A DNA stretch of 64,000 bases, taken from contig NZ_JACHBX010000001.1 in assembly GCF_014200505.1 (NCBI RefSeq), positions 620,001-684,000 on the forward strand, written 5' to 3'. The DNA comes from Massilia aurea (GTDB taxonomy: Bacteria; Pseudomonadota; Gammaproteobacteria; Burkholderiales; Burkholderiaceae_D). Of this stretch, positions 1-64,000 are shown piece after piece (positions within the stretch are counted from its first letter, which is position 1; each line of letters begins with the position of its first letter). The translations under genes and the position numbers were made by a program. The notes beneath the pieces were generated by a model. The model saw only the letters and a program-made list of their open reading frames with translations. It made no database searches and was not told where the DNA came from.

Positions 1-1
1 C

Positions 2-370
2 GCGATCGCCGCGCTGCAGGACGCTGGCACGCCGCTGGCGCAAGCCACCTGGGGCCAGCGCAACACGGCAGGCGTTGCGCATCCGATCAGCATGGCGGTG
101 CCGGCGCTGCGGCCCTGGCTCGCTGCACCGGCCGACCAGCTGGCCGGCGACGCGCACATGCCGCGCGTGGCGGGGCCGAAGTTCGGCCAGTCCGAACGCC
201 TGGTCGTGTCGCCGGGGCGCGAAGAAGAGGGTTTGTACAATATGCCGGGCGGGCAGAGCGGGCATCCGCTGTCGCCGTTTTTCCTGACCGGGCATGGGGC
301 CTGGGTCGATGGCAAGCCGACGCCGTTGTTGCCGGGTGCGGCGCGCTACACGCTGCGCCTGCATCCCTGA
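2..370 (+). CDS. Penicillin acylase family protein, C-terminal part
   Basis: This is the 3' end of a gene that begins before the window; the reading frame is open from base 2. The last 122 residues contain the block MPGGQSGHPLSPFF followed by GHGAWVDGKPTPLLPG, which is the usual C-terminal signature of the S45 (Ntn-hydrolase) penicillin/acyl-homoserine-lactone acylase family. Such enzymes are normally exported to the periplasm, self-cleave into two chains and hydrolyse amide bonds of penicillins, aculeacin or acyl-homoserine lactones. The catalytic Ser and signal peptide are outside the window, so the substrate cannot be inferred. It ends 20 bp before the stop of the convergent gene on the minus strand. 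Confidence 0.8.
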   Translation, partial: AIAALQDAGTPLAQATWGQRNTAGVAHPISMAVPALRPWLAAPADQLAGDAHMPRVAGPKFGQSERLVVSPGREEEGLYNMPGGQSGHPLSPFFLTGHGAWVDGKPTPLLPGAARYTLRLHP

Positions 371-389
371 GGCAGCTGGAGCTGCGGCC

Positions 390-2549
390 TTACCTGGCCG
401 GCAGCACCAGTTGTTGCACGACCTGCAGCAACTCGGTAATCGTCTCGGCGCCGGACGGGTGGCCGAGATAGTAGCCCTGCACCATATCGCAGCCATACTC
501 TTCGAGCAGCAGGAGCTGTTCGCCCGTCTCGACGCCTTCAGCCACCACGACCATCTTGAGGCCATGCGCCATCGCGATGATCGCGCGCGTGATGGCCGCG
601 TTTTCGGAATCCTGCGGCAGGCCAGAGATGAAGCTGCGGTCGATTTTCAATGCGCGCACGTCGAAGCGCTTCAGGTAATTCATCGATGAATACCCGGTCC
701 CGAAGTCGTCGATCGACAGGTGCACGCCGATATTGCGCAGGCGTTCGAGCGTGACCATCGTGGCGCGCGCATCGTCCATCAGCGTGCCTTCGGTGAGCTC
801 CAGTTCGAGCAGGCGCGGCTCGAGCCCCGTGTCGAGCAACGCCGAGAGCACGATCTGCGACAGGTTCTCGTCCTTGAACTGCTTGGCTGACAGGTTCACC
901 GCGATGCGCAGCGTGCGCTGCGTCAGGCGCTGCCACGTGCGCGCCTGGCGGCAGGCAGTGCGCAGCACCCATTCGCCGATCGGCACGATCAGGCCCGTCT
1001 CTTCGGCCAGGGGGATGAATTCGGTCGGCGCGATCAGGCCCCGCTCGGGGTGGCGCCAGCGCACCAGTGCTTCGACGCCGACGATCTCTGCGCTGCGCAC
1101 GTCGCGCTGCGGCTGGTACACCAGATACAGCTCGTCGTTCTGCAGCGCGCGGCGCAGGCCGACTTCGAGCTTCACGTGGCTCATGATCTGCATCGTCAGC
1201 GATGAGCTGTACAACTTGGCGTTGTTCTTGCCACAGCTCTTGGCGTGGTACATCGCGGTATCGGCAAACTTGAGGAGCGAGACGCAATCGTCGCCGTCTT
1301 CCGGAAACAGCGAGATGCCGATGCTGGCCGTGACGAAGATCTCGTTGCCTTCGATGATGAACGAGCGCCGCATCGCTTCTTTCACCCGGTGCGCGACGTT
1401 GAGCGCGTGCTCGACCCGTTCGAGGTCCGGAATCAGGATCGTGAATTCGTCGCCGCCCAGGCGCGCCAGGTTGCTGGCGCCGTCTTCGGTCACGTCGCCG
1501 CCATCGCCGCGCGAGACCAGGTCGCTCGGGCGCGTGGTGTCGCGCAGGCGCTCGGACACCATCTTGAGCAGCTGGTCGCCCGCATTGTGGCCAAGCGTGT
1601 CGTTGATGCGCTTGAATGCGTCGAGGTCCATGAACAGCACCGCGAACTTCTTGTTGCCGATCCGCGAGCGGTGCAGCTCGCGTTCGAGCGTTTCCAGGAA
1701 CGCCTGGCGATTCGGGATCCCTGTCAGGCCGTCGCAGTAGGCCAGGCGCCGGATCTGTTCTTCGGTGCGTTTGCGCTCGCTGATATCGCGCACGAGACCC
1801 AGCACTTCGGACGAACTGGTGGCCACCAGCCGCGCCTCGAAATGCTGGGCCACGCCGGCGTCGACCAGCTCGTACTCGACCGAGCGCACCTGGTGCGTGG
1901 TCAGCACGGCCTTCATCTGCTCCAGCATGCGCCCGGCGATGTCCGGTGGCAGCGTCGCAGTCAGGTGTTTGCCGATGAAGCGGGCGCCGGTGCTGTCGGG
2001 CAGGTCGGGGCGGGTGGGGCCTCCTGGTCCCGGACGCTCATGACCCTGCTCGTAATCCAGATAGAAACCGTCGGCATTCAGGCGAAAGAAGGTATCGGGA
2101 ATCGCCGCCAGCACGGCGCGGTTCTGGGCGTCGGCGATGCGCAGGCGGGCGATGGCGTCGCTGGCGCGTAGCACGTACAGCACGCGGTGGCCGAGGATCT
2201 GCCAGTTGATCGGCTTGGAGACGAAATCGGTCGCGCCCACTTCGTAGGCATGGGTGACGGCTTCGATGTCGTCGCTGCCGGTCACCATGATGACCGGCAC
2301 GCAGACGCCATCGCGTTCGGCGGCGCGGATCGCGCGGCAGGCGGCGAAACCGTCCATGCGTGGCATGTCGACGTCCATCAGGATCAGGTCGGGCTGGCCG
2401 GTGCGGGCCTGGTCGAGGGCCTCGATGCCGTCGCCGGCCTGGATCCCGTCCAGGCCAACCTGTGCCAGCATCTCGAGCATCAGCATCCGCATGACCGGAT
2501 CGTCATCGGCAACCAGGACCGTCACGCGCTGGGTGGGAGCGGAAGGCAT
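390..2549 (-). CDS. Response regulator with PAS, GGDEF and EAL domains (c-di-GMP turnover)
   Basis: A 719-residue protein. The receiver domain is residues 8-130, with phosphoacceptor D59 in LMDVDMP and the conserved SKP lysine near 112. A PAS-like sensor occupies about 145-260. The GGDEF domain is about 265-445 with an intact GGDEF motif at 365-369 and an insertion just before it. The EAL domain is about 460-705, with EAL at 493-495 and DDFGTGYSS further on. It probably makes or, more likely, degrades cyclic di-GMP on phosphorylation. The start is the ATG 1 base after the upstream kinase stop, preceded by AAGGA; a TTG further upstream lies inside the kinase gene and is less likely. The tight junction makes the kinase its probable phosphodonor. 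Confidence 0.92.
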
Positions 2550-2550
2550 G

Positions 2551-5454
2551 TCAGGATTCCTTTTCAAGCGCTGCGTGAAGCGACAGTCTTACCGCGCGAA
2601 ACTCGCGTGCCAGGTCGGCCAGCAGCGGGCCGCCGCTGTCCACATTGCCGCTGCGTCCCAGTTGTTCGAGTTCGCGGCACAGGCTGGAGAGCTGCGTGGC
2701 GCCGATATTGGCGCTGGCCGATTTCAGGCCGTGGGCCACGCGCCGCACGCTCTCGGCATCGCCTTCGCCCAGTGCCTGGCGCAGTGCATGCAACTGGCGC
2801 GGCGTGTCGCCGACATAGGCGGCGATTACTTTCTGCACGAGGGCGTCGCCGTCGTCGCGGCTCAGGGCGCGGATATTCTCCAGGGCGGCGCGGTTGATCG
2901 GATCGGCGCCTGAGGTAGTGCGTGGATCGGTGCGCGGATCGGTGCGCGTCGGTGCCGCTGCCGTCAGCCCGGTCGCCGGCCCAGGCCGGGCTGATGGCAG
3001 CGGCAGCGGCGTCGCCGGCGCGATCTCGACGACAGGCTCGTCGCCATGCTCGCGCGCCGACAGCAGCGGCATCGTGATCCAGCGGCCGATGACGGTGGCC
3101 AGCTGCTGCTGGGTGAAGGGCTTGGACAGGTAATCGTCCATGCCCGCCGCCAGGCAGGCTTCGCGGTCGCCCTGTAGCGCGTTGGCGGTGATCGCGATCA
3201 CGGGCAGGCCGCGCTGGCGGCCCATCTCGCGTTCGTGGCGCCGGATCTCGCCGGTGGCCGCAAAGCCGTCCATCACCGGCATCTGGCAATCCATCAGCAC
3301 TGCATCCCAGCGGCCTTCGTGCACGGCGCGCAGCGCTTCCTGGCCGTTTTTCGCGCAGCCGGTTTCGAGACCCAGGCTTTCCAGCATCGCGCGGGCGACT
3401 TCGACGTTGACCGGGTTGTCCTCGGCCAGCAGCACGCGCCGCGCGCGCCTGGCCGGATGCAGCGCGGGCTCCTGGTCGCTGGCCGCCGCTGAGGGCGCGG
3501 TCGGCCGCTGCAGCCGCGCCGCACGCACCGCCAGGCACGCATACAGATCGGCCGCGCGCGCCGGTTTGACCAGCTGGTACGCCACGCCCGCTTCGCGCCG
3601 CTGTACCGGATCGGCGGCCAGCCGTTCGGGGCTGAGCAGCACCAGGTGCGTGTCGCGCGCCAGCGGTTCGGCGCGCACGGCGGCGGCCAGGGCCAGGCCG
3701 CTGGTCCCGCGCAGCTCCATGTCCAGCACCGCGGCATCGTAGGGCCGGCCGGCGCGGGCCGCGTTGACCAGCCACTCGAACGCGAGCGCGCCACCGACGT
3801 CGTCGCACTGCGCATGCCACGCGGTCAGCTGCTGCACCAGTGCCTTGCGGCTGGCGTCCTGTTCGTCGACGACCAGCACGCGCAGGCCATCGAGTGTATT
3901 GAGGTGATGGCCGGGCGCGTCGGGGTCGACGCGGTGCTTGTCGAAGCTGACCGTGAACCAGAAGACCGAGCCGCGCTGCTGTGCATTCTCGACGCCGATG
4001 GCGCCGTTCATTAGCTCGACGATCTGCTTTGAAATTGCCAGCCCAAGACCGGTGCCGCCGTACTTGCGGGTGGTGGAGTCGTCGGCCTGCGAGAACGCGT
4101 TGAACAGGCGCGCCCGTGCTTCGCGCGAAATGCCGATGCCGGTGTCGTGCACCTCGAAGCGCAGCACGACCTGTTGCGGGTCTTCTCCTGCCACGCGCAC
4201 GCGCGCCAGGATGCGGCCATCGTCGGTGAACTTGAGCGCGTTGCCCAGCAGGTTGGCCAGGATCTGGCGCAGCCGGTTCGGATCGCCGCAGATCGCCACC
4301 GGGATGTCGTTGGCGATGTCGAAGTCGCACGCCAGGCCCTTGGCCGCTGCTTGCGGCGTGTAGACCTTGTGGATCTCGTCGAGCAGGTCCCACAGGTTGA
4401 AGTTGATGTACTCGATCGTGAGCTTGCCGGCCTCGATCTTGGAAAAATCGAGGATGTCGTTGATGATCACCAGGAGGTGCTCGCCCGAGCGTTTCACCAG
4501 CTGCGTGTAGTTGCGCTGGGCGTCGGTGAGCGACGTGGCCAGCAGCATGTCGGTCATGCCCAGCACCCCGTTCATCGGCGTGCGGATCTCGTGGCTCATC
4601 GTGGCGAGAAAGCCGCTCTTGGCGCGGCTGGCCGCCTCGGCCGCATTCTTGGCTTTTTCGAGCTGCTCGGTGCGCACGCCGACCTGGCGTTCGAGCTCGT
4701 CGCGGTGGTGCAGCAGGGCGGCGCCGCGCTCTTCGATCTGCGCCAGCATGCCGTTGAAGCTGTCGATCAGCACGCCCAGTTCATCGCTGCGCGTGTGCGG
4801 GATCCGCAGGCCGTAGTTCTGGCTGGCCGAGACCTTGTGCGCGGCCTGGATCAGCTTGGTGATCGGTTCGGCGATGCTGTGCTTGAGGCGCCCGGCCAGC
4901 ACCAGCGACACGAGCAGCGCCGCGCCCATCGCCAGTCCGATCACGCCCAGGCTGGTGGCGATGTCGAGCCACATCGGCAACAGGTCGGCCTCGATCATCA
5001 CCGCGCCCACCACCAGCTCGCCGTGCCGCACTGCCTGCACCACGCGCATGTGGCGCGCCAGCAGCGCGCGGCCGTCGCGATTGATCCGATCAAGCGTGCC
5101 GGCCTCGATGTCGTCCAGCGGCGCGAGGGCGGCGCCCTGGCGCCCCGGCGTGTGGTAGGTGGCGATGGGCTGGCCGAAGCGGTCGTACAGCACGGCCGCC
5201 GAGACGCTCTGGCGGGCTTCCAGGGCCGACAGCGTCGCGCCGGCCTGCTTGCGGTCGACCAGCATCAGGTCGCCGGCGCAGGCCGCGCCGATGACGCGCG
5301 CGAACGCCGTCAGTTGCGCGGCTTCGGCACGCCGGTGATTGTGGATGGAGGTGACAGCAAACGCGCCGAACACGAACAGCAACGCCGTCGCGGTCGAGAG
5401 CAGCGAGATGATGGTCAGCTTCCGGTTCAGGCTCGAGCGCTCGAAGTTCGGCAT
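2551..5454 (-). CDS. Hybrid sensor histidine kinase with HAMP, two receivers and an HPt domain
   Basis: A 967-residue BarA-like tripartite kinase. TM1 is about residues 13-35, a periplasmic sensor (CHASE8/Cache-like) spans about 36-165, TM2 about 168-189 and HAMP about 190-245. HisKA has H288 in [15 protein letters not shown]; the ATPase domain shows NALKF, DTGIGIS and [10 protein letters not shown]. The first receiver (about 524-645, D578) is divergent. The second (about 672-795) is canonical, with D722 in [11 protein letters not shown]. The HPt domain has H908 in [14 protein letters not shown]. The protein therefore carries a complete phosphorelay that probably ends on the downstream REC-GGDEF-EAL protein. 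I chose the ATG at 5454 (GGGAA upstream) because TM1 follows at once; upstream in-frame sequence is not protein-like. Confidence 0.92.
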
Positions 5455-5909
5455 CGCAATTCCCGCGGTGGGCACAGCGGCATGGACCTGCACGACGCGG
5501 ATCCTCCGCGCGGGCAAGAGCCCGCAGGAAAAAAATATACGGGGTAGGGGCGTACGCGGCTTTGCGTGAACGCAAAGGGGGCGGGCGAACCGGGTTCGTG
5601 TTGCAAACACGCCCAACTTGCGAGGGAGCGCGTAGATTAGGTGCTGAAGGCTGGATGGACTGATCCTGACAGCAAGGTTAAAGTCCCATTCGCTAAAAAT
5701 GTAACTAACCAACGATGATGGTCGTGCCCACTGAACAGCGGCGATCATGGCCGGGCCCTGCCCATGACGCTTCATGCGCGAACGCAGAAGGCAGCAGGGT
5801 GATGCCTGGGGCGATACGCGGATGGTGAATCACTCTCCCTGATCATGGTGGGGGAGTAGGGCGGCGTACTCAGATCGCCGCCGCCCGGCAGGTTACGGCA
5901 AAACGGGAA
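5455..5909. other. Non-coding stretch upstream of the hybrid kinase
   Basis: This is 455 bases with no convincing reading frame. It must hold the promoter of the leftward kinase gene and the 3' end of the nitroreductase transcript. Two adjacent hairpins lie at its right end: ACTCTCCC/GGGGGAGT (5832-5857) and GGCGGCG/CGCCGCC (5860-5882). Neither is followed by a run of T on the transcribed strand, so they are not standard intrinsic terminators. I looked for a c-di-GMP riboswitch and did not recognise one. Confidence 0.5.
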
Positions 5910-6545
5910 TCAGTCGATTTCGCTGACGAACTGGTCGAGCGGACGGCGCACTTTCGCCAGGCCCGCCAGCCAGTCATCTTCGGCCTTGCGGTAGCCGAGC
6001 GGCAGAATGACCACGCTACGCAGATGGCGTTCGCCCAGATTCAGGATGCTGTCGACCGCAGCCGGATCGAAGCCTTCCATCGGCGTGCAGTCGACTTCCT
6101 CGAAGGCCGCCGCGATCATCGCCGCACTGAAACCGATATAGGCCTGGCGCGCCGCGTGCTCGAAGTTCACCTGCGCATCGCGGCCAGGGTAGGTCGACAG
6201 CAGTTGCTGGCGGTAGGCTTCCCAGCCTTCGTTGCGAAAACCCCGCACTTCGTTGGTCAGGTCGAACATGTGGTTGATCCGTTCGGGCGTGTAGTTGTCC
6301 CAGGCCGCAAACACCATCAGGTGCGAGGCATCGACCACCTGCGCCTGGTTCCAGGCGACGTCCTTGATCTTGGCTCGCAGCGCCTGATTCTTCACGATCA
6401 GGATTTCATAGGGCTGCAGGCCGGACGACGTCGGCGCCAGGCGCGCTGCTTCAATGATCCGATCGATCTTTTCCTGCGGCACCTGACGGGTCGGGTCCAT
6501 CGCCTTGGTGGCATAGCGCCAGTTCAGTTTGTCGAGCAATTCCAT
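5910..6545 (-). CDS. NAD(P)H-dependent nitroreductase family oxidoreductase
   Basis: A 211-residue FMN-dependent enzyme of the NfsB/YfkO-like nitroreductase family. It opens with MELLDKLNWRYATKAMDPTR and contains the FMN-binding RLAPTSSGLQPYEI segment near residue 40 and a late PLGYRKAEDDW motif. Such cytoplasmic enzymes reduce nitro-aromatics, quinones or related electrophiles using NAD(P)H. Length is normal for the family. The start follows AAAGGAA by 5 bases; a longer in-frame version exists but lacks family similarity. It is divergent from a LysR-type regulator 93 bp away, a common arrangement in which the regulator controls the oxidoreductase. Confidence 0.9.
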   Translation of the reverse strand: MELLDKLNWRYATKAMDPTRQVPQEKIDRIIEAARLAPTSSGLQPYEILIVKNQALRAKIKDVAWNQAQVVDASHLMVFAAWDNYTPERINHMFDLTNEVRGFRNEGWEAYRQQLLSTYPGRDAQVNFEHAARQAYIGFSAAMIAAAFEEVDCTPMEGFDPAAVDSILNLGERHLRSVVILPLGYRKAEDDWLAGLAKVRRPLDQFVSEID

Positions 6546-6638
6546 GTAATTCCTTTCGAAAGAGAGATGCACCATTGTATTTTTTCTCGGCAGATAGATA
6601 AACTACGATTCTGGCAAATGATTTGTTCTTGAGGAAGC
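6546..6638. promoter_or_regulatory. Divergent promoter region between nitroreductase and LysR gene
   Basis: This 93-bp gap must carry both divergent promoters and the LysR operator. It is AT-richer than its surroundings. A perfect dyad CAAAT-G-ATTTG (6615-6625) lies 14 bp before the LysR start and is a candidate operator half. I could not identify a full T-N11-A box with confidence. Confidence 0.5.
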
Positions 6639-7559
6639 ATGATGGCGAGAAAGTTTGATCACCTGGCTGATGTAGAGGTGTTTCTGAGCGTCGTTGAGCA
6701 CGGTTCGTTCAGCGCAGCCGCGATCGTGCTGTCGACCACGCCGTCGGTGCTGAGCCGGGCCCTGTCGCGACTCGAAGCACGCCTCGGCACACAGTTATTG
6801 CGCCGGACCACGCGCAGCCTCAGCCTTACCGACGCCGGTCAGCGCTACGCCAACGAGGCCCGCGACGCCTTCGCCCGCCTCGGGCAGGCAGAGCAGGCGA
6901 TGCGCAGCACGACGGCGCAACTGAGCGGCAAGGTCCGCATGAGCGTGTCCACCGGCTACGGCCAGCAGCGCCTGCCGCCCATACTGGCCGCCTACGCGCG
7001 CGCCTATCCGCTGGTCGAGCTGGACGTCGATATCACCAACCGCAATGTGGATCTGGTGGCCGAGGGCTTCGACCTGGCGATCCGCTCCGGTCCGCTGCCC
7101 AGCAGCACGATGGCGTCGCGCCAGCTGGAAGCATCGCCACTGTGCCTGCTGGCATCCCCAGCCTATCTGGAGACCGCCGGATCACTCGCGACGCTCGAGG
7201 ATCTGGCACGCCAGCAATGCATCGCCTTTGTCCGGCCCAATACCGGCCGGGTGTTCCCTTGGCAGTTGCGCGATGGCGACCGCGACATCGACTGGATCCC
7301 GCCGGCGTCGGTAATGGTCTCGACCGACGCGATGGGCGTCATCTGGCTGGCCGAGCAGGGGATGGGGATCGCACTGTGTCCGCGCCTGTTTGCCGAAACC
7401 AGCCTGGCAGCGGGACAGCTGGTGGAGATATTGCCGCAGCTAAGTGGCCGCACACGCGCGTTCTCGGTCGTCTATCCGGCGCACCGTGGCCTGTCGGCAG
7501 CATCGCGCGCACTGATCGACATGCTGGTGGCGGCGCACGACAGTTCAGGCGGGATATAG
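6639..7559 (+). CDS. LysR family transcriptional regulator
   Basis: A 306-residue LysR-type regulator. The N-terminal winged HTH (about residues 5-65) reads DVEVFLSVVEHGSFSAAA then SVLSRALSRLEARLG, with the typical RRTTRSLSLTDAG wing. A periplasmic-binding-protein-like effector domain follows (about 93-300), with DLAIRSGPLPSSTM in the ligand cleft. The start has GAGGAAG upstream; there are two consecutive ATG codons and either could be used. Divergent placement beside the nitroreductase suggests it controls that gene and itself, responding to a quinone- or nitro-compound-like effector (inference). Confidence 0.93.
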   Translation: MMARKFDHLADVEVFLSVVEHGSFSAAAIVLSTTPSVLSRALSRLEARLGTQLLRRTTRSLSLTDAGQRYANEARDAFARLGQAEQAMRSTTAQLSGKVRMSVSTGYGQQRLPPILAAYARAYPLVELDVDITNRNVDLVAEGFDLAIRSGPLPSSTMASRQLEASPLCLLASPAYLETAGSLATLEDLARQQCIAFVRPNTGRVFPWQLRDGDRDIDWIPPASVMVSTDAMGVIWLAEQGMGIALCPRLFAETSLAAGQLVEILPQLSGRTRAFSVVYPAHRGLSAASRALIDMLVAAHDSSGGI

Positions 7560-7583
7560 AAGATCTGACTCTGCTCATGCAAA

Positions 7584-7617
7584 TAGAAAAGGGGACGCCG
7601 TAGCGTCCCCTTTTCTA
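7584..7617. terminator. Bidirectional intrinsic terminator after LysR gene
   Basis: A 14-bp perfect stem TAGAAAAGGGGACG / CGTCCCCTTTTCTA with a 6-base loop. The A-run and T-run at its ends allow termination on either strand. It separates the LysR gene from the leftward cstA-ybdD unit. Confidence 0.9.
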
Positions 7618-7618
7618 T

Positions 7619-7718
7619 GTAGGGTGGACGGGTTTCCCGTCCACGCGTTCAAACTAACTTCGCACTGTGGCATGCGACGTCATGTCGCACGCGTGGACGG
7701 CATAGCCGCCCACCCTAC
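7619..7718. repeat. MITE/REP-like element, copy 1 (GTAGGGTGGACG ends)
   Basis: A 100-bp intergenic element with complementary ends (GTAGGGTGGACGG at the left, CCGCCCACCCTAC at the right, one mismatch). An inner inverted pair CGTCCACGCG / CGCGTGGACG would let it fold as a branched hairpin. A second copy lies at 37305-37419 and shares the ends and the CCGTCCACGCGTTCAAACT block. No coding capacity. Confidence 0.85.
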
Positions 7719-7726
7719 GGTAGTCC

Positions 7727-7921
7727 TCAGCAGCACGAAGCCCGACTCCCCCCGTACCGCGCCTCCTGGCGCTCACGGAAGAACTCCTCGTACGTCATCG
7801 CCGGCTCATCCGGATGCGTACGCTCCATGTGCGCCAGGTACGTGTCGTACTCGGGCAGGCCGACCATCAGGCGCAGCGACTGCCCGAGGTAACTGCCGGC
7901 CTGCTTCAGGGTGCCGAACAT
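7727..7921 (-). CDS. YbdD/YjiX family small protein, CstA partner
   Basis: A 64-residue protein of the YbdD/YjiX (DUF466) family, with the diagnostic sequence [20 protein letters not shown] and the ending YGGSRASCC. In enterobacteria a member always follows cstA or btsT and is thought to support the pyruvate carrier. Its ATG overlaps the cstA stop by one base (TGATG), so the two are translationally coupled. The C-terminal cysteine pair is typical of the family. Confidence 0.93.
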
Positions 7922-9987
7922 CAGGTCACCTGCGGTGCGGGCATGGCGACGTACGGCGACTCTTTTGCGGTCGCGCCATTCGCCTTGCGGGCATCCATCA
8001 CCGTGCGCAGGCCATAGAACAGCACGGCCAGCACGACGAAGATGAAGAAGCCGGCCAGGCTGGCGTTGACGTAGTCGTTGAAGATGATCCGTTCCATCTC
8101 GACGATCGACTTGGCCGGCGCCAGGATCGTGCCGGCGTCGTGCGCGGCCTGATACTTGTTGGCGTGCGCCACGAAGCCGATGCGCGGGTCGTCGTGGAAG
8201 ATCTTCTGGTAGCCCGCCGTCAGCGTGCAGGCCAGCAGCCACACGGTCGGCAGCGCGGTGACCCACGCGTACTGGCCGCGCTTCATCTTGAACAGCACGC
8301 AGGTGCCGAGCATCAGCGCAATACCGGCCAGCATCTGGTTGGCGATGCCGAACAGCGGCCACAAGGTGTTGATGCCGCCCAGCGGATCGACCACGCCCTG
8401 GTACAGGAAGTAACCCCAGGCCGCGACGCACAGGCCCGTGGCCAGCAGATTGGCCGGCAGCGAATCGGTGCGCTTGAGCGATGGTGCGAACGCGCCCAGC
8501 AGATCCTGCAGCATGAAGCGGCCAGCGCGGGTGCCCGCGTCCACCGCGGTCAGGATGAACAGAGCCTCGAACAGGATCGCGAAGTGGTACCAGAACGCCA
8601 TCATGGTCTGGCCACCGACCAGGTTCGACAGGATGTGGGCCATGCCCACTGCCAGCGTCGGTGCGCCACCAGCGCGCGAGATGATCGTGTGTTCGCCGAC
8701 GTCACGGGCCATCTGCTCCAGTGCTTCCGGCGTGATCACGAAGCCCATCTGCGAGACGGCAGCGGCGGCCGATTGCGCCGTGGTGCCCAGCAGGGCGGCC
8801 GGGCTGTTCATGGCGAAGTAGACGCCCGGGTCGATGGTCGACGCGGCGATCAGCGCCATCATGGCGACAAAACTTTCCATCAGCATGCCACCGTAGCCGA
8901 TGAAGCGCGCCTGCGTTTCATTTTCCAGCATCTTCGGCGTGGTGCCCGAGGCGATCAGCGCGTGGAAGCCCGACACGGCGCCGCAGGCAATCGTGATGAA
9001 CAGGAACGGGAAGATGCCGCCCGACCAGACCGGGCCCGAACCATCGACGAACTTCGTCACGGCCGGCATGCGCAGATCCGGTGCGACGACCAGGATGCCG
9101 ATCGCCAGCGCGAGGATGGTGCCGATCTTGAGGAAGGTCGACAGGTAGTCGCGTGGCGCCAGCAGCAGCCACACGGGAATCACGGCGGCGACAAAGCCGT
9201 AGCCGATCAGCATCCAGGTCAGTTCGGTGCCGGTGAAGGTGAACATCGGACCCCAGACTGGCGAATCGTGCACCCACTGGCCGCCGATGATGGCGAGCAT
9301 CAGCAACACGAAGCCGATTAGCGAAATCTCGCCGATGCGCCCGACCCGCACATAGCGCGAGTAGATGCCCATGAACAGCGCGATCGGGATCGTGGCCATC
9401 ACGGTGAAGGTGCCCCACGGCGAACCCGTAAGCGCTTTCACGACGATCAGGGCCAGCACGGCCAGGATGATCACCATGATCATGAAGGTGCCGAGCAGCG
9501 CGATCATGCCGGGGATCTCGCCCATTTCGGATTTGATCAGGTCACCCAGCGAGCGGCCATCGCGGCGCGTGGACATGAACAGCACGATGAAATCCTGCAC
9601 TGCGCCGGCGAACACGACGCCGGCCAGAATCCACATCATGCCGGGCAGGTAACCCATCTGCGCGGCAAGCACGGGGCCCACCAGCGGACCGGCGCCGGCA
9701 ATCGCGGCGAAGTGGTGACCGAACAAAACGTTTTTGTTGGTCGGCACGTAATCAAGGCCATCGTTGAACTTGTGGGCAGGTGTCTGGCGGGTGGCGTCGA
9801 GCCCCAGCACCTTGTTGGCGATGAACTTCGAGTAGAAGCGGTAAGCGATGAGATAGACGCAGCCGGCGGCCGCGACGATCCAGATGGCATTGATGGTTTC
9901 ACCGCGTTTGAGCGCGATGTAGCCGAGCGAAAACGCGCCCAGGATGGACAAGGCGATCCATCCGAGCATGCTCGTCATTTTCTTCAT
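7921..9987 (-). CDS. cstA: Carbon starvation protein A, pyruvate-type carrier
   Basis: A 688-residue polytopic inner-membrane protein of the CstA/BtsT family (E. coli CstA is about 700 residues). It contains the conserved blocks [21 protein letters not shown] near residue 85, the substrate-path segment [16 protein letters not shown] and some 16-18 hydrophobic segments. The family imports pyruvate, and some members peptides, with protons. The start is supported by GGAGGAG 6 bases upstream; longer in-frame versions are not CstA-like. It forms an operon with the YbdD-like gene and is divergent from a Cache-domain two-component pair that probably controls it. Confidence 0.95.
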
Positions 9988-10091
9988 TGGTGACTCCTCC
10001 GATATGGATTGATGCTTCGTACGCCAGTACATGCCGGCGCCATTCTTTACAGCATGGCAATGAGTATCTTGCACAATTATCAGGACTGCAA

Positions 10092-10128
10092 GCGTAACAA
10101 TTACGCAGGGGCTACGTACCACTACGTA
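10092..10128. promoter_or_regulatory. Cluster of TACG-core dyads between cstA and sensor kinase
   Basis: The 202-bp divergent gap holds GCGTAA-CAA-TTACGC (10092-10106, perfect 6-bp dyad) followed by two CTACGTA copies at 10112 and 10122, each containing the palindrome TACGTA, spaced 10 bp apart. A further GTAACGCACGTA lies at 10140. Helical spacing suggests side-by-side binding of a regulator such as the adjacent NarL-type protein; this is inference. Confidence 0.6.
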
Positions 10129-10189
10129 GGACGCATGCCCGTAACGCACGTAAAATGCCTTGCTTTCCCTATCAGAAGGCAGTCGGCCC

Positions 10190-11548
10190 ATGCGGCTCAA
10201 GCAAAAAGTCATCATGCTGGCGGTCGCCCCGCTGGTCGTGGCGCTGTGCGCGATTACCCTCTACGTGCGCCAGCAAGCTGTCACTCTGGCGCAACAGCAG
10301 CGCGACACGATCGGCAGCGCCTACCTGGCCAGCAAGGAGGCCGAGCTGCGCCACTACGTCGAGCTGGCCACGCGCTCGATCGCGCACCTGACGCAGAGCG
10401 GGCGCAGCGACCCGGCCACGCAGGCCGAGGCAATCCGCATCCTGTCGTCGCTGAGCTACGGCGGCGACGGTTACTTTTTCGTGTATGACACGCGTGGCAA
10501 GAACCTCGCGCATCCGCGCCAGCCCGAACTGGTCGGCACCGACATGTGGAACTGGCGCGACTCGACCGGCTCACTCACCATCCAGCGCCTGATCGGGCTG
10601 GCACAGGGCGGCGGCGGGTTCCTGCGCTACACGTGGGCCAAGCCATCGAGCAAGACGGCGGCGCCCAAGCTCGGCTACGTGGTGCCGGTCGCGCACTGGG
10701 GCTGGGTCATGGGCACCGGCATCTACCTCGACGATGTCGAGGCGGCGCTCGAACTGGTCGAGGCCCAGCAGTCGCGCAACAGCGACCAGACGCTGCTGTG
10801 GATGGCCGTGCTGGCCACGCTGGCGACAATCGGCGTGGCCGGTGGCGGGCTGGCGCTGAACATCAGCGAAGGGCGCCTGGCCGACGCCAAGCTGCGCGCG
10901 CTGGCCCAGCGCGTGGTGGAGTCACAGGAAGAAGAGCGGGCGCGCCTGTCGCGCGACCTGCACGACGGGATCAGCCAGGCGCTGGTCTCGGTCAAGTTGC
11001 AGCTGGAGGCCGGCATCATCCGTCTCGACGGCGATGCCGGCAAGCGCGAACTGGCGCGCGCCGGCCTGGAGCGCACCGTCGAGCAGGTCAACACGGTGCT
11101 GGGCGAAGTGCGCCGCATTTCGCACGACCTGCGCCCGACGCTGCTCGACGACATGGGCCTGGCACCGGCGCTGGAATACCTGGCCCGCGAATTCGGCGAG
11201 GACGCCGGCACGCCGGTGCGCTTTCGCGCCGCCGGCGCCGTGGATGCGCTGCCCGACATGGTCGGCACGGTGCTGTTTCGCATCGCGCAAGAGGCGCTGA
11301 CCAATGTCGAGCGCCACGCCCAGGCGGGCACCATCGAGCTCTCGCTCGAGCGGGTGGCCAACCGCGTCAGCCTGTCGATTGCCGACGATGGCGTGGGCTT
11401 CGACACCGATGACGTGGCCGTGCACCCGAAGCGGGGCATCGGCTTGAGGAATATGATGGAACGGATGGAAGCGATCGGCGGACGCCTGTCGGTCAATTCG
11501 ACGTCCAGCGGCACCAGCGTGGTGGCCAGCATCGACTTGAAGGAGTAG
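10190..11548 (+). CDS. Single-Cache sensor histidine kinase (NarX/UhpB type)
   Basis: A 452-residue membrane kinase. TM1 is residues 8-27 and a periplasmic sCache_2 domain spans about 35-195, with the landmarks GGDGYFFVYD, HPRQPELVGTDMW and PVAHWGWVMGTGIYLDDV. TM2 is about 202-221. The HisKA_3 domain has H258 in LSRDLHDGISQAL, followed by a GHKL ATPase domain (ADDGVGFD, GIGLRNMMERM). sCache_2 domains in other bacteria bind short carboxylates such as pyruvate or acetate, fitting its position opposite cstA. The ribosome site is weak (AAGG 12 bases upstream), so the start is the least certain part. It sits 4 bp before its response regulator. Confidence 0.93.
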   Translation: MRLKQKVIMLAVAPLVVALCAITLYVRQQAVTLAQQQRDTIGSAYLASKEAELRHYVELATRSIAHLTQSGRSDPATQAEAIRILSSLSYGGDGYFFVYDTRGKNLAHPRQPELVGTDMWNWRDSTGSLTIQRLIGLAQGGGGFLRYTWAKPSSKTAAPKLGYVVPVAHWGWVMGTGIYLDDVEAALELVEAQQSRNSDQTLLWMAVLATLATIGVAGGGLALNISEGRLADAKLRALAQRVVESQEEERARLSRDLHDGISQALVSVKLQLEAGIIRLDGDAGKRELARAGLERTVEQVNTVLGEVRRISHDLRPTLLDDMGLAPALEYLAREFGEDAGTPVRFRAAGAVDALPDMVGTVLFRIAQEALTNVERHAQAGTIELSLERVANRVSLSIADDGVGFDTDDVAVHPKRGIGLRNMMERMEAIGGRLSVNSTSSGTSVVASIDLKE

Positions 11549-11552
11549 GGCA

Positions 11553-12185
11553 GTGAACGGTGAAACGAAAGAAGTGAAGATTCTGCTGGTGGACGACCAC
11601 CCTTTGGTGCGTGACGGCCTGCGCGCGCGGCTCGAGTCGGCGCCGCACCTGAACGTCGTGGCCGAAGCCGGCTCGAGCGCCGAAGCGCTCGAGCGCGCCG
11701 GCGAATACCATCCCGATTTGGTACTAATGGACGTGAACATGCGCGGCGGCAGTGGTATCGAAGCCACATTCCAGCTCACCGCGCGTTTTCCAGGTATTGC
11801 GGTCCTGATGTTGTCAATGCACGACAAACCGGAATACGTCAGTCAGGCAATGGGCGCCGGTGCCCGCGGTTACGTGCTCAAGGATGCGCCGGGCAAGGAC
11901 ATCGTGCTGGCCATCGACACCGTCATGGGCGGCGGTATTTATTACAGCGCCGCACTGGCGCGCCAGCTGGCCAATCCGGCCGTGCCGAGTGACCAGCTCA
12001 CGGCGCGCGAGCACGAAGTGCTGGGGCATATCGCCGCCGGCCAGTCGAACAAGCAGATCGCGCGCGACCTTGATCTGTCGGTGCGCACGGTCGAAACGCA
12101 CCGCCTGAACATCAAGCGCAAGCTGGGTATCGAAGGCCAGGCAGAGCTGATCCGGTTCGCGGTGCAGCGCGCCGGTGGTAACTGA
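11553..12185 (+). CDS. NarL/FixJ family response regulator
   Basis: A 210-residue DNA-binding regulator. The receiver domain (about 8-125) has D60 in LVLMDVNMRGG and the K in YVLKDA. The LuxR-type HTH (about 148-205) reads LTAREHEVLGHIAAGQSNKQIARDLDLS in family-typical order. It starts at GTG, 7 bases after AAGGAG at the end of the kinase gene, so the two are one operon. Its likely job is to activate the divergent cstA-ybdD operon through the TACG dyads in the shared promoter region (inference from position). Confidence 0.94.
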   Translation: MNGETKEVKILLVDDHPLVRDGLRARLESAPHLNVVAEAGSSAEALERAGEYHPDLVLMDVNMRGGSGIEATFQLTARFPGIAVLMLSMHDKPEYVSQAMGAGARGYVLKDAPGKDIVLAIDTVMGGGIYYSAALARQLANPAVPSDQLTAREHEVLGHIAAGQSNKQIARDLDLSVRTVETHRLNIKRKLGIEGQAELIRFAVQRAGGN

Positions 12186-12276
12186 TGGTCAATACGGGCT
12201 GTCCGGTAGGAAACTTCGATTTGCTTTATGGCATTCGGTGCAATAAGATTGCCTGGATACTACTTTGAAACTTTCC

Positions 12277-13443
12277 ATGGCAGAGCAGGAAACATATCCG
12301 CTGGTGGCAATCGAGCCGGTCGCGAATGCGCAAAATGAATGGGTCGCGCTCAACGTGCGCCTGGCGCCGGGCGCCGACCTGTCGCAGCGCCTGCACACCG
12401 TGTTCGGCACGCCCGACCTGTTGGCCGCCGTCGCGCCACTCGACTGCCTGCTGACGCTGGACGACCCGCTCCATTTGACCGCCGAGGTGCTGGCGCTGTT
12501 GCCCGCCGATCGCGTCGGTTTCGTGATCGACGCAAACGCGCTGGTCACCGATGGCGTGGCGCAAAAGCTCGTCGAACTGCATGCCTGCGGTTACCGCATC
12601 TGGCTGGACGGCGATATTCCCGACGGCGTCACCGCGCCGCCCGCGCTGCGCTCGGTCGCGCGCAACTGCCGCGTCGCCCCATTGCCGCCCGGACGCCTGG
12701 TGGCCCTGTTCGCCCCGCACATCGCCTACGGCGTCGATAGCGCGCGCCGCTTCTTCGGTTGCGAGATCGCCGGCTTTGACTGGTTCATCGGCGACTACGC
12801 CTACGATCCGGACATCGCGCCGTCGCCTGACGACGACGGCAGTTCGCGCCGCCGCATCCTCACGCTGCTCGGTTTGCTGGCGCGCGACGCCGACTCGTGC
12901 GAGCTCGAAGAGCAAGTCAAGCAGGATCCGGCACTGGCCTACAACCTGCTCAAACTGGTCAATTCGGCCGCGTTCACCGTCGCCACGCAAGTGACCAGCT
13001 TTGGCCAGGCGATCACGGTGCTCGGTCGGCGCCAGTTGCAGCGCTGGCTGCAACTGCTGCTGTACGCGCGCCAGCAACCGGACGGCTTGCCCAACCTGCT
13101 GCTGCCCCTGGCCGCGCGCCGCGGCGCCCAGCTCGAAGCGCTCGCGCGCCTGCAGGGCGACGACCGCGACGCGCAGGACCTGGCCTTCATGACTGGCGTG
13201 TTCTCGTTGCTCGACCGGCTGCTGCACATGCCGATGTCCGAGATCGCGGCCGAGCTCTACCTGCCCGAGGACGTCTACGGCGCGCTCGTGCATCACAGCG
13301 GCCAGCTGGGCGCGTGGCTCGAACTGGTCGACGCCAATCCGACCGAGACGGTGCTGCAGGCCGCCGGCGTGAGCCTGGAGCACTGGTGGAGCAGCCAGCT
13401 GCATGCCTACCACTGGGCGATCGAGGTAGGCCGCAATGTCTGA
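12277..13443 (+). CDS. HDOD domain protein with degenerate EAL-like N-terminus
   Basis: A 388-residue YuxH-like signalling protein. The N-terminal part (about 1-190) resembles the fold of EAL domains but lacks the catalytic motif. The HDOD domain (about 190-385) contains [20 protein letters not shown] and [17 protein letters not shown], the usual HDOD landmarks. HDOD proteins are non-catalytic HD relatives that act as scaffolds or regulators in signalling and motility. I chose the ATG at 12277; a TTG 12 bases earlier is possible and no strong ribosome site is visible. It overlaps the next gene by 8 bases, so the two should be co-expressed. Confidence 0.88.
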
Positions 13444-15496
13444 CGTGCGCGACCTGGCCCCGACCGCCTTCGTCCAGGGCACGAGCGCCGTCTGCGACGC
13501 CGTCCTGCGCCTGCGCGGCGACGCGCTGGCCACGGAGCTGGGTCGCCTGGCGCGCATCCTGACGGGCAGCGCACAGGGCCGCTTCGTGGCCGGCCCGGGC
13601 CTGGTCGACCCCGGTCCGCCGGGCGGACGCTTGCTGCGCCATGCGGTGGCGGTGGGCCTCGAGCAATTCGGCTGGTATGAAGTGAGCGGCTTTGACGACC
13701 ATGCCGGGGCCAGCGCCCACGCGCTCGCCGCGCTCGCGCAACTGACGGCGAGCCTGATGCAGATGCACTCGCTGGCGCAGCGCTCGACCCACGCCTACGC
13801 CCAGATGGAAGCGCAACTGGCACACCAGTCGCAGATCCTCGACCAGATCCACGAGTCGGTGCTGACGATGGACCAGATGGGCTATATCACCAGCTGGAAC
13901 CGGGGCGCCGAACGCCTGTTCGGGTACACATCGTTCGAAGCGGTGGGCCGCAACATCCTGTTCTTGTACGCCGACGAAGACTTGGGCGACGAGGAGGGTG
14001 CGCTGCCCGACCTGTTCGCGGAGCACGGCGGACGCATGATGGAGGTGAAACGCCGCAAGAAGTCGGGCGACATCTTCTGGGCCAGCCTGTCACTCTCGCC
14101 ACTGCGCGACCTGGCCGGCCGCCCGAACGGCCTGATCGCCTACCTGACCGATATCACCGAACGCAAGCAGGCCGAAGAACAGCTGCACCACCTGGCCTAC
14201 TACGACGAGCTGACCGGCCTGCCAAACCGCACGCTGTTCGCGCGCCTGGTCGACCAGGCTCTGATGGTGGCGCAGCGCAACGAGACGGCCGGCTGCATCC
14301 TGTTCATCGATCTGAACCGCTTCAAGCGCATCAACGACACGCTGGGCCGGCGCATCGGCGACGAACTGCTCAAGCAGGTCGGCCAGCGCTTCAAGGCCAC
14401 GCTGCGCGACGAAGACCTGGTGGCCCGCCTGTCGGGCGACGAATACGCAGTGGGCCTGGCCGACGTGCGCCAGCACTTCGAAGCCACCACGGTGGCGCAG
14501 AAACTGCAGGCCGCGCTCGACGCGCCCTTCATCATCGGCGGCCACGACCTGCGCGTGGGCGCCAGCATCGGCATCAGCGTCTACCCGCAGGACGGCAACG
14601 ACGCCGAAACGCTGCTGGCGCTGGCCGACATCGCGATGGAACGGGCAAAGGGCGACGACGCCAACCCGGACCGCAGCGTCGCGTTCTACAGCCAGGACAT
14701 GAACAAGGGCATGCAGGAGCGCATGCGCATCGAATCCGGCCTGCGCCATGCGCTGGGCAATGGCGAACTGGTGCTGTACTACCAGCCGAAGTTCGAAATC
14801 GCCAGCGGCCGCCTGGTGGGCGCGGAAGCGCTGGTGCGCTGGATGCATCCCGAGCGCGGCATCGTGCCGCCCGGCGAATTCATCCCGCTGGCTGAAACCA
14901 CGGGCCTGATCGTCCAGGTGGGTGAGTGGGTGCTGGAAGAAGCCTGCGCGCAGGCGTCGATCTGGCAGCGCTCGGGCATCGCCCCATTCCGCGTCGCGGT
15001 GAACGTGTCGGCGCGCGAGTTCACGCCGTCGCTGCCGGAACGCGTGGCCACCACACTGCGGCGCTATCAGCTCGACCCGTCGTGGCTGGAGCTGGAGATC
15101 ACCGAGAGCACGCTGATGCACGACGTGGATCGTGTGACGGCGATCATGGACCAGATCACGGCGCTGGGCGTGTCGCTGTCGCTGGACGATTTCGGGACCG
15201 GGTTCTCGAGCCTGTCGTATCTGAAGCGGTTCCCGATTCATACCTTGAAGATCGACCGGTCGTTCACAATGGGGATTCCGGCGGATGGGAGCGATTGCGC
15301 GATTGCGGGGACGATCATCAGTATGGCGCGGCAGTTGTGTTTGCGTGTGATTGCCGAAGGTGTCGAGACGCTGGACCAGCTGGCGTTCTTGCGCGGGGCA
15401 GGGTGTGATGAGGTGCAGGGGTATTTGTATGCGGCGCCGTTGCCGGCGTATGCGTTCGAGAAGGCGTTGCGGGAGAACTGGGCGTTGGTGGGGTGA
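13436..15496 (+). CDS. PAS-GGDEF-EAL protein, probable c-di-GMP phosphodiesterase
   Basis: A 686-residue cytoplasmic protein. An unassigned N-terminal region (about 1-125) is followed by a PAS domain (about 135-250, [26 protein letters not shown]). The GGDEF-type domain carries SGDEY instead of GGDEF ([10 protein letters not shown]), which predicts a weak or inactive cyclase that may bind GTP. The EAL domain is intact: [37 protein letters not shown] and EGVET. The net activity is therefore probably c-di-GMP hydrolysis. Its start lies inside the HDOD gene, which suggests a shared signalling role. Confidence 0.92.
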
Positions 15497-15548
15497 GAGG
15501 ACAGAACTCCCTCACGCAGCCGATGATTATGTATAATGCCGTGCAACA

Positions 15549-15638
15549 GGAAGCGTGGCCGAGTGGTTGAAGGCAGCAGTCTTGAAAACTGCCGACGGTG
15601 TGAGCCGTTCGTGAGTTCGAATCTCACCGCTTCCGCCA
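15549..15638 (+). tRNA. tRNA-Ser (anticodon UGA)
   Basis: A 90-base class II tRNA. The acceptor stem GGAAGCG pairs with CGCTTCC; the anticodon arm is GCAGT-CTTGAAA-ACTGC with TGA in the loop; there is a long variable arm, a T arm with GTTCGAATC, and an encoded CCA end. It reads UCA/UCG serine codons. A TATAAT box lies at 15532-15537, about 11 bases upstream. An accessory region with atypical base composition starts just downstream, so this tRNA may have been an integration site. Confidence 0.97.
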
Positions 15639-15653
15639 AGGATACTAAGCAAG

Positions 15654-15678
15654 AGCCCCACATGCTGGGGCTTTTTTT
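15654..15678 (+). terminator. Intrinsic terminator of tRNA-Ser
   Basis: Stem AGCCCCA / TGGGGCT with a 5-base loop (15654-15672), running into seven T residues. It lies 16 bases after the CCA end of the tRNA. Confidence 0.93.
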
Positions 15679-15766
15679 CGTCTTCTCATCGAGGGAATTT
15701 CAACGTTGCAGTTCGCAGTCCTCCTGTCCAGTCGAGTAATCATATTGAGAAGCAATGCACAATATG

Positions 15767-15803
15767 TCGGCAAATATGGATAAGTGCCGATCTTTTGTAT
15801 AGA
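15767..15803 (+). promoter_or_regulatory. Promoter and possible operator of the abiE-type unit
   Basis: A dyad TCGGCA-N12-TGCCGA (15767-15790) is followed by TGTATAGA (15796-15803), a good -10 element only 9 bases before the ATG. The transcript may therefore be leaderless. AbiEi antitoxins repress their own promoters by binding inverted repeats, so the dyad is a candidate site (inference). Confidence 0.5.
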
Positions 15804-15811
15804 CTGGCCAC

Positions 15812-16417
15812 ATGAGCGAATCAGCTGAACGAATTCTTGCACTTGCAAAGTCTAAAGGCATACTGCGTACACGAGATGTCGACATTGCCGGTGCACCGCG
15901 CGCGCTGCTCGCCTCGCTGGCCGACGACGGGCGGCTGCTCAAACTCGGCCGCGGGCTGTATACGCTGCCCGACCGGGCTGCGTCGGAGCACGAAAGCTTT
16001 GCTGAAGTAGCTGCACGCAGCGAAAGCGGGGTGCTGTGCCTGCTTTCCGCGCTGCGTTTTCATGATTTGACTACGCAGCAGTCGTCCGACATCTGGCTCG
16101 CCATCCCACACAAGGCCCGTGCTCCGCGCTTCGATTATCCGCCGCTCCGGATCATCCGCATGTCGGGGTTGGCAATGACCGAGGGCGTCGAGATTGTAGA
16201 CGTTGGTGGTGCCCAGGTACGCGCGTTTAATGTTGCGAAGACGGTTGCTGACTGCTTCAAATTCCGCAACAAGATCGGCCTCGACGTAGCGCTCGAGGCC
16301 TTGCGTGAAGCCTGGAACGATAAACGCGCGACGATGGACGACCTGTGGTGCTATGCCGAGATCTGCCGGGTAGCGAACGTCATGCGACCGTATCTGGAAA
16401 CAGTGGGGGCCGTATGA
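15812..16417 (+). CDS. AbiEi family type IV antitoxin
   Basis: A 201-residue protein of the AbiEi/COG5340 family. It has an N-terminal winged-HTH (about 5-60: ILRTRDVDIAGAPRALLASLADDGRLLKLGRGLYTLP in family order) and a C-terminal antitoxin domain with FNVAKTVADCFKFRNKIGLDVALEAL. In AbiE systems it represses its operon and blocks the toxic nucleotidyltransferase AbiEii. The reading frame is intact. Its stop overlaps the toxin start (ATGA), the classic layout. The neighbouring toxin is broken, so this is now an orphan antitoxin, possibly kept as a repressor or simply decaying. Confidence 0.88.
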   Translation: MSESAERILALAKSKGILRTRDVDIAGAPRALLASLADDGRLLKLGRGLYTLPDRAASEHESFAEVAARSESGVLCLLSALRFHDLTTQQSSDIWLAIPHKARAPRFDYPPLRIIRMSGLAMTEGVEIVDVGGAQVRAFNVAKTVADCFKFRNKIGLDVALEALREAWNDKRATMDDLWCYAEICRVANVMRPYLETVGAV

Positions 16418-17278
16418 AAGCAGCGAATCGTGGCGCATCGGTGCGTGCACGGTTACTGAATCGCGCGAAGGCCGACAGGATAGACTTCAACCTGATCCTG
16501 ACGCGGTATTCGCTCGAGCGGCTGTTGTACCGTTTGAGCGTCTCGTCCTGGGCCGATCAGTTTTTGCTGAAGGGCGCGCTCCTCTTCGATCTGTGGTTCG
16601 ATCAGCCGCACCGGCCGACCCGTGACATCGACTTGCTTGGCTTCGGGCCGTCCGAAATTGACGACCTGGTCGAAGTTTTTCAGCAGGTCTGTGTTCAGAC
16701 GTCTGACGATGGCATGGTCTTCGACCAAACTAGCGTGCAGGCAGCGCGGATTCGCAAGGACGCCAACTATGAGGGTGTGCGTGTGACGCTGACCGGCAAA
16801 CTGGACGTTGCGCGTTGCGCGCTGCTTGGTGCAGATCGACATTGGCTATGGCGATGCCATTACGCCAGCGGCAGAACTCGTGTAATTTCCGGCGCTTCTT
16901 GAAGATGTCGCGCCGCCATCGCTGCGTGCCTATCCGGTATAAACCGTGATCGCCGAGAAGTACGAAGCGATCGTCAGTCTGGCTATGACCAACACACGTT
17001 TGAAAGATTATTTCGATATGTGGTTTCTTGCGACCTACGCAAAGACTGATGAGGCTGTTCTCCGTCAAGCCATCCAAGCAACATTGGCCCGCCGCCGAAT
17101 TGAGGTTCCGACAGCGCTACCTCTTGGGTTGTCTGATGCTTTTGCGGCGAGTCTGATAAAACAGCAGCAGAGGCGTGCATTTCTCTCCAAAAGCAAACTC
17201 ATCGCGCCAGGTTTGGAGGAGGTGTTACCTGTTCTGCGGTGCCCGTTAGGATTACCCGACAGCGGAGCGGCCGTCTAA
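16414..17278 (+). pseudogene. AbiEii nucleotidyltransferase toxin, disrupted
   Basis: The reading frame opens normally (MKAANRGASVRARLLNRAKA) and has the nucleotidyltransferase core FLLKGALLFDLWF then RPTRDIDLLGFG. It shifts frame near 16826-16832. In the new frame the sequence continues as family-like VQIDIGYGDAITPAAELV, then meets TAA at 16883 and again at 16940, and resumes as VIAEKYEAIVSLAMTNTRLKDYFDMWFLA to a stop at 17278. One frameshift plus two nonsense changes mean no active toxin. The two in-frame stops replace residues that are sense codons in relatives. Confidence 0.85.
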
Positions 17279-17673
17279 GAGTTCATATTGGCGCTGGTAT
17301 GGGTGGACTACACTGCCTAACGCGTTGATTCTTCTTTGATTCATGTGGTTGATAGCACTGAAACCTCCGCTAGCTCCGCGTAAGCCCTCCGCCTCCTCGT
17401 ATCGTAGACACTGCTGAGGAGCTTCCCGTCGATTGTCATCTTTACGAACCGAATGTCGGCACAGTGCCTGATCTCGTCAATCGACCTGTCGCATAGTGAG
17501 AAAGGGATCAAATGGCTGGGTTCAATTTCGGAAAACAGGCACAGGCTCATTGCCATCATAACGTGCGACCTTAGTGTCGAGGCCGTGTCGATTTGCCGGA
17601 CCTGGCCCTCTTCCATGGTTTGACCCTCTACCATGCTTGAATCGGGTGAAAACGCTTGATACGAGGCGTCTGG

Positions 17674-17810
17674 ATATTCCAGCTTGCATAGCCGCCTTAC
17701 GCGGTGCTTGCTGCATTCGATGTCTTTGGCATTGAGCAAACGCCACATTTTCACTGCGCCAGGCGCGCAGCGATGGGCTGCCTTGAGCCTGACGATTCTG
17801 CACGCGAGGC
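17674..17810 (-). pseudogene. IS3 family transposase (OrfB) remnant
   Basis: On the minus strand a short stretch reads RIVRLKAAHRCAPGAV then KMWRLLNAKDIECSKHRVRR. This matches the N-terminal part of IS3-type OrfB transposases, where a basic AHR...G...WRLLN...C.KHRVARL pattern precedes the catalytic DDE domain. Sequence on both sides is unrelated, no DDE domain follows and no terminal repeats were seen, so it is a fragment. The frame stays open to 17341, but that extension has no transposase character. Confidence 0.6.
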
Positions 17811-18373
17811 ACGATTATGACTGCATACACTTGGCCGGGCCATTCCGAACGCGTAGGCAGACTGAGGCTGATAGCGAACCTACGGCAAAGCATATTTACC
17901 GGAAACTCGCTGCGGTGATCGCCGATGATTTCTCACTTCAATGGCAACTTCTTCCCCGTCATGTCAATCTCTTGGGGAAATTACCCCCTATTCAGATATC
18001 GATAAGTCCGGACCAACGCCGTGTGACACTCTGACGTGTGTTGGATTCTGTCTTTGGTAGGCATTCTTTACGTGTTATTGCATCAATGAGTGGTGAAGGA
18101 AAACTTTACGGCTTCATGGCTTCAAATCGTGATGCGGTGAGAATATGCGTATTTTTAAGAATGAGCACAATGCTATCCTATCGAGGTCGATTCGGCTGTG
18201 ACCTCTACGCCCCTCACGATTCCTGATTTGGACTTCAAGTAGAGAAGGGAAAAAGGTTCAGCATTTGTAGCGTGTATTGATTGAGAAATGGGGGGAGTTG
18301 TTTCGTAAGGGACGGGAAATTTGTCAATCTGGCGGCGTATGCGCTTCTTCACATCGACGAGCTGCCCCATTGC

Positions 18374-18481
18374 ATGCATATGATATCCAAAGTAATTCTG
18401 GCAGGTATTTTAATTTTTATTTCAGTACTCACTTTGCTTTTGATAGTACGTTTATTTCCTCTGGCGCAGTCTTTAAAATAA
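18374..18481 (+). CDS. Possible small single-span membrane peptide
   Basis: A 35-residue frame from ATG at 18374, consisting mostly of one hydrophobic helix (KVILAGILIFISVLTLLLIV). No ribosome site is visible, and the frame also stays open upstream to a TTG at 18281. It lies 111 bp before the AT-rich gene at 18593. It resembles small toxic or holin-like peptides only in general form; it may be chance. Confidence 0.2.
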   Translation: MHMISKVILAGILIFISVLTLLLIVRLFPLAQSLK

Positions 18482-18592
18482 TTTTGGAGCTTGAAGATGG
18501 CTAGCCGGATTCGGACAAATGGAGATTATTGAATTCGAATGAAGTTGTTGAAATATTAAGATTAAATTATTTTACTTTTTAAATTTCGAAAT

Positions 18593-19492
18593 ATGACTAA
18601 CCATCACCAAATATCAGATGCCATAGAAGAAATAGCAAAGCATAAAAATCAGATAATAAAGAGTGTTAATGACGCATGGCTCCTGTGCGACTTCTCACTC
18701 TCTGAGCCCGAAATTATAAAAAGCTTTGTAATGGAAAAAGGTAAGGGAATTGATTTTCTAAATAAAAATGTCGCTACATTGATAAATGGAGCGCAATCCC
18801 GTTTTGTCATAAAATTTGGTGGAGTTTTTGCGCATCAGCGACCATATATAAAGCGAACTTCAAGGAATTGCCTGAAAAAGAAGGGTACGAATTCGACCGA
18901 AACATGTGAATTGGCAGACTTGCTTTGTCTGCATGTTTTTGTTGATAGCGAAAAGAATGTAATAACATCTCAAGCCAGTTTTTTTCAAGCAAAAAAATCA
19001 GAAGCTATCGATAATCAAACCCAAAGATGGTTTTACGATTTAGATAATGAATTTTCATACAAAGCGTCTGCATTTTGGGAGAGGACTTCTGCAGGCAACG
19101 CATCCAGAGCTATGCCTTCATGGGGAGAGCATAGAAGTAGTGCATTTCAGTACCTTTTGCTCCTGAGTGGCAATCCAACTGTTAGATTGAGTCCTTGGAA
19201 TGTCGAGCATAAACACAAATTCGGATTTTTCCTCTACAAGTTAATAACTTTTTCTACTGGGAAAACCTACGATTATAAAGACAGGCTCGCTGGTGGCTGG
19301 TCTTCTATCGTCAACGATGTGTTGCAGATGGGGAGCAGAACAATGAAAGGTAAACCTAGAAACAGCCCCGGTTTGGATGAAGTTATTGATTATTTTAATG
19401 ACTTTAGAGACCATGACAAGCAAGTCATGGATGTAAATGGTCCGGGTGTGACGATGCTTTTGTCTATTGTGCAGGACACCGATAGACAGTAG
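18593..19492 (+). CDS. Uncharacterised protein with D...QxK nuclease-like signature
   Basis: A 299-residue cytoplasmic protein in clearly AT-rich DNA, unlike the GC-rich core around it. I do not recognise a named family. The segment CELADLLCLHVFV (E106, D109) followed by SQASFFQAKKSEA (Q132, K134) has the spacing of the E-x-x-D ... Q-x-K core of PD-(D/E)XK restriction-type nucleases of the Mrr-like branch. The rest is rich in aromatic and basic residues (W146, W162, W177, W202, W236). No signal peptide or membrane span. No strong ribosome site before the ATG. Location in a decayed accessory region beside a GIY-YIG protein suggests a defence role, which is inference. Confidence 0.6.
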   Translation: MTNHHQISDAIEEIAKHKNQIIKSVNDAWLLCDFSLSEPEIIKSFVMEKGKGIDFLNKNVATLINGAQSRFVIKFGGVFAHQRPYIKRTSRNCLKKKGTNSTETCELADLLCLHVFVDSEKNVITSQASFFQAKKSEAIDNQTQRWFYDLDNEFSYKASAFWERTSAGNASRAMPSWGEHRSSAFQYLLLLSGNPTVRLSPWNVEHKHKFGFFLYKLITFSTGKTYDYKDRLAGGWSSIVNDVLQMGSRTMKGKPRNSPGLDEVIDYFNDFRDHDKQVMDVNGPGVTMLLSIVQDTDRQ

Positions 19493-19564
19493 ATCCAGGG
19501 CAAGATGGTAGACTAACGTGTCGGCATTGTTTACCTTGGTCAGGGTTCGGGATGTCGGATGTCG

Positions 19565-19580
19565 GTAAGTTCTAACTTAC
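19565..19580. promoter_or_regulatory. Perfect 16-bp palindrome upstream of HTH/GIY-YIG gene
   Basis: GTAAGTT-CT-AACTTAC is a perfect 7+7 dyad placed 34 bases before the ATG at 19615, just upstream of TTGAGT-N17-TTATAG, a plausible promoter. A tandem GGATGTC repeat precedes it. It is the size of a phage-repressor-type operator, and the gene it precedes begins with a CI-like HTH, so autoregulation is likely. Confidence 0.6.
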
Positions 19581-19614
19581 GGTTGAGTTAATTAAATATG
19601 GACGATTATAGAAC

Positions 19615-20292
19615 ATGAAGGCTGCAGAACTCATCTCGGCGTTATCCCAAAAACTTGGTACTACTTCGCAATCTGAACTCGCCAACGTATTAGGGATAAC
19701 GGTAGGAACGCTTATTAACTGGAAAAACAGAGATGAAGATTTGAGTGCATTGCAGGTTGCATCAGCTCTCGCAAAATCTCGCTCTGCAGCAGTGCGCAAG
19801 TCCCAGTTCGATACAATTCAACCGATAGTTGAACTATATGCGATTAGTAGGTGTGAATCGCCGAAAAGTGCCGGTTGGTTGGTTTTCAATGGAGGAGTTA
19901 GTGCAAATTTATATGCAAAAGGGTTGAGAGATGCCCTTTGTGAAAGCTACGGTATATATATATTTTATGATTCTCGGGGAAGTGCATTATATGTAGGTAA
20001 AGCCAAGGAGCAGACGATATGGAAAGAAATGAATCTTGCTTATAATCGAAAGCGGGATATTCAAAAAATATCGCTCGTAAATCATCCGAACCGAAACCAA
20101 GAATTTAAGCCAGGCTACGAAAAATTGCGACAGCCGAAAGACACTCAACTTGAATTATTTGATCTGGCTTGTTATTTCAGTGCGTATCACATCGATGATG
20201 GGATGATTGATGATTTGGAAGCATTAATGGTAAGGGGTTTCATCAATGATTTACTGAATGTCCGTATCGAAACTTTTTCTCATGCTAGGTAA
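19615..20292 (+). CDS. HTH domain fused to a GIY-YIG nuclease domain
   Basis: A 225-residue protein. Residues 1-60 form a CI-repressor-like HTH (AAELISALSQKLGTTSQSEL then ANVLGITVGTLINWKNRD). Residues about 108-215 form a GIY-YIG domain: YGIYIFYD (GIY at 113-115), ALYVGKA (YVG at 126-128), basic residues NRKRD near 145, and the late glutamate E202 in IDDLEALMVRGFINDLLN. All landmark residues of a GIY-YIG nuclease are present, so it may cut DNA, either as a homing, restriction or abortive-type enzyme. The HTH may target the upstream palindrome. AT-rich composition and setting indicate transfer. Confidence 0.8.
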   Translation: MKAAELISALSQKLGTTSQSELANVLGITVGTLINWKNRDEDLSALQVASALAKSRSAAVRKSQFDTIQPIVELYAISRCESPKSAGWLVFNGGVSANLYAKGLRDALCESYGIYIFYDSRGSALYVGKAKEQTIWKEMNLAYNRKRDIQKISLVNHPNRNQEFKPGYEKLRQPKDTQLELFDLACYFSAYHIDDGMIDDLEALMVRGFINDLLNVRIETFSHAR

Positions 20293-20871
20293 AAAGCGAT
20301 TTTTCATGAGTATCTCGACATACTGCAAGAGCGAGTCCTGCCGCTTTGCCGACGTTTTCAGGCGACTTCTTCACGCCAGTCTGCTGACGTGGCTGAGCGT
20401 TGCCATCTCATCGCCACCATATAGCGAGCGCGCTTTGGTTACGTTGGAAACATGACTAGACATGTCGATGACGCGCGTGCGCGCAGCCATATGCCGCATT
20501 AACGCCGATGTGTGCTTTCGCTGAAGTGTGAGGGCCTGACGTTCCGGAACAGCTCGATAAGTGAATAATTTATTGCGTGGCTAGTCGGCACGGTAGTTTT
20601 GACTCAGTCTCAAGCGCAATGTTGTCAAAATTAAAAAGACACTAGACAGCATACCGTGGGTACAGCTGGGGTAAATGCGTACAGATAGCCGATAGCGCGG
20701 CGTTGGTCGCGTGATGTCGTTGGACGAGAAGGGCGGCAACACATAAGTGTCTAGGAAACAACTGTAAATATTGTCAGACGGAAAGCCATGTTTCTTGTTC
20801 GAAATCTGGCCGAGGTTTGTGGATAATCGACCTCCTCAGCGACATCGCTCGCGCCCCACTTCCCATCCATC
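20293..20871. other. Non-coding junction between accessory region and core
   Basis: 579 bases without a supported gene. Short frames exist on both strands (for example a minus-strand frame across about 20380-20500) but none resembles a known family; the region may hold remnants of an integrase or other decayed genes. The right end must contain the promoter of the chemoreceptor gene. I searched for a duplicated tRNA-Ser 3' end that would mark an attachment site and found none. Confidence 0.5.
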
Positions 20872-22515
20872 ATGAAAAACTTCAGCATCAAGCATCTGAT
20901 CGCCGCCGTCATCGGCTTGCTCATCCTTGCCGTGATCACCGTCGGCGCCCTTGGCTACCACGCCACGCAGCGCTCCGTTGATCTCCTCGAAAACCTCGCG
21001 CTCACCACGGCCAACCAGCAGATCGGCATGTCCGACCTGAAAATGCGTATGGAAACCAACCGCAGCCACATCCTGCAGGCGCTGCAGCACAATCCTGAAA
21101 ACAAGCACGCGTCGCTGCACAACCACCCGTTGACGTTCCACAGCGACTTCATCGCCAAGAACAGCGAAGAGATGCGCAAGGAGCAGCAGGAGCTGCAGGC
21201 GAGTCTGCGCTTCCCCGAAACGCGCGAGCGTTTTTCTGCATGGATGACGGCCAGCGACAACCTGGGCATCGACATGATCGGCAATGCCATGCGCGCGATT
21301 CAATCGGGTCAATGGGATGATGCCAACCTGATGCTCGGCAAGCAGATCAACCCGACCTACAACAAGTCGACCGAGGCATTTGCGGCACTGCAGAAGCTGA
21401 TGAGCGATCGCAACATCCGCCAGGGCAAGGAACTGCACCAGGAGCTGGCCGTACTTAACACGGTCGTGATTGCCGCCATCGTCGTGGCCATTCTGCTCAG
21501 CATCGGTGCCGCGTTCTACCTGATCCGTGCGATCAATACGCCGCTGATGCAAGCCGTGGCCGTGGCACGCCGTGTGGCCGATGGCGACCTGAGTGTCCAG
21601 GCGCCGGTCAACTCGACCAATGAATTCGGTCAGCTGCTGGCGGCCCTGCGTGACATGACCGCGTCGCTGGCCGGTATCGTCAAGGATGTGCGTAGCGAAA
21701 GTGAAGTGATCGCCACGGCGTCGACCCAGATTGCCGCCGGCAATATGGACTTGTCGGCGCGTACCGAACAGCAGGCCAGCGCCATCGAAGAGACGGCCGC
21801 ATCGGTCGAAGAGCTGACCAGCACCGTGCGCCAGAATGCAGAAAATGCACGCCAGGCCAATGAGCTGGCGGCCTCGGCCACGCAGATCGCCACCCGTGGT
21901 GGTACGGTCGTGACCGAAGTCGTAGGTACCATGGGCGAGATCAACGCGTCGGCCCGCAAGATCGTCGACATCATCGGCGTCATCGATGGCATCGCGTTCC
22001 AGACCAATATCCTGGCGCTCAATGCAGCAGTGGAAGCGGCGCGTGCCGGTGAGCAGGGCCGTGGCTTTGCCGTCGTCGCGAGCGAAGTGCGCAATCTGGC
22101 GCAGCGCTCGGCCAGTGCCGCCAAGGAAATCAAGGAGCTGATCGGCGACTCCGTCAGCAAGGTGGATGCGGGCACGCGCCTGGTTGACCAGGCCGGTGCA
22201 ACGATGGAAGAGATCGTGCAGAGTGTGCGCCGGGTAGCGGGCATCATGGGTGAAATCAGCGTGGCCAGCGCCGAGCAGAGCTCGGGCATCGAGCAGATTC
22301 ACCATGCGATCAGCCAGATGGACCAAGTGACGCAGCAGAACGCCGCCCTCGTCGAGGAAGCCGCCAGCGCGGCCACCTCGTTGCAGCAAAGCGCTGCCGG
22401 GCTGGCCGATCGCGTCAGTGTGTTCAAGGTCGCGCCGGCCGCCGTGTCAGCGCAGGTTCAGGCCGTCACGACGCGCCGCCCGAACGCAATTACGTTCCAG
22501 CCGCAACTGGCCTGA
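20872..22515 (+). CDS. Methyl-accepting chemotaxis protein
   Basis: A 547-residue chemoreceptor. TM1 is residues 8-29, a periplasmic four-helix Tar-like ligand domain spans about 30-200, TM2 about 196-218 and HAMP about 219-270. The cytoplasmic signalling tip contains [43 protein letters not shown] in family order, with flanking coiled coil and methylation helices ([20 protein letters not shown]). It would couple to CheW/CheA at the inner membrane. The ligand cannot be read from the sequence. No clear ribosome site is visible before the ATG. Confidence 0.95.
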
Positions 22516-22532
22516 TGTAAATCCGAGCGCCG

Positions 22533-22565
22533 AAGGCTGGCGCTTCAGCGCCGCTCGCCAGCCTT
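22533..22565. terminator. Hairpin between convergent chemoreceptor and esterase genes
   Basis: A 10-bp stem AAGGCTGGCG / CGCCAGCCTT with a 13-base loop overlaps the last codons of the esterase gene. No T-run follows on either strand, so it may be a weak or Rho-assisted terminator. Confidence 0.35.
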
Positions 22566-24002
22566 GGCGGGCGTCGGTGAAGCCGCATCGATGTCGGCGC
22601 CCCAGGCATCCTTGCCCATCACTGCGGTGCCGTTGGCGGTGAAGTCCATGATTGCGTCGGCAGCACGCGCATAGCGTTCCCACACCGGCAGTCCGGCGCC
22701 GTTCGGATCCCCGCGTTTCGCAAAATTCACCATATACGTACTCATCGCCTTGCCCATGCCAAGATCGCGTGCCGTCGCCTGCGCGCCGTACTTGATGGCC
22801 ACCGTGTCGAAGAAGAACGGGATATCCGTGGCATGCCCGGCGCCAGCGCCCGGTTTTTCATTGGCCTGGTGCACGTAGGAAAAGCGGTACGCATACACGG
22901 GCGCGCCGTGCCCGGCCAGCGTGCCGGCAAGGCTGCGCGCACCGGCCACCATATACCCGGTCTTGCCGCCAATATCCGCGCTGGTTGCACCAATCATCAC
23001 CGGCACCTTGTGCATGCGGCCTTCGGCAAACGCGGCGCGTGAATCGATGGCCAGCTTGCCGTCGACATATGGCCCGTGGTATGTCGGTTTGTCGCGCTGC
23101 ATGAAGTTGGCCAGGTTCAAACCGTCGGCAATCGTATCGGCCGGCAGCGCCCGCAGTTTCTCCAGCGCTTTTGGATCGTCCGCGGCGATGCCCTTTTCGG
23201 CGGCGAAATTCACGCCAATGCGTTCGATGTCCGCCAGCGGCGTCGCCGCCGTGCCGCCATCGCCGCCTGACATCACGACTGCCTTGGCAAACAAGCCCTT
23301 GCTCATTGGCGAAGTCAGCAGCGTATTGACCGAGATGCCGCCCGCCGATTCACCGGCGATCGTGACATTCGCCGGATCGCCGCCAAACGCCGCCACATTG
23401 CGCTTGACCCATTCCAGCGCGGCGATCTGATCCATGAAGCCGTAGTTGCCAACCACGCCTTTCCCGCCGCTGGTGCCTGTCTCGCGCGTCAGCTGTGGAT
23501 GGGCAAAGAAACCGAAGCGCCCGATGCGGTAATTGAAGCTGACGACAAGCGCGCCCTGTTTCGCCAGCTCAGCGCCGGAATAGGTTGGGGGCGACGCGCC
23601 GCCGTTGACGAAGCCGCCGCCATAGATCCAGACGATCACGGGCAATTTGTCCTTGGCATCGGCCGGCTTCCAGACGTTCAGGTACAGACAGTCTTCGCTT
23701 GGCGTCGTGCCCAGTGGCGCAGCGTCGCTGGGGAAGGGCACTTGCATGCAATCGGCCGCGTAGGCGGTAGCCTGACGCACGCCCGGCCACGGCTTGGCCG
23801 GTGCGGGTGGGCGCCAGCGCAGCGTGCCCACCGGCGGGGCGGCGAACGGGATGCCTTTCCAGCTGGCGATGCCTGCATCGGTCGAGCCTGCCACCTTGCC
23901 CGTGTCGATGGCGATCACCGGTGCGCCCGGCGACGCCGTTGCGCCAGAGGCAGCCACGATGAGCGACATGGCAAGCAGGGGAGAAAGGGAACGATGCAGC
24001 AT
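22545..24002 (-). CDS. Carboxylesterase type B, exported
   Basis: A 485-residue alpha/beta hydrolase of the carboxylesterase B (para-nitrobenzyl esterase) family. Signal peptide about residues 1-23, ending ASGATASPG. Landmarks: GIPFAAPPVGTLRW, the oxyanion loop VIVWIYGGGFVNGG, SEDCLYLNVW, the nucleophile in AGESAGG and a late catalytic His in GAGHATDIPFFFD. It probably hydrolyses esters in the periplasm. The start follows AAGAGG by 7 bases. It stands alone: convergent with the chemoreceptor and divergent from the diguanylate cyclase. Confidence 0.92.
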   Translation of the reverse strand: MLHRSLSPLLAMSLIVAASGATASPGAPVIAIDTGKVAGSTDAGIASWKGIPFAAPPVGTLRWRPPAPAKPWPGVRQATAYAADCMQVPFPSDAAPLGTTPSEDCLYLNVWKPADAKDKLPVIVWIYGGGFVNGGASPPTYSGAELAKQGALVVSFNYRIGRFGFFAHPQLTRETGTSGGKGVVGNYGFMDQIAALEWVKRNVAAFGGDPANVTIAGESAGGISVNTLLTSPMSKGLFAKAVVMSGGDGGTAATPLADIERIGVNFAAEKGIAADDPKALEKLRALPADTIADGLNLANFMQRDKPTYHGPYVDGKLAIDSRAAFAEGRMHKVPVMIGATSADIGGKTGYMVAGARSLAGTLAGHGAPVYAYRFSYVHQANEKPGAGAGHATDIPFFFDTVAIKYGAQATARDLGMGKAMSTYMVNFAKRGDPNGAGLPVWERYARAADAIMDFTANGTAVMGKDAWGADIDAASPTPAKAGERR

Positions 24003-24268
24003 GAATGGGCCTCTTGATTGGTGGTTGAGCAGTTGTCGGGTAATAGTACGCGACCAGCCAGCGCACCGGCAGTACCCGAGCGCAGCCAGGGTTGGGGTGC
24101 CATCGCGGCGTAAAGATGGTCAGTGGCCGCGATCTCCGTTACAGTGTTGCAATTCATCCAAAATAGCGGCCCGGAAATGTATTTCCACGGCGCATCTGAA
24201 TTAATCCGAATTCACTCCCGGTTTCGGCGCTATCATGATGAGCTATTACCCGTTTGCTAATACCGCAC

Positions 24269-25966
24269 ATGCAAGGTTTGCTCTGTAGATTTCGACTGTC
24301 CACCCTGATGACCCTGGCCGTGTGCGCCACGGTGACACTGACGGTCGCTCTGCTGCTGGCGGTGGTCAACCATTTTGCGGTGCGCCAGGCCAATGCTGAA
24401 GCGCAGCTTCGCCTGCAACAGTTGTCATGGCAGATGCGCGATTCGCTTAACCGCGTGGTCGAGCAGGCCACGGGCGACGCCCGCCTGCTGGCCGCCTTGC
24501 CGCAAGTGCGCAACGCGCGCAGCCCGGCGTCCGCACGCATTGCGCTGGAAAGCTTGCAGCAGACATTCCCCGATTACGCCTGGATCGGCTTGGCTGACAT
24601 CGATGGCAAGGTCACTGCCTCCACCAAAGGCCTGCTCGAAGGCGCGGACGTCAGCGCCCGGCCGTGGTTCAAGTCGGGTCAGGTGGGCGTGCGCGCTACC
24701 GATTACCATCCTGCCGTCATGCTTGAAAAGCTCATGCCCCACGGTAGCGATCCGTGGCGCTTTGTCGATGTCTCCACGCCCGTCTTCAGCCACGACGGCG
24801 AGATGTTCGCCGTGCTCGGCCTGCACCTGAGCTGGGACTGGGCACGACGCCAGGCGCGCAAGCTCCTCACGCCGGCGCTGCGCGAGTACGGCGCCGAGAT
24901 CCTGGTGGTGCGCAATGACGGGACCGTCATGCTTGGCCCGCAGGAACTGGTCGAGAAAAAGATTTCAACGGAAAGCCTGCGCCGCGCCAGGCTGGGTGAC
25001 ACGGGCGCGCTGCGCGAGGCCTGGTCCGATGGGCGTACCTATCTCACCGGCTATAGCCAGACGGGCCAGATCGGCAACCAGGCGTCGCTGAACTGGGCGG
25101 TGCTGGTGCGCCAGGACGAAGACAAGGCGTTACAGAGCGCCAAGCTGCTGCAGCACCGGATGCTGATGTGGAGCGGCTTGCTGGGCGTGGTGCTGGCCGT
25201 GGTCGCGGCCTTGCTGGCGCAGCGCCTGGCGCGTCCGATGACGCGGCTGGGCGAAGCGATCGAGCGGGTGACGGAAGCCACTGCCAGCGGTCACGAGTTG
25301 CCGACGATTCCGCATATCCAGGGCTTCTACGAAGCCAATATGCTGTCGCGCACGATGCGCAACCTGGTCGAGAGCGAAGAGCAATACCGGCGCGCCTTGC
25401 AGCAGATGAATGAACACCTGGAATCGAAGGTGGCGCAGCGCACGGCGGAACTGCAGGCACTGCTGCTGCGCGATGTGCTGACGGGCTTGCCGAACCGGCG
25501 GGCGCTGCTTGAAACGCTGCCCGAGGCGATGGGCCGCGCCAGCCGGGGCGGGCGCCCGGCGGCGTTGCTGTTCATCGACATGGATGGCTTCAAGGCGGTC
25601 AATGACAACCACGGCCACGAAGAAGGCGACGAGCTGCTGCGCCAGTTTGGCGCGCGTCTTGCCGGCGCGATTCGCCTGACCGATATGGTCGCGCGCCTGG
25701 CGGGTGACGAATTCGTCGTCGTGCTGGAAATGCTGACCTCGCGCACCGATGCCGAGGAAACTGCCTGGAAGCTGCTCGACCGCCTGCGCGAGCCGTATGC
25801 GCTCAGCACCACCGACGTCACCGTGGGCGCCAGCATTGGCGTCGCGGTGTTTGCGCCGGGCGACAAGCCCGATCTCGATGCCTGGCTGGCGCGCGCCGAC
25901 CATGCCATGTACGCCGCCAAGCGCGGCGGCAAGAATGCGGTGGCGCTGGCTGCCGTACCGATATGA
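24269..25966 (+). CDS. Membrane diguanylate cyclase with Cache sensor
   Basis: A 565-residue protein. TM1 is about residues 10-32, a periplasmic dCache_1 domain about 35-285 (FPDYAWIGLADIDGKVTAST, DGRTYLTGYSQTG), TM2 about 292-315, then HAMP, a coiled-coil linker (LESKVAQRTAELQAL) and a GGDEF domain. The active-site motif is AGDEF (RLAGDEFVVV), a common functional variant, and DMDGFKAVNDNHGHEEGDE precedes it. It should make c-di-GMP in response to a periplasmic small molecule. The ATG at 24269 is preferred over a TTG 15 bases upstream; no clear ribosome site. Confidence 0.92.
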   Translation: MQGLLCRFRLSTLMTLAVCATVTLTVALLLAVVNHFAVRQANAEAQLRLQQLSWQMRDSLNRVVEQATGDARLLAALPQVRNARSPASARIALESLQQTFPDYAWIGLADIDGKVTASTKGLLEGADVSARPWFKSGQVGVRATDYHPAVMLEKLMPHGSDPWRFVDVSTPVFSHDGEMFAVLGLHLSWDWARRQARKLLTPALREYGAEILVVRNDGTVMLGPQELVEKKISTESLRRARLGDTGALREAWSDGRTYLTGYSQTGQIGNQASLNWAVLVRQDEDKALQSAKLLQHRMLMWSGLLGVVLAVVAALLAQRLARPMTRLGEAIERVTEATASGHELPTIPHIQGFYEANMLSRTMRNLVESEEQYRRALQQMNEHLESKVAQRTAELQALLLRDVLTGLPNRRALLETLPEAMGRASRGGRPAALLFIDMDGFKAVNDNHGHEEGDELLRQFGARLAGAIRLTDMVARLAGDEFVVVLEMLTSRTDAEETAWKLLDRLREPYALSTTDVTVGASIGVAVFAPGDKPDLDAWLARADHAMYAAKRGGKNAVALAAVPI

Positions 25967-26021
25967 GGCGCAGGCTGGCCTTCACGCCCCAAGTTGTCCT
26001 TTGCGATTGCCAGTAGCCTCC

Positions 26022-26753
26022 ATGAACCAGATCAGTCAGATCATCGCCACCATCAAGCGTCAGCTGAAATTGCAGGGGCTGACCTACCGTGACGTTGCCG
26101 TTGCGCTCGACTTGTCCGAGCCGAGTGTCAAGCGCCTGTTCGCCAGCGAGCAATTCACCCTCGACCGCATCGTCGAAATCTGCAGCCTGCTCGGCTTCAC
26201 GCTGGCCGAGATCACGCAGGAAGCCCAGGCCGGCCAGCGCCGCCTGCGTACGCTCAGCGCCGGACAGGAAGCCGAGCTGGTGTCGGATCCGAAGCTGCTG
26301 CTGGTCGCCGTCTGCGCGCTGAACCACTGGCGCATGCTCGACATCCTTGGCGCCTATGCCCTGACCGAAGCGCAATGCGTGCAGCACCTGCTGCATCTCG
26401 ACCGCCTGCAACTGATTTCGCTCTTGCCCGGCAACCGCATCCGTGTGAACGTAGCGCGCGATTTCGACTGGTTGCCTGACGGGCCGATCCGGGCGTACTT
26501 TCGCGAGCAGGGCTTGCCCGAATTCGTGGCCGGCGCGTTCGGCGGGGTGGGCGAGTCGCTCGATTTTGCGCATGGCATGCTGACCGAGAGCGCGCGCGCC
26601 AAGCTGCAGCACGAGCTGCGCCAGTTGCGCAGCCGCTTTGCCCAATTGCACGACGAAAGCCTGGCCGCGCCGCTGGCGCAGCGGCGTGGTACCGGCTTGC
26701 TGCTTGCACTGCGCGAATGGGAGCCAGCAGGCTTTGCGGAGCTGCGCCGGTAG
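26022..26753 (+). CDS. XRE-type helix-turn-helix regulator
   Basis: A 243-residue protein. Residues about 5-60 are a Cro/CI-type HTH (LQGLTYRDVAVALDLSEPSV with recognition helix VKRLFASEQF). The remaining 180 residues are helical and match no domain I can name; they may bind an effector or dimerise. It lies 55 bp after the diguanylate cyclase gene on the same strand, so it may be co-transcribed. The start was chosen because the HTH begins directly after it; longer in-frame versions run through the cyclase gene. Confidence 0.85.
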   Translation: MNQISQIIATIKRQLKLQGLTYRDVAVALDLSEPSVKRLFASEQFTLDRIVEICSLLGFTLAEITQEAQAGQRRLRTLSAGQEAELVSDPKLLLVAVCALNHWRMLDILGAYALTEAQCVQHLLHLDRLQLISLLPGNRIRVNVARDFDWLPDGPIRAYFREQGLPEFVAGAFGGVGESLDFAHGMLTESARAKLQHELRQLRSRFAQLHDESLAAPLAQRRGTGLLLALREWEPAGFAELRR

Positions 26754-26883
26754 AGTATGATCGATTGCATCTGCTGCACAGTGCCGGAGCAGAAGCAGAC
26801 GCTTCTGTAAAGTAATGTGAAGTAATAGACAGATGGATTCGCGGCATTTCGCGGATAGTAGGTGTCAGGGAGAGTGTGACGCC

Positions 26884-27861
26884 ATGAAAATGTCTTTCAT
26901 CGCTATGGCCGTGCTGGGTTCGAGTGCGGTGTGTGCTTCGGCGCAGGAATCGGTGGCCACCGCAAGTGGCGCCAGCAATGTTGCGATCCCTGAAACCGTG
27001 TGCGCGCATGAGTGTCTGGCCCAGCTCCAGTTGGGCACGCGCGCCGATGGCGTGAATGCGCCCGCCGGCAATGCCATCTTCACCCGCGAGTCTGCCGCCG
27101 AGCCCGAGCCAGCCACCGGCCGCGTCGGCGCCGGTACGCTGACCGTCGGCCGGCAATTCAATATCGACTACACGACGCTCAATGACGTGGGCGACCCGTT
27201 CCACGGTGGTCTGGCCGCCCAGGCTGCGCCACGTGGCGAACGTGCTGACGACAGCGTCGCTTACGAAGGCAAGCTTGCCGGTGTGTCGACCGGCGCCAAG
27301 TGGGGCAAGGGCGACGTCGACGGTTCGCCCTCGGGCCGCGCCTGGGGCATGTCGGTTGGCGTCAATCTCGGGCCACTGACGATTCGCGCGGCCCATCAGA
27401 ACCGCAACGTGGCCAAGGTCACGCGCTACGACCAGGTCGATATCACCATGGCCGCCAAGAATTCCATCGTTGCCGCCAATATGCGCTTCGACTGGGGCAC
27501 GGCGTACGCCGCCTACAGTGCCAGCCGCGGCTGGGGCAGCTCGCCGCTGTTCAATCCCGATAATCCCTACAGTGCGGGCGTGGCCGCCACGCGTTCCACC
27601 AACAGCCGCGATGTGCTGGCCGGTGTGGCCGTGCCCATGAGCCACTCGACCACGCTGCTGGCCTCCTACATCCGGCGCAACGACCGCGACCTCTCCAACC
27701 GCGATGCGCGCCAGGTCGCCGTCGGCGCCAGCTACGCTGTCTCGCGCCGCATGGATTTCTACGCTGCGTACTCGCGTATCCAGCATCTGGCCGGTGTGAA
27801 TCTGGGCGTCAAGCCGGGCAACGGCTCGTCGCTCAACGTCGGGATGCGGCGCGCGTTCTGA
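26884..27861 (+). CDS. Porin-like outer membrane protein with atypical N-terminus
   Basis: A 325-residue exported protein. Signal peptide is about residues 1-21, cleaved after ASAQ. From about residue 80 the sequence is a general porin of the betaproteobacterial type (GAGTLTVGRQFNIDYTTLND then alternating beta strands, ending NVGMRRAF with terminal Phe). The mature N-terminus (about 22-80) does not look like the usual first strands: it contains a cysteine pair in VCAHECLAQLQLG and a Pro/Glu-rich stretch. The barrel therefore lacks roughly its first strands compared with usual 350-400 residue relatives. GGGAGAG precedes the ATG. Confidence 0.8.
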   Translation: MKMSFIAMAVLGSSAVCASAQESVATASGASNVAIPETVCAHECLAQLQLGTRADGVNAPAGNAIFTRESAAEPEPATGRVGAGTLTVGRQFNIDYTTLNDVGDPFHGGLAAQAAPRGERADDSVAYEGKLAGVSTGAKWGKGDVDGSPSGRAWGMSVGVNLGPLTIRAAHQNRNVAKVTRYDQVDITMAAKNSIVAANMRFDWGTAYAAYSASRGWGSSPLFNPDNPYSAGVAATRSTNSRDVLAGVAVPMSHSTTLLASYIRRNDRDLSNRDARQVAVGASYAVSRRMDFYAAYSRIQHLAGVNLGVKPGNGSSLNVGMRRAF

Positions 27862-27960
27862 TCACAGCGTGCCCGTTCGCGCGCCGGCCCTGCGTTGCGA
27901 CAGGAATCGGCAAAATTCAGTAATGTGTCTCCATGGTTCATTAACTATTGAGGAGACCTT

Positions 27961-28395
27961 ATGACTGGCACCAGCACACTTGATCCGGATAACTTCCCTG
28001 AAGCACCAGACCGCAGCCTGGGCAAGGGCCATGGCGTCGACGCACTCGGCCCGAGCGACTTGTCGGACACCGGCAGCGATGTCGTGGGCGGCCCTGGCTT
28101 TGCCAGCAATATCGATCCTGAGCAGACGCTCGACTTCGACGGCGGCACCACGTCCGACCTCGAAGCCGGTCATGCAGGTGAAACGGCCGGTCCAGATGTC
28201 GGCGACGCCGATTTCTCGGGCGACAGCGACCGCAGCGGCACGGGTGAACGCGCCGCAGCCGGGCGCGATGCGGTTGTCAGGGATGGCGCCGACATCGACA
28301 CCGACCGCATCGAGTCGATCCCCGATCTGCCACTGACCGAGGATGACACTGACTTCTTAACGAGTCTTCCGCCGGGTCAGGACGTAAGCCGCTAA
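27961..28395 (+). CDS. Acidic low-complexity conserved hypothetical protein
   Basis: A 144-residue strongly acidic protein, rich in Asp, Gly, Ser and Thr (for example DADFSGDSDRSGTGERAAAG), with no signal peptide or membrane span and probably disordered. A good ribosome site (GAGGAG) precedes the ATG. I recognise the style from unannotated proteins in related genomes but no function. Its last 39 bases overlap, tail to tail, the convergent SDR gene, so both C-termini are encoded by the same DNA on opposite strands. Confidence 0.75.
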   Translation: MTGTSTLDPDNFPEAPDRSLGKGHGVDALGPSDLSDTGSDVVGGPGFASNIDPEQTLDFDGGTTSDLEAGHAGETAGPDVGDADFSGDSDRSGTGERAAAGRDAVVRDGADIDTDRIESIPDLPLTEDDTDFLTSLPPGQDVSR

Positions 28396-29379
28396 CAGCG
28401 CGCCGCTGCCCAATAGGGCAGCGTTGATATATTTCGAGCGCAGCGCTGCCGCCGTGTATTCGCTGTGCTCGATGACGTGATGTGGCGAGCCCTGGCGCTC
28501 ACGCAGTTCACGCGTGTAGTCAGGCTTGTGCAGGGCGTCGCGCCGGCTTGGGTCGGTGTCGACGTCCAGCTTCTGGTTCACGAACATCGTCGCCTGCAGG
28601 AATTTATCGAACACACGCGGCAGCAGGCGCGCGCCCGTCGAATTCATCTTGGCCGCACCGCCGACGAACACGTCGCGCTTCGGATGCTGGGCTGCATACA
28701 AGATCGCATCAGCAACGATTTCTGGCGCGTAGACTGGTGCTGGCAGCTTCGGTTCCTTGTCCATATAGTTTTTCGCGTGCACTGCAAACATGGTGTCGAT
28801 CCCGGTCGGCTTGATCAGCGTGACCGACATCGGTGCGCCTTCCTTGTCCAGTTCGATGCGCAGCGCATCCGTGAAGCCCTTCACGGCGTGCTTGGACGCC
28901 GCGTACATCCCTTGCAGCGGAATCGCATGGTCCGACAGTTCGCTGCCCAGGTTGATCAGCGCGCCGCCGCCGCGCAGCTTCATGCGCTTGACTGCTTCCA
29001 TCGAGCCATTGACTACACCCCAGAAGTTGGTCTGGAACAGGCGGTGGTGGTCTTCGGGCGCCACATCTTCCATCCGGCCAAAGATCGAGATACCCGCATT
29101 GTTGATCCAGGTGTCGATACGGCCGAAGCGTTCGATGGCGGCGTCGCCAATGCGCGCCACATCGTCGATATTGCCCACGTCCGCCGTGACGGTGACGACC
29201 TCGGCGCCGTTCGTGGTCAGTTCTTCAGCCAGGTGGGCGAGGGCGTCGTCGGCGCGTGCCGCCAGCACCAGCTTGGCGCCACGTTCAGCAGCCATGCGCG
29301 CCGTGGTCAGGCCGATGCCGCTGGTGGCGCCCGTGATGACGATGACTTGCTCATTGATTTTCTTCAGTTTGACTGACAT
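28357..29379 (-). CDS. SDR family oxidoreductase with C-terminal membrane anchor
   Basis: A 340-residue short-chain dehydrogenase/reductase. The Rossmann motif is TGATSGIG near residue 16, with NNAG near 94 and catalytic YAASK (Tyr and Lys) near 160. The C-terminal extension after about residue 265 ends in a single hydrophobic helix (NAALLGSGALLAAYVLTRRKTR), suggesting a membrane-anchored form. Enzymes of this type reduce or oxidise alcohol/ketone groups with NAD(P)H; the substrate is unknown. The start is supported by AAAGGA; an in-frame extension of 22 codons is unlikely. Confidence 0.92.
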   Translation of the reverse strand: MSVKLKKINEQVIVITGATSGIGLTTARMAAERGAKLVLAARADDALAHLAEELTTNGAEVVTVTADVGNIDDVARIGDAAIERFGRIDTWINNAGISIFGRMEDVAPEDHHRLFQTNFWGVVNGSMEAVKRMKLRGGGALINLGSELSDHAIPLQGMYAASKHAVKGFTDALRIELDKEGAPMSVTLIKPTGIDTMFAVHAKNYMDKEPKLPAPVYAPEIVADAILYAAQHPKRDVFVGGAAKMNSTGARLLPRVFDKFLQATMFVNQKLDVDTDPSRRDALHKPDYTRELRERQGSPHHVIEHSEYTAAALRSKYINAALLGSGALLAAYVLTRRKTR

Positions 29380-29512
29380 GGATGATCCTTTTTTCTTTGA
29401 TTTGGTCGAGGAAGGTGTTAGTGAAATGATCACTTCGTGTTGCATAGTGATATTTCAAGAGAAAACGTGGCGCGCGGGTGACGTGACGGGGCAGGCAGTC
29501 GCCCGATAACGA

Positions 29513-29549
29513 AAAACGCCGTTCCCACACGATGCGGGAACGGCGTTTT
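29513..29549. terminator. Bidirectional intrinsic terminator
   Basis: Perfect 14-bp stem AAAACGCCGTTCCC / GGGAACGGCGTTTT with a 9-base loop. It lies after the sulfate-binding protein gene (minus strand) and upstream of the SDR gene, so it mainly ends the former transcript. Confidence 0.9.
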
Positions 29550-29588
29550 ACGAGAACTGCGCGGGCGCAGGCGCGGGTAGGCGACAGG

Positions 29589-30590
29589 TTATTTCTTGGA
29601 GTAAATCTGATCGAACAAACCGCCATCGGCAAAGTGGGTTTTCTGCGCCGCGGTCCAGCCGCCGAAATCACTGATCTGGAACAGCTTAATCTGCGGGAAC
29701 TGCGACGCGTATTTCTTGGCGAACTTCTCGACCGAAGGGCGGTAGTAGTTCTTGGCGATGATGTCCTGGCCCTGGTCGCCGTACAAAAATTCGAGGTAAG
29801 CCTGCGCGACCGGCCGCGTGCCGCGCTTGTCGACGGTCTTGTCGACCACGGCCACTGGCGGCTCGGCCAGGATGCTGACCGACGGTGCGACGATCTCGAA
29901 CTTGTCCGGGCCGAGTTCACGCAGCGCCAGCAGCGCCTCGTTTTCCCAGGCCAGCAGCACGTCGCCGATGCCACGCTCGACGAAGGTCGTGGTGGCGCCG
30001 CGGGCGCCGGAATCGAGTACCGGCACGTTCTTGTACAGGCGCGCCAGGTAATCACGCGCTTTGGCGTCGGTGCCGCCCGGCTGGCGCAGCGCGTAGCCGT
30101 AGGCCGCCAGGTGGTTCCAGCGCGCGCCGCCAGATGTCTTCGGATTCGGCGTGATCACCGAAACGCCCGGCTTGACGAGGTCGCCCCAGTCGCGGATCTG
30201 TTTTGGATTGCCCTTGCGCACCAGGAACACGATGGTCGACGTGTACGGCGCGCTGCGGTATTTGAGTTTTTGTTCCCAGCCCGGATTGATCAGGCCCTTG
30301 TCGCGGATGGCGTCGATGTCGTACGCCAGCGCGAGGGTGACGACGTCGGCCTGCAGGCCGTCGATCACCGAGCGCGCCTGCTTGCCCGAGCCGCCGTGCG
30401 ACTGCTTGATCGTGACGTTATCGCCCGTCTTTGCTTTCCAGTGCTTGGCAAATGCCGCATCGAACTCGTGGTACAGCTCGCGCGTCGGATCATACGATAC
30501 GTTGAGCAGGCTGATGTCGGCGGCAAATGCCGGCGCGTGCGCCAGAAGGGTCAGGGCTGCCAGCGAGCTGATGAAGGTTTTGCGAAGCAT
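29589..30590 (-). CDS. sbp: Sulfate ABC transporter periplasmic binding protein
   Basis: A 333-residue periplasmic protein with a signal peptide (about 1-23, ending AFAAD). It matches Sbp/Cys[21 protein letters not shown] at the N-terminus, [16 protein letters not shown] and [12 protein letters not shown] in the ligand cleft. It binds sulfate (or thiosulfate) for the CysTWA permease. No permease or ATPase gene is adjacent, so it is an orphan binding protein here. The ribosome site is weak (AGAAAG). The long bidirectional terminator at 29513 ends its transcript. Confidence 0.93.
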
Positions 30591-30700
30591 CGAATGTCTT
30601 TCTATAGGTTAGAGACAGTAGCGTACGGTCTCGAGCTATAGAGAGAAAACGAATAAATTCAAGCAACCTTATACGATTTCTGCGCCGGCACAGGTGCGGC

Positions 30701-30913
30701 TCAGTTTGCCTTCGACAGGATGACCAGCCAGCGGCGGAACAGCAGGATCTCAACGTGGCCGGCTTCAACGCCCGTATCGCACTCGATGACCGGATTCACG
30801 GCGTAGAAACGCTTGCGGAAGTCGCGGGTCACCAGGATTTCGCGACGGCCAATGCGGACCATGAAAGGGGTCGGGGCGTGTTCCATACCAAAAGAGCTAT
30901 TGAGCGTGGTCAT
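30701..30913 (-). CDS. Conserved small protein downstream of a double LexA box
   Basis: A 70-residue basic protein (MVRIGRREILVTRDFRKRFY, later HVEILLFRRWLVILSKAN) with a good ribosome site (GAGGAAAC). I do not recognise the family. No signal peptide; one moderately hydrophobic C-terminal strand. It begins 48 bp from a symmetrical double LexA-type operator, so it is probably induced by DNA damage. Small SOS proteins in other bacteria inhibit division or regulate RecA; that this is one of them is only a suggestion. Confidence 0.7.
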   Translation of the reverse strand: MTTLNSSFGMEHAPTPFMVRIGRREILVTRDFRKRFYAVNPVIECDTGVEAGHVEILLFRRWLVILSKAN

Positions 30914-30961
30914 GTTCGTTTCCTCGTATCGAGTGGTTATGCAGTGAAGTAAGAATACCAT

Positions 30962-31006
30962 AACTACTGTATGAATCAACAGTTACTGTTCGGGCATACA
31001 GTAGTT
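30962..31006. promoter_or_regulatory. Symmetrical double LexA (SOS) box
   Basis: Two 20-bp sites of the form TACTGT-N8-ACAGTW share one base: 30965-30984 and 30984-31003. Both fit the CTGT-N8-ACAG LexA consensus of beta/gammaproteobacteria exactly. The outer halves are a perfect 12-bp inverted repeat (AACTACTGTATG / CATACAGTAGTT). It lies about 50 bp from the starts of both flanking divergent genes. Confidence 0.82.
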
Positions 31007-31053
31007 TTTGCTGTGTGTGGTATTTTCGCCAAGTCAGTCATAATCGCGTCATC

Positions 31054-31803
31054 ATGACCAAAACACTGCCTCGCCTCCAGCGCTTTGCCGCCAACCGCTT
31101 CTCTGCCGAGGGCGAATACGGGCTGCACCTGACCATCGGCGTGGCGCTGCTGCTCGCTGCGATGGCGGTGTTCGCCCAGCTTGCCGGCGCCGTCGTGGCT
31201 GGCGCGCCAATTACCCAGTTCGACGCCGAGATCGCGAACTGGCTGCACCTGCACGCGCGCCAGGGTGGCCTGTTGCGCGATGTGCTCCTGTTCATCACCC
31301 ACATCCACAGCACGCCGGGCATCCTCGTCATGGCGTTCTGCGCGGCGCTGTGGCTGTATCGCAGCGGTCACCGTTACTGGACGATGGCAGTCATCGCCAG
31401 CGTGCCGGGTGGCATGCTGCTCAATGTCGCGCTCAAGCACACGTTCGAACGTGCCCGGCCGCACTTCGACGAGCCGATCGTCACCTTGACCACTTATAGT
31501 TTCCCCAGCGGCCACACGATGGCCGCCACCGTGCTGTATGGCGTGCTGGCCTGTTATTTCTCGCGCCGCGCCCGGACATGGCCGGGCAGGGTGCTGCCCT
31601 TCGTGCTGGCGGCCCTGATGATTGGCACCGTGGCGTTTTCGCGCATGTATCTCGGCGCGCACTATCTCACCGACATCCTCGCTGCACTGACGGAAGGCTG
31701 CGGCTGGCTCGCGATCTGCATCAGCGGCACTGCTACCCTCAATCGCCGCCGCAGGGCGCGTGAACGGCGCCAGTCCGGCGCGGCCTCACCCCAAGAAATG
31801 TAA
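31054..31803 (+). CDS. PAP2 family phosphatase, membrane-bound
   Basis: A 249-residue polytopic membrane enzyme of the PAP2 superfamily. The three phosphatase motifs are present: KHTFERARP, PSGH (in SFPSGHTMAA) and SRMYLGAHYLTD. About six hydrophobic segments. Such enzymes dephosphorylate phosphatidic acid, undecaprenyl pyrophosphate or lipid A precursors on the outer face of the inner membrane. A GTG at 31015 in frame is an alternative start; neither has a clear ribosome site. It is followed 11 bp later by a metallophosphoesterase and shares its promoter region with a double LexA box. Confidence 0.9.
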   Translation: MTKTLPRLQRFAANRFSAEGEYGLHLTIGVALLLAAMAVFAQLAGAVVAGAPITQFDAEIANWLHLHARQGGLLRDVLLFITHIHSTPGILVMAFCAALWLYRSGHRYWTMAVIASVPGGMLLNVALKHTFERARPHFDEPIVTLTTYSFPSGHTMAATVLYGVLACYFSRRARTWPGRVLPFVLAALMIGTVAFSRMYLGAHYLTDILAALTEGCGWLAICISGTATLNRRRRARERRQSGAASPQEM

Positions 31804-31814
31804 GGAGTTTTTCG

Positions 31815-32651
31815 ATGCGCACTCTCGTTCACCTGTCCGACCTGCACTTTGGCCGCGTCGACCAGGCCCTGCTCGGCCCGTTGCGCGAGCTCGTGCACAG
31901 CATCGCGGCCGATGTCGTCGTCATTTCGGGCGACCTGACCCAGCGTGCCAAGGTGGAAGAATTCGAAGAGGCGCGCGCGTTTCTCGATTCGCTGCCCGGA
32001 CCGCAGATCGTCGTGCCGGGCAACCACGATATTTCGCTGTACAACGTGCTGCGCCGTTTCGCCCGGCCGCTGTCGCGCTATCGCCGCTACATCACCGACG
32101 ATCTCGAGCCGGTCTTCATCGACGACGAGATCGCCGTCGTCGGCGTCAACACGGCCCGTTCGCTGACGATCAAGGACGGGCGCGTCAGCCACGAGCAGAT
32201 AGCCGCACTGCGCGAGCGCCTGAGTGGCCTGAGCCCTGACGTCACGCGCATCGTGGTCACGCACCACCCGTTCGACTTGCCCGATCACTTCGAAAAGCGC
32301 GACCTGGTCGTGCGCGCTCCGCTGGCGATGGAAGTGTTTGCCGAAACCGGCGTCGATATCCTGATGGCCGGGCACATGCACGCCAGCCACGCCGGCAGCA
32401 CGGCGGCGCGCTACCAGATCGATGCGTATGCGGCGCTGGTGATCCAGGCCGGCACGGCGACCTCGACGCGCGGGCGCGGCGAAGTCAATTCATTCAATGT
32501 GGTGCGGGTGGATGCGCAGCGGGTCGAGATCGACCGCTACGGCTGGGATGCGGTGGGCGGCAAGTTTGAGCTGGTCAATACCGAAAAGTTCATGCAGGCC
32601 GGCAGCGTCTGGTCGCCGCACACCGACGGCATGCTGGCTGCGGGGCTCTAA
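31815..32651 (+). CDS. Calcineurin-like metallophosphoesterase
   Basis: A 278-residue cytoplasmic protein with the full metallophosphoesterase motif series: HLSDLHFG (D and H), SGDLTQR, PGNHDIS, VVTHHPFD and GHMHASHAG. It should bind two metal ions and hydrolyse a phosphoester, by homology possibly a cyclic nucleotide (CpdA-like) or a nucleotide-linked lipid precursor (LpxH-like). AAGGAG precedes the start. It is the second gene of a unit with the PAP2 phosphatase. Confidence 0.92.
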   Translation: MRTLVHLSDLHFGRVDQALLGPLRELVHSIAADVVVISGDLTQRAKVEEFEEARAFLDSLPGPQIVVPGNHDISLYNVLRRFARPLSRYRRYITDDLEPVFIDDEIAVVGVNTARSLTIKDGRVSHEQIAALRERLSGLSPDVTRIVVTHHPFDLPDHFEKRDLVVRAPLAMEVFAETGVDILMAGHMHASHAGSTAARYQIDAYAALVIQAGTATSTRGRGEVNSFNVVRVDAQRVEIDRYGWDAVGGKFELVNTEKFMQAGSVWSPHTDGMLAAGL

Positions 32652-32668
32652 GACCCCACCAGGCGCGC

Positions 32669-34057
32669 TCAGATCCAGTATTCGGTCAGGCGCGCCATCG
32701 CTTCGCGCAGGCGGTCGGACCATGGCCGCCGTTTCCACGCGTCGAGCTTGATTTCTTTCGAATGGACGACGTCTTCCTTGAACGCGGCTTCCATCTCGCG
32801 CCCGAAGGCCGGGTCCAGCACGACCACATTGACTTCATAGTTGTGGATGAAACTGCGGCGGTCGATATTGGCCGAGCCGATGGAGGACCACATGCCATCG
32901 ATCACCGTGGTCTTGGCGTGCAGGACCGCCACTTGCAACTGGTGAATGCGCACGCCGCCCGCGAGCAGCTCTTCGTAGAACGATTCACCCGCATGCCGGA
33001 TGAAGCCATGGTCGGACACGCCGGGCAGCACGAGCTGCACGTCCACACCGCGCTTGGCGGCGGCGATCAGGCCGTCGACGATCTGGCGGTCCGGCACGAA
33101 GTAGGCGGCTGTCAGGTAGATCGATTTCTTCGATTCGCCGATGGCCACAACGAGTGACTTGTAGATGGACGAATCGTGGTCCGGCGACGTGGCCAGCACG
33201 CGCACCACCTTGTCGCCCGCAGGCGCCAGTTGCGGGAAATAATCGATCTGCGGTAATTCACCGGCGTCCTGGTGCACCCAGTTATCGATGAATGCCCACT
33301 GCAACGCGCCGACCGCAGGGCCCTGGATCTTGATGTGCGTGTCGCGCCAGCCGACCTTGTCCTGGCTCACGTCGTCCGGGCGCTTCTTGGAACGGAACAG
33401 CGAGCTGTTCGCGTAGGTGCTGCTGATGTTGATGCCGCCGGTGAAAGCCACGAGCCCGTCGACGATCATGATCTTGCGGTGATCGCGGTTGTTCAGCGCC
33501 CATTTTCCGGGGCGCTTGGTCGGGTCCACCGGATTGAAGACCAGCACGTTTACGCCGGCCTGGCGCAGCCGGTCGAAGAATTCCTTCGGTGTGGCCAGCG
33601 TGCCGACCCCGTCGACCATGATATTGACCACGACGCCTTCGCTGCGTTTCTGCATCAGGATCTCGGCGAACTGGCCGCCGATCTCGTCATGGTCAAAGAT
33701 ATAAGTTTCCAGGTTGATCGATTTCTTGGCCCCGCGCGCCGCTTCCATCATTGCGCGCATCGTTGCCGGGCCGTCGAACAGCAGCGTGACGGCATTGCCG
33801 GCGATCATCGGCACGCCGGTGGCCTGTTCTTCCAGCACCGCCAACCCCTTGAGATCGGTCGACGCGCGCGCCCAGCGCCGCTTGAGCAGCGCCGCCGCCT
33901 GTTTCTGCTTGAGTTCGCCATGCTGCGTCGTGACCGTCGGCGTCGACTGACCGGGCGCTCCGGTCATCGTGCTGGCATCGGGCAGTGACTTGCAGGCCGT
34001 CACCGCGCAGGCAAGAGCGGCGATGGCACACCAGGCGGCGAAGCGCTGTTTGATCAT
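32669..34057 (-). CDS. Phospholipase D family protein, cardiolipin synthase-like lipoprotein
   Basis: A 462-residue protein with an N-terminal signal ending in a lipobox-like VTAC (C22). Two HKD motifs are intact: HRKIMIVDG in NNRDHRKIMIVDG and HAKTTVIDG. Internal order is as in ClsB/ClsC cardiolipin synthases (TYIFDHDEIGGQFAEIL, GGINISSTYA, GSANIDRRSF). It probably joins phospholipids to make cardiolipin, or hydrolyses them, at the envelope. Its ATG overlaps the stop of the upstream Gcr-type gene by 4 bases (ATGA), so they are co-translated. Confidence 0.9.
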   Translation of the reverse strand: MIKQRFAAWCAIAALACAVTACKSLPDASTMTGAPGQSTPTVTTQHGELKQKQAAALLKRRWARASTDLKGLAVLEEQATGVPMIAGNAVTLLFDGPATMRAMMEAARGAKKSINLETYIFDHDEIGGQFAEILMQKRSEGVVVNIMVDGVGTLATPKEFFDRLRQAGVNVLVFNPVDPTKRPGKWALNNRDHRKIMIVDGLVAFTGGINISSTYANSSLFRSKKRPDDVSQDKVGWRDTHIKIQGPAVGALQWAFIDNWVHQDAGELPQIDYFPQLAPAGDKVVRVLATSPDHDSSIYKSLVVAIGESKKSIYLTAAYFVPDRQIVDGLIAAAKRGVDVQLVLPGVSDHGFIRHAGESFYEELLAGGVRIHQLQVAVLHAKTTVIDGMWSSIGSANIDRRSFIHNYEVNVVVLDPAFGREMEAAFKEDVVHSKEIKLDAWKRRPWSDRLREAMARLTEYWI

Positions 34058-36255
34058 TTTGATCCTCGTACGGGTTCTGCATCAGGGGGCGCCAGTTGGC
34101 GGTGCTTGGGGCCGAGGAAGAATTCCACCGGCGAATACGCAAAGCGGCGGCCCAGTGCCTGCACCAGGAGGATGCCGCGCTTGAAGCGGATCTTGCGTGC
34201 GCGCAGTGCAACCCACAGCGCCAGGCCGAAGCTGACCAACAGGTTGACCGTACCGATCATCAAGACGCCAGCGGTCGCGTTGAGAATCTGCGGCAATGTC
34301 ATCTGGTAGTCAAGCGCCACCAGCGCGGTCGCGAAATTGGCGGCCGAGAACGTGATGTGGCGAATGTCGATCGGCAGGCCCAGCAGGAAGCCGACGGTGC
34401 CCGTGGTGCCCAGCAGAATGCCGAAGAAGAAGTTACCCATCAAACCGCCCAGGTTGTTCTCGACATACGCGCCCAGGCGCGCGAGCCGTGCCGGACCCAG
34501 TAGCGTGCGCAGGCCGCGCAATTGCTGGACGCGCTGGCCCATACGGGTGTACAGCGCCTTATTGTCATAGTAGCCCGATACCAGGCCGGCCACGAACAGC
34601 CAGACGCCGGCCACCGCCGCATAGAACAGGGCAGGGCTGTTGACGGGGTCAATCTCGTTGAGCAGGTGCAGCGCCTTGATCGGGTCCACCAGATGTTCGC
34701 CCCGGTACCAGCGCACCCCCTCGGCAATGGCCCAGGCCACCGGGAACGCGACCAGCACGTTGCCGAGCACCGCCACCATCTGGGTGCGGAACACTTTGTT
34801 GACGAGCTCAGCGAGCCGGTCGACGTCCAGGCCGCGCCCGGTCGCCGAGCGGTGCAGCGAAGCCGCGATGCGCTGGGCCGTCATGGCCGGCTGCTTGGTC
34901 GCCACCGTAAAGTGCAGCATGTGGATCAGCACGAAGCCGAACGAGTAATTCATGCTGAACAAAAAGGCCTGGACCAGCGGCGGCGAGTGCAGATAGCCCA
35001 GCAGAATCTTGAACAGTGCCATGAAGCCGACGATGAAGCCGGCACCGGACGACGACCACAGCATCTTGCGCAAGCCCTTGCGGTCTTCGGCGATGTAGTG
35101 CTCGCCTGTGCGGCTGGCGTTTTCGGTGACATTGCGCGCCAGCAGGTCGACGTTGTCGCGCACCAGGTTCGTCACCTGGTACTTGGTGTTGTGCGCTTCG
35201 ATGAGTTCTTCGGCCAGCTCGATCACGGCGCGCTCGCGCGCCGTCAGTACGAGCGGCGGCTGGTCCGCCACGACGGCGACATTGCCTTGCGGCGTCAGCG
35301 TGACGGCCGATGCGGCCGCGCCGGCCAGCTGCGGCGTGCCGGCTGCCATGGCGCTCAGCACGCCCTGGGTTGCAGCCTCTGTGTCAGCCGCCGTGTCGGT
35401 GTCCGTGGCAACCTCGGGCACGTCCACCAGGAACAGCAGCTTTTGCAGGCGGTCGATACTTTGCTGCAGCGCGACCAGCAGGTAGGTCAGGGCGATGCTG
35501 GTGCCGCTGCTCAGCGCCAGGCGGCGGATCTTGAGCACCACGTCTTCGCACTGGTCGAGCATCACGAGCAGGTGGCGCGCATCGTCCGGACGCGGGATGT
35601 CGCCGTTCAGGTAGCGCGCATATTCATCGAGGTAACGGTTGACCTCGATGTTCTGCATCAGGAACGGTGAGTCGAAGTTCTCGATCTGGCTGTAGCTGTG
35701 CACCAGGCGCGGCTCCAGACCCAGCGCGCAGACGCGGCACGACAGCGTGCGGATTGCATCGAGCAAGCCCTTGAGCGTGACGACGCGCGCGCGGCCAGGG
35801 TTCGCGTCGGCCGGGACCGGCGCGCTTTCGATCACATGGAACAGCGCCATCCAGTCGGTGTCGGGCACTGCGCGAATCCATTCGTAATCGTCCTGGCGGT
35901 ACAGCACCTGGTCGAGTGCATCGGACAGGTACAGGTCTTCCAGTGCCGGCGGCAGGAAACGGTACGTGATGCGGCTTTTCAGCTCGGTGACGAAACCATC
36001 GTTCGACAGGATGCCGATGTCACTGTACAGGCTGGTGTGGCGGCGCTTTTCGAGCAGCGTGGTGATGTAGCGGCGCAGCGCCCAGGCCTGGTCGGGATTG
36101 CCCTTGAGAAGCTGGGTCAGCGTCCGCACGGACTGGGCCGGATCGTCCACGGTTTGCCACACCCAGCGCTGGCGCGGGCGCAGATGGCACACCAACTCAA
36201 CCAGCAGGTCGATGTTGTCACTGTTGGGGTCGATTCGTTCGAGCGTAGAAAGCAT
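34054..36255 (-). CDS. Gcr/SpecificRecomb family membrane protein
   Basis: A 733-residue protein of the family annotated in databases as site-specific recombinase Gcr (PF10136). Residues 1-370 are soluble and helical; about 395-690 contain some seven membrane spans (for example GFIVGFMALFKILLGYL, FFFGILLGTTGTVGFLLGL, VLMIGTVNLLVSFGLALWV). It has no tyrosine- or serine-recombinase catalytic residues, so the family name is probably misleading. It is translationally coupled to a phospholipase-D enzyme, suggesting an envelope or lipid role. No ribosome site is visible before the ATG. Confidence 0.85.
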   Translation of the reverse strand: MLSTLERIDPNSDNIDLLVELVCHLRPRQRWVWQTVDDPAQSVRTLTQLLKGNPDQAWALRRYITTLLEKRRHTSLYSDIGILSNDGFVTELKSRITYRFLPPALEDLYLSDALDQVLYRQDDYEWIRAVPDTDWMALFHVIESAPVPADANPGRARVVTLKGLLDAIRTLSCRVCALGLEPRLVHSYSQIENFDSPFLMQNIEVNRYLDEYARYLNGDIPRPDDARHLLVMLDQCEDVVLKIRRLALSSGTSIALTYLLVALQQSIDRLQKLLFLVDVPEVATDTDTAADTEAATQGVLSAMAAGTPQLAGAAASAVTLTPQGNVAVVADQPPLVLTARERAVIELAEELIEAHNTKYQVTNLVRDNVDLLARNVTENASRTGEHYIAEDRKGLRKMLWSSSGAGFIVGFMALFKILLGYLHSPPLVQAFLFSMNYSFGFVLIHMLHFTVATKQPAMTAQRIAASLHRSATGRGLDVDRLAELVNKVFRTQMVAVLGNVLVAFPVAWAIAEGVRWYRGEHLVDPIKALHLLNEIDPVNSPALFYAAVAGVWLFVAGLVSGYYDNKALYTRMGQRVQQLRGLRTLLGPARLARLGAYVENNLGGLMGNFFFGILLGTTGTVGFLLGLPIDIRHITFSAANFATALVALDYQMTLPQILNATAGVLMIGTVNLLVSFGLALWVALRARKIRFKRGILLVQALGRRFAYSPVEFFLGPKHRQLAPPDAEPVRGSK

Positions 36256-36451
36256 GAAAAAAATTGATACTGGAAAGCCTCAGTGTACGCGAGGCGCCCG
36301 GCCTGGATGGTGTGGCAACGAACAGTAACGTTGTGGAAATGTCCGCATGGCACTTTTAGTGCCCGAACTGCCGGTGCTGGCGGCTGGACGAGGGCAGGGC
36401 AATCCCGCTACACTGGACTGGATTTGCAATGTTGCAGTGACGAAGGAAACC

Positions 36452-37288
36452 ATGTACCTCACGTATTTCAACGGCCAATGGGCCGAGGGCAATGTGCCCT
36501 TGTATGGCGCGATGGACCACAGCCTGTGGCTGGGTTCGTCCGTTTTCGATGGCGCGCGTTCGCTTGCCGGCAAGCTGCCCGACCTGCGGCCACACCTCGA
36601 GCGCGTGATCAGCTCCGCCGAGAAACTGGGCCTGGCCTGCCCCCTGAGCGTGGACGAGATGGAAGCGCTGGTGCACGAAGGCGTCGCGAAGTTTGCGCCG
36701 GATGCCGAGCTGTATGTGCGCCCGCTGGTGTTTGGCACGGAAGGCTTCCTGATTCCGGTTGCCGAGAAAAGCCAGTTCGCGCTGACGCTGTTCGATGCGC
36801 CGCTGCCGCCGTTCGTCGGGTTTTCGGCCGGCCTGTCGACGATGCGCCGGCCCCAGCCGAGCATGGCGCCGACGGATGCCAAGGCATCGGCCCTGTACGC
36901 CAACTCGACCCGCGCCATGCGCGAAGTGAAGGCGCGCGGCTTCGAGCAGGCGATCATGCTTGACGGCGAAGGCCATGTCGCCGAATTTGGCGCCTCGAAC
37001 CTGTTCCTGGTCACGGCCGACGGCAAAGTGGTCACGCCCCGCTTGAATGGCACGTTCCTCGCGGGCATTACGCGTGCGCGCGTGATGGCGCTGCTGGCCG
37101 GTGTCGGCATCGAGGTCGAAGAACGCACGGTCGACGAAGCCGAGCTGCGCACGGCGCGTGAAATCTTCAGCACCGGTAACTATGGCAAGGTCACGCCATG
37201 CACCCGCTATGAAGACCACGTGCTGGAAGTCGGGCCGGTCGCAAGCCAGGCGCGCGAACTGTATATGGCGTTCACGCAGGCCGCGTAA
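36452..37288 (+). CDS. Branched-chain amino acid aminotransferase-like (fold type IV)
   Basis: A 278-residue PLP enzyme of the IlvE/D-amino-acid transaminase/ADC-lyase class. Landmarks: SVFDGARSLAG, the PLP-lysine region PTDAKASALYANSTRAMRE, EFGASNLFLV and the late GNYGKVTPCTRYEDH. Typical IlvE proteins are about 300 residues; this one is slightly short and belongs to the branch often annotated as branched-chain aminotransferase without proof of substrate. AAGGA lies 5 bases before the chosen ATG. It stands alone, followed by a repeat element and a terminator. Confidence 0.88.
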   Translation: MYLTYFNGQWAEGNVPLYGAMDHSLWLGSSVFDGARSLAGKLPDLRPHLERVISSAEKLGLACPLSVDEMEALVHEGVAKFAPDAELYVRPLVFGTEGFLIPVAEKSQFALTLFDAPLPPFVGFSAGLSTMRRPQPSMAPTDAKASALYANSTRAMREVKARGFEQAIMLDGEGHVAEFGASNLFLVTADGKVVTPRLNGTFLAGITRARVMALLAGVGIEVEERTVDEAELRTAREIFSTGNYGKVTPCTRYEDHVLEVGPVASQARELYMAFTQAA

Positions 37289-37304
37289 TCATTGGTGCGA
37301 ATGC

Positions 37305-37419
37305 GTAGGGTGGACGGCTGCGCCGTCCACGCGTTCAAACTGATCCTGCTCCGAGGTATGCGAAGGCAGTTTGAACGCGTGGACGGGGAAACCCGCCTCG
37401 CCGGCCGCGTCCACCCTAC
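37305..37419. repeat. MITE/REP-like element, copy 2 (GTAGGGTGGACG ends)
   Basis: A 115-bp element whose ends GTAGGGTGGACG / CGTCCACCCTAC are perfect inverted repeats. Inside is a perfect 20-bp inverted pair, 37323-37342 against 37367-37386 (CCGTCCACGCGTTCAAACTG and its complement). It matches copy 1 at 7619-7718 at both ends and through the first inner arm, but the centre differs. Confidence 0.88.
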
Positions 37420-37420
37420 A

Positions 37421-37460
37421 GCAATACAAAAGGCCGGCATTTGCCGGCCTTTTGTATTGC
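37421..37460. terminator. Bidirectional intrinsic terminator, 19-bp perfect stem
   Basis: GCAATACAAAAGGCCGGCA pairs perfectly with its complement across two loop bases. A- and T-runs sit within the stem, so it can work on both strands: for the aminotransferase gene rightward and the OmpA-type gene leftward. Confidence 0.92.
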
Positions 37461-37475
37461 TACCCTACGTGGCGA

Positions 37476-38144
37476 TTAGCCGCGTGCTGGTTCCGCGACA
37501 TAGATCTCGACGCGGCGGTTACGCGCCTTGCCTGCGTTGTCGTTGTTCGAGGCGATTGGCTCGCGCGAACCGCGGCCTTCGATGGTGATGCGGTTCGGGT
37601 TCACGCCGCGGCCTGCCAGGTAGTCGCGGGTGCGCGATGCGCGGTCGACCGACAATGGCTGGTTGATGCTGTCGCTGCCGGTGCTGTCGGTGTGGCCGAT
37701 GATCACGACGTTGGTGTTTGGGTTCTCTTGCAGCGTCGAAGCGAAGCGCTGCAGCACTGGCTGGAAGTTGCCCTTGATGTCCGAGCGGCCCGTGTCGAAC
37801 GAGATGTCGCTCGGGATTTCCAGCTTCAGGCGGTTATCCGAGGTCTGGGTGACTTGCACGCCGGTGCCCTGGGTCGCTTGTTCCATGGCTTGTTTTTGCT
37901 GTTCCATGCGCTTGGACCAGATATTGCCGATCACGGCGCCGGCTGCTGCGCCAATCGCTGCGCCGCCTGCCACACGGCCGCCGCCACCGCCGCTGGTCGT
38001 GCCGCCGATCAGGCCGCCGAGGCCCGCGCCAATGCCGGCGCCGGTTGCGGTACCGCGCTGGGTGCCGGTCATGTCTGCGCAACCGGTGGCCGTCATGACG
38101 ACGATGGCAACTGCTGCGGTGGTTTTGATGAAGTTTTTGTTCAT
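37476..38144 (-). CDS. OmpA-family lipoprotein with glycine zipper
   Basis: A 222-residue lipoprotein: signal peptide with lipobox ATGC (C22), then a glycine-zipper segment (about 30-75, repeated GxxxG with GGLIGGTTSGGGGG), a short helix and an OmpA_C peptidoglycan-binding domain (about 100-215; IGHTDSTGSDSINQPLSVDR, NRRVEIYV). It matches the YiaD type. It probably anchors the outer membrane to peptidoglycan. AAGGAG precedes the ATG. The 48-residue membrane protein lies 108 bp upstream on the same strand. Confidence 0.93.
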   Translation of the reverse strand: MNKNFIKTTAAVAIVVMTATGCADMTGTQRGTATGAGIGAGLGGLIGGTTSGGGGGRVAGGAAIGAAAGAVIGNIWSKRMEQQKQAMEQATQGTGVQVTQTSDNRLKLEIPSDISFDTGRSDIKGNFQPVLQRFASTLQENPNTNVVIIGHTDSTGSDSINQPLSVDRASRTRDYLAGRGVNPNRITIEGRGSREPIASNNDNAGKARNRRVEIYVAEPARG

Positions 38145-38167
38145 GGTGGAACTCCTTAAAAGTAAGA

Positions 38168-38216
38168 AATCCGTTTCGCTGTCACACCATCAAAAGGCGC
38201 GACCGCGAAACGGATT
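38168..38216. terminator. Hairpin between the 48-residue gene and the OmpA lipoprotein gene
   Basis: A perfect 12-bp inverted repeat AATCCGTTTCGC / GCGAAACGGATT with a 25-base loop, followed on the minus strand by TTCTTACTTTT. It may be a weak terminator of the upstream small gene or a leader structure of the OmpA-type gene. Confidence 0.4.
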
Positions 38217-38252
38217 GAATTTTACGACAAGCAGAGACTTGCCATAAAAATA

Positions 38253-38399
38253 CTATATACCGCGACCGCTGATCAGGCGAACCAGGATCATGATGACGGC
38301 GACGACGAGCAGGATGTGGATGAAACCGCCGATGGTGTACGAAGTGACCAAGCCGAGCAGCCAGAGGATAACGAGGACGACAGCAATTGTGTACAGCAT
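38253..38399 (-). CDS. Lmo0937 family small membrane protein
   Basis: A 48-residue protein, MLYTIAVVLVILWLLGLVTS followed by a second hydrophobic span ending VRLISGRGI. This matches the Lmo0937/DUF5670 family of tiny two-span membrane proteins, common in stress regulons and of unknown mechanism. AGGAG lies 7 bases before the ATG. A GTACG-N4-CGTAC dyad begins 71 bases upstream of the start, so it is a probable member of the regulon described here. Confidence 0.88.
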   Translation of the reverse strand: MLYTIAVVLVILWLLGLVTSYTIGGFIHILLVVAVIMILVRLISGRGI

Positions 38400-38470
38400 G
38401 ATGAATCTCCTAGAAGGGGTGCGCCGGTTGCGCTGTGTGACCAGTATGTTGTTTCCTGAAAGCGACTACC

Positions 38471-38484
38471 GTACGATGGCGTAC
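38471..38484. promoter_or_regulatory. GTRCG-N4-CGYAC dyad, site A
   Basis: GTACG-atgg-CGTAC, perfect 5+5 dyad, 71 bp upstream of the 48-residue membrane protein gene. Half-site length and 4-bp spacer match the FNR/Crp operator architecture. See the same motif at 38789, 39655, 43436, 43505, 49124, 53720 and 56654. Confidence 0.8.
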
Positions 38485-38485
38485 A

Positions 38486-38710
38486 TTAAACGCAACTTTT
38501 TTGTTTTTGCACGCCAGGGATCCAGCCCATCATCCCGATCAGGCCAGTAAAGCCGATCAGACACGTCAACAGGCCGCCAGCGATCAGGAACAGCACGTCA
38601 TGCGCTTCTACCAGCCCTTGCACGGCAGGCGCCGGGCCGGCCGACAGCAGGCCGAAAAGAGTCAGTACCATTCCCCAAATGATGATGCCGATCCAGGTTA
38701 ATGTGTTCAT
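38486..38710 (-). CDS. Small two-span membrane protein
   Basis: A 74-residue protein with two hydrophobic segments (ITWIGIIIWG-like residues 4-24 and 40-66) and a polar tail GVQKQKSCV. Unknown family. GGGAG precedes the ATG. A variant of the regulon dyad lies 78 bp upstream (38789-38802), placing it with the other envelope-stress genes here. Its stop is only 2 bp from site A of the next gene, suggesting separate promoters. Confidence 0.8.
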   Translation of the reverse strand: MNTLTWIGIIIWGMVLTLFGLLSAGPAPAVQGLVEAHDVLFLIAGGLLTCLIGFTGLIGMMGWIPGVQKQKSCV

Positions 38711-38788
38711 GCGCGGCTCCCTGATGAATGCTGTTCGCCAATCGATTCAGCATGGGAACAATTGTCGCCTTAGCTCATCAATAATTCC

Positions 38789-38802
38789 GTGCGATGGCAC
38801 AC
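38789..38802. promoter_or_regulatory. GTRCG-N4-CGYAC dyad variant, site B
   Basis: GTGCG-atgg-CACAC, one base off the consensus in the right half, with the same atgg spacer as site A. It lies 78 bp upstream of the 74-residue membrane protein gene. Confidence 0.6.
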
Positions 38803-38885
38803 ATTGCAATTAGGAAAAAATTTGGCCGGGATGCTTGCGCGATCCCGGCCATTGGTGTTGCTGCATAAAAGAAGCTGATTCTTGC

Positions 38886-39584
38886 TTATGCCACCGAGCG
38901 CAGACGGCCCTTGACGATGCGTACGCGGTCGCCGCTGCCCCATTGTGGCTGGCTGGTCTGGTGGAAGGTACGCAGCGTGCCGTCATCCAGGCGCACCCGG
39001 ATTTCATAGCTGGTCGTTGCCTTCACATTGCCTTCGACCTGGTTGCCCACGACAGCACCGCCGATGGCGCCCGCCGCGGTGGCCAGCGTCTTGCCATTGC
39101 CGCCACCGATCTGGTTACCCAGCAAGCCGCCAAGGACGGCGCCACCGGCTGCGCCCAGGCCACTGCCTTCGGCACGTTGCTTGATTGCGCGCACCGATTC
39201 CACGTTGCCGCAGTTTTCACACCAGTTGCTCTTTGCTGCCAACTGGGTCGGCTCGCTTTCCTTGATCTGCGTCACAGGCGCAGCTTGTTTGACAGGTGCC
39301 GGTGCAGGTACGGGAACCGGCGCAGGGGCATAGGCTTGCGCTGGCGCCTGGGCATCGGCAGGGTAGGCGTAGCCAGGCGGTGGCGCACCTTGTGGCAGGG
39401 TCGAGGCGAGCGCTAGGCGATCGGCTTCGGTCAGCTGACGGTTGGCCGTGCCGCCGACCGACGATGGCAGCCAGCCCATGATGGCGGCGGTGCCGACCAG
39501 CGAGAACAGCACGACAGCGGCGGCGGCCAGGAGCAGCAGCGGGTGGGTGCGGTTCTTGACCGGCATGGTTGGAGGGGTTGTCAT
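38886..39584 (-). CDS. Glycine-zipper 2TM domain envelope protein
   Basis: A 232-residue protein. An N-terminal membrane anchor (about 15-40) is followed by a Pro/Ala-rich linker (about 65-105), a WCENCG cysteine pair near 120, a glycine-zipper 2TM domain (SlyB-like, GAVLGGLLGNQIGGGNGKTL near 145) and a C-terminal beta segment (YEIRVRLDDGTLRTF ... GDRVRIVKGRL). The C-terminal half is paralogous to the product of the gene ending at 48609. Location is probably the periplasm or outer membrane. AAAGGAAC supports this start, and site C lies 71 bp upstream. Confidence 0.88.
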   Translation of the reverse strand: MTTPPTMPVKNRTHPLLLLAAAAVVLFSLVGTAAIMGWLPSSVGGTANRQLTEADRLALASTLPQGAPPPGYAYPADAQAPAQAYAPAPVPVPAPAPVKQAAPVTQIKESEPTQLAAKSNWCENCGNVESVRAIKQRAEGSGLGAAGGAVLGGLLGNQIGGGNGKTLATAAGAIGGAVVGNQVEGNVKATTSYEIRVRLDDGTLRTFHQTSQPQWGSGDRVRIVKGRLRSVA

Positions 39585-39654
39585 CTTTTGTTCCTTTCGT
39601 ATAGGCATTAAGCCGGATGTCCGATGATTGTCCTCAGGAACAACTAATGCTTCC

Positions 39655-39688
39655 GTGCGTCACCGTACATACCTGCGCACCCTGTGCG
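39655..39688. promoter_or_regulatory. GTRCG-N4-CGYAC dyad, site C, plus mirrored dyad
   Basis: GTGCG-tcac-CGTAC (39655-39668) followed 7 bp later by CGCAC-cct-GTGCG (39676-39688), the same half-sites facing the other way. The pair lies between the divergent glycine-zipper gene (71 bp) and the Crp/Fnr-type regulator gene (81 bp), so it may serve both, including autoregulation. Confidence 0.75.
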
Positions 39689-39769
39689 ATTAGGCTCCAT
39701 CACATTGTTTGTAAATGTAACTGGTCGTAGCGGTCCCGGCTGGCCCACGTACCAACCTGTGAGGAAATA

Positions 39770-40498
39770 ATGAATTCTGCCGTCCACCCGCCTGTCTTCG
39801 AGCCCAACAGTAATTTGTTACTCGCAGCACTTCCCCCGCACGATCTCGCCCAGATGCTGCCGCAGCTCGATGAGGTCAGGGTGGAAGCTGGCCAGGTCTT
39901 GTGCGAAGCGGGCGATCCCATTCTTCATATCTATTTCCCCCACGATTGCCTGGTGTCGTTGCTGGGCGTGGCCGAAGGGCGCATGACGCTCGAGGTCGGT
40001 CAGGTCGGGCGGGAAGGCATGCTCGGCGCCACCACGGCGCTGGGCCACGACATCACGCAAGTGCGCGCCGTTGTTCAGCGCGCCGGTAGCGCGAGCCGGA
40101 TGGAAGGCGGCCGCTTTCGCCTCGAAGTCTCGCGCAATCCCGCGTTGCAGCGCGTGCTGTACCGGTACACCGATTCCTTGCTGGCCCAGGCGATCCAGAT
40201 CGCCGTGTGCAGCCGTTTCCACGTGCTCGAAGCGCGCCTGGCCCGGTCGCTGCTCGTCACGCGCGACCGTCTGCAATCGGATAAATTCCACCTGACGCAC
40301 GAGTTTCTCGCGCATGCACTGGGTGTGCGCCGGGTTGGCGTGACCAAGGCGGCCAGCGCGTTGCAGCAGCAGGGCCTGATCAATTACAGTCGGGGCAATA
40401 TCGAGATCCTCGACCCGGAGCGCCTGGCGGCAGCGGCATGCACCTGCTACCAGATCGTGCGCGAAGCGGGGGCTGCGCCGGCCACCGATACCGTCTGA
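39770..40498 (+). CDS. Crp/Fnr family transcriptional regulator
   Basis: A 242-residue regulator. A cyclic-nucleotide-binding-type beta roll (about 20-145; VEAGQVLCEAGDPILHIYFP) is followed by the long dimer helix and a Crp-type HTH (about 155-225) with FLAHALGVRRVGVTKAASAL as turn and recognition helix. The ligand pocket lacks the usual cAMP-contact Arg/Ser pattern, and there is no Fe-S cysteine set as in FNR, so the signal is unknown. The start is preceded by GAGGAAA. Dyads of GTGCG/CGTAC type sit 81-115 bp upstream. It is the best candidate to bind that motif throughout this block. Confidence 0.9.
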   Translation: MNSAVHPPVFEPNSNLLLAALPPHDLAQMLPQLDEVRVEAGQVLCEAGDPILHIYFPHDCLVSLLGVAEGRMTLEVGQVGREGMLGATTALGHDITQVRAVVQRAGSASRMEGGRFRLEVSRNPALQRVLYRYTDSLLAQAIQIAVCSRFHVLEARLARSLLVTRDRLQSDKFHLTHEFLAHALGVRRVGVTKAASALQQQGLINYSRGNIEILDPERLAAAACTCYQIVREAGAAPATDTV

Positions 40499-40524
40499 GT
40501 TAGCCAGGGCGTAGCGCGTCTCCC

Positions 40525-40560
40525 AATGCAAAACGCCCGGCAAGCCGGGCGTTTTGCATT
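40525..40560. terminator. Bidirectional intrinsic terminator, 17-bp perfect stem
   Basis: AATGCAAAACGCCCGGC pairs perfectly with its complement across two A residues. It separates the convergent Crp/Fnr-type gene and the small glycine-zipper gene. Confidence 0.92.
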
Positions 40561-40610
40561 CACTAACTGTTCACTAAGAGTTCGCTGGCATTGCTGCCAG
40601 CGAACGGAAA

Positions 40611-40832
40611 TCAATTGGTGGTCTTGACTTGGTTGCCGACCACGCCGCCGACAGCTGCGCCGCCAACGGTGCCGACTGCGCTGCCGCCGGTCAGGACGCC
40701 ACCGATCACAGCACCGGCGCCAGCGCCGACTGCGGTGTTACGGTCTTGCTTCGACATGTTCGAGCAGCCGACCATACCGAAAGCGGCGGTCGCCAGGGTT
40801 GCCGTCACTACCAGGTTTTTGATGAGTTTCAT
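40611..40832 (-). CDS. Small glycine-zipper lipoprotein (OsmB-like)
   Basis: A 73-residue lipoprotein: signal peptide with lipobox MVGC (C23), then AVGAGAGAVIGGVLTGGSAV and GTVGGAAVGGVVGNQ, a glycine zipper spanning the mature chain. Size and layout resemble OsmB, an osmotically induced outer-membrane lipoprotein. AAAGGAGAAC precedes the ATG. It lies 20 bp after the BON-domain gene on the same strand, so the two form an operon. Confidence 0.88.
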   Translation of the reverse strand: MKLIKNLVVTATLATAAFGMVGCSNMSKQDRNTAVGAGAGAVIGGVLTGGSAVGTVGGAAVGGVVGNQVKTTN

Positions 40833-40852
40833 GAAGTTCTCCTTTGATGGGG

Positions 40853-41179
40853 TTATTTCAGGCGCAGGTCATTCCTGACCGATTTCACGCCGTTGACGGT
40901 TCGCGCGGCCGAAGCCGCTGCGGCGACGCTGTCGGCCGAAGAGACGAATCCCTGCAGCCGGACAATGCCTTGGTGCGTATTGACATCCAGATCGGACACT
41001 TTCAGGTCGGGATCACGCCTGATGGCGCTATGCACCCCGGCAGTGATGACATCGTCCTGGACCGCTTCGACCTTGCCGAAACCGGGTAATCCGGACGTGC
41101 ATCCCGTCAGTGCTCCACCAGCCAGTGCGGCCAGTAAAACGGGGATGCTGCCAAAACGCTTGATGCTCGATCCGTTCAT
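40853..41179 (-). CDS. BON domain lipoprotein
   Basis: A 108-residue protein with a signal peptide and lipobox LTGC (C26). One BON domain follows (about 40-105; DDVITAGVHSAIRRDPDLKV ... GIVRLQGFVSSADSVAAAAS ... VKSVRNDLRLK). BON proteins such as OsmY bind phospholipid membranes and appear under osmotic or envelope stress. First gene of a two-gene unit with the glycine-zipper lipoprotein. The ribosome site is weak. No GTGCG-type dyad was found upstream. Confidence 0.85.
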   Translation of the reverse strand: MNGSSIKRFGSIPVLLAALAGGALTGCTSGLPGFGKVEAVQDDVITAGVHSAIRRDPDLKVSDLDVNTHQGIVRLQGFVSSADSVAAAASAARTVNGVKSVRNDLRLK

Positions 41180-41298
41180 GCGGGTGTTTCTTTTCTTGAT
41201 GACCTGAGCGTGATCATAGTCAGGATTGCCAAATTGATCTGTTCGGCAACACACAGAGCCCGTGCCAGGTTGTTACAGGTTGTATCCGTGAGGCTATT

Positions 41299-43368
41299 TC
41301 ATCGACGTTGGCGTCGACCCGGTGGCGGCGCACTGGGCGCCTGGCGTGCCTGCGCCAACAGGCGCGCGCAATCGCTGTCTTCACCGGGCCCCGTATTGAT
41401 CAACGGGAGCAGGGCAGCCAGTGGCGCGGCGACGACAGCCAGTGCGGCGGCGCCGCCTGCTTTCATTGCCAGCACACCCTTGTCGATGGCCACGTCCGGC
41501 TTGCTGAACGGGCCGCGCACATACAGTGGCGCGCGCAGCGAAAAGATGCGCAGCGCCTTGGTTTCGGGCCGGATACGCAGTTCCATCTGCTCGCCCGCCA
41601 GGTTGATGGCGCCGTCGACGGTGATGATGGCTTCCTCGGTGTCGACGATGAAGCTGCGCGTGCGCGCGACGCCATCCTGGACGGCAAAGTCGGCCGCCAC
41701 GCAGTTGAGTTCAACCTGCTTGTCGCCGAACAGCTTGGTGACGACGATGTTCGCCACGTTCAAGCCGGCCATTTCCAGCAGCATCTTGCTTACCGTGCCT
41801 TCGCTGACGAGCGCCTTGAGTTCGCCATTGGATGTGGCCAGCAGCGATGCGACCGAATTGCCGGTGGCCGACAGCTTGGCGTCTGCATTGATCTGGCCAG
41901 CGGTTGCCTGCATCTGCTCGATCTTCGGGAACAATTGCTTGATGCCGATCTTGCGGGCCCGAACGTCCGCCATCGCCTTGATGGCGTTCTTGCCGCTGCG
42001 CCCGCTGCCATCGAGGCGAATGGTGGTGCGCACGGTGCCGCCGGCCATGCCGAATTCGAGTGGGTCGAGCCGGAGCACACCGTTGTCCATCTTGATGTGG
42101 CTGCTGAGCTTACTGATCGGCAGCGCCTTGTCACGCACGATATTGTCGGCGGCAAAGCGCACGTCGGCATCCAGCGCTGTCCAGCGTTCGGTGTGGAATT
42201 CTTCCACTGGCAATACCTTGCCGCTCGGCTGCTTCGTCTCGACGCCGCGCGCCGCCTTGCTGGCGTTCGAATCGGCGCCGACGAGTGGCGCCAGATCGGC
42301 AAACACGAGCTGGCGCGAGCGCACATTGCCTGACAACACCGGACGCGCGCCACCGGTCGCGTACTCGAGGCGCCCGCCGATATCGCTCGCGCCCACCTTG
42401 CCGGCAAAGCCGTCGTAGACCCAGCGGCTGGCACCCTTGGCCAGGCGGCCGGTCAGGCGGCCCGACGTGGAAAACGCCGGCGTTTCCGGCAATAGCACGC
42501 CGGTAAATTGATACAGGCGCGCCATGCTGGCGCCGGCCAGTTCGAGTTGCACGTCCAGCGCGGCGAGCCGGGCCGGATTGGTAACGGTGCCGGCAATGGC
42601 GATGCGCGTCTTGCCCGATTTGAACTCACCCTGGATCGGGTAGGGCGCGGTGGCGTCCTTCAGCGAAAACACCGAGCCGAGCTTGCCCCCGCCGCCCACT
42701 TTGGCGCCGTTGTAGGTTCCGTCGAGCGTGAACGCCACGCCATAGACCGGATCGCGCTCGAGCGTGCGCACCCGGGCCGTGACATCGGCCTTGGTGACCG
42801 CATCCTTGACGTGGATGACGCCGTCGGTCAGCACGACGCGCTCGAGGTCGAGATTCCAGCGCGACGGTTGCTCGTTGCGCTGGAAGGTCCAGTTATTCGT
42901 GGCAGCATTTGTGCGCAGCAGGTCGACGCGGGGCGCGTCGAAGCGCAGCAGCGGAATGCCGATCCGCTTGTCCAGCAGCGCGAGCGGATCGAGCGAGAAG
43001 GAAAACTGGCCGACGCTGGCCATGTTCCCGGCCGCCATGCCGGCCGGATTGCCGATCGTGGTGTTGCGCGCCACGAGGTAGGGCCACGGGATGTGGTCGC
43101 GCCACGTGCGCTCGGCCGGCGCTATCCGCGCTGCGGGACGCTCCCACGACACAGTCAGGTCGCCCTGGATGGCAAACGGGCGATCGATGGCGTCGCTGAC
43201 CTTGTTATTGATCCACGGCCGGGCGCGGTTCCAGTCGAAGGTCGCAATGACGATGATGGCGATGACGGGCAGCGCGATCAGCACGGCAAGGATCCACAGG
43301 CCGATCTTCTTCTTGCTGCGGCGCGGCCCCGGTGGGCGCTGCGCCGGCAGCGGCATTGTCTCGGCCAT
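41299..43368 (-). CDS. AsmA family protein
   Basis: A 689-residue protein with one N-terminal membrane anchor (about 22-45; IGLWILAVLIALPVIAIIVI) and a long periplasmic beta-rich chain with the AsmA_N-type start (FDWNRARPWINNKVSDAIDRPF, in family order) and AsmA C-terminal segment (about 490-640). AsmA/TamB-type proteins form hydrophobic grooves that move phospholipids between inner and outer membrane. It ends in a basic Pro-rich tail. AAAGGAC supports this start rather than a longer frame. Site D lies 68 bp upstream. Confidence 0.9.
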   Translation of the reverse strand: MAETMPLPAQRPPGPRRSKKKIGLWILAVLIALPVIAIIVIATFDWNRARPWINNKVSDAIDRPFAIQGDLTVSWERPAARIAPAERTWRDHIPWPYLVARNTTIGNPAGMAAGNMASVGQFSFSLDPLALLDKRIGIPLLRFDAPRVDLLRTNAATNNWTFQRNEQPSRWNLDLERVVLTDGVIHVKDAVTKADVTARVRTLERDPVYGVAFTLDGTYNGAKVGGGGKLGSVFSLKDATAPYPIQGEFKSGKTRIAIAGTVTNPARLAALDVQLELAGASMARLYQFTGVLLPETPAFSTSGRLTGRLAKGASRWVYDGFAGKVGASDIGGRLEYATGGARPVLSGNVRSRQLVFADLAPLVGADSNASKAARGVETKQPSGKVLPVEEFHTERWTALDADVRFAADNIVRDKALPISKLSSHIKMDNGVLRLDPLEFGMAGGTVRTTIRLDGSGRSGKNAIKAMADVRARKIGIKQLFPKIEQMQATAGQINADAKLSATGNSVASLLATSNGELKALVSEGTVSKMLLEMAGLNVANIVVTKLFGDKQVELNCVAADFAVQDGVARTRSFIVDTEEAIITVDGAINLAGEQMELRIRPETKALRIFSLRAPLYVRGPFSKPDVAIDKGVLAMKAGGAAALAVVAAPLAALLPLINTGPGEDSDCARLLAQARQAPSAPPPGRRQRR

Positions 43369-43435
43369 GAAAGTCCTTTGTCTGTGGTAGATGTGATGGG
43401 TGCGGCGAGGGTAGCCTACGCGGGTCTGTGTCAAC

Positions 43436-43449
43436 GTGCGATGGCGCAC
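43436..43449. promoter_or_regulatory. GTRCG-N4-CGYAC dyad, site D
   Basis: GTGCG-atgg-CGCAC, perfect dyad with the same spacer as sites A and B, 68 bp upstream of the AsmA gene start and in the divergent promoter region shared with the DUF4398 operon. Confidence 0.8.
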
Positions 43450-43504
43450 CCAGTGCCGGCGATAAGCGCCGTATGCAGCCGGGGTGCCCATCACTGCAGA
43501 CAAT

Positions 43505-43518
43505 GTGCGTCACCGAAC
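43505..43518. promoter_or_regulatory. GTRCG-N4-CGYAC dyad variant, site E
   Basis: GTGCG-tcac-CGAAC, one base off consensus, with the same tcac spacer as site C. It lies 60 bp upstream of the DUF4398 lipoprotein gene and probably serves that operon. Confidence 0.6.
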
Positions 43519-43578
43519 TGAGCGCATTCCATAACAGGTTTATAACGTTATCTACACCACTTCCGAGGAGAAAATGTA

Positions 43579-43968
43579 ATGAATAAACATCAATCGATGA
43601 CCGGGTTTGCCCGCCTTGGCTGCGTTGCCGCTCTGCTGGCACTGACGGCCTGCGCAAGTCCTGACAAGGCGCCTGCGACGGCGGACGTGGCTGTCTCGCG
43701 CAACGCCATCGAGAACGCGGTGTCGGCAGGTGCAGCTGACCTGGCGCCGGCAGAAATCACGGCGGCACGTGAAAAGATGGGCAAGGCCAATCAGGCCCTG
43801 GCCGCGCGCGACTACAAGCTGGCTCGCGAACTGGCAGTCCAGGCCCAGGCTGACGCCAAGCTGGCCCAGAGCAAGGCCGTGTCGAGCAAGGCAACTGCCG
43901 CGTCGACCCAGCTGAATGAAGACTTGCGCGTGCTGCGTGAAGAAGTCGACCGCGCCAACACCAACTAA
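43579..43968 (+). CDS. DUF4398 domain lipoprotein
   Basis: A 129-residue lipoprotein: signal peptide with lipobox LTAC (C25) and an all-helical DUF4398 domain (about 40-125; LAPAEITAAREKMGKANQAL, ARDYKLARELAVQAQADAKL). Function unknown; the domain is usually beside or fused to OmpA_C domains, as in the next gene. GAGGAG precedes the ATG. First gene of a probable operon running to about 46.8 kb, with regulon site E upstream. Confidence 0.88.
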   Translation: MNKHQSMTGFARLGCVAALLALTACASPDKAPATADVAVSRNAIENAVSAGAADLAPAEITAAREKMGKANQALAARDYKLARELAVQAQADAKLAQSKAVSSKATAASTQLNEDLRVLREEVDRANTN

Positions 43969-44061
43969 TACCAGGCAAGCAATTGCACTGCTTCCTGTCT
44001 GATGCAGACAGGAGTTCGCGCCGACGATCCGGCGCATATGGAAAATAAAAGGAATAACAAC

Positions 44062-44985
44062 ATGAAAAACCGCAAATCCGCCGTATCGATCCTGGCCGCC
44101 GCCGTGCTGGCCGCCGCCTGCGCCAGCGCACCCATGACCACGCCAACGCTTGACCAGGCGCGCGCCGACTTTGTCAGCGCCAACAATAATTCGCAGGTCT
44201 CGACCTACGCACCCCTCGAATTCAAGCAAGCCAGCGAAGCCCTCGACCAGGCCAACCAGGCTGCAGCCCGCCGCGAAAGCCTGAGCGACATCGACCGCCT
44301 GGCCTATGTGGCCAAGCAGCGCATCGCTACGGCGCAAGAAGTCGCCAAGGGCAAGGCCGCCGAAGCGAATATCGCCGACGCAACGCGCCAGCGCGACATG
44401 GTCCGCCTGGATGCCCGCACCGCCGAAGCCGATCGCGCCAAGCGTGATGCTGAAGCCGCCCAGGCTGCTGCCCAGCAGGCCCAGGGTCAGGCGCAGCAAG
44501 CCCAGATGCAGGCACAGGCCGCCCAGGCTGAGACGGCTGCCATGGCCGAACGCGCTGCCAAGCTCGAAGCGCTGCTGGTCGACCTGCAAGCCGTGAAAAC
44601 CGAACGCGGCTTTGTCGTGACGATCGGCGACGTCCTGTTTGCGACCGACCAGGCCGTGCTGAATGCGAATGGCGTCTCGACGCTGCGCAAACTGGCCGAC
44701 GTCATGGCCCAGAACCCGAACCGCACCGTGCTGATCGAAGGCTTCACCGACAGCACCGGCAGCGAGAGCCACAACCAGCAACTGTCCGAACGCCGCGCCG
44801 CCGCTGTCGCGACCGCGCTGGCAGGTCAGGGCGTGCCACGTGAACGTATCGCCATGCGCGCCTACGGCGAAGCATTCCCTGTTGCATCGAATGACAGCGC
44901 AGCAAGCCGTCAGCAGAATCGTCGCGTCGAAATCGTTCTGTCGAACGAAGGCGCAGCCATTCCGCCACGCGCAGCAGCGCGTTGA
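44062..44985 (+). CDS. DUF4398 and OmpA domain lipoprotein
   Basis: A 307-residue protein. Signal peptide with lipobox AAAC (about C20), a DUF4398 helical region (about 30-110), a long Ala/Gln coiled coil (about 110-175, QAAAQQAQGQAQQAQMQAQA) and an OmpA_C domain (about 185-300; LIEGFTDSTGSESHNQQLSE, NRRVEIVL). It would span from the outer membrane lipid to peptidoglycan, with the coiled coil as spacer. AAAAGGAA precedes the ATG. It is the second gene of the operon and a paralogue-by-domain of the first. Confidence 0.92.
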   Translation: MKNRKSAVSILAAAVLAAACASAPMTTPTLDQARADFVSANNNSQVSTYAPLEFKQASEALDQANQAAARRESLSDIDRLAYVAKQRIATAQEVAKGKAAEANIADATRQRDMVRLDARTAEADRAKRDAEAAQAAAQQAQGQAQQAQMQAQAAQAETAAMAERAAKLEALLVDLQAVKTERGFVVTIGDVLFATDQAVLNANGVSTLRKLADVMAQNPNRTVLIEGFTDSTGSESHNQQLSERRAAAVATALAGQGVPRERIAMRAYGEAFPVASNDSAASRQQNRRVEIVLSNEGAAIPPRAAAR

Positions 44986-45023
44986 ACACATTTTTTGAAC
45001 CGACTCTGAATTAAGGAATGACA

Positions 45024-45557
45024 ATGGAACAAACCAACAACCTCGGCCACGGCTTTGATGTCTCCGCAATCCGCAAGGCAGCCGCCAACCTCGACGACGG
45101 CGCCGTCACCGAGGGCTACCAGGCCGACCGTGAAGCCGTCATCGCGATGCTGAACGATGCACTGGCCACCGAACTGCTGTGCGTGATGCGTTACAAGCGC
45201 CATTACTACACCGTCAGCGGTCCAGGCACCGGCCAGATCAAGGCCGAGTTCCTCGAGCACGCGCAGCAAGAGCAGGAACACGCCGACCGCATCGCCGAAC
45301 GCATCGTGCAACTGAACGGTTCGCCAGACTTCAACCCGGCCACGTTTGCTGCCCGCAGCCACGCCGAATACGACGCGTCGGAAAACGCACAGGACATGGT
45401 CCGCGCCGACCTGATCGCCGAACGTGTGGCGATCGAATCGTATCGCCAGATGATCGTGGCGATCGGCGACAAGGATCCAACCACCCGCAATATGCTGGTG
45501 GAAATCATGGCCGTCGAAGAAGAACACGCCGACGATATGCGCGACCTGATGGCCTGA
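45024..45557 (+). CDS. Ferritin-like (bacterioferritin-type) protein
   Basis: A 177-residue four-helix ferritin-like protein. Iron-ligand motifs are in place: NDALATELLCVMRYKRHYY (first Glu), EFLEHAQQEQEHADRI (E and EH), RADLIAERVAIESYR and MAVEEEHADDM (late E/EH pair). It may store iron or detoxify peroxide. AAGGA with 6-base spacing favours the second of two nearby ATG codons. Placement inside an envelope-stress operon links iron or peroxide protection with membrane stress. Confidence 0.9.
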   Translation: MEQTNNLGHGFDVSAIRKAAANLDDGAVTEGYQADREAVIAMLNDALATELLCVMRYKRHYYTVSGPGTGQIKAEFLEHAQQEQEHADRIAERIVQLNGSPDFNPATFAARSHAEYDASENAQDMVRADLIAERVAIESYRQMIVAIGDKDPTTRNMLVEIMAVEEEHADDMRDLMA

Positions 45558-45620
45558 GCTTGACCGTGACCCGCCCCGTGCGGGTCAGTTTCAATGATTG
45601 ATTAGTGACAGGAGTAGAAC

Positions 45621-45965
45621 ATGCTAGACACTTCCCGCAACAGCCACGGCAGCATGCACCCGATCAGCGGCAGCACCTATGCCACCCAGTCCGACATGAA
45701 GGCCCTCGTGCGTGACGCGCAGTCGATGCTGACCGCCGCCGCATCGCTCACCGGCGAGAAAGCCGAAGAGCTGCGTGAGCGTGGCATGGCACTGCTCGAC
45801 ACCGTCCTGGGCGGCGCTAGCCTGGTCCCGACGCAGGCCGTGGTCAAGGGCAAGGAACTGGTTCATACCGCTGATGTCTATGTCAAAGACAATCCGTGGC
45901 GCATCGTGGCAGTAGCGGCAGGTGTCGGCGTGCTCATTGGCGTGCTACTTAGCCGCAAACATTAA
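45621..45965 (+). CDS. DUF883 family protein (YqjD/ElaB-like)
   Basis: A 114-residue protein of the DUF883 family: a helical N-terminal domain (DMKALVRDAQSMLTAAASLT, KAEELRERGMALLD) and a C-terminal membrane anchor (WRIVAVAAGVGVLIGVLLSRKH). E. coli YqjD and ElaB are inner-membrane proteins that bind ribosomes in stationary phase. AGGAG precedes the ATG. The next genes match yqjE and the yqjK position, so the E. coli yqjDEK order is kept here. Confidence 0.92.
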   Translation: MLDTSRNSHGSMHPISGSTYATQSDMKALVRDAQSMLTAAASLTGEKAEELRERGMALLDTVLGGASLVPTQAVVKGKELVHTADVYVKDNPWRIVAVAAGVGVLIGVLLSRKH

Positions 45966-45978
45966 GGTTGGGGGCTAC

Positions 45979-46365
45979 GTGGATAAAGAAGAAGCAGTCG
46001 TGCATAACCCCGGCGTATTCGCCGGCATTTCCAGTTTGTTCAAGAGTCTGTTCGGGCTGGCCGTCTCGCGCGTCGAGCTCGCCGCGCTGGAGCTGGCCGA
46101 CATCCGCAATCACATCATCGAGCTGGTGGCCATCTTTGCCGTGGCCGCGCTGGCGGTCTGGTTTGCCATCGCCTTCGGTGCGATGACGATCGTCGCGCTG
46201 GCATGGGAATCGATGGGCTGGACCATCCTGTTGATCATGTTCGCCGTGTTTGCACTCATCACGGCCATTCTCGTGGCCAAGGGCATGGCACTGATCAAGC
46301 AGAACAAGCTGGGCTTCCCGGCGACGATGAAAGAACTGAAAAACGACCGCGAGATGCTGCTGTGA
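45979..46365 (+). CDS. Phage holin superfamily III membrane protein (YqjE-like)
   Basis: A 128-residue protein with two membrane spans (about 45-70, 75-100; LVAIFAVAALAVWFAIAFGA, MGWTILLIMFAVFALITAIL) preceded by an amphipathic helix (SSLFKSLFGLAVSRVELAAL). It matches PF07332, which includes E. coli YqjE. The start is GTG with a G-rich site 5 bases upstream and lies 13 bp after the DUF883 gene. Its role is unknown; by position it acts with the YqjD-like protein. Confidence 0.88.
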   Translation: MDKEEAVVHNPGVFAGISSLFKSLFGLAVSRVELAALELADIRNHIIELVAIFAVAALAVWFAIAFGAMTIVALAWESMGWTILLIMFAVFALITAILVAKGMALIKQNKLGFPATMKELKNDREMLL

Positions 46366-46388
46366 GCGGCGCACCCAAAGAGGCCAAC

Positions 46389-46781
46389 ATGCACAAACAC
46401 GACAAGACGACCGGGTTGGCCGGTCATCAACACAGTCTGGACCCGGCAATTCGAAAGCAGGAGCTGCTGCGTGAAGGCGAGTTCTTCCGCGCTGGCGTGG
46501 CCCATGCCAAGGCCAGCATCCAGCATGGCATCAAGCCTGAAGTGATGCTGCGCTCGGCGTTCGACCACACCACGGTGGCGCTGCGCACCAAAGCCGACGC
46601 GCTGCTCAAGCCGACCGGTACCAATGTGTCGATGCTGATGCCGTATGCCATGACTGCCGTGAACTTCGTGCGTCAGCGTCGCATGGGCAAGCAGGCAGCG
46701 GGCGCTGCAGTGGGCGTGGGCATTCTGGGCTGGTACCTGAATCGCCGGCGCACCCGCAAGGCCAAGGCCAAGGAAGCATGA
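46389..46781 (+). CDS. Uncharacterised protein in yqjK position
   Basis: A 130-residue basic protein with a helical body (IRKQELLREGEFFRAGVAHA) and a short weakly hydrophobic Gly/Ala segment near the end (GKQAAGAAVGVGILGWYLNR) before a Lys/Arg tail. It occupies the place of yqjK in the yqjD-yqjE-yqjK unit but I cannot confirm homology. AAAGAGG precedes the ATG. Last gene of the operon; a strong hairpin follows at 46789. Confidence 0.7.
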   Translation: MHKHDKTTGLAGHQHSLDPAIRKQELLREGEFFRAGVAHAKASIQHGIKPEVMLRSAFDHTTVALRTKADALLKPTGTNVSMLMPYAMTAVNFVRQRRMGKQAAGAAVGVGILGWYLNRRRTRKAKAKEA

Positions 46782-46788
46782 GCATGAA

Positions 46789-46820
46789 CGTGTGCCGGCG
46801 CCTTCGCGCGCCGGCACACG
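46789..46820. terminator. Strong hairpin after the YqjD/YqjE operon
   Basis: Perfect 13-bp stem CGTGTGCCGGCGC / GCGCCGGCACACG with a 6-base loop. No T-run follows, so it may need Rho or act as an mRNA 3' end stabiliser. Confidence 0.55.
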
Positions 46821-46978
46821 ACTTAACGATCACGAATGACGCTGCAGGATAGTACGCTGTACCGGCTTTGGTGGGGCTTGAACGGCGTTCCAATCGCAAG
46901 TTGGACGCCGTCTTTTTTTGTCCGCCTGCTTCCTGCCGATCCAGTATGCTGCACCCGTCCCTTCACCGCGAGAACCCC

Positions 46979-48121
46979 ATGCATCCCTCAAATATTGTCC
47001 TGCTCGAATTCCATCCGGAACGCGATGACCTCAGTCCCGACAAGGAGTTGCGCAATGGCCTGTCGGTGGCGCTGCGCATGGGCAAGACGTTGTGGCTGGC
47101 AAACGATGAGTCCGTCAGCATCGAGCGCCTGACGCTGGTGGAGGAAGACAGCCGCGGCCAGAGCAGCTTTGCGCGCCAGCACTACCAGTTCGCGCTGCAC
47201 GATTTCTTCGACCTGCCGCTGCCGGCGTTCGACCCCGAAAAAGGCCGCATCAACGAAGCCGATGTCGAGGGGCTGGCCTGCGATGGCAAATATATGTGGG
47301 TCACGGGCTCGCACAGCCTGCGCCGCAAGAAGCCCGACCCGCTCGATGGCAACAAGCGCACGCACAAGCGCCTGGCGACAGTCAGTGCCGACGGCAACCG
47401 CTATCTGCTGGGCCGCATCCCGATGGGTGAACAGGATGGCGTGCCCACCTTGCTCAAGGAGGTCGAGCACAAGGGCAAGCGCCGCACTGCCGCGCTGCTG
47501 CGCGGCAGTGCGCACGGCAACGAACTGACGGCGCAGCTGAAGCAGGATGAACATCTCGGCCCATTCCTGGCCATTCCCGGCAAGGACAACGGTTTTGATA
47601 TCGAAGGCATCGCCCTCGCTGGCAAGCACGTGCTGCTGGGCCTGCGCGGGCCGGTGCTGCGGGGCTGGGCCACCATCATCGAAGTAGCCCCGGTCGATGA
47701 CGAGACACCGGGTTCGCTGCGCCTGGCACCGCTTGATGCGGATGGCAACCTGTACCGCAAGCACTTCCTCGACCTGGGCGGACTGGGGATTCGCGACCTG
47801 TGCAAGCAGGGCAGGGATCTGCTGATCCTGGCCGGCCCGACGATGGATCTGGATGGTCCCGTGACGCTGTTCCGGTGGGTTGGCGGCGCCGAGCCGGATG
47901 GCGAAACGGTCGTCTCTGCCAAAGTGCTGGAGCACGTGCTGAACCTGCCGTTCGGGCAGGGCGTGGATCACCCGGAAGGCATCGCGCTGTTTGCCAGTCG
48001 CGACGGGGCCGATGAGGGTTTGCTGGTGGTGCACGATTCGGCGTCGCCGAGCCGGCAGATCGGGGAGAGTACGCTGGTGGCGGATGTGTATCCGCTACCG
48101 TCGCGCAAGAAAAAGCGCTAA
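46979..48121 (+). CDS. DUF3616 domain protein
   Basis: A 380-residue cytoplasmic protein matching the DUF3616 family, probably a beta-propeller-like fold (NEADVEGLACDGKYMWVTGS, GFDIEGIALAGKHVLLGLRG, VDHPEGIALFASRDG). The repeated D-x-E-G-(I/L)-A motif is characteristic. Function unknown; the family resembles esterase-like phytase propellers. No signal peptide. The ATG has only a weak ribosome site; the upstream frame is not protein-like. Convergent with the next gene. Confidence 0.85.
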   Translation: MHPSNIVLLEFHPERDDLSPDKELRNGLSVALRMGKTLWLANDESVSIERLTLVEEDSRGQSSFARQHYQFALHDFFDLPLPAFDPEKGRINEADVEGLACDGKYMWVTGSHSLRRKKPDPLDGNKRTHKRLATVSADGNRYLLGRIPMGEQDGVPTLLKEVEHKGKRRTAALLRGSAHGNELTAQLKQDEHLGPFLAIPGKDNGFDIEGIALAGKHVLLGLRGPVLRGWATIIEVAPVDDETPGSLRLAPLDADGNLYRKHFLDLGGLGIRDLCKQGRDLLILAGPTMDLDGPVTLFRWVGGAEPDGETVVSAKVLEHVLNLPFGQGVDHPEGIALFASRDGADEGLLVVHDSASPSRQIGESTLVADVYPLPSRKKKR

Positions 48122-48149
48122 AGCCAGTTGGCGCTGGCTCACTTCAGCT

Positions 48150-48497
48150 TCAGTTCGATGGCGCCTTGGTCAGCAGCGCCGAATCGCGCTGGAAGGTTGC
48201 ACGCGCTTCGGCCACGCAGGCCTTGCGATCAGCGGCAGGCTCTTGCTTACAGGCGTTCTGCGCTTCCTGCAATGCGGCGCGCAGTTCCTTGCGCAGCGTC
48301 TGTTGCTCGGAATCGTTGCGGTACCAACGCGCCGGATCGCCATTGGCAATTTCCTGGGCTTGCTGACGGGCGGCGACCTGGCTGACATTGGCGTCGCCAC
48401 CTGTGGCCGGCGTCGATTGCGCGGCAGCGCTCAAGCAGGTAAGGGAGGTTGCGAGCGCGAGCAGGCAGGCGGTGGTGGAGCGAATGACGTGGGCCAT
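48150..48497 (-). CDS. Exported hypothetical protein
   Basis: A 115-residue protein with a signal peptide (about 1-26, cleaved after LSAAAQ) and a charged helical body (RNDSEQQTLRKELRAALQEA) with two cysteines (NACKQ, KACVAE) that may form a disulfide. Unknown family. TGGAGA precedes the ATG. It shares its general layout (signal peptide, helical, spaced Cys) with the exported protein at 49316, suggesting related periplasmic roles. Confidence 0.78.
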   Translation of the reverse strand: MAHVIRSTTACLLALATSLTCLSAAAQSTPATGGDANVSQVAARQQAQEIANGDPARWYRNDSEQQTLRKELRAALQEAQNACKQEPAADRKACVAEARATFQRDSALLTKAPSN

Positions 48498-48608
48498 GAT
48501 GGTCTCCAGGAGCGGGGCGGAAGAGGGTCGTTCTGACGAGGCAGAAGCGGAAGCGGGCGTATGCCCGATCTCCGCTCCTGCTCCGGTGGTGCCGGGTCGA
48601 TCGGTGGA

Positions 48609-49067
48609 TCAGTAACGGTAGACGCGGCCGTCGACGATGCGAACGCGGTTGCCCACGCGCAGATCGTAGACGCTGTCCTGCATTACGGCGCGGTATTCGC
48701 CGTTATCCATGCGGACATTGATCTGATACTGCTCAGGGCCCTGTGCGTTGCGGTTCTTTTCCACATTGTTACCAATTGCTGCACCGGCGACACCGGCAGC
48801 CACGGTGGCTGCAGTGCGGCCGCCGCCGCTGCCGATCTGGTTGCCGGCCAGTGCACCAACGACACCGCCCAGGATGGCGCCGGCGCCGCTCGTGCGGTTT
48901 TCACCTTGTGCGACCTGAATCGAATCGATCACGCCGTAGCCAGCCGACGCGCTGCTGCTGGCATTGTTGTAGCCGCCGCCGAATGGCTGCTGGCTGTTGC
49001 TGGCGCAACCAGTGAGCAGGGCGCCGGTGGCGAGGACGACAGCGATAAGTTTACGGTTTGCATTCAT
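48609..49067 (-). CDS. Glycine-zipper 2TM domain lipoprotein
   Basis: A 152-residue lipoprotein: lipobox LTGC (C21), Ser/Asn-rich linker, a glycine-zipper 2TM domain (about 60-100; GAILGGVVGALAGNQIGSGG) and a C-terminal beta segment (YQINVRMDNGEYRAV ... VGNRVRIVDGRVYRY). It is paralogous to the C-terminal half of the product encoded at 38886-39584. AGGAGAAC precedes the ATG. The perfect regulon dyad F lies 57 bp upstream. Confidence 0.9.
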   Translation of the reverse strand: MNANRKLIAVVLATGALLTGCASNSQQPFGGGYNNASSSASAGYGVIDSIQVAQGENRTSGAGAILGGVVGALAGNQIGSGGGRTAATVAAGVAGAAIGNNVEKNRNAQGPEQYQINVRMDNGEYRAVMQDSVYDLRVGNRVRIVDGRVYRY

Positions 49068-49123
49068 ATTGTTCTCCTGACAAAAGGTTTTACTCAGAAT
49101 AGACACGCTGGAGATGGGGGTCT

Positions 49124-49137
49124 GTGCGTTGCCGCAC
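49124..49137. promoter_or_regulatory. GTRCG-N4-CGYAC dyad, site F
   Basis: GTGCG-ttgc-CGCAC, perfect 5+5 dyad, 57 bp upstream of the glycine-zipper lipoprotein gene. It is also in the divergent gap before the exported protein gene at 49316 (178 bp away). Confidence 0.8.
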
Positions 49138-49315
49138 TCACCTTGTTTTGCTTTGGGGTCCGACCTGTCGTCAGGGGACGGTGGATATGTCAGGCAATGA
49201 GCGTTGTTTGCGTGACACAGCCCAACACTCTGCGTCTTGTGTTCGCCAGCGTACAGAAGGCGGGTGTGGCGCATGTAAAGATAGCGCCAGTGTTGACAAA
49301 TGGTGAACAAAAATA

Positions 49316-49867
49316 ATGAAGACTCCGCATGTGATGTTCCTGATCGCTGTTGCCATGGCCTGGACTGCTCCGGCTCTGGCACAAGTGGCAGGGCAGGATG
49401 CGAAGGCCGCTTATCAATACGCGATGGACACTGCCGAAGCCGGCTATGATGCCGCCAAGGCCAGGTGTGACACCATGGCCGGTGTGCCGCACGAGATCTG
49501 CGTTGCCGATGCCCGTGCAGCGCGGGTCCGGATCGAAGAAGAGGTGACGGCAGCCCAGAAGAACACGCTCGCGGCCTATACCCAGGCACGCACGCGTATT
49601 GCGACCGCGTTTCATGAACGCGACAAGACGCGCTGCGGTGCGCTGGTCGGGAATGACCGCGAAGTCTGCCTGGCCCAGGCCAAGGCGACACTGGTTGCGC
49701 TCCAGGCAGATGCCCGGGCCGACCGCAAGGCGATCGAAGCGCGTCTGGATGCCAATGACGTCAAGATCGAAGCTGAATATCGCGTCGCACTGCAGAAGTG
49801 CGATGCCTTCGCCGGCGCCGTCAAGGACGGGTGCGTGAGCACCGCCCGGACGGCATACGGCAAATAA
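49316..49867 (+). CDS. Exported helical protein with spaced cysteines
   Basis: A 183-residue protein with a signal peptide (about 1-22, cleaved after ALAQ) and a fully helical, Ala/Lys/Glu-rich body with cysteines at regular distances (ARCDTMAGVPHEICVADARA, TRCGALVGNDREVCLAQA, QKCDAFAGAVKDGCVSTA). The three C-x(9-12)-C pairs look like an internal repeat, each a helical hairpin closed by a disulfide. I do not recognise the family. The ribosome site is weak. It precedes a BON-domain gene by 79 bp. Confidence 0.8.
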   Translation: MKTPHVMFLIAVAMAWTAPALAQVAGQDAKAAYQYAMDTAEAGYDAAKARCDTMAGVPHEICVADARAARVRIEEEVTAAQKNTLAAYTQARTRIATAFHERDKTRCGALVGNDREVCLAQAKATLVALQADARADRKAIEARLDANDVKIEAEYRVALQKCDAFAGAVKDGCVSTARTAYGK

Positions 49868-49946
49868 ACCTGCGGGCCGGCTTGCCGGCGCCGCGCAATC
49901 CGCCCGCAAGGGTAAGTTTTAAACATGATCATTATTAGGAGCCATC

Positions 49947-50261
49947 ATGAAAATCGCTAAAAGCATCATCTCCGCTGCCATCTTCGCTACCGTCGCTATC
50001 ACCGCTGTCGGTTGCTCGTCGACCAACAAGCAAGCCAGCACCGGCGAATACGTCGACGACGCAGTGATCACCACCAAGGTCAAGGCTGCCCTGATCAATG
50101 ACCCTAACGTGAAAGCACGCGAAGTCAACGTCGAAACCTTCAAGGGCGACGTTCAGCTGTCGGGCTTTGTTGCTGATGCACGCGATGCACAGCGCGCTGT
50201 CGAGATCGCACGTGGCGTCAAAGGCGTGACCGCGGTCAAGAACGACATCCGCGTGAAGTAA
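49947..50261 (+). CDS. BON domain lipoprotein (OsmY-like)
   Basis: A 104-residue lipoprotein: lipobox VGC (about C23) and one BON domain (about 35-104; YVDDAVITTKVKAALINDPN, VQLSGFVADARDAQRAVEIA, AVKNDIRVK). It should bind phospholipid in the periplasm under stress. TAGGAG precedes the ATG. It is paralogous to the BON protein at 40853-41179. The permease gene follows 45 bp later. Confidence 0.92.
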   Translation: MKIAKSIISAAIFATVAITAVGCSSTNKQASTGEYVDDAVITTKVKAALINDPNVKAREVNVETFKGDVQLSGFVADARDAQRAVEIARGVKGVTAVKNDIRVK

Positions 50262-50306
50262 TAGTCGGATCGCCGGGGCGGCCCGGTCACTTGTTCAGGC
50301 ACACAT

Positions 50307-51563
50307 ATGCAGCTAGCTCAATCTGATCCGGCCATGCCGGCAACCCCGCCTGATACTGCCGCCCCGGGGGCTTTGCCCCCAAGCAGTAACGGTGACGCCC
50401 TCCATCCCGAGGTGCGTTCCACCGGCGACGATCTCGCGCTTCACATCGGTGCGCTACGCGTACCACTGCACGTCAACGCCCGCGGCCTCGCGCTCGGCGT
50501 CCTCGCTACCATCGCTTTTGTCTTCGCGCTCCAATGGGCGCAAAAATTCTTCGTGCCGCTTCTGCTCGGCATTCTGATCGCGTATACCCTCAATCCTGTC
50601 GTGCGCTGGCTCGAGCGCTGGCATATCCGCCGCATCGTCGGCGCCACGCTGGTTACCGTCGTGATCGTGGGCGCGATGGCAGGCACCGTGTACCGGCTGC
50701 AGGGTGAATTCTTCAATATCATCGACGATCTGCCGACGCTGACATCGAAAGTCACGCGCATCCTGTCGAATACAACGGGCGAACGCTCGACGCTGCAGCA
50801 GATGCAGGCAGCCGCGGCCGAGATCGAACGTGCCGCCAGCAATGTCGGCTCGGATGCCCGCCGCGTGACGCAGCAGCGGCGCCAGAATACGGGTGATCCC
50901 TCGTCGAGCTCGCCAATTCGCGTGATGGACTGGGTGCTGGCCGGCTCGATGAGCCTGGCGGCGTTCATGTCGCAAGCCACGATGGTAATCTTTCTCGTGT
51001 TCTTCCTGCTGCTGGCGGGCGATACATTCAAGCGCAAGCTCGTCAAGCTGACGGGCCCTTCGCTGTCGCGCAAGAAAGTCACGGTCCATATCCTGGACGA
51101 CATCAACACATCGATCCAGAGCTATATGTTCATGCTGCTGGTGACCAATGTCCTGCTGGCGCTGCTGATGTGGGGCACGCTGCGCGCGATCGGTCTGGAA
51201 AACGCCGGCGCATGGGCGGCCTTTGCCGGCGTGGCGCACCTGATGCCTTATTTTGGTCCACTCGTAATCACGGTTGCCACTGGCATGGCCGCGTTCCTGC
51301 AGTTTGAGACCGTGGGCATGGTCACACTGGTGGCGGGCGCATCGCTCGGCATCGCGACCCTGGTCGGCATGGTCGTGGCAACCTGGATGACCGGCAAGAT
51401 CGCGCGCATGAATCCGGCGGCAGTCTTTGTCAGCCTGTTGTTCTGGGGCTGGCTCTGGGGCGTCTGGGGCTTGCTGCTGGGGGTGCCGCTCGTGATGGTG
51501 CTCAAGGTCGTGGCCGAGCGCGTCGAGGGGATGGAAGTGGTGTCGGAGCTGCTGGGAGAATAA
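50307..51563 (+). CDS. AI-2E family transporter (PerM-like)
   Basis: A 418-residue membrane protein of the AI-2E/PerM permease family. About eight spans: a polar 55-residue N-terminus, TMs near 60-100, a periplasmic helical segment (about 130-200) and C-terminal TMs including MPYFGPLVITVATGMAAF and the GLLLGVPLVMVLKVVAERVE ending. Members export small molecules (AI-2 in E. coli TqsA) or exchange ions; the substrate here is unknown. The N-terminus is longer than usual and Pro-rich. Convergent with YihY. Confidence 0.9.
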   Translation: MQLAQSDPAMPATPPDTAAPGALPPSSNGDALHPEVRSTGDDLALHIGALRVPLHVNARGLALGVLATIAFVFALQWAQKFFVPLLLGILIAYTLNPVVRWLERWHIRRIVGATLVTVVIVGAMAGTVYRLQGEFFNIIDDLPTLTSKVTRILSNTTGERSTLQQMQAAAAEIERAASNVGSDARRVTQQRRQNTGDPSSSSPIRVMDWVLAGSMSLAAFMSQATMVIFLVFFLLLAGDTFKRKLVKLTGPSLSRKKVTVHILDDINTSIQSYMFMLLVTNVLLALLMWGTLRAIGLENAGAWAAFAGVAHLMPYFGPLVITVATGMAAFLQFETVGMVTLVAGASLGIATLVGMVVATWMTGKIARMNPAAVFVSLLFWGWLWGVWGLLLGVPLVMVLKVVAERVEGMEVVSELLGE

Positions 51564-51588
51564 GGTCGGCAGCCAGGCCGCCGACCTT
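51562..51588. terminator. Intrinsic terminator between convergent permease and YihY genes
   Basis: 9-bp stem AAGGTCGGC / GCCGACCTT with a 9-base loop, overlapping the permease stop codon. A short T-run follows rightward. Confidence 0.7.
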
Positions 51589-51600
51589 TGAGTTACAACG

Positions 51601-52515
51601 TTATTCCGCCTTCGGTTTCGGGTCCACGCCCGTTACCGACTTTGGCTTGTTACGCAAGCTACCCATCTGCAACGCATACTGGCGCGCGAATTCTGCGCCC
51701 AGGAAAAATATCTGCGCCGAGTAATATACCCACAGCAGCAAGGCGATCAGCGAACCGGCGGCGCCGAAGCTGTCGGTGGTGCCGCTGTTGCCGATGTACA
51801 GGCCAATCCCGAACTTACCCAGCGTGAACATCGCCGCCGTGCCAAGCGCGCCGATAGCCACGTCTTGCCACGACAGTTTGACGCGCGGCAGCAGCTTGTA
51901 GATCACGCCGAACAGGGTAGCGATAACCAGGAAACCCAGGCCCGAAGCAATCCAGCCAATGACGATCGCAGCGTCTTGCCACATACCGCTGATAAATTTC
52001 TCAGCCACCGTTGTGGCGGCGCTGATCACCAGTGACACCATCAGCAGGAAACCCAGCACCAGGATCACGCCAAACGACAACAGGCGGGTGCGGATCAGGT
52101 TCCAGATGCCGCCATTTGGTGGTGCTGGCAGGTTCCAGATTTCGTCCAGGCTGTCCTTGAGTTCTGAAAATACCGTCGTTGCGCCGACGATCAGCAGCAA
52201 TGTGGCCACGATTGTGGCAAACATGCCCGTTTCCTTGTTTTGCGCACCGGCCAGGATGGCCTGGATGGTATCGGCGCCCTGGGCACCGACAAGACCGCGC
52301 AATTCATTGAGCAATTGCCCTTGAGCTGCTTCCGCACCGTAGAAAAAACCGGCAACGGCAATCACCAGCACCAGGATCGGCGCCAGCGAAAACAACGTAT
52401 AGAACGCCAGCGCAGCGCCTTTGCTGGACGCCCGGTGATCGATCCAGTCCATCACTGCAGCGCGCAGCACCTGATAGATCTGGTGCGTGTACGGGAACCA
52501 TTTATTCACTGCCAT
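51601..52515 (-). CDS. YihY/virulence factor BrkB family membrane protein
   Basis: A 304-residue inner-membrane protein of the YihY family with about six spans and the conserved segments KGAALAFYTLFSLAPILVLV, TVFSELKDSLDEIWN and the late LLLWVYYSAQIFFLGAEFAR. The name BrkB/ribonuclease BN in old annotations is not supported by function; recent work links the family to phospholipid transport between membranes. GGAGAAG precedes the ATG. It lies downstream of the terminator that ends the OmpA gene. Confidence 0.93.
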   Translation of the reverse strand: MAVNKWFPYTHQIYQVLRAAVMDWIDHRASSKGAALAFYTLFSLAPILVLVIAVAGFFYGAEAAQGQLLNELRGLVGAQGADTIQAILAGAQNKETGMFATIVATLLLIVGATTVFSELKDSLDEIWNLPAPPNGGIWNLIRTRLLSFGVILVLGFLLMVSLVISAATTVAEKFISGMWQDAAIVIGWIASGLGFLVIATLFGVIYKLLPRVKLSWQDVAIGALGTAAMFTLGKFGIGLYIGNSGTTDSFGAAGSLIALLLWVYYSAQIFFLGAEFARQYALQMGSLRNKPKSVTGVDPKPKAE

Positions 52516-52528
52516 AACCGCTTCTCCA

Positions 52529-52552
52529 AAAGAAAAGGGGGCCGAAGCCCCC
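52529..52552 (-). terminator. Intrinsic terminator of the OmpA gene
   Basis: On the minus strand GGGGGC-TTCG-GCCCCC is followed by TTTTCTTTT. The UUCG tetraloop and T-run make it a strong one-way terminator 50 bp after the OmpA stop. Confidence 0.93.
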
Positions 52553-52601
52553 TCGATCTTGCATGGTCACCGCCGACATGCGGCAGTGACAGCTTCAGGT
52601 A

Positions 52602-53630
52602 TTAACGCTGGACTGGGACTTCAACCGTGATCTGGTCGACTTCGACGCGACGGTTAGGTTCCAGGCAAGCGATCAGCTGAGCGCGGCCTTTCTGGTTGCA
52701 CTCGACGACTGGGTTAGCTTCGCCCTTGCCGATAGCGCGCAGACGGTTACCGTCGATGCCTTTGCCGATCAGATACTCACGCACGGCCATGGCGCGACGC
52801 TCCGACAGCTTCTGGTTGTACGACTCCGAACCCAGACGGTCGGTGTAACCGGTGATTTCGACGTTCGTGACGGTGGTGTCAGCTTGCAGGGCAGCAGCGA
52901 TTTCGTCCAGCTTAGGTGCTGGGGTGATCACGACAGCCTTGTCGAAGGCGAACATCTTGGTCGCTTCGAGGGTGACTTTCTGGAAGCGTGGTGCTGGTGG
53001 TGGTGGTGGTGCGACTGGCTCAGGTGCTGGAGCTGGTGCTTCGACCACTGGTGCCGGTGCTGGCATTGGTGCTGCTGGTGGTGGGTTGAACGCGTAGTTC
53101 ACGCCGACGGTCAGCATTTTGTTGTTGCTGCGCTTGAAGCCGAACAGTTCGTCATCACGCAGGAAGCCACGCACGGTGCGCAGGTCAGCTTGCAGCGACC
53201 ATTGCGGGGTCAGGCTTGCCTGGAAACCGATACCAACGGTGCCGTACGGCGAGTTTTTCTCGACGTTACGCAGTGGGTTGTTGACCTTGTCACGCTCGAC
53301 GCCCAGACCGAACAGGATGAATGGACGGAAACGCTCACGGCTCAGCATCAGCAGAGCGTCCGCGCCCAGCAGGGTCTGGCGGTATTCGCTACGACCCTGT
53401 TCGAAACGGGTCTGGCTGGCGCCGACCTGGATGTCCCAGTTCTGACTTACCGCCTTACCGAACTTCAGGCCGCCACCCGTGTCGCGGTCGTCAACGCCGA
53501 AGTCGGCATCTGGCTTAACGTGGTTCACGCTAGGCTGGATATACCACGATGGGTTGATCTCTTGAGCGAGGGTGGCGCCGGATGCGCACAGCAGTGCAGC
53601 AGCCAGGGCGATTTTCTTGGTGTTGTTCAC
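52602..53630 (-). CDS. OmpA family major outer membrane protein
   Basis: A 342-residue outer-membrane protein. Signal peptide about 1-22 (TLAQ), an eight-strand OmpA-type barrel (about 24-185; YGTVGIGFQASLTPQWSLQA), a Pro/Ala hinge (about 187-220) and an OmpA_C peptidoglycan-binding domain (about 222-335; EITGYTDRLGSESYNQKLSE, EPNRRVEV) with a cysteine pair (ECNQKGRAQLIACLE). It starts at GTG with GGGAG 6 bases upstream. Probably one of the most abundant envelope proteins. Site G lies 90 bp upstream. Confidence 0.95.
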   Translation of the reverse strand: MNNTKKIALAAALLCASGATLAQEINPSWYIQPSVNHVKPDADFGVDDRDTGGGLKFGKAVSQNWDIQVGASQTRFEQGRSEYRQTLLGADALLMLSRERFRPFILFGLGVERDKVNNPLRNVEKNSPYGTVGIGFQASLTPQWSLQADLRTVRGFLRDDELFGFKRSNNKMLTVGVNYAFNPPPAAPMPAPAPVVEAPAPAPEPVAPPPPPAPRFQKVTLEATKMFAFDKAVVITPAPKLDEIAAALQADTTVTNVEITGYTDRLGSESYNQKLSERRAMAVREYLIGKGIDGNRLRAIGKGEANPVVECNQKGRAQLIACLEPNRRVEVDQITVEVPVQR

Positions 53631-54154
53631 AGGTAACTCCCGTTGGTTAAAATTGATGACAAAGCATGCGTCAGCAGCTAAGTTGGATAAAGCTTAACAG
53701 TGCCAGTTCCGAATCCTCGGTGCGCTACCGCACCTAATGCAAAAACGCTGTGCGATTTTACAACAGTGGTCAAATTCGCACATTTCTAAGGTGAAACGAA
53801 CTGTAACGACGCTGTCATGTTGCAGATGAAGAGGGTGCACACTGCAGAATGTCATGTTGGGGTCATGCAGGTATAGTGTTGCTTGTGCAGATGACATGGT
53901 GCGGCAGCGTCGTCATGTCTTAGAGAGTTTACAAGATTGCAAGAGTTCCACCAGCGGCGCCAAAACAACGTGTTTTGTGCTCTGCACCATGGTGCTCTCA
54001 GGAATCTTGTCGAATGTTGGATGGCGCACAGACCATGGTGTCTGATGCAGGCAATCTTGAGGCTAGTTAAGCGGAACCGAGATGTTGTCAGGGTGTCACA
54101 CGACACACAGCGACCCGGACCACACAGTCTCACTCTCTATTGGAGCTAATCAAT
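53631..54154. other. Long divergent regulatory region
   Basis: 524 bases between the OmpA gene and the regulator-like gene at 54155. It holds regulon site G (53720), a perfect 12-bp palindrome GCACCATGGTGC (53984-53995), a second ACCATGGTG at 54032, a half-matching dyad GTTGG-atgg-CGCAC (54016-54029) and an inverted pair CAAGATTGC / GCAATCTTG (53932, 54051). Short frames inside are not protein-like. The space suggests long leader RNAs or several promoters. Confidence 0.55.
53720..53733. promoter_or_regulatory. GTRCG-N4-CGYAC dyad, site G
   Basis: GTGCG-ctac-CGCAC, perfect 5+5 dyad, 90 bp upstream of the GTG start of the major OmpA gene. Confidence 0.8.
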
Positions 54155-54757
54155 ATGCATGCAACGACACAGCACAACGCAGCCGAGACCGGCGCAGTGC
54201 ACACCTCCGGCAATTCGGCGCTGATCGAACGCGTCCCACCACAGCCAACCGAGCGCGCACCGATTTCTTTGGCCCCGATCGAGCGCGTGCGTTCGACGTC
54301 TGCCACCCAGCGCCGCATTGAAAACATGCAAAAGCTGATTAATGAGCTCTCGAGCCACGAAATGCTGGCTGATGAAATCGCCTGGTTCCTCAAGTTTTCG
54401 CCGTCGGGTGCCCGCAAGTACATCCGCGACCTGCGTGAAGCCGGCGTGATCGAGCTGGCCCGCTACATCGAAGGCACCGCCACCTACCTGGGCAAGGCCG
54501 TGTACCAGATTTCGCCAGATCCAGACCGCGTCAAGGCGTTCCTGGCAGCGATCTGCCAGCCAAAGCGCGAAGGCGTTGCCCCACGCAAGGAGCGTCCGGG
54601 CCTGCGCGAGCAGAACATGGCTGGCAGCGGTCGTCACTTCCACATTCTGGCCGATGACACCCACTACGCTATCCGCGTCAATCGCAGCCCTGTGGCACGC
54701 GATCCACTCGTTGCAGCACTGTTCGGCCCCCCACCAGGCCAACCTGCAGTCAAGTAA
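54155..54757 (+). CDS. Winged-helix-type DNA-binding protein, uncharacterised
   Basis: A 200-residue protein. Residues about 55-115 look like a winged HTH (MLADEIAWFLKFSPSGARKY recognition region, LREAGVIELARYIEGTATYL wing), followed by a basic linker and the segment HFHILADDTHYAIRVNRSPV. The first 50 residues are probably disordered. I cannot name the family. GGAG precedes the ATG. The gene has an unusually long upstream region shared with the major OmpA gene, so it may regulate or be co-regulated with it. Confidence 0.75.
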   Translation: MHATTQHNAAETGAVHTSGNSALIERVPPQPTERAPISLAPIERVRSTSATQRRIENMQKLINELSSHEMLADEIAWFLKFSPSGARKYIRDLREAGVIELARYIEGTATYLGKAVYQISPDPDRVKAFLAAICQPKREGVAPRKERPGLREQNMAGSGRHFHILADDTHYAIRVNRSPVARDPLVAALFGPPPGQPAVK

Positions 54758-54971
54758 AGCGCCGTAGTTGCGCCCCCGGGCTGGTGCGGTCGAGACCCGC
54801 ACTGGCCACGGTCCTGACGAACGCTGTCGTCCTTCGCCGCGCATTTTGCGCGGTTTTATTTTTTGGGCCGCGTTTTTGCATTGCGTGTGTTGAAAACAAA
54901 TCAATAGTCCTCAACTGACGTGCCATGTCGCTGTGTTTGCGCGACGCACATTCAACCAGATAGGAGTATCG

Positions 54972-55718
54972 ATGTTACCGAGTGCCGAATCGCTGGAAGG
55001 CAAACCCGTACCCAAGGTGACGTTCAAGGCGCGCCCCGACGATCAATGGCGCGATGTGACGTCTGATGAATTGTTCAAGGGCCGCACCGTCGTGGTCTTT
55101 TCGCTGCCCGGGGCGTTCACGCCGACCTGTTCTTCAACACATCTTCCGCGTTACAACGAACTGGCGCCCGTGCTGCGCTCGCATGGTGTCGATGAGGTGC
55201 TGTGTATTTCGGTGAATGACGCCTTCGTCATGAATCAATGGAAAGCAGGGCAGGATGCCGCCAACATCACGGTCATCCCGGACGGCAATGGTGACTTCAC
55301 GACCGGCATGGGCATGCTGGTCGACAAGCGCGACCTTGGTTTTGGCAGCCGCTCGTGGCGTTATTCGATGCTCGTGCGCGACGGTGTGATCGACAAGATC
55401 TTCATCGAGGCCGACAAGGAAGGCGATCCGTTCGAGGTATCCGACGCCGACACGATGCTTGACTACGTTGCGCCGCAGGCCCAGGTGCCCGAGCCGGTGG
55501 TGATGTTTTCGCGGCCCGGTTGCCCGCACTGCGCGCGCGCACGGCAAGCGTTGCAGGAACAGGACATCCATTTCACCGACATTTCTGAAGACCAGAAGAT
55601 CAATTCGATCGTCTTGCGCGGCATCACGGGCCGCATGACATGGCCACAAGTATTCGTTGGTGGTGAATTGATCGGCGGCGCCGACGACGTGCAGGCCTGG
55701 CTCGCCAACCGGACCTGA
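54972..55718 (+). CDS. Peroxiredoxin-glutaredoxin fusion (hybrid Prx5)
   Basis: A 248-residue two-domain enzyme. The Prx5 domain (about 1-165) has the peroxidatic cysteine in PGAFTPTCSSTHLPRY. The glutaredoxin domain (about 175-245) has the redox motif CPHC (RPGCPHCARARQAL) and the GSH-site block GRMTWPQVFVGGELIGG. Such hybrids reduce peroxides with glutathione directly. TAGGAG precedes the ATG. Its stop overlaps the next start (TGATG), coupling it to MtfA-like protease expression. Confidence 0.95.
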   Translation: MLPSAESLEGKPVPKVTFKARPDDQWRDVTSDELFKGRTVVVFSLPGAFTPTCSSTHLPRYNELAPVLRSHGVDEVLCISVNDAFVMNQWKAGQDAANITVIPDGNGDFTTGMGMLVDKRDLGFGSRSWRYSMLVRDGVIDKIFIEADKEGDPFEVSDADTMLDYVAPQAQVPEPVVMFSRPGCPHCARARQALQEQDIHFTDISEDQKINSIVLRGITGRMTWPQVFVGGELIGGADDVQAWLANRT

Positions 55719-56608
55719 TGATGGAAGCGCTTGCTGTCGGGTTGCTGGGCGTCGTCATCCTGGCTGCCTGGCTGGTGCCCAAGTGGCGCCTGCGCCGCGC
55801 CGTATCCCGGCCGCTGCCGCCTCAGCATGTTGCAATCCTGGCGCGCAATGTCATGCAATACAGCGGCATGGATGACGTGCAGCGGCAACAACTGGGGCGG
55901 ATGGTCCAGCATTTTCTGCATCAAAAGAAGTTTGTCGGCTGCGCCGGGCTCGAACTGACCGACGAGATGCGCGTGACGATTGCAGGCCAGGCGTGCTTGC
56001 TGCTGCTGGGGCGTATCGGCGGTCACGAAAAGCCGGTCAGTTATCCGACGCTCGAGATGGTCCTGGTGTATCCGGGGGCGTTTCTGGCGCCGCGCAAGCA
56101 GATCGATGTCTCCGGCGTGGTGACCGAAGAGCGGCAGGACTTGCTGGGTGAATCGTGGGGCGATGGGCGCGTCATCCTGTCGTGGGATCATGTGCGGCGC
56201 GGCCATACTGCCAATGCGCCTGGTCACAATGTCGTGCTGCACGAGTTTGCGCATCAGCTCGACAGCGAGTCCGGCAACACAAATGGCGCGCCGTATCTGG
56301 GCAGTAGCGAGCGCTACCGTAGTTGGTCGGAGGTGTTGTCGCGTGATTACGCGAACTTGCGGCACGACGCCATGTGGGGCAGGCAGGGTGTGCTGGACCA
56401 TTACGGCGCCACCAATCCCGCCGAATTTTTCGCTGTCGCCACGGAAAGCTTCTTCGAGCAACCGCACCAGCTCGCCGCGCGCCATCCGGCGTTGTACGAC
56501 GAATTCCTCAAGTATTACAGGATCGATCCACGTCAATGGCAAAGTACCCCGCCTGCGCCCGTGGAGGAACCGCCGCAGTATGGCGTGGTCTATGGACAGT
56601 GGCGCTGA
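55718..56608 (+). CDS. MtfA family zinc peptidase (M90)
   Basis: A 296-residue protein of the M90/MtfA family. N-terminal hydrophobic helix (about 5-22), then the zinc site HEFAHQLDSE (HExxH) with the downstream FFAVATESFFEQP segment that supplies the third ligand. E. coli MtfA binds Mlc and controls glucose phosphotransferase genes; longer membrane-anchored forms like this occur in betaproteobacteria. It overlaps the peroxiredoxin gene by one base; a second ATG 3 bases later is also possible. Confidence 0.92.
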   Translation: MMEALAVGLLGVVILAAWLVPKWRLRRAVSRPLPPQHVAILARNVMQYSGMDDVQRQQLGRMVQHFLHQKKFVGCAGLELTDEMRVTIAGQACLLLLGRIGGHEKPVSYPTLEMVLVYPGAFLAPRKQIDVSGVVTEERQDLLGESWGDGRVILSWDHVRRGHTANAPGHNVVLHEFAHQLDSESGNTNGAPYLGSSERYRSWSEVLSRDYANLRHDAMWGRQGVLDHYGATNPAEFFAVATESFFEQPHQLAARHPALYDEFLKYYRIDPRQWQSTPPAPVEEPPQYGVVYGQWR

Positions 56609-56653
56609 ACACTGACGTCATCAAATTGATGGCGACCGCCTGTGACAGGGTGC

Positions 56654-56667
56654 GTGCGGCGCCGTAC
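56654..56667. promoter_or_regulatory. GTRCG-N4-CGYAC dyad, site I
   Basis: GTGCG-gcgc-CGTAC, full consensus match, 55 bp upstream of the glycine-zipper stress protein gene at 56723. Confidence 0.78.
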
Positions 56668-56722
56668 AGATGGGTCGCTGCCGCGGGCGCATGCTGGCCT
56701 CTCTATCCAGGAGAACTTGCCC

Positions 56723-57277
56723 ATGTCTATGATCATCGCAGGACGTTTCCAGCTTCAGGACGAGGTGGACCGCGCACGCAGCGCACTGGTCGACGCCGGT
56801 TTTGAAGCCGATCGCATCAGCGGCTTCTATCTGAGCCAGCCGGGTCAGCACGATATGACGCCCATTGGCGGCGACAATTTGCAGTCGCCCGGTGCGAAGG
56901 ATACGCCCGAAGGCGTTGTCCAGGGCGTGGCGACAGGTGGTGCGGTGGGCGTGGCGGTTGGTGCGGCAACGTCGCCGATCACCGGTCCGATCGGCCCGAT
57001 TGTTGGCGGTCTCGTGGGCGGGCATATCGGTTCGCTGTTCAGCTTTTCGAAAATGAAGGACCGGGGCGAAGCGGAAGAGGGTGGCGAAAACGCAGTCGCG
57101 CCGCGCACGGCCGGCATGCTGGTGGCGGTCGCGTTCACCGACCCCGCGCTGGAAGCCCGCGCCGTCGACCTGCTGCGCGGGCTCGGCGCACATCATATCG
57201 AGCGTGCGCAGGGCAATATAGTCGCTGGGGACTGGGCCGATTTCGATCCATCGAGCCTGCCGGACGTGATTGCCTGA
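56723..57277 (+). CDS. Glycine-zipper stress protein, uncharacterised
   Basis: A 184-residue protein. N-terminal ferredoxin-like segment (IIAGRFQLQDEVDRARSALV, DAGFEADRISGFYLSQPGQH) as in general-stress YflT-type domains, a glycine-zipper membrane segment (about 72-110; GVAVGAATSPITGPIGPIVG) and a C-terminal segment (LVAVAFTDPALEARAVDLLR ... GLGAHHIERAQG) that repeats the N-terminal fold. No signal peptide. AGGAGA precedes the ATG and regulon site I lies 55 bp upstream. Confidence 0.82.
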   Translation: MSMIIAGRFQLQDEVDRARSALVDAGFEADRISGFYLSQPGQHDMTPIGGDNLQSPGAKDTPEGVVQGVATGGAVGVAVGAATSPITGPIGPIVGGLVGGHIGSLFSFSKMKDRGEAEEGGENAVAPRTAGMLVAVAFTDPALEARAVDLLRGLGAHHIERAQGNIVAGDWADFDPSSLPDVIA

Positions 57278-57330
57278 GCGGGGCAGTGGGATTCGGCTGA
57301 TCCCGCTTGTGTATCTGCACCCGGCAGGAT

Positions 57331-57909
57331 TCAGGTCCTAGCCGTTGAGCCCGGCTTGAGCGTCTTGAGTGTGGCGTTGTGGAGCTGTATTTTCTCCAGC
57401 GCAGCGCCCACTTGCGAAAACTGGCCCCTGGCGATGCTCCCGACCAGTAACAGAATCCCGCCAACCAGCCCGGTAACTTCGCCAATGACACCGATGCGGC
57501 GGATTTTTTCGGCTGCATCTGCCGTCAATGCCATCAAGCGGTGTTGTGGCTCTCTCAGATCGCGGATCACGAACGTGGCCGCGTCGGCGTACAGCGCATG
57601 GGCGTACTGGCGCAGCAATCGCTCATCGTCTGTCAATGCGCGCATCAGGGCCTTCTGCGCATCCGGCATGGTGCGATCGTTGTAGCCAGCAATCTCTTGC
57701 AGAATACGTTCGTGCAGGTCATCGGCGATACAGACCACGCTGTCGGCCAGGTCAACGACGCACTGCATATTTGATAGCGCATTGGCGCGAGCGGCACCGT
57801 CCACATCGCACCCGGCTGCGGCCGCTTGCTGGCGCGGCGTGGTCGATGGTAGCGTCGTGTTTGCGTCGTCGGATGCCGGATCGGGATTGCTGTGTGAAGA
57901 AGTCGCCAT
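57331..57909 (-). CDS. Uncharacterised protein with one membrane span
   Basis: A 192-residue protein: a disordered Ser/Thr/Pro-rich start (about 1-30), a helical body (about 45-140; DLHERILQEIAGYNDRTMPD) and one hydrophobic segment (GVIGEVTGLVGGILLLVGSI) near residue 150. No family recognised. GGGGAAT precedes the ATG. It follows the lipoprotein gene by 11 bp, so they form an operon, and the two may act together at the envelope. Confidence 0.75.
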   Translation of the reverse strand: MATSSHSNPDPASDDANTTLPSTTPRQQAAAAGCDVDGAARANALSNMQCVVDLADSVVCIADDLHERILQEIAGYNDRTMPDAQKALMRALTDDERLLRQYAHALYADAATFVIRDLREPQHRLMALTADAAEKIRRIGVIGEVTGLVGGILLLVGSIARGQFSQVGAALEKIQLHNATLKTLKPGSTART

Positions 57910-57920
57910 GATATTCCCCA

Positions 57921-58760
57921 TTATTCGGCGCTGAGAGCGTCGCGGATCAGATTCAGGTCGTGAACATAGCCCGCCAGTATGCGGCGCGTTTCCTCGCTGC
58001 TGAGCTTATCCATGTTCTCACGCATTTTCTGGTGGCCCAATGCCACCTTGGTCAGGCCCTGCTGGGCCAGCTTGTAACGACGGTCGATCAGCTTGTATTC
58101 GGCTGTCTTGTTTTGCAGGTGTACCTTGGCCAGCGTTACCAGCATGCGATCGGTATTGCGGTTGGCCATCGGAATTTCGGCATTGAAGAGGCCGAGCACG
58201 GTCTTGCGTTCATTCTCGTTGGCCTTTTCATAGATGCGGGTGAGGACGATCATGGCATCGATCAGCGTCTGCACATCGGCATTGCCATCGCGCACCATCG
58301 TGTCGACGCTGCGGTTCTGATAGCGGGACGTGATCACCCGCGTCAGCAGTCGGGTCATCCCTGTATAGGCCGCCACGTGCCGCTGCTGCAAGCCCGAGTC
58401 TGTCATCGCCTTGAGACCGGTTCCCAGATCATCGATGCGCCCCGACAAGTCGTACCGGCCATCGCCCGCCAGCAAACTCAGTGTCTGCATATACAACACG
58501 AGCGTCTTCTGAATCGCGACAAAATCATCAAACACCGCCCGCCGCCGCGCATCGGTATCGCGCGCCACGCGCTCGGCCTGGGGCGACAGATACGGCGACT
58601 CGCGATCATACGTATCCCGATACCGCCGCGACAGCTCCGCATACCCGCCCAGCCTGGCCGACGCATCCGCAAACTCCCGTACCTCACCCAAGCTGACTTG
58701 CCCCGTCGAAGCACACCCGGCCACCAACAGCCCCACCAGCACCAGCACCCTGCGCGCCAT
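57921..58760 (-). CDS. Helical lipoprotein, uncharacterised
   Basis: A 279-residue lipoprotein: signal peptide with lipobox VAGC (about C16), then an all-helical, strongly charged chain (for example ASARLGGYAELSRRYRDTYD, IVLTRIYEKANENERKTVLG) with no recognised domain. AGGAGG precedes the ATG. First gene of a two-gene unit. The repeat cluster at 58.86-59.30 kb lies directly upstream. Confidence 0.78.
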   Translation of the reverse strand: MARRVLVLVGLLVAGCASTGQVSLGEVREFADASARLGGYAELSRRYRDTYDRESPYLSPQAERVARDTDARRRAVFDDFVAIQKTLVLYMQTLSLLAGDGRYDLSGRIDDLGTGLKAMTDSGLQQRHVAAYTGMTRLLTRVITSRYQNRSVDTMVRDGNADVQTLIDAMIVLTRIYEKANENERKTVLGLFNAEIPMANRNTDRMLVTLAKVHLQNKTAEYKLIDRRYKLAQQGLTKVALGHQKMRENMDKLSSEETRRILAGYVHDLNLIRDALSAE

Positions 58761-58860
58761 ACGACCTCCTGCACCACAAAATCCCATTCTTCCCACCCAC
58801 CTGCCACATAACTTTGTTATTCCTCAATATCCACCCATTAACACCAGCAAAATAAACATG

Positions 58861-58921
58861 AGGGTCAGAGTCGAATTAAATGACAACTTTAAAAGTTATC
58901 AAACAATTCGACTCTGACCCT
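58861..58921. repeat. AGGGTCAGAGTCGAATT palindromic element, copy 1
   Basis: A 61-bp near-perfect palindrome. The 17-bp ends AGGGTCAGAGTCGAATT / AATTCGACTCTGACCCT are exact, and the inner TGACAACTTT / AAAGTTATCA arm has one mismatch. Confidence 0.92.
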
Positions 58922-58999
58922 AATTGATTAGTAATTGATTTTAAGGAAGTCGATAATGCAACAATCTTCTTGTGAATTGATTCGCGGATGTTACTCAAT

Positions 59000-59016
59000 A
59001 ATTCGACTCTGACCCT
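59000..59016. repeat. AATTCGACTCTGACCCT half element
   Basis: A single 17-bp end without its partner, preceded by CTCAATA, the same flank as the half copy at 59285. Confidence 0.85.
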
Positions 59017-59139
59017 CATTAAATACAAGGGAAAAAAGCAGCTAAGCGGAAACAAACAGCACCTCGCAGAGCAATCAATTTTCTAGCGAACATTGATCGG
59101 CGAAGTCCTGGCAGCTTTGGGGATCAGCGGCAACAAAAA

Positions 59140-59210
59140 CAATGAGGGTCAGAGTCGAATTAAATGACAACTTTTAAAGTTGTCAAACAATTCGACTCTG
59201 ACCCTCATTG
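59140..59210. repeat. AGGGTCAGAGTCGAATT palindromic element, copy 2
   Basis: A 71-bp element. The ends CAATGAGGGTCAGAGTCG and onward pair exactly for 22 bp with the right end; the inner 10-bp arm TGACAACTTT / AAAGTTGTCA (59165-59185) is also perfect. It would fold into one long hairpin. Confidence 0.93.
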
Positions 59211-59284
59211 TTGGGTAAGAGCTTTGGCGATATTAACCTTCAGGTGACATCGAATCAGCGAGTGGTGTGACAAAGTTTCTCAAT

Positions 59285-59301
59285 AATTCGACTCTGACCC
59301 T
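59285..59301. repeat. AATTCGACTCTGACCCT half element
   Basis: A second lone 17-bp end, preceded by CTCAATA, ending 7 bp before the rhlE stop codon on the opposite strand. Confidence 0.85.
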
Positions 59302-59308
59302 GATTGGG

Positions 59309-60682
59309 TTAGCGGTCGCGGCGTACTGCGGAGGCGGGGCGTGGGCCGCTGCGTTTTGCGGCTGCGGGGGCGCCGCCGGGGGTGCGGGGCTTGTTGCCGC
59401 CGCCGCCGTTACCACCACCGCCGCCGCCGTTACCACGACCACCGCCGTTGCCGCCGCCTGGACGACCGCCGCGGCCGGTGTGGCCTGGGGCGCCGCTGCG
59501 CAGCTGGATTGGTTGTGGCTTGGCGTTCATGTCCGGCTCGAAGCCTTCGATGACTTCGCGTGGCAGCGTTTGCTTGATCAGCTTTTCGATGTCTTTCAAC
59601 ATCTGGTGTTCGTCAACGCACACCAGCGAGACTGCTTCACCCGTCGCGCCGGCACGGCCCGTACGGCCGATGCGGTGGACGTAGTCTTCCGGAATGTTTG
59701 GCAGGTCGTAGTTCACCACGTGTGGCAACTGGTCGATGTCGATGCCGCGCGCGGCGATGTCGGTGGCGACCAGCACTTGCAGGCTGCCGTCCTTGAACTC
59801 GGCCAGCGCCTTGGTGCGTGCCGACTGGCTCTTGTTGCCGTGGATCGCCATGGCGCCGATGCTGTCCTTGCCCAGTTGCTCGACCAGCTTGTTGGCGCCG
59901 TGCTTGGTGCGCGTGAAGACCAGCACCTGCGTCCAGTTGTTGGACTTGATCAGGTGCGACAGCAGCGGGTGCTTCTTGTCGCGGTCGACCGGGTGGATCT
60001 TCTGTGCGATGACTTCAACGGTCGAGTTGCGGCGCGCCACTTCGATCATCTGCGGGTTGTTCAGCAGGCGGTCGGCCAGCGTCTTGATCTCTTCCGAGAA
60101 CGTGGCCGAGAACAGCAGGTTCTGGCGCTTGGCCGGCAGCAGCGCCAGCACTTTGCGGATGTCGTGGATGAAGCCCATGTCCAGCATGCGGTCGGCTTCG
60201 TCCAGAATCAGGATTTCAACTTTCGACAGGTCGACGGTGCCCTGGCCAGCGTGGTCCAGCAGGCGGCCTGGCGTGGCGACGAGGATGTCGACGCCATGCT
60301 TGAGCAGCTTGATCTGTGGGTTGATGCCGACGCCGCCAAAGATGACGGCCGAGTTCAGGTTCGTGTACGTGCCATACAGGCGCACGCTTTCCTCGACCTG
60401 GGCCGCGAGTTCGCGGGTCGGGGTCAGGACCAGCGCGCGGATCACGCGTGGCGAGGTCTTGTTTTTCTGCGCTGCGCCGATCGTGTCGGTCGACAGGCGA
60501 TGCAGGATCGGCAGCGTAAAGCCGGCTGTCTTGCCGGTACCGGTCTGGGCGCCGGCGAGCAGGTCGCCGCCGTTCAGCACGGTTGGGATGGCCTGGCTCT
60601 GGATCGGGGTCGGGGCGGTATAGCCTTGTTCGGTTACCGCGCGCACGATCGCGTCAGAAAGACCAAGTGAAGAAAATGACAT
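59309..60682 (-). CDS. rhlE: DEAD-box RNA helicase RhlE
   Basis: A 457-residue DEAD-box helicase. Motifs in order: Q motif ([14 protein letters not shown]), [48 protein letters not shown] and [10 protein letters not shown]. The C-terminal tail (about 385-457) is Gly/Asn/Arg-rich and probably binds RNA. RhlE acts in ribosome assembly and RNA turnover. The ATG is chosen because the helicase core begins at once; the upstream frame is not conserved, and there is no clear ribosome site. A dyad AGTGAA-N6-TTCACT (60812-60829) lies in its upstream region. Confidence 0.93.
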
Positions 60683-60865
60683 AGATTTTTTCAGTAAAAA
60701 AAGCGGCCCGTCGCCATGCTTGGCGGCAGTCCTGGAATCGGATTGATCGATGCAGGCGCGCAAGCTAGCGGGCGCCCGGACGCTGCCGCAAAGGCGGCTG
60801 GCAGGGATTATAGTGAAGTGTATTTCACTGTAGAAAGTATTTGATGCAGAACTCTGTAACGTATT

Positions 60866-60911
60866 GTACAAAAGCGCAGGCCACTGGCAAGCACCGCCTG
60901 CGAGTGGCCTG
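60866..60911 (-). terminator. Probable terminator of suhB
   Basis: On the minus strand CAGGCCACT / AGTGGCCTG (9 bp, 17-base loop) is followed by CGCTTTTGT, placed 19 bp after the suhB stop codon. Confidence 0.55.
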
Positions 60912-60929
60912 ATTGTTACAACGTGTATT

Positions 60930-61718
60930 TTACGCGAAAGGCGACAACAGCGGGACAAGCGCGCCGAAAACCTTCGGGCCAGCGGCGATCACGTCGCCCT
61001 TGTTCAGGTAATCGGACTCGCCGCTGAACTCGCCGACGATGCCACCAGCTTCGGTCACCAGGAGTGCGCCGGCGGCGATGTCCCAGATCTTCAGGTTCTT
61101 TTCAAAGAAGCCGTCGATGCGGCCGGCGGCCACGTTGGCCAGTTCCAGCGCTGCCGAACCGCCGCTGCGCACGCCATGACTGCGCGAGGCGACGACTTCG
61201 TACATGCGCAGGTATTCAGCCAGTGCGCGTGGATCCGGACCATGGCCCGACGAGAGCAGGGCGCGGCCGATCCGCTCGGTGCTGCGCACGCGGATACGCT
61301 TGTCGTTCAGGTAGGCGCCGCCGCCCTTGGTGGCGGTGAACAGGTCGTTGCGGACCGGGTCGTAGACCAGGCCGTTCGTGATCACGCCGCGCTGCTTGAG
61401 CGCAATCGAGATGCAATAGTTAGGGTAGCCGTGCAGGAAGTTGGTGGTGCCATCGATCGGGTCGATGATCCACACGTTTTCACTCTCGTCGTTCAGATTG
61501 GCTGATGCACCGCTTTCCTCGGCCAGGATGGCATGGCCCGGATACGCCTTGAGCAGCGTTTCGACGATCTCATGCTCCGCCGCCTGGTCGACGTCGGTGA
61601 CGAAATCGTTGTGTTGCTTTTCCGAAACGACGATGCGGTCGATGTCGAAGGACGCACGGTTGATGACGGTGGCGGCGCGGCGGGCGGCCTTGATGGCCGT
61701 GTTGAGCATTGGGTGCAT
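60930..61718 (-). CDS. suhB: Inositol monophosphatase family protein SuhB
   Basis: A 262-residue Mg-dependent phosphatase. Motifs: AEESGAS, the metal site [15 protein letters not shown] and the late [15 protein letters not shown]. It hydrolyses inositol-1-phosphate and, in E. coli, SuhB also joins the rRNA transcription antitermination complex. GGAAAAG precedes the ATG. It is upstream of rhlE on the same strand but separated by a terminator-like hairpin, and divergent from trmJ, a gene order common in betaproteobacteria. Confidence 0.94.
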
Positions 61719-61890
61719 GGAGGCTTTTCCGTAAGAACGCGAACGCCCACTCACGCACCGAAGGGGCGTCGTGAACGATCAGCTATTGAAGAGTGATTAA
61801 AGAGCAGGGTGGCGCCGGAACCCGTTACAATCCGGGGCTTGCCCCCGCTACCGTAAAACCGTCCGCACCACGCGATGGTCGCTATTGTAA

Positions 61891-62670
61891 ATGAACCCGA
61901 CCCAAACCGACACTTCTTCTTTCAGCCCGCAGCCGCTGTTCAGCCGTTTGCGTTTCGTCCTTGTCGAAACAAGCCGCGCCGGCAACATCGGCTCGGTCGC
62001 GCGCGCGATGAAAACGATGGGCTTTACCGATCTGGTGCTGGTCACGCCGAAGTGCGCCGATTTCGTCAACGATCCCGAGGCCGTCGCCTTTGCCAGCGGT
62101 GCGGGGGATGTCCTGAACAACGCGCGGGTCGTGCCCGATATCGGCGCGGCGCTCGACGGCTGCAACTTTGCCGCCGCCGTCTCGGCGCGCCTGCGCGAAT
62201 TTTCGCCCCCTGTCTGGACCCCACGCGCGTTCGCCGAACACGCCGGCGCCGCGCCCGAGCTGCGCGCCGCCATCGTGTTCGGTAACGAGCGCGTCGGGCT
62301 GCCGAATGACATCGTCGAGCGCTGCAATGTGTTGATCAACATCCCGGCCAATCCCGATTACTCGTCGCTGAACCTGTCGCAGGCGGCTCAGGTGCTGGCC
62401 TACGAGGCGCGCATGGCGTCCGTCAGCGGCGCGCCCGATACGCGCGGCGTCGGCTTCCAGGGCGACGCTGCCAGCGTGACCCAGATCGACGGCATGTACG
62501 CGCACCTCGAGCAGGCCCTGGTCGCCATCGGCTTTTTGAATGCCGACAACCCGAAAAAGCTCATGCCGCGCATCAAGCGCATGTTCGCGCGCGGTGGTCT
62601 GGAGCTTGAAGAAGTCAACATCCTGCGCGGCATCGCCCGCGCGATCCTGAAGGACGCGCCACCCCGTTGA
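61891..62670 (+). CDS. trmJ: tRNA (cytidine/uridine-2'-O-)-methyltransferase TrmJ
   Basis: A 259-residue SpoU-family methyltransferase. Knot motifs: SRAGNIGSVARAMKTMGF, the SAM-binding FGNERVGLPND and the late IPANPDYSSLNLSQAAQVLAYE, all typical of TrmJ, which methylates position 32 of certain tRNAs. The C-terminal helical extension (about 175-259) is normal for the family. No ribosome site precedes the ATG, and the transcript may have a very short leader. Confidence 0.93.
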   Translation: MNPTQTDTSSFSPQPLFSRLRFVLVETSRAGNIGSVARAMKTMGFTDLVLVTPKCADFVNDPEAVAFASGAGDVLNNARVVPDIGAALDGCNFAAAVSARLREFSPPVWTPRAFAEHAGAAPELRAAIVFGNERVGLPNDIVERCNVLINIPANPDYSSLNLSQAAQVLAYEARMASVSGAPDTRGVGFQGDAASVTQIDGMYAHLEQALVAIGFLNADNPKKLMPRIKRMFARGGLELEEVNILRGIARAILKDAPPR

Positions 62671-62773
62671 TGCGCACGCTGTCCCCGCTGCACCAGGCCT
62701 ATACTCGCGTCATGGATACCCACCGTATCGATTCGGCCCCACGCCGCGCCCGCCCTGTGAACAGGTTGCCGGC

Positions 62774-63736
62774 ATGAGTTCGCGCCTGCTGCTGCGCCTG
62801 ATCCTGCTCGTGCAGGCGCTGATCGCCTGTGCCATCGCCGCAGGCGCCGCCTGGGCCGGTGCCGGGCCCTGGCAAGCCGTTGCCATCGGCGTCATGAGCG
62901 TGGTGCTGGTGCGCCTGGCGATCAATGCGAACAATTTTGTGATGAGCCGGCGCGTCGCCAGTCCCTCGCCGCCCCGTCACCAGCTCGGGCCAGTCGCCGC
63001 AATGCGCATGCTCGGCGAAGAATTCGGCGCCAGCATGCTGGTCAGTTCCTGGCACATGCCGCGCGCGCGGCCCCATACACGTATCCATCCTGACTGCAGC
63101 ACGCCGCCGGTCCTGCTGCTGCACGGCTACGGTTGCAACAGCGGCTACTGGGCGCACCTGACGCCGTTGCTTGATGCGGCCGGCATCAGCCACGCCACGC
63201 TCGATCTGGAGCCGCTCACCGGCGACATCGACGGCTTTGCCGATGCGATCGAAGAGGGCGCAACACGGTTGCTGCGCGCGGCCGGCGCGCAGCAGGTCAT
63301 CGTCGTCGGCCACAGCATGGGCGGCCTGGCCGCGCGCGCCTGGCTGCGCCGGCATGGCAGCGCGCAGGCGGCGCGCGTCATCACGCTTGGCACGCCGCAC
63401 CACGGCACGTGTTTGGCGACGTTCGGGATCGGCATCAACGCCATGCAGATGCAACGCGCGGGTGTCGATGGGCCCGCCTGCACGTGGTTACGCGAGCTTG
63501 CTGCGCACGAAGACGCTGCCACGCGCGCGCGCATCACGTCGATCTACACGCACCACGACAATATCGTGGCACCCCAGACATCGGGGCACCTGGAGGGGGC
63601 GCGCAACCTCGAACTCGGCGGCGTCGGCCACGTCGCGCTGGGCCGCAACCGGCGCGTGCTGGCGCTTGTCATGGACGAGATCGGGCGCGTGCCAACAGCC
63701 TGTCCGGCACCCCCTGTTTTGCACGGCGCAGCATGA
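62774..63736 (+). CDS. Alpha/beta hydrolase, lipase-like, with membrane N-terminus
   Basis: A 320-residue protein with two N-terminal hydrophobic segments (about 5-27 and 32-52), then an alpha/beta hydrolase domain: oxyanion block PVLLLHGYGCNSGYW, nucleophile elbow VVGHSMGGLAAR and the catalytic His region GGVGHVALG. It resembles triacylglycerol lipases of the EstA/LipA type facing the periplasm. The ribosome site is weak. It lies 103 bp after trmJ and 60 bp before the next regulator gene. Confidence 0.88.
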   Translation: MSSRLLLRLILLVQALIACAIAAGAAWAGAGPWQAVAIGVMSVVLVRLAINANNFVMSRRVASPSPPRHQLGPVAAMRMLGEEFGASMLVSSWHMPRARPHTRIHPDCSTPPVLLLHGYGCNSGYWAHLTPLLDAAGISHATLDLEPLTGDIDGFADAIEEGATRLLRAAGAQQVIVVGHSMGGLAARAWLRRHGSAQAARVITLGTPHHGTCLATFGIGINAMQMQRAGVDGPACTWLRELAAHEDAATRARITSIYTHHDNIVAPQTSGHLEGARNLELGGVGHVALGRNRRVLALVMDEIGRVPTACPAPPVLHGAA

Positions 63737-63796
63737 ATCCACCCTGCGCCCGAGCGTGGTACAGTGATGTCAATAACGCATCCTTCGGAGTATCCA

Positions 63797-64000
63797 GTGG
63801 CGCGCATCCTGATCATCGAAGACAACCCGGCCAACATCGAATTGATGTCGTTCCTGCTCAGCGCGTATGGTCATGCGCCATTGAGTGCGGCCGACGGCCC
63901 CCGCGGCGTGGCCGCTGCGCGCAGCGAGCGCCCCGACCTGATTGCCTGTGACGTCAACCTGCCCGGCATGGATGGCTTTGCCGTGCTGGCCGAGCTCAAG
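63797..64000 (+). CDS. Response regulator receiver protein, 5' part
   Basis: The first 68 residues of a receiver domain, cut by the window end: ILIIEDNPANIELMSFLLSA (acidic pair E8/D9) and the phosphoacceptor D52 in IACDVNLPGMDGF. It starts at GTG with CGGAG 7 bases upstream. The DivK/CheY-like sequence style suggests a single-domain regulator or the N-terminus of a larger signalling protein; the output domain is outside the window. Confidence 0.9.
   Translation, partial: MARILIIEDNPANIELMSFLLSAYGHAPLSAADGPRGVAAARSERPDLIACDVNLPGMDGFAVLAELK

Follow-up and report, generated by a model that had tools for sequence, protein, structure and literature searches.

The described systems closest to this locus are FNR of Escherichia coli, CRP/CAP with its relatives GlxR and MtbCRP, Fnr of Bacillus subtilis and B. 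cereus and, by gene content, the RpoS general stress regulon of enterobacteria. The excerpted sources place class II Crp sites at -41.5 (PMC5957442) and give FNR the consensus site TTGATnnnnATCAA; of 23 promoters that FNR activates directly and whose start is known, 19 carry the site at -41.5 within 4 nt (PMC3688515). The [4Fe-4S] cluster of B. subtilis Fnr is bound by three C-terminal cysteines together with Asp141 (PMC3520743, excerpt), and PMC6389858, by its title, places ElaB under OxyR and RpoS. Here we analyse a Crp/Fnr-type protein that quite probably represents a subfamily with its own operator, activating itself and the promoters of the surrounding block from near -41.5 as a class II activator. 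Its predicted regulon is local and of an envelope/stress type; self-activation is likely, and a new sensor site is possible.

The window, the whole stretch of 64,000 nucleotides that was analysed, corresponds to C1:620001-684000 of a 5.39 Mb genome, and the genes of interest lie in the block 36001-60000. As the sequence-only reading had proposed, the gene at 39770 encodes a Crp/Fnr-type regulator. The protein matches HTH_Crp_2 (PF13545, E = 1.5e-15; Pfam), its match to cNMP_binding stays below threshold (23.1 bits against a cut-off of 27.5), and NCBIfam returned weak matches only, far under the cut-offs. A structural model built from 34 sequences reached a mean pLDDT of 87 and a pTM of 0.82, and its best PDB matches are CRP-type regulators, which together with the PF13545 match identifies the superfamily fold, a Crp-type winged HTH with a cNMP-binding-like beta-roll. 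The helix quoted in the earlier reading, ALGVRRVGVTKA, is present in the protein. The recognition helix is LGVRRVGVTKAA (residues 184-195) in the focus clade and mostly LGVRREGVTEAA in the alignments of remoter relatives; R188 is kept in all of 107 aligned sequences and R187 in 105. The block had been said to contain no other transcription factor of operator-compatible type, and a Pfam survey of 30 proteins, most of them from 36-61 kb, found no other transcription factor family. By eye, the product of 54155-54757, which has no Pfam or NCBIfam match, contains a winged-helix-like stretch and is a possible second DNA-binding protein of the block.

A strong match to the regulator is present in all 25 genus genomes, its own included, among 41 genomes searched. 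In the best 80 of 587 relatives, the closest named one belongs to Oxalobacteraceae sp. CFBP 13730 (98% protein identity), and further close relatives come from Massilia, Janthinobacterium, Duganella, Rugamonas and Pseudoduganella. Searches of the openly licensed literature listed nothing relevant on the regulator, the motif or the regulon, and this includes the excerpted text of one candidate paper (PMC8510549). As far as our searches of that literature show, the subfamily is common yet uncharacterised.

Compared with the described systems, the regulator shares with E. coli FNR, as excerpted, the superfamily fold, a 5-4-5 operator layout and a class II position near -41.5. Unlike FNR, it has a GTNCG half-site instead of a TTGAT-type one and another recognition helix, as the earlier reading had claimed with respect to FNR and Crp, and its conserved cysteines and histidine sit at the hinge and the C-terminus rather than the N-terminus. 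It lacks an FNR-type N-terminal [4Fe-4S] cysteine cluster, with no cysteine before C45, and position 45 is a cysteine in 7 of 34 aligned sequences; two FNR-like proteins of the same genome (L123, L126) carry N-terminal cysteines. With CRP/CAP, as excerpted, and with GlxR and MtbCRP, it shares the best structural matches of the model and, by prediction, class II activation at -41.5, but it differs from them in its sub-threshold cNMP_binding match, in an identity of 16-22% among the matches listed and in its operator. A cAMP phosphate-binding cassette, the pattern of which we took from general knowledge, was not found in the regulator by eye; R99 is kept in 25 of 34 sequences. Within the excerpted text (PMC3520743), Bacillus Fnr is similar in that its C-terminal extension carries the sensor cysteines, here candidates only, and a further ligand comes from another part of the protein. 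Instead of three C-terminal Fe-S cysteines and an aspartate, however, the regulator has a C-x-C motif together with C147 and H151.

Coordinates of the regulator, its operator and the predicted targets in the window (strand "." where none applies; hexamers are -10-like)
Feature	Position	Strand	Hexamer	Context or basis
Crp/Fnr-superfamily regulator, 242 aa	39770..40498	+		ORF, Pfam, alignments, model
Operator GTGCGTCACCGTAC	39655..39668	.		between two divergent genes, about -41.5 of both promoters (predicted); conservation, spacing
-10-like hexamer, regulator gene	39691..39696	+	TAGGCT	32 bp from operator centre
-10-like hexamer, divergent glycine-zipper gene	39627..39632	-	GACAAT	32 bp from operator centre
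Glycine-zipper 2TM protein, divergent neighbour, predicted target	38886..39584	-		PF05433
Second dyad CGCACcctGTGCG	39676..39688	.		probably chance, outside the system; frequency, conservation
Operator-like site, 7 of 8	36310..36323	.	TACACT	before PF10136 membrane protein 34054-36255
Operator	38471..38484	.	CATACT	before 48-aa membrane ORF 38253-38399 (-) and OmpA/glycine-zipper gene 37476-38144
Operator-like site, 7 of 8	38789..38802	.	GACAAT	before 74-aa protein 38486-38710
Operator-like site, 7 of 8	41241..41254	.	TATGAT	before BON-domain gene 40853-41179
Operator	43436..43449	.	TACCCT	before AsmA gene 41299-43368
Operator	43505..43518	.	TATAAC	before gene run 43579-46781
Operator	49124..49137	.	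TATTCT	before glycine-zipper gene 48609-49067
Operator	49241..49254	.	AAAGAT (weak)	before 49316-49867, then BON gene 49947-50261
Operator	53720..53733	.	TAAGCT at 33 bp	before OmpA-type porin 52602-53630
Operator	56654..56667	.	CATGCT (weak)	before 56717-57277

Two mirrored dyads had been noticed in the divergent promoter region, and they fared differently. The first, GTGCG-tcac-CGTAC, is an instance of the operator consensus GTNCGNYRNCGNAC. The core of this dyad is retained ahead of the regulator gene in every one of the 24 genus sequences for which upstream DNA is available, a number that includes the window's own; in a 25th (L027) the upstream DNA is cut off, and this sequence was left out of the count. 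In the genus the core sits within a nearly invariant stretch, TTCCGTGCGTCACCG(T/A)ACATAC, and most of the 79 named relatives still show it, with drift, ahead of their regulator gene. The second, CGCAC-cct-GTGCG, is probably a chance occurrence. Its pattern is found 15 times in the window with at most one mismatch, against 11.8 expected, and of the 24 genus sequences that keep the core, only that of the window's own genome has it exactly, two others having it with two mismatches. It was therefore rejected as a regulatory element, and the suggested motif pair reduces to a single operator.

Other conserved sequences surround this operator. An ECF-type promoter reading of a conserved GGAAC upstream of the dyad was set aside, because the 32-bp spacing to the -10 accounts better for the sites and because GGAAC is not kept in all orthologues. 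The stretch ATTGTCctcAGGAACAAC (39627-39645), between the glycine-zipper gene and the operator, is kept in most genus orthologues; on the left it comprises the -10 of the divergent gene, and its GGAACAA part is without explanation. A AAATTGTTTGCAAATGTATC-like stretch at 39705-39722, just 3' of the regulator's predicted transcript start, is likewise kept in most genus orthologues and is perhaps a second regulatory site. Drift of the operator to a GTGCGCYANCGYCC-like form, with the 32-bp spacing to a CAnnnT-like hexamer preserved, was seen in nine relatives (L213, L219, L222, L226-L229, L237 and L246), several of which bear names such as Accumulibacter or Rhodocyclaceae.

The pattern GTNCGN4CGNAC occurs ten times in the window. 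All ten copies lie within 38-60 kb, and none was found in the 36 kb to the left of the block; in 300 dinucleotide shuffles the block had 0.83 copies on average and at most 5. The dyad centre is YR in nine copies. Eight lie between or just before genes, and those at 52818 and 59608 are intragenic (ORF lists, by eye). Copies with one mismatch are present at 36310, 38789, 41241 and 54016, as are many others elsewhere. In seven of the ten exact dyads, NAnnnT stands at a distance of exactly 32 bp from the centre on one or both sides; the shuffles gave 0.08 such dyads on average and never more than 1. The description of the regulator as master of a local regulon is fair for the block; it holds only locally, because the exact bare dyad is barely enriched across the genome (78 against 67 for the control).

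The distance to the -10 proved characteristic. Fifteen site-and-direction pairs in the block were examined for a -10-like hexamer relative to the dyad centre. Hexamers lie at exactly 32 bp at 36310, 38471, 38789, 39655 (in both directions), 41241, 43436, 43505 (rightward) and 49124, although at 39655 leftward and at 43436 another offset scores slightly above 32. The hexamers at 49241 and 56654 are weaker, the one at 53720 is displaced by one base pair, 54016 has a poor hexamer only, and none was seen at 43505 leftward or 36310 rightward. In most genus relatives the -10 of the regulator gene is TACGCT, at 32 or 33 bp. Since a hexamer centred at -9.5 lies 32 bp from the dyad centre, the dyad itself would be centred near -41.5, so the computed spacing predicts a palindromic operator at the place from which CRP and FNR work as class II activators.

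The same spacing recurs in relatives. We collected 103 dyads from 19 chosen 20-kb stretches around relatives plus the window, where two control palindromes occur 9 and 2 times; TAnnnT stands at 32 bp on 51 of the 206 sides, at 33 bp on 8, at 34 bp on 12 and at each remaining spacing from 15 to 59 on 0 to 7, counts that are not independent because promoters of the regulators themselves and related copies are among the sequences. Of the 80 named relatives, 79 had enough upstream DNA to look for dyad and hexamer together. A dyad with at least 7 of 8 positions and NAnnnT at 31-33 bp precedes the regulator in 62 of them, with exactly 32 bp in 59; in 39 the dyad is full and the spacing 32 bp. In 50 local shuffles the count averaged 1.9 and never exceeded 5, no other single spacing between 20 and 49 reached more than 18, and five control palindromes gave 1, 23, 3, 2 and 1, the 23 being without explanation.

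We propose that a dimeric activator of the Crp/Fnr superfamily binds GTNCGNYRNCGNAC centred near -41.5, and that the bound dimer would recruit RNA polymerase to promoters with a -10-like hexamer. The one operator at 39655 would serve two divergent promoters, that of the regulator and that of the glycine-zipper gene, and the same element would act at about ten further promoters of envelope/stress-type genes in the block. Because the 39655 operator faces both genes with a hexamer at 32 bp each, this arrangement suggests self-activation of the regulator. The operator, its spacing, its conservation and its association with the regulator gene are results of the computation; binding, activation as opposed to repression, and a stress role are inferred.

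The proposed ownership of the local motif by this regulator is well supported by position, conservation and geometry: the dyad lies at the regulator's own promoter in most relatives, in an FNR-like 5-4-5 layout and at the predicted class II position, which supports the link drawn in the sequence-only reading. Across 104 homologue rows, a full dyad with a -10 was found in 43 of 45 at 68% identity or above, the two misses being L027 with its cut-off upstream DNA and L065 (68%), which has no full dyad with a -10. It was found in 7 of 14 at 47-68% identity, plus one with 7 of 8 positions, and in 7 of 45 below 47%, plus five with 7 of 8. Of the nine HTH_Crp_2 matches encoded in the genome, the focus gene alone combines a full dyad with a -10 at 32 bp; a full dyad also precedes L126, with no hexamer at that distance. 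Motif and orthologue also tend to co-occur across genomes, as had been suggested for a check. Over 116 genomes of the family, the mean copy number of the extended dyad TGTNCGNYRNCGNACA is 9.5 with a close homologue (n = 38), 6.7 with a remoter member (n = 46) and 2.7 with neither (n = 32), with control pattern means of 1.4, 1.4 and 0.7. Counts follow the regulator family (Mann-Whitney p = 1.4e-9), although the control pattern differs too (p = 0.0014). Two or fewer extended dyads occur in 8 of the 84 genomes with a member. Motif-bearing genomes without an orthologue, named beforehand as evidence against the link, do exist, in that 7 of the 32 genomes without a close family member have at least four extended dyads. 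In five of these seven, 15 of 37 sites were examined, and TAnnnT at 32 bp was present in two (L294, L297), with CACGAT at 33 bp in one; none of the ten HTH_Crp_2 matches read, out of 26 in those genomes, has an LGVRR helix.

These genomes, two of whose examined sites have a well-placed -10, are what one would expect if the operator were owned by another, unlinked regulator that activates the Crp/Fnr gene as well as the block, the Crp/Fnr protein being merely a target; a link drawn from position and conservation only would fit this too. We consider it improbable, given that FNR-type sites have this 5-4-5 layout and -41.5 position, that motif counts drop where the family is missing and that in most relatives the dyad stays at the regulator's own promoter. 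Alternatively, the operator could be common to several Crp/Fnr paralogues, and the regulator of the block in vivo partly another one. Several paralogues in other genera may indeed share it, because remoter operator-bearing members often carry GTTCGGTANCGAAC-like helix versions; such members with RREGVTEAA helices also show promoter dyads. For the block itself the chance of this seems slim: the genome holds a 41% paralogue at C1:1909744, but this protein carries an RRESIT helix and lacks three of the four conserved Cys/His residues, and the upstream stretch that was scanned contains no dyad with a -10. Repression is known for Crp/Fnr proteins as well, and the regulator might act at these sites mainly as a repressor or anti-activator. 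We give this little credence, as the fixed 32-bp distance to the -10 is the layout of class II activation, whereas FNR-repressed sites vary in position (PMC3688515, excerpt).

The statement of the sequence-only reading that the regulator has neither cAMP-contact residues nor Fe-S cysteines agrees with the sub-threshold cNMP_binding match and the lack of FNR-like N-terminal cysteines, but it overlooks four near-invariant residues, C147, H151, C224 and C226. C147 and H151 lie at the end of the dimer helix (124-150) and the hinge, and C224 and C226 between two C-terminal helices (216-222 and 226-235). All four are invariant in the 34-sequence alignment. Among 107 sequences, query included, down to 38% identity, C147, H151 and C224 are present in 106 and C226 and Y227 in all 107. 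The sole exception is the paralogue of the same genome (C1:1909744-1910397), and ten fetched orthologues of it (L324-L333) show the same G, S and G in place of C147, H151 and C224. Of the 80 named relatives, the best among 587, all have C147 and H151, and 78 have C224-x-C226-Y; the records of the other two, L212 and L237, end there. The set was absent from the four alignable stretches among eight remote Crp/Fnr-like ones fetched. The joint keeping and joint loss of these residues suggest one functional unit, a candidate 3Cys-1His metal, Fe-S or redox site. In IscR, three cysteines and one histidine hold a [2Fe-2S] cluster.

In the proposed signal step, C147/H151 and C224/C226, from the dimer-helix end and the C-terminal extension, would form a single metal, Fe-S or thiol-redox site that sets DNA-binding activity, a reading we hold tentatively and at somewhat less than even confidence. 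The four residues could equally be structural, for example a zinc staple, with a small ligand in the N-terminal pocket as the true signal, for which we see nearly an even chance. Pocket-like conservation speaks for such a ligand (G83 and G86 invariant, E82 in 33 and A100 in 32 of the 34 aligned sequences). That one clade has lost three of the four residues together is what a metal site would predict whether it is structural or sensory. The fullest form of the sensory reading strikes us as rather unlikely: that a widespread subfamily of Burkholderiales and some other proteobacteria senses redox, iron or NO through a 3Cys-1His metal or Fe-S site and, by positive self-activation, runs an envelope/general-stress regulon like the one controlled by RpoS in enterobacteria. 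The site would then be new, joining the dimer helix with the C-terminal tail. The paralogue clade, in which the three losses go together with the RRESIT helix, may have a different signal and operator.

The predicted targets are envelope/stress-type genes, among them BON, OmpA and AsmA genes and the run at 43579-46781, which encodes DUF4398, OmpA, ferritin-like, DUF883 and holin-X-like proteins (Pfam). In relatives the same elements precede similar genes, including CsbD-like ones in L086 and L090 (short translations, by eye), and the layout at the 36310 site recurs there. The 48-aa membrane ORF at 38253-38399 resembles 55-aa ORFs similarly placed in relatives, and annotation easily misses it. 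The gene content recalls the RpoS general stress regulon of enterobacteria in its BON genes, which we liken to OsmY, and its DUF883/ElaB-like ones. In contrast to that regulon, the putative activator here is a Crp/Fnr protein and not a sigma factor, and gene content is what suggests the stress role. The preferred reading would tie this Crp/Fnr subfamily to a concrete operator, promoter layout and envelope/stress-type gene set in Massilia-like bacteria and their relatives. With the four residues named as mutable candidates for the signal, regulon and sensor both become directly testable.

The genome has 69 more exact GTNCGNYRNCGNAC dyads beyond the window, and 41 of them were examined. Four of these sites (L004, L254, L259 and L271) combine the dyad with a well-placed hexamer before likely start codons and are possible distant members of the regulon.
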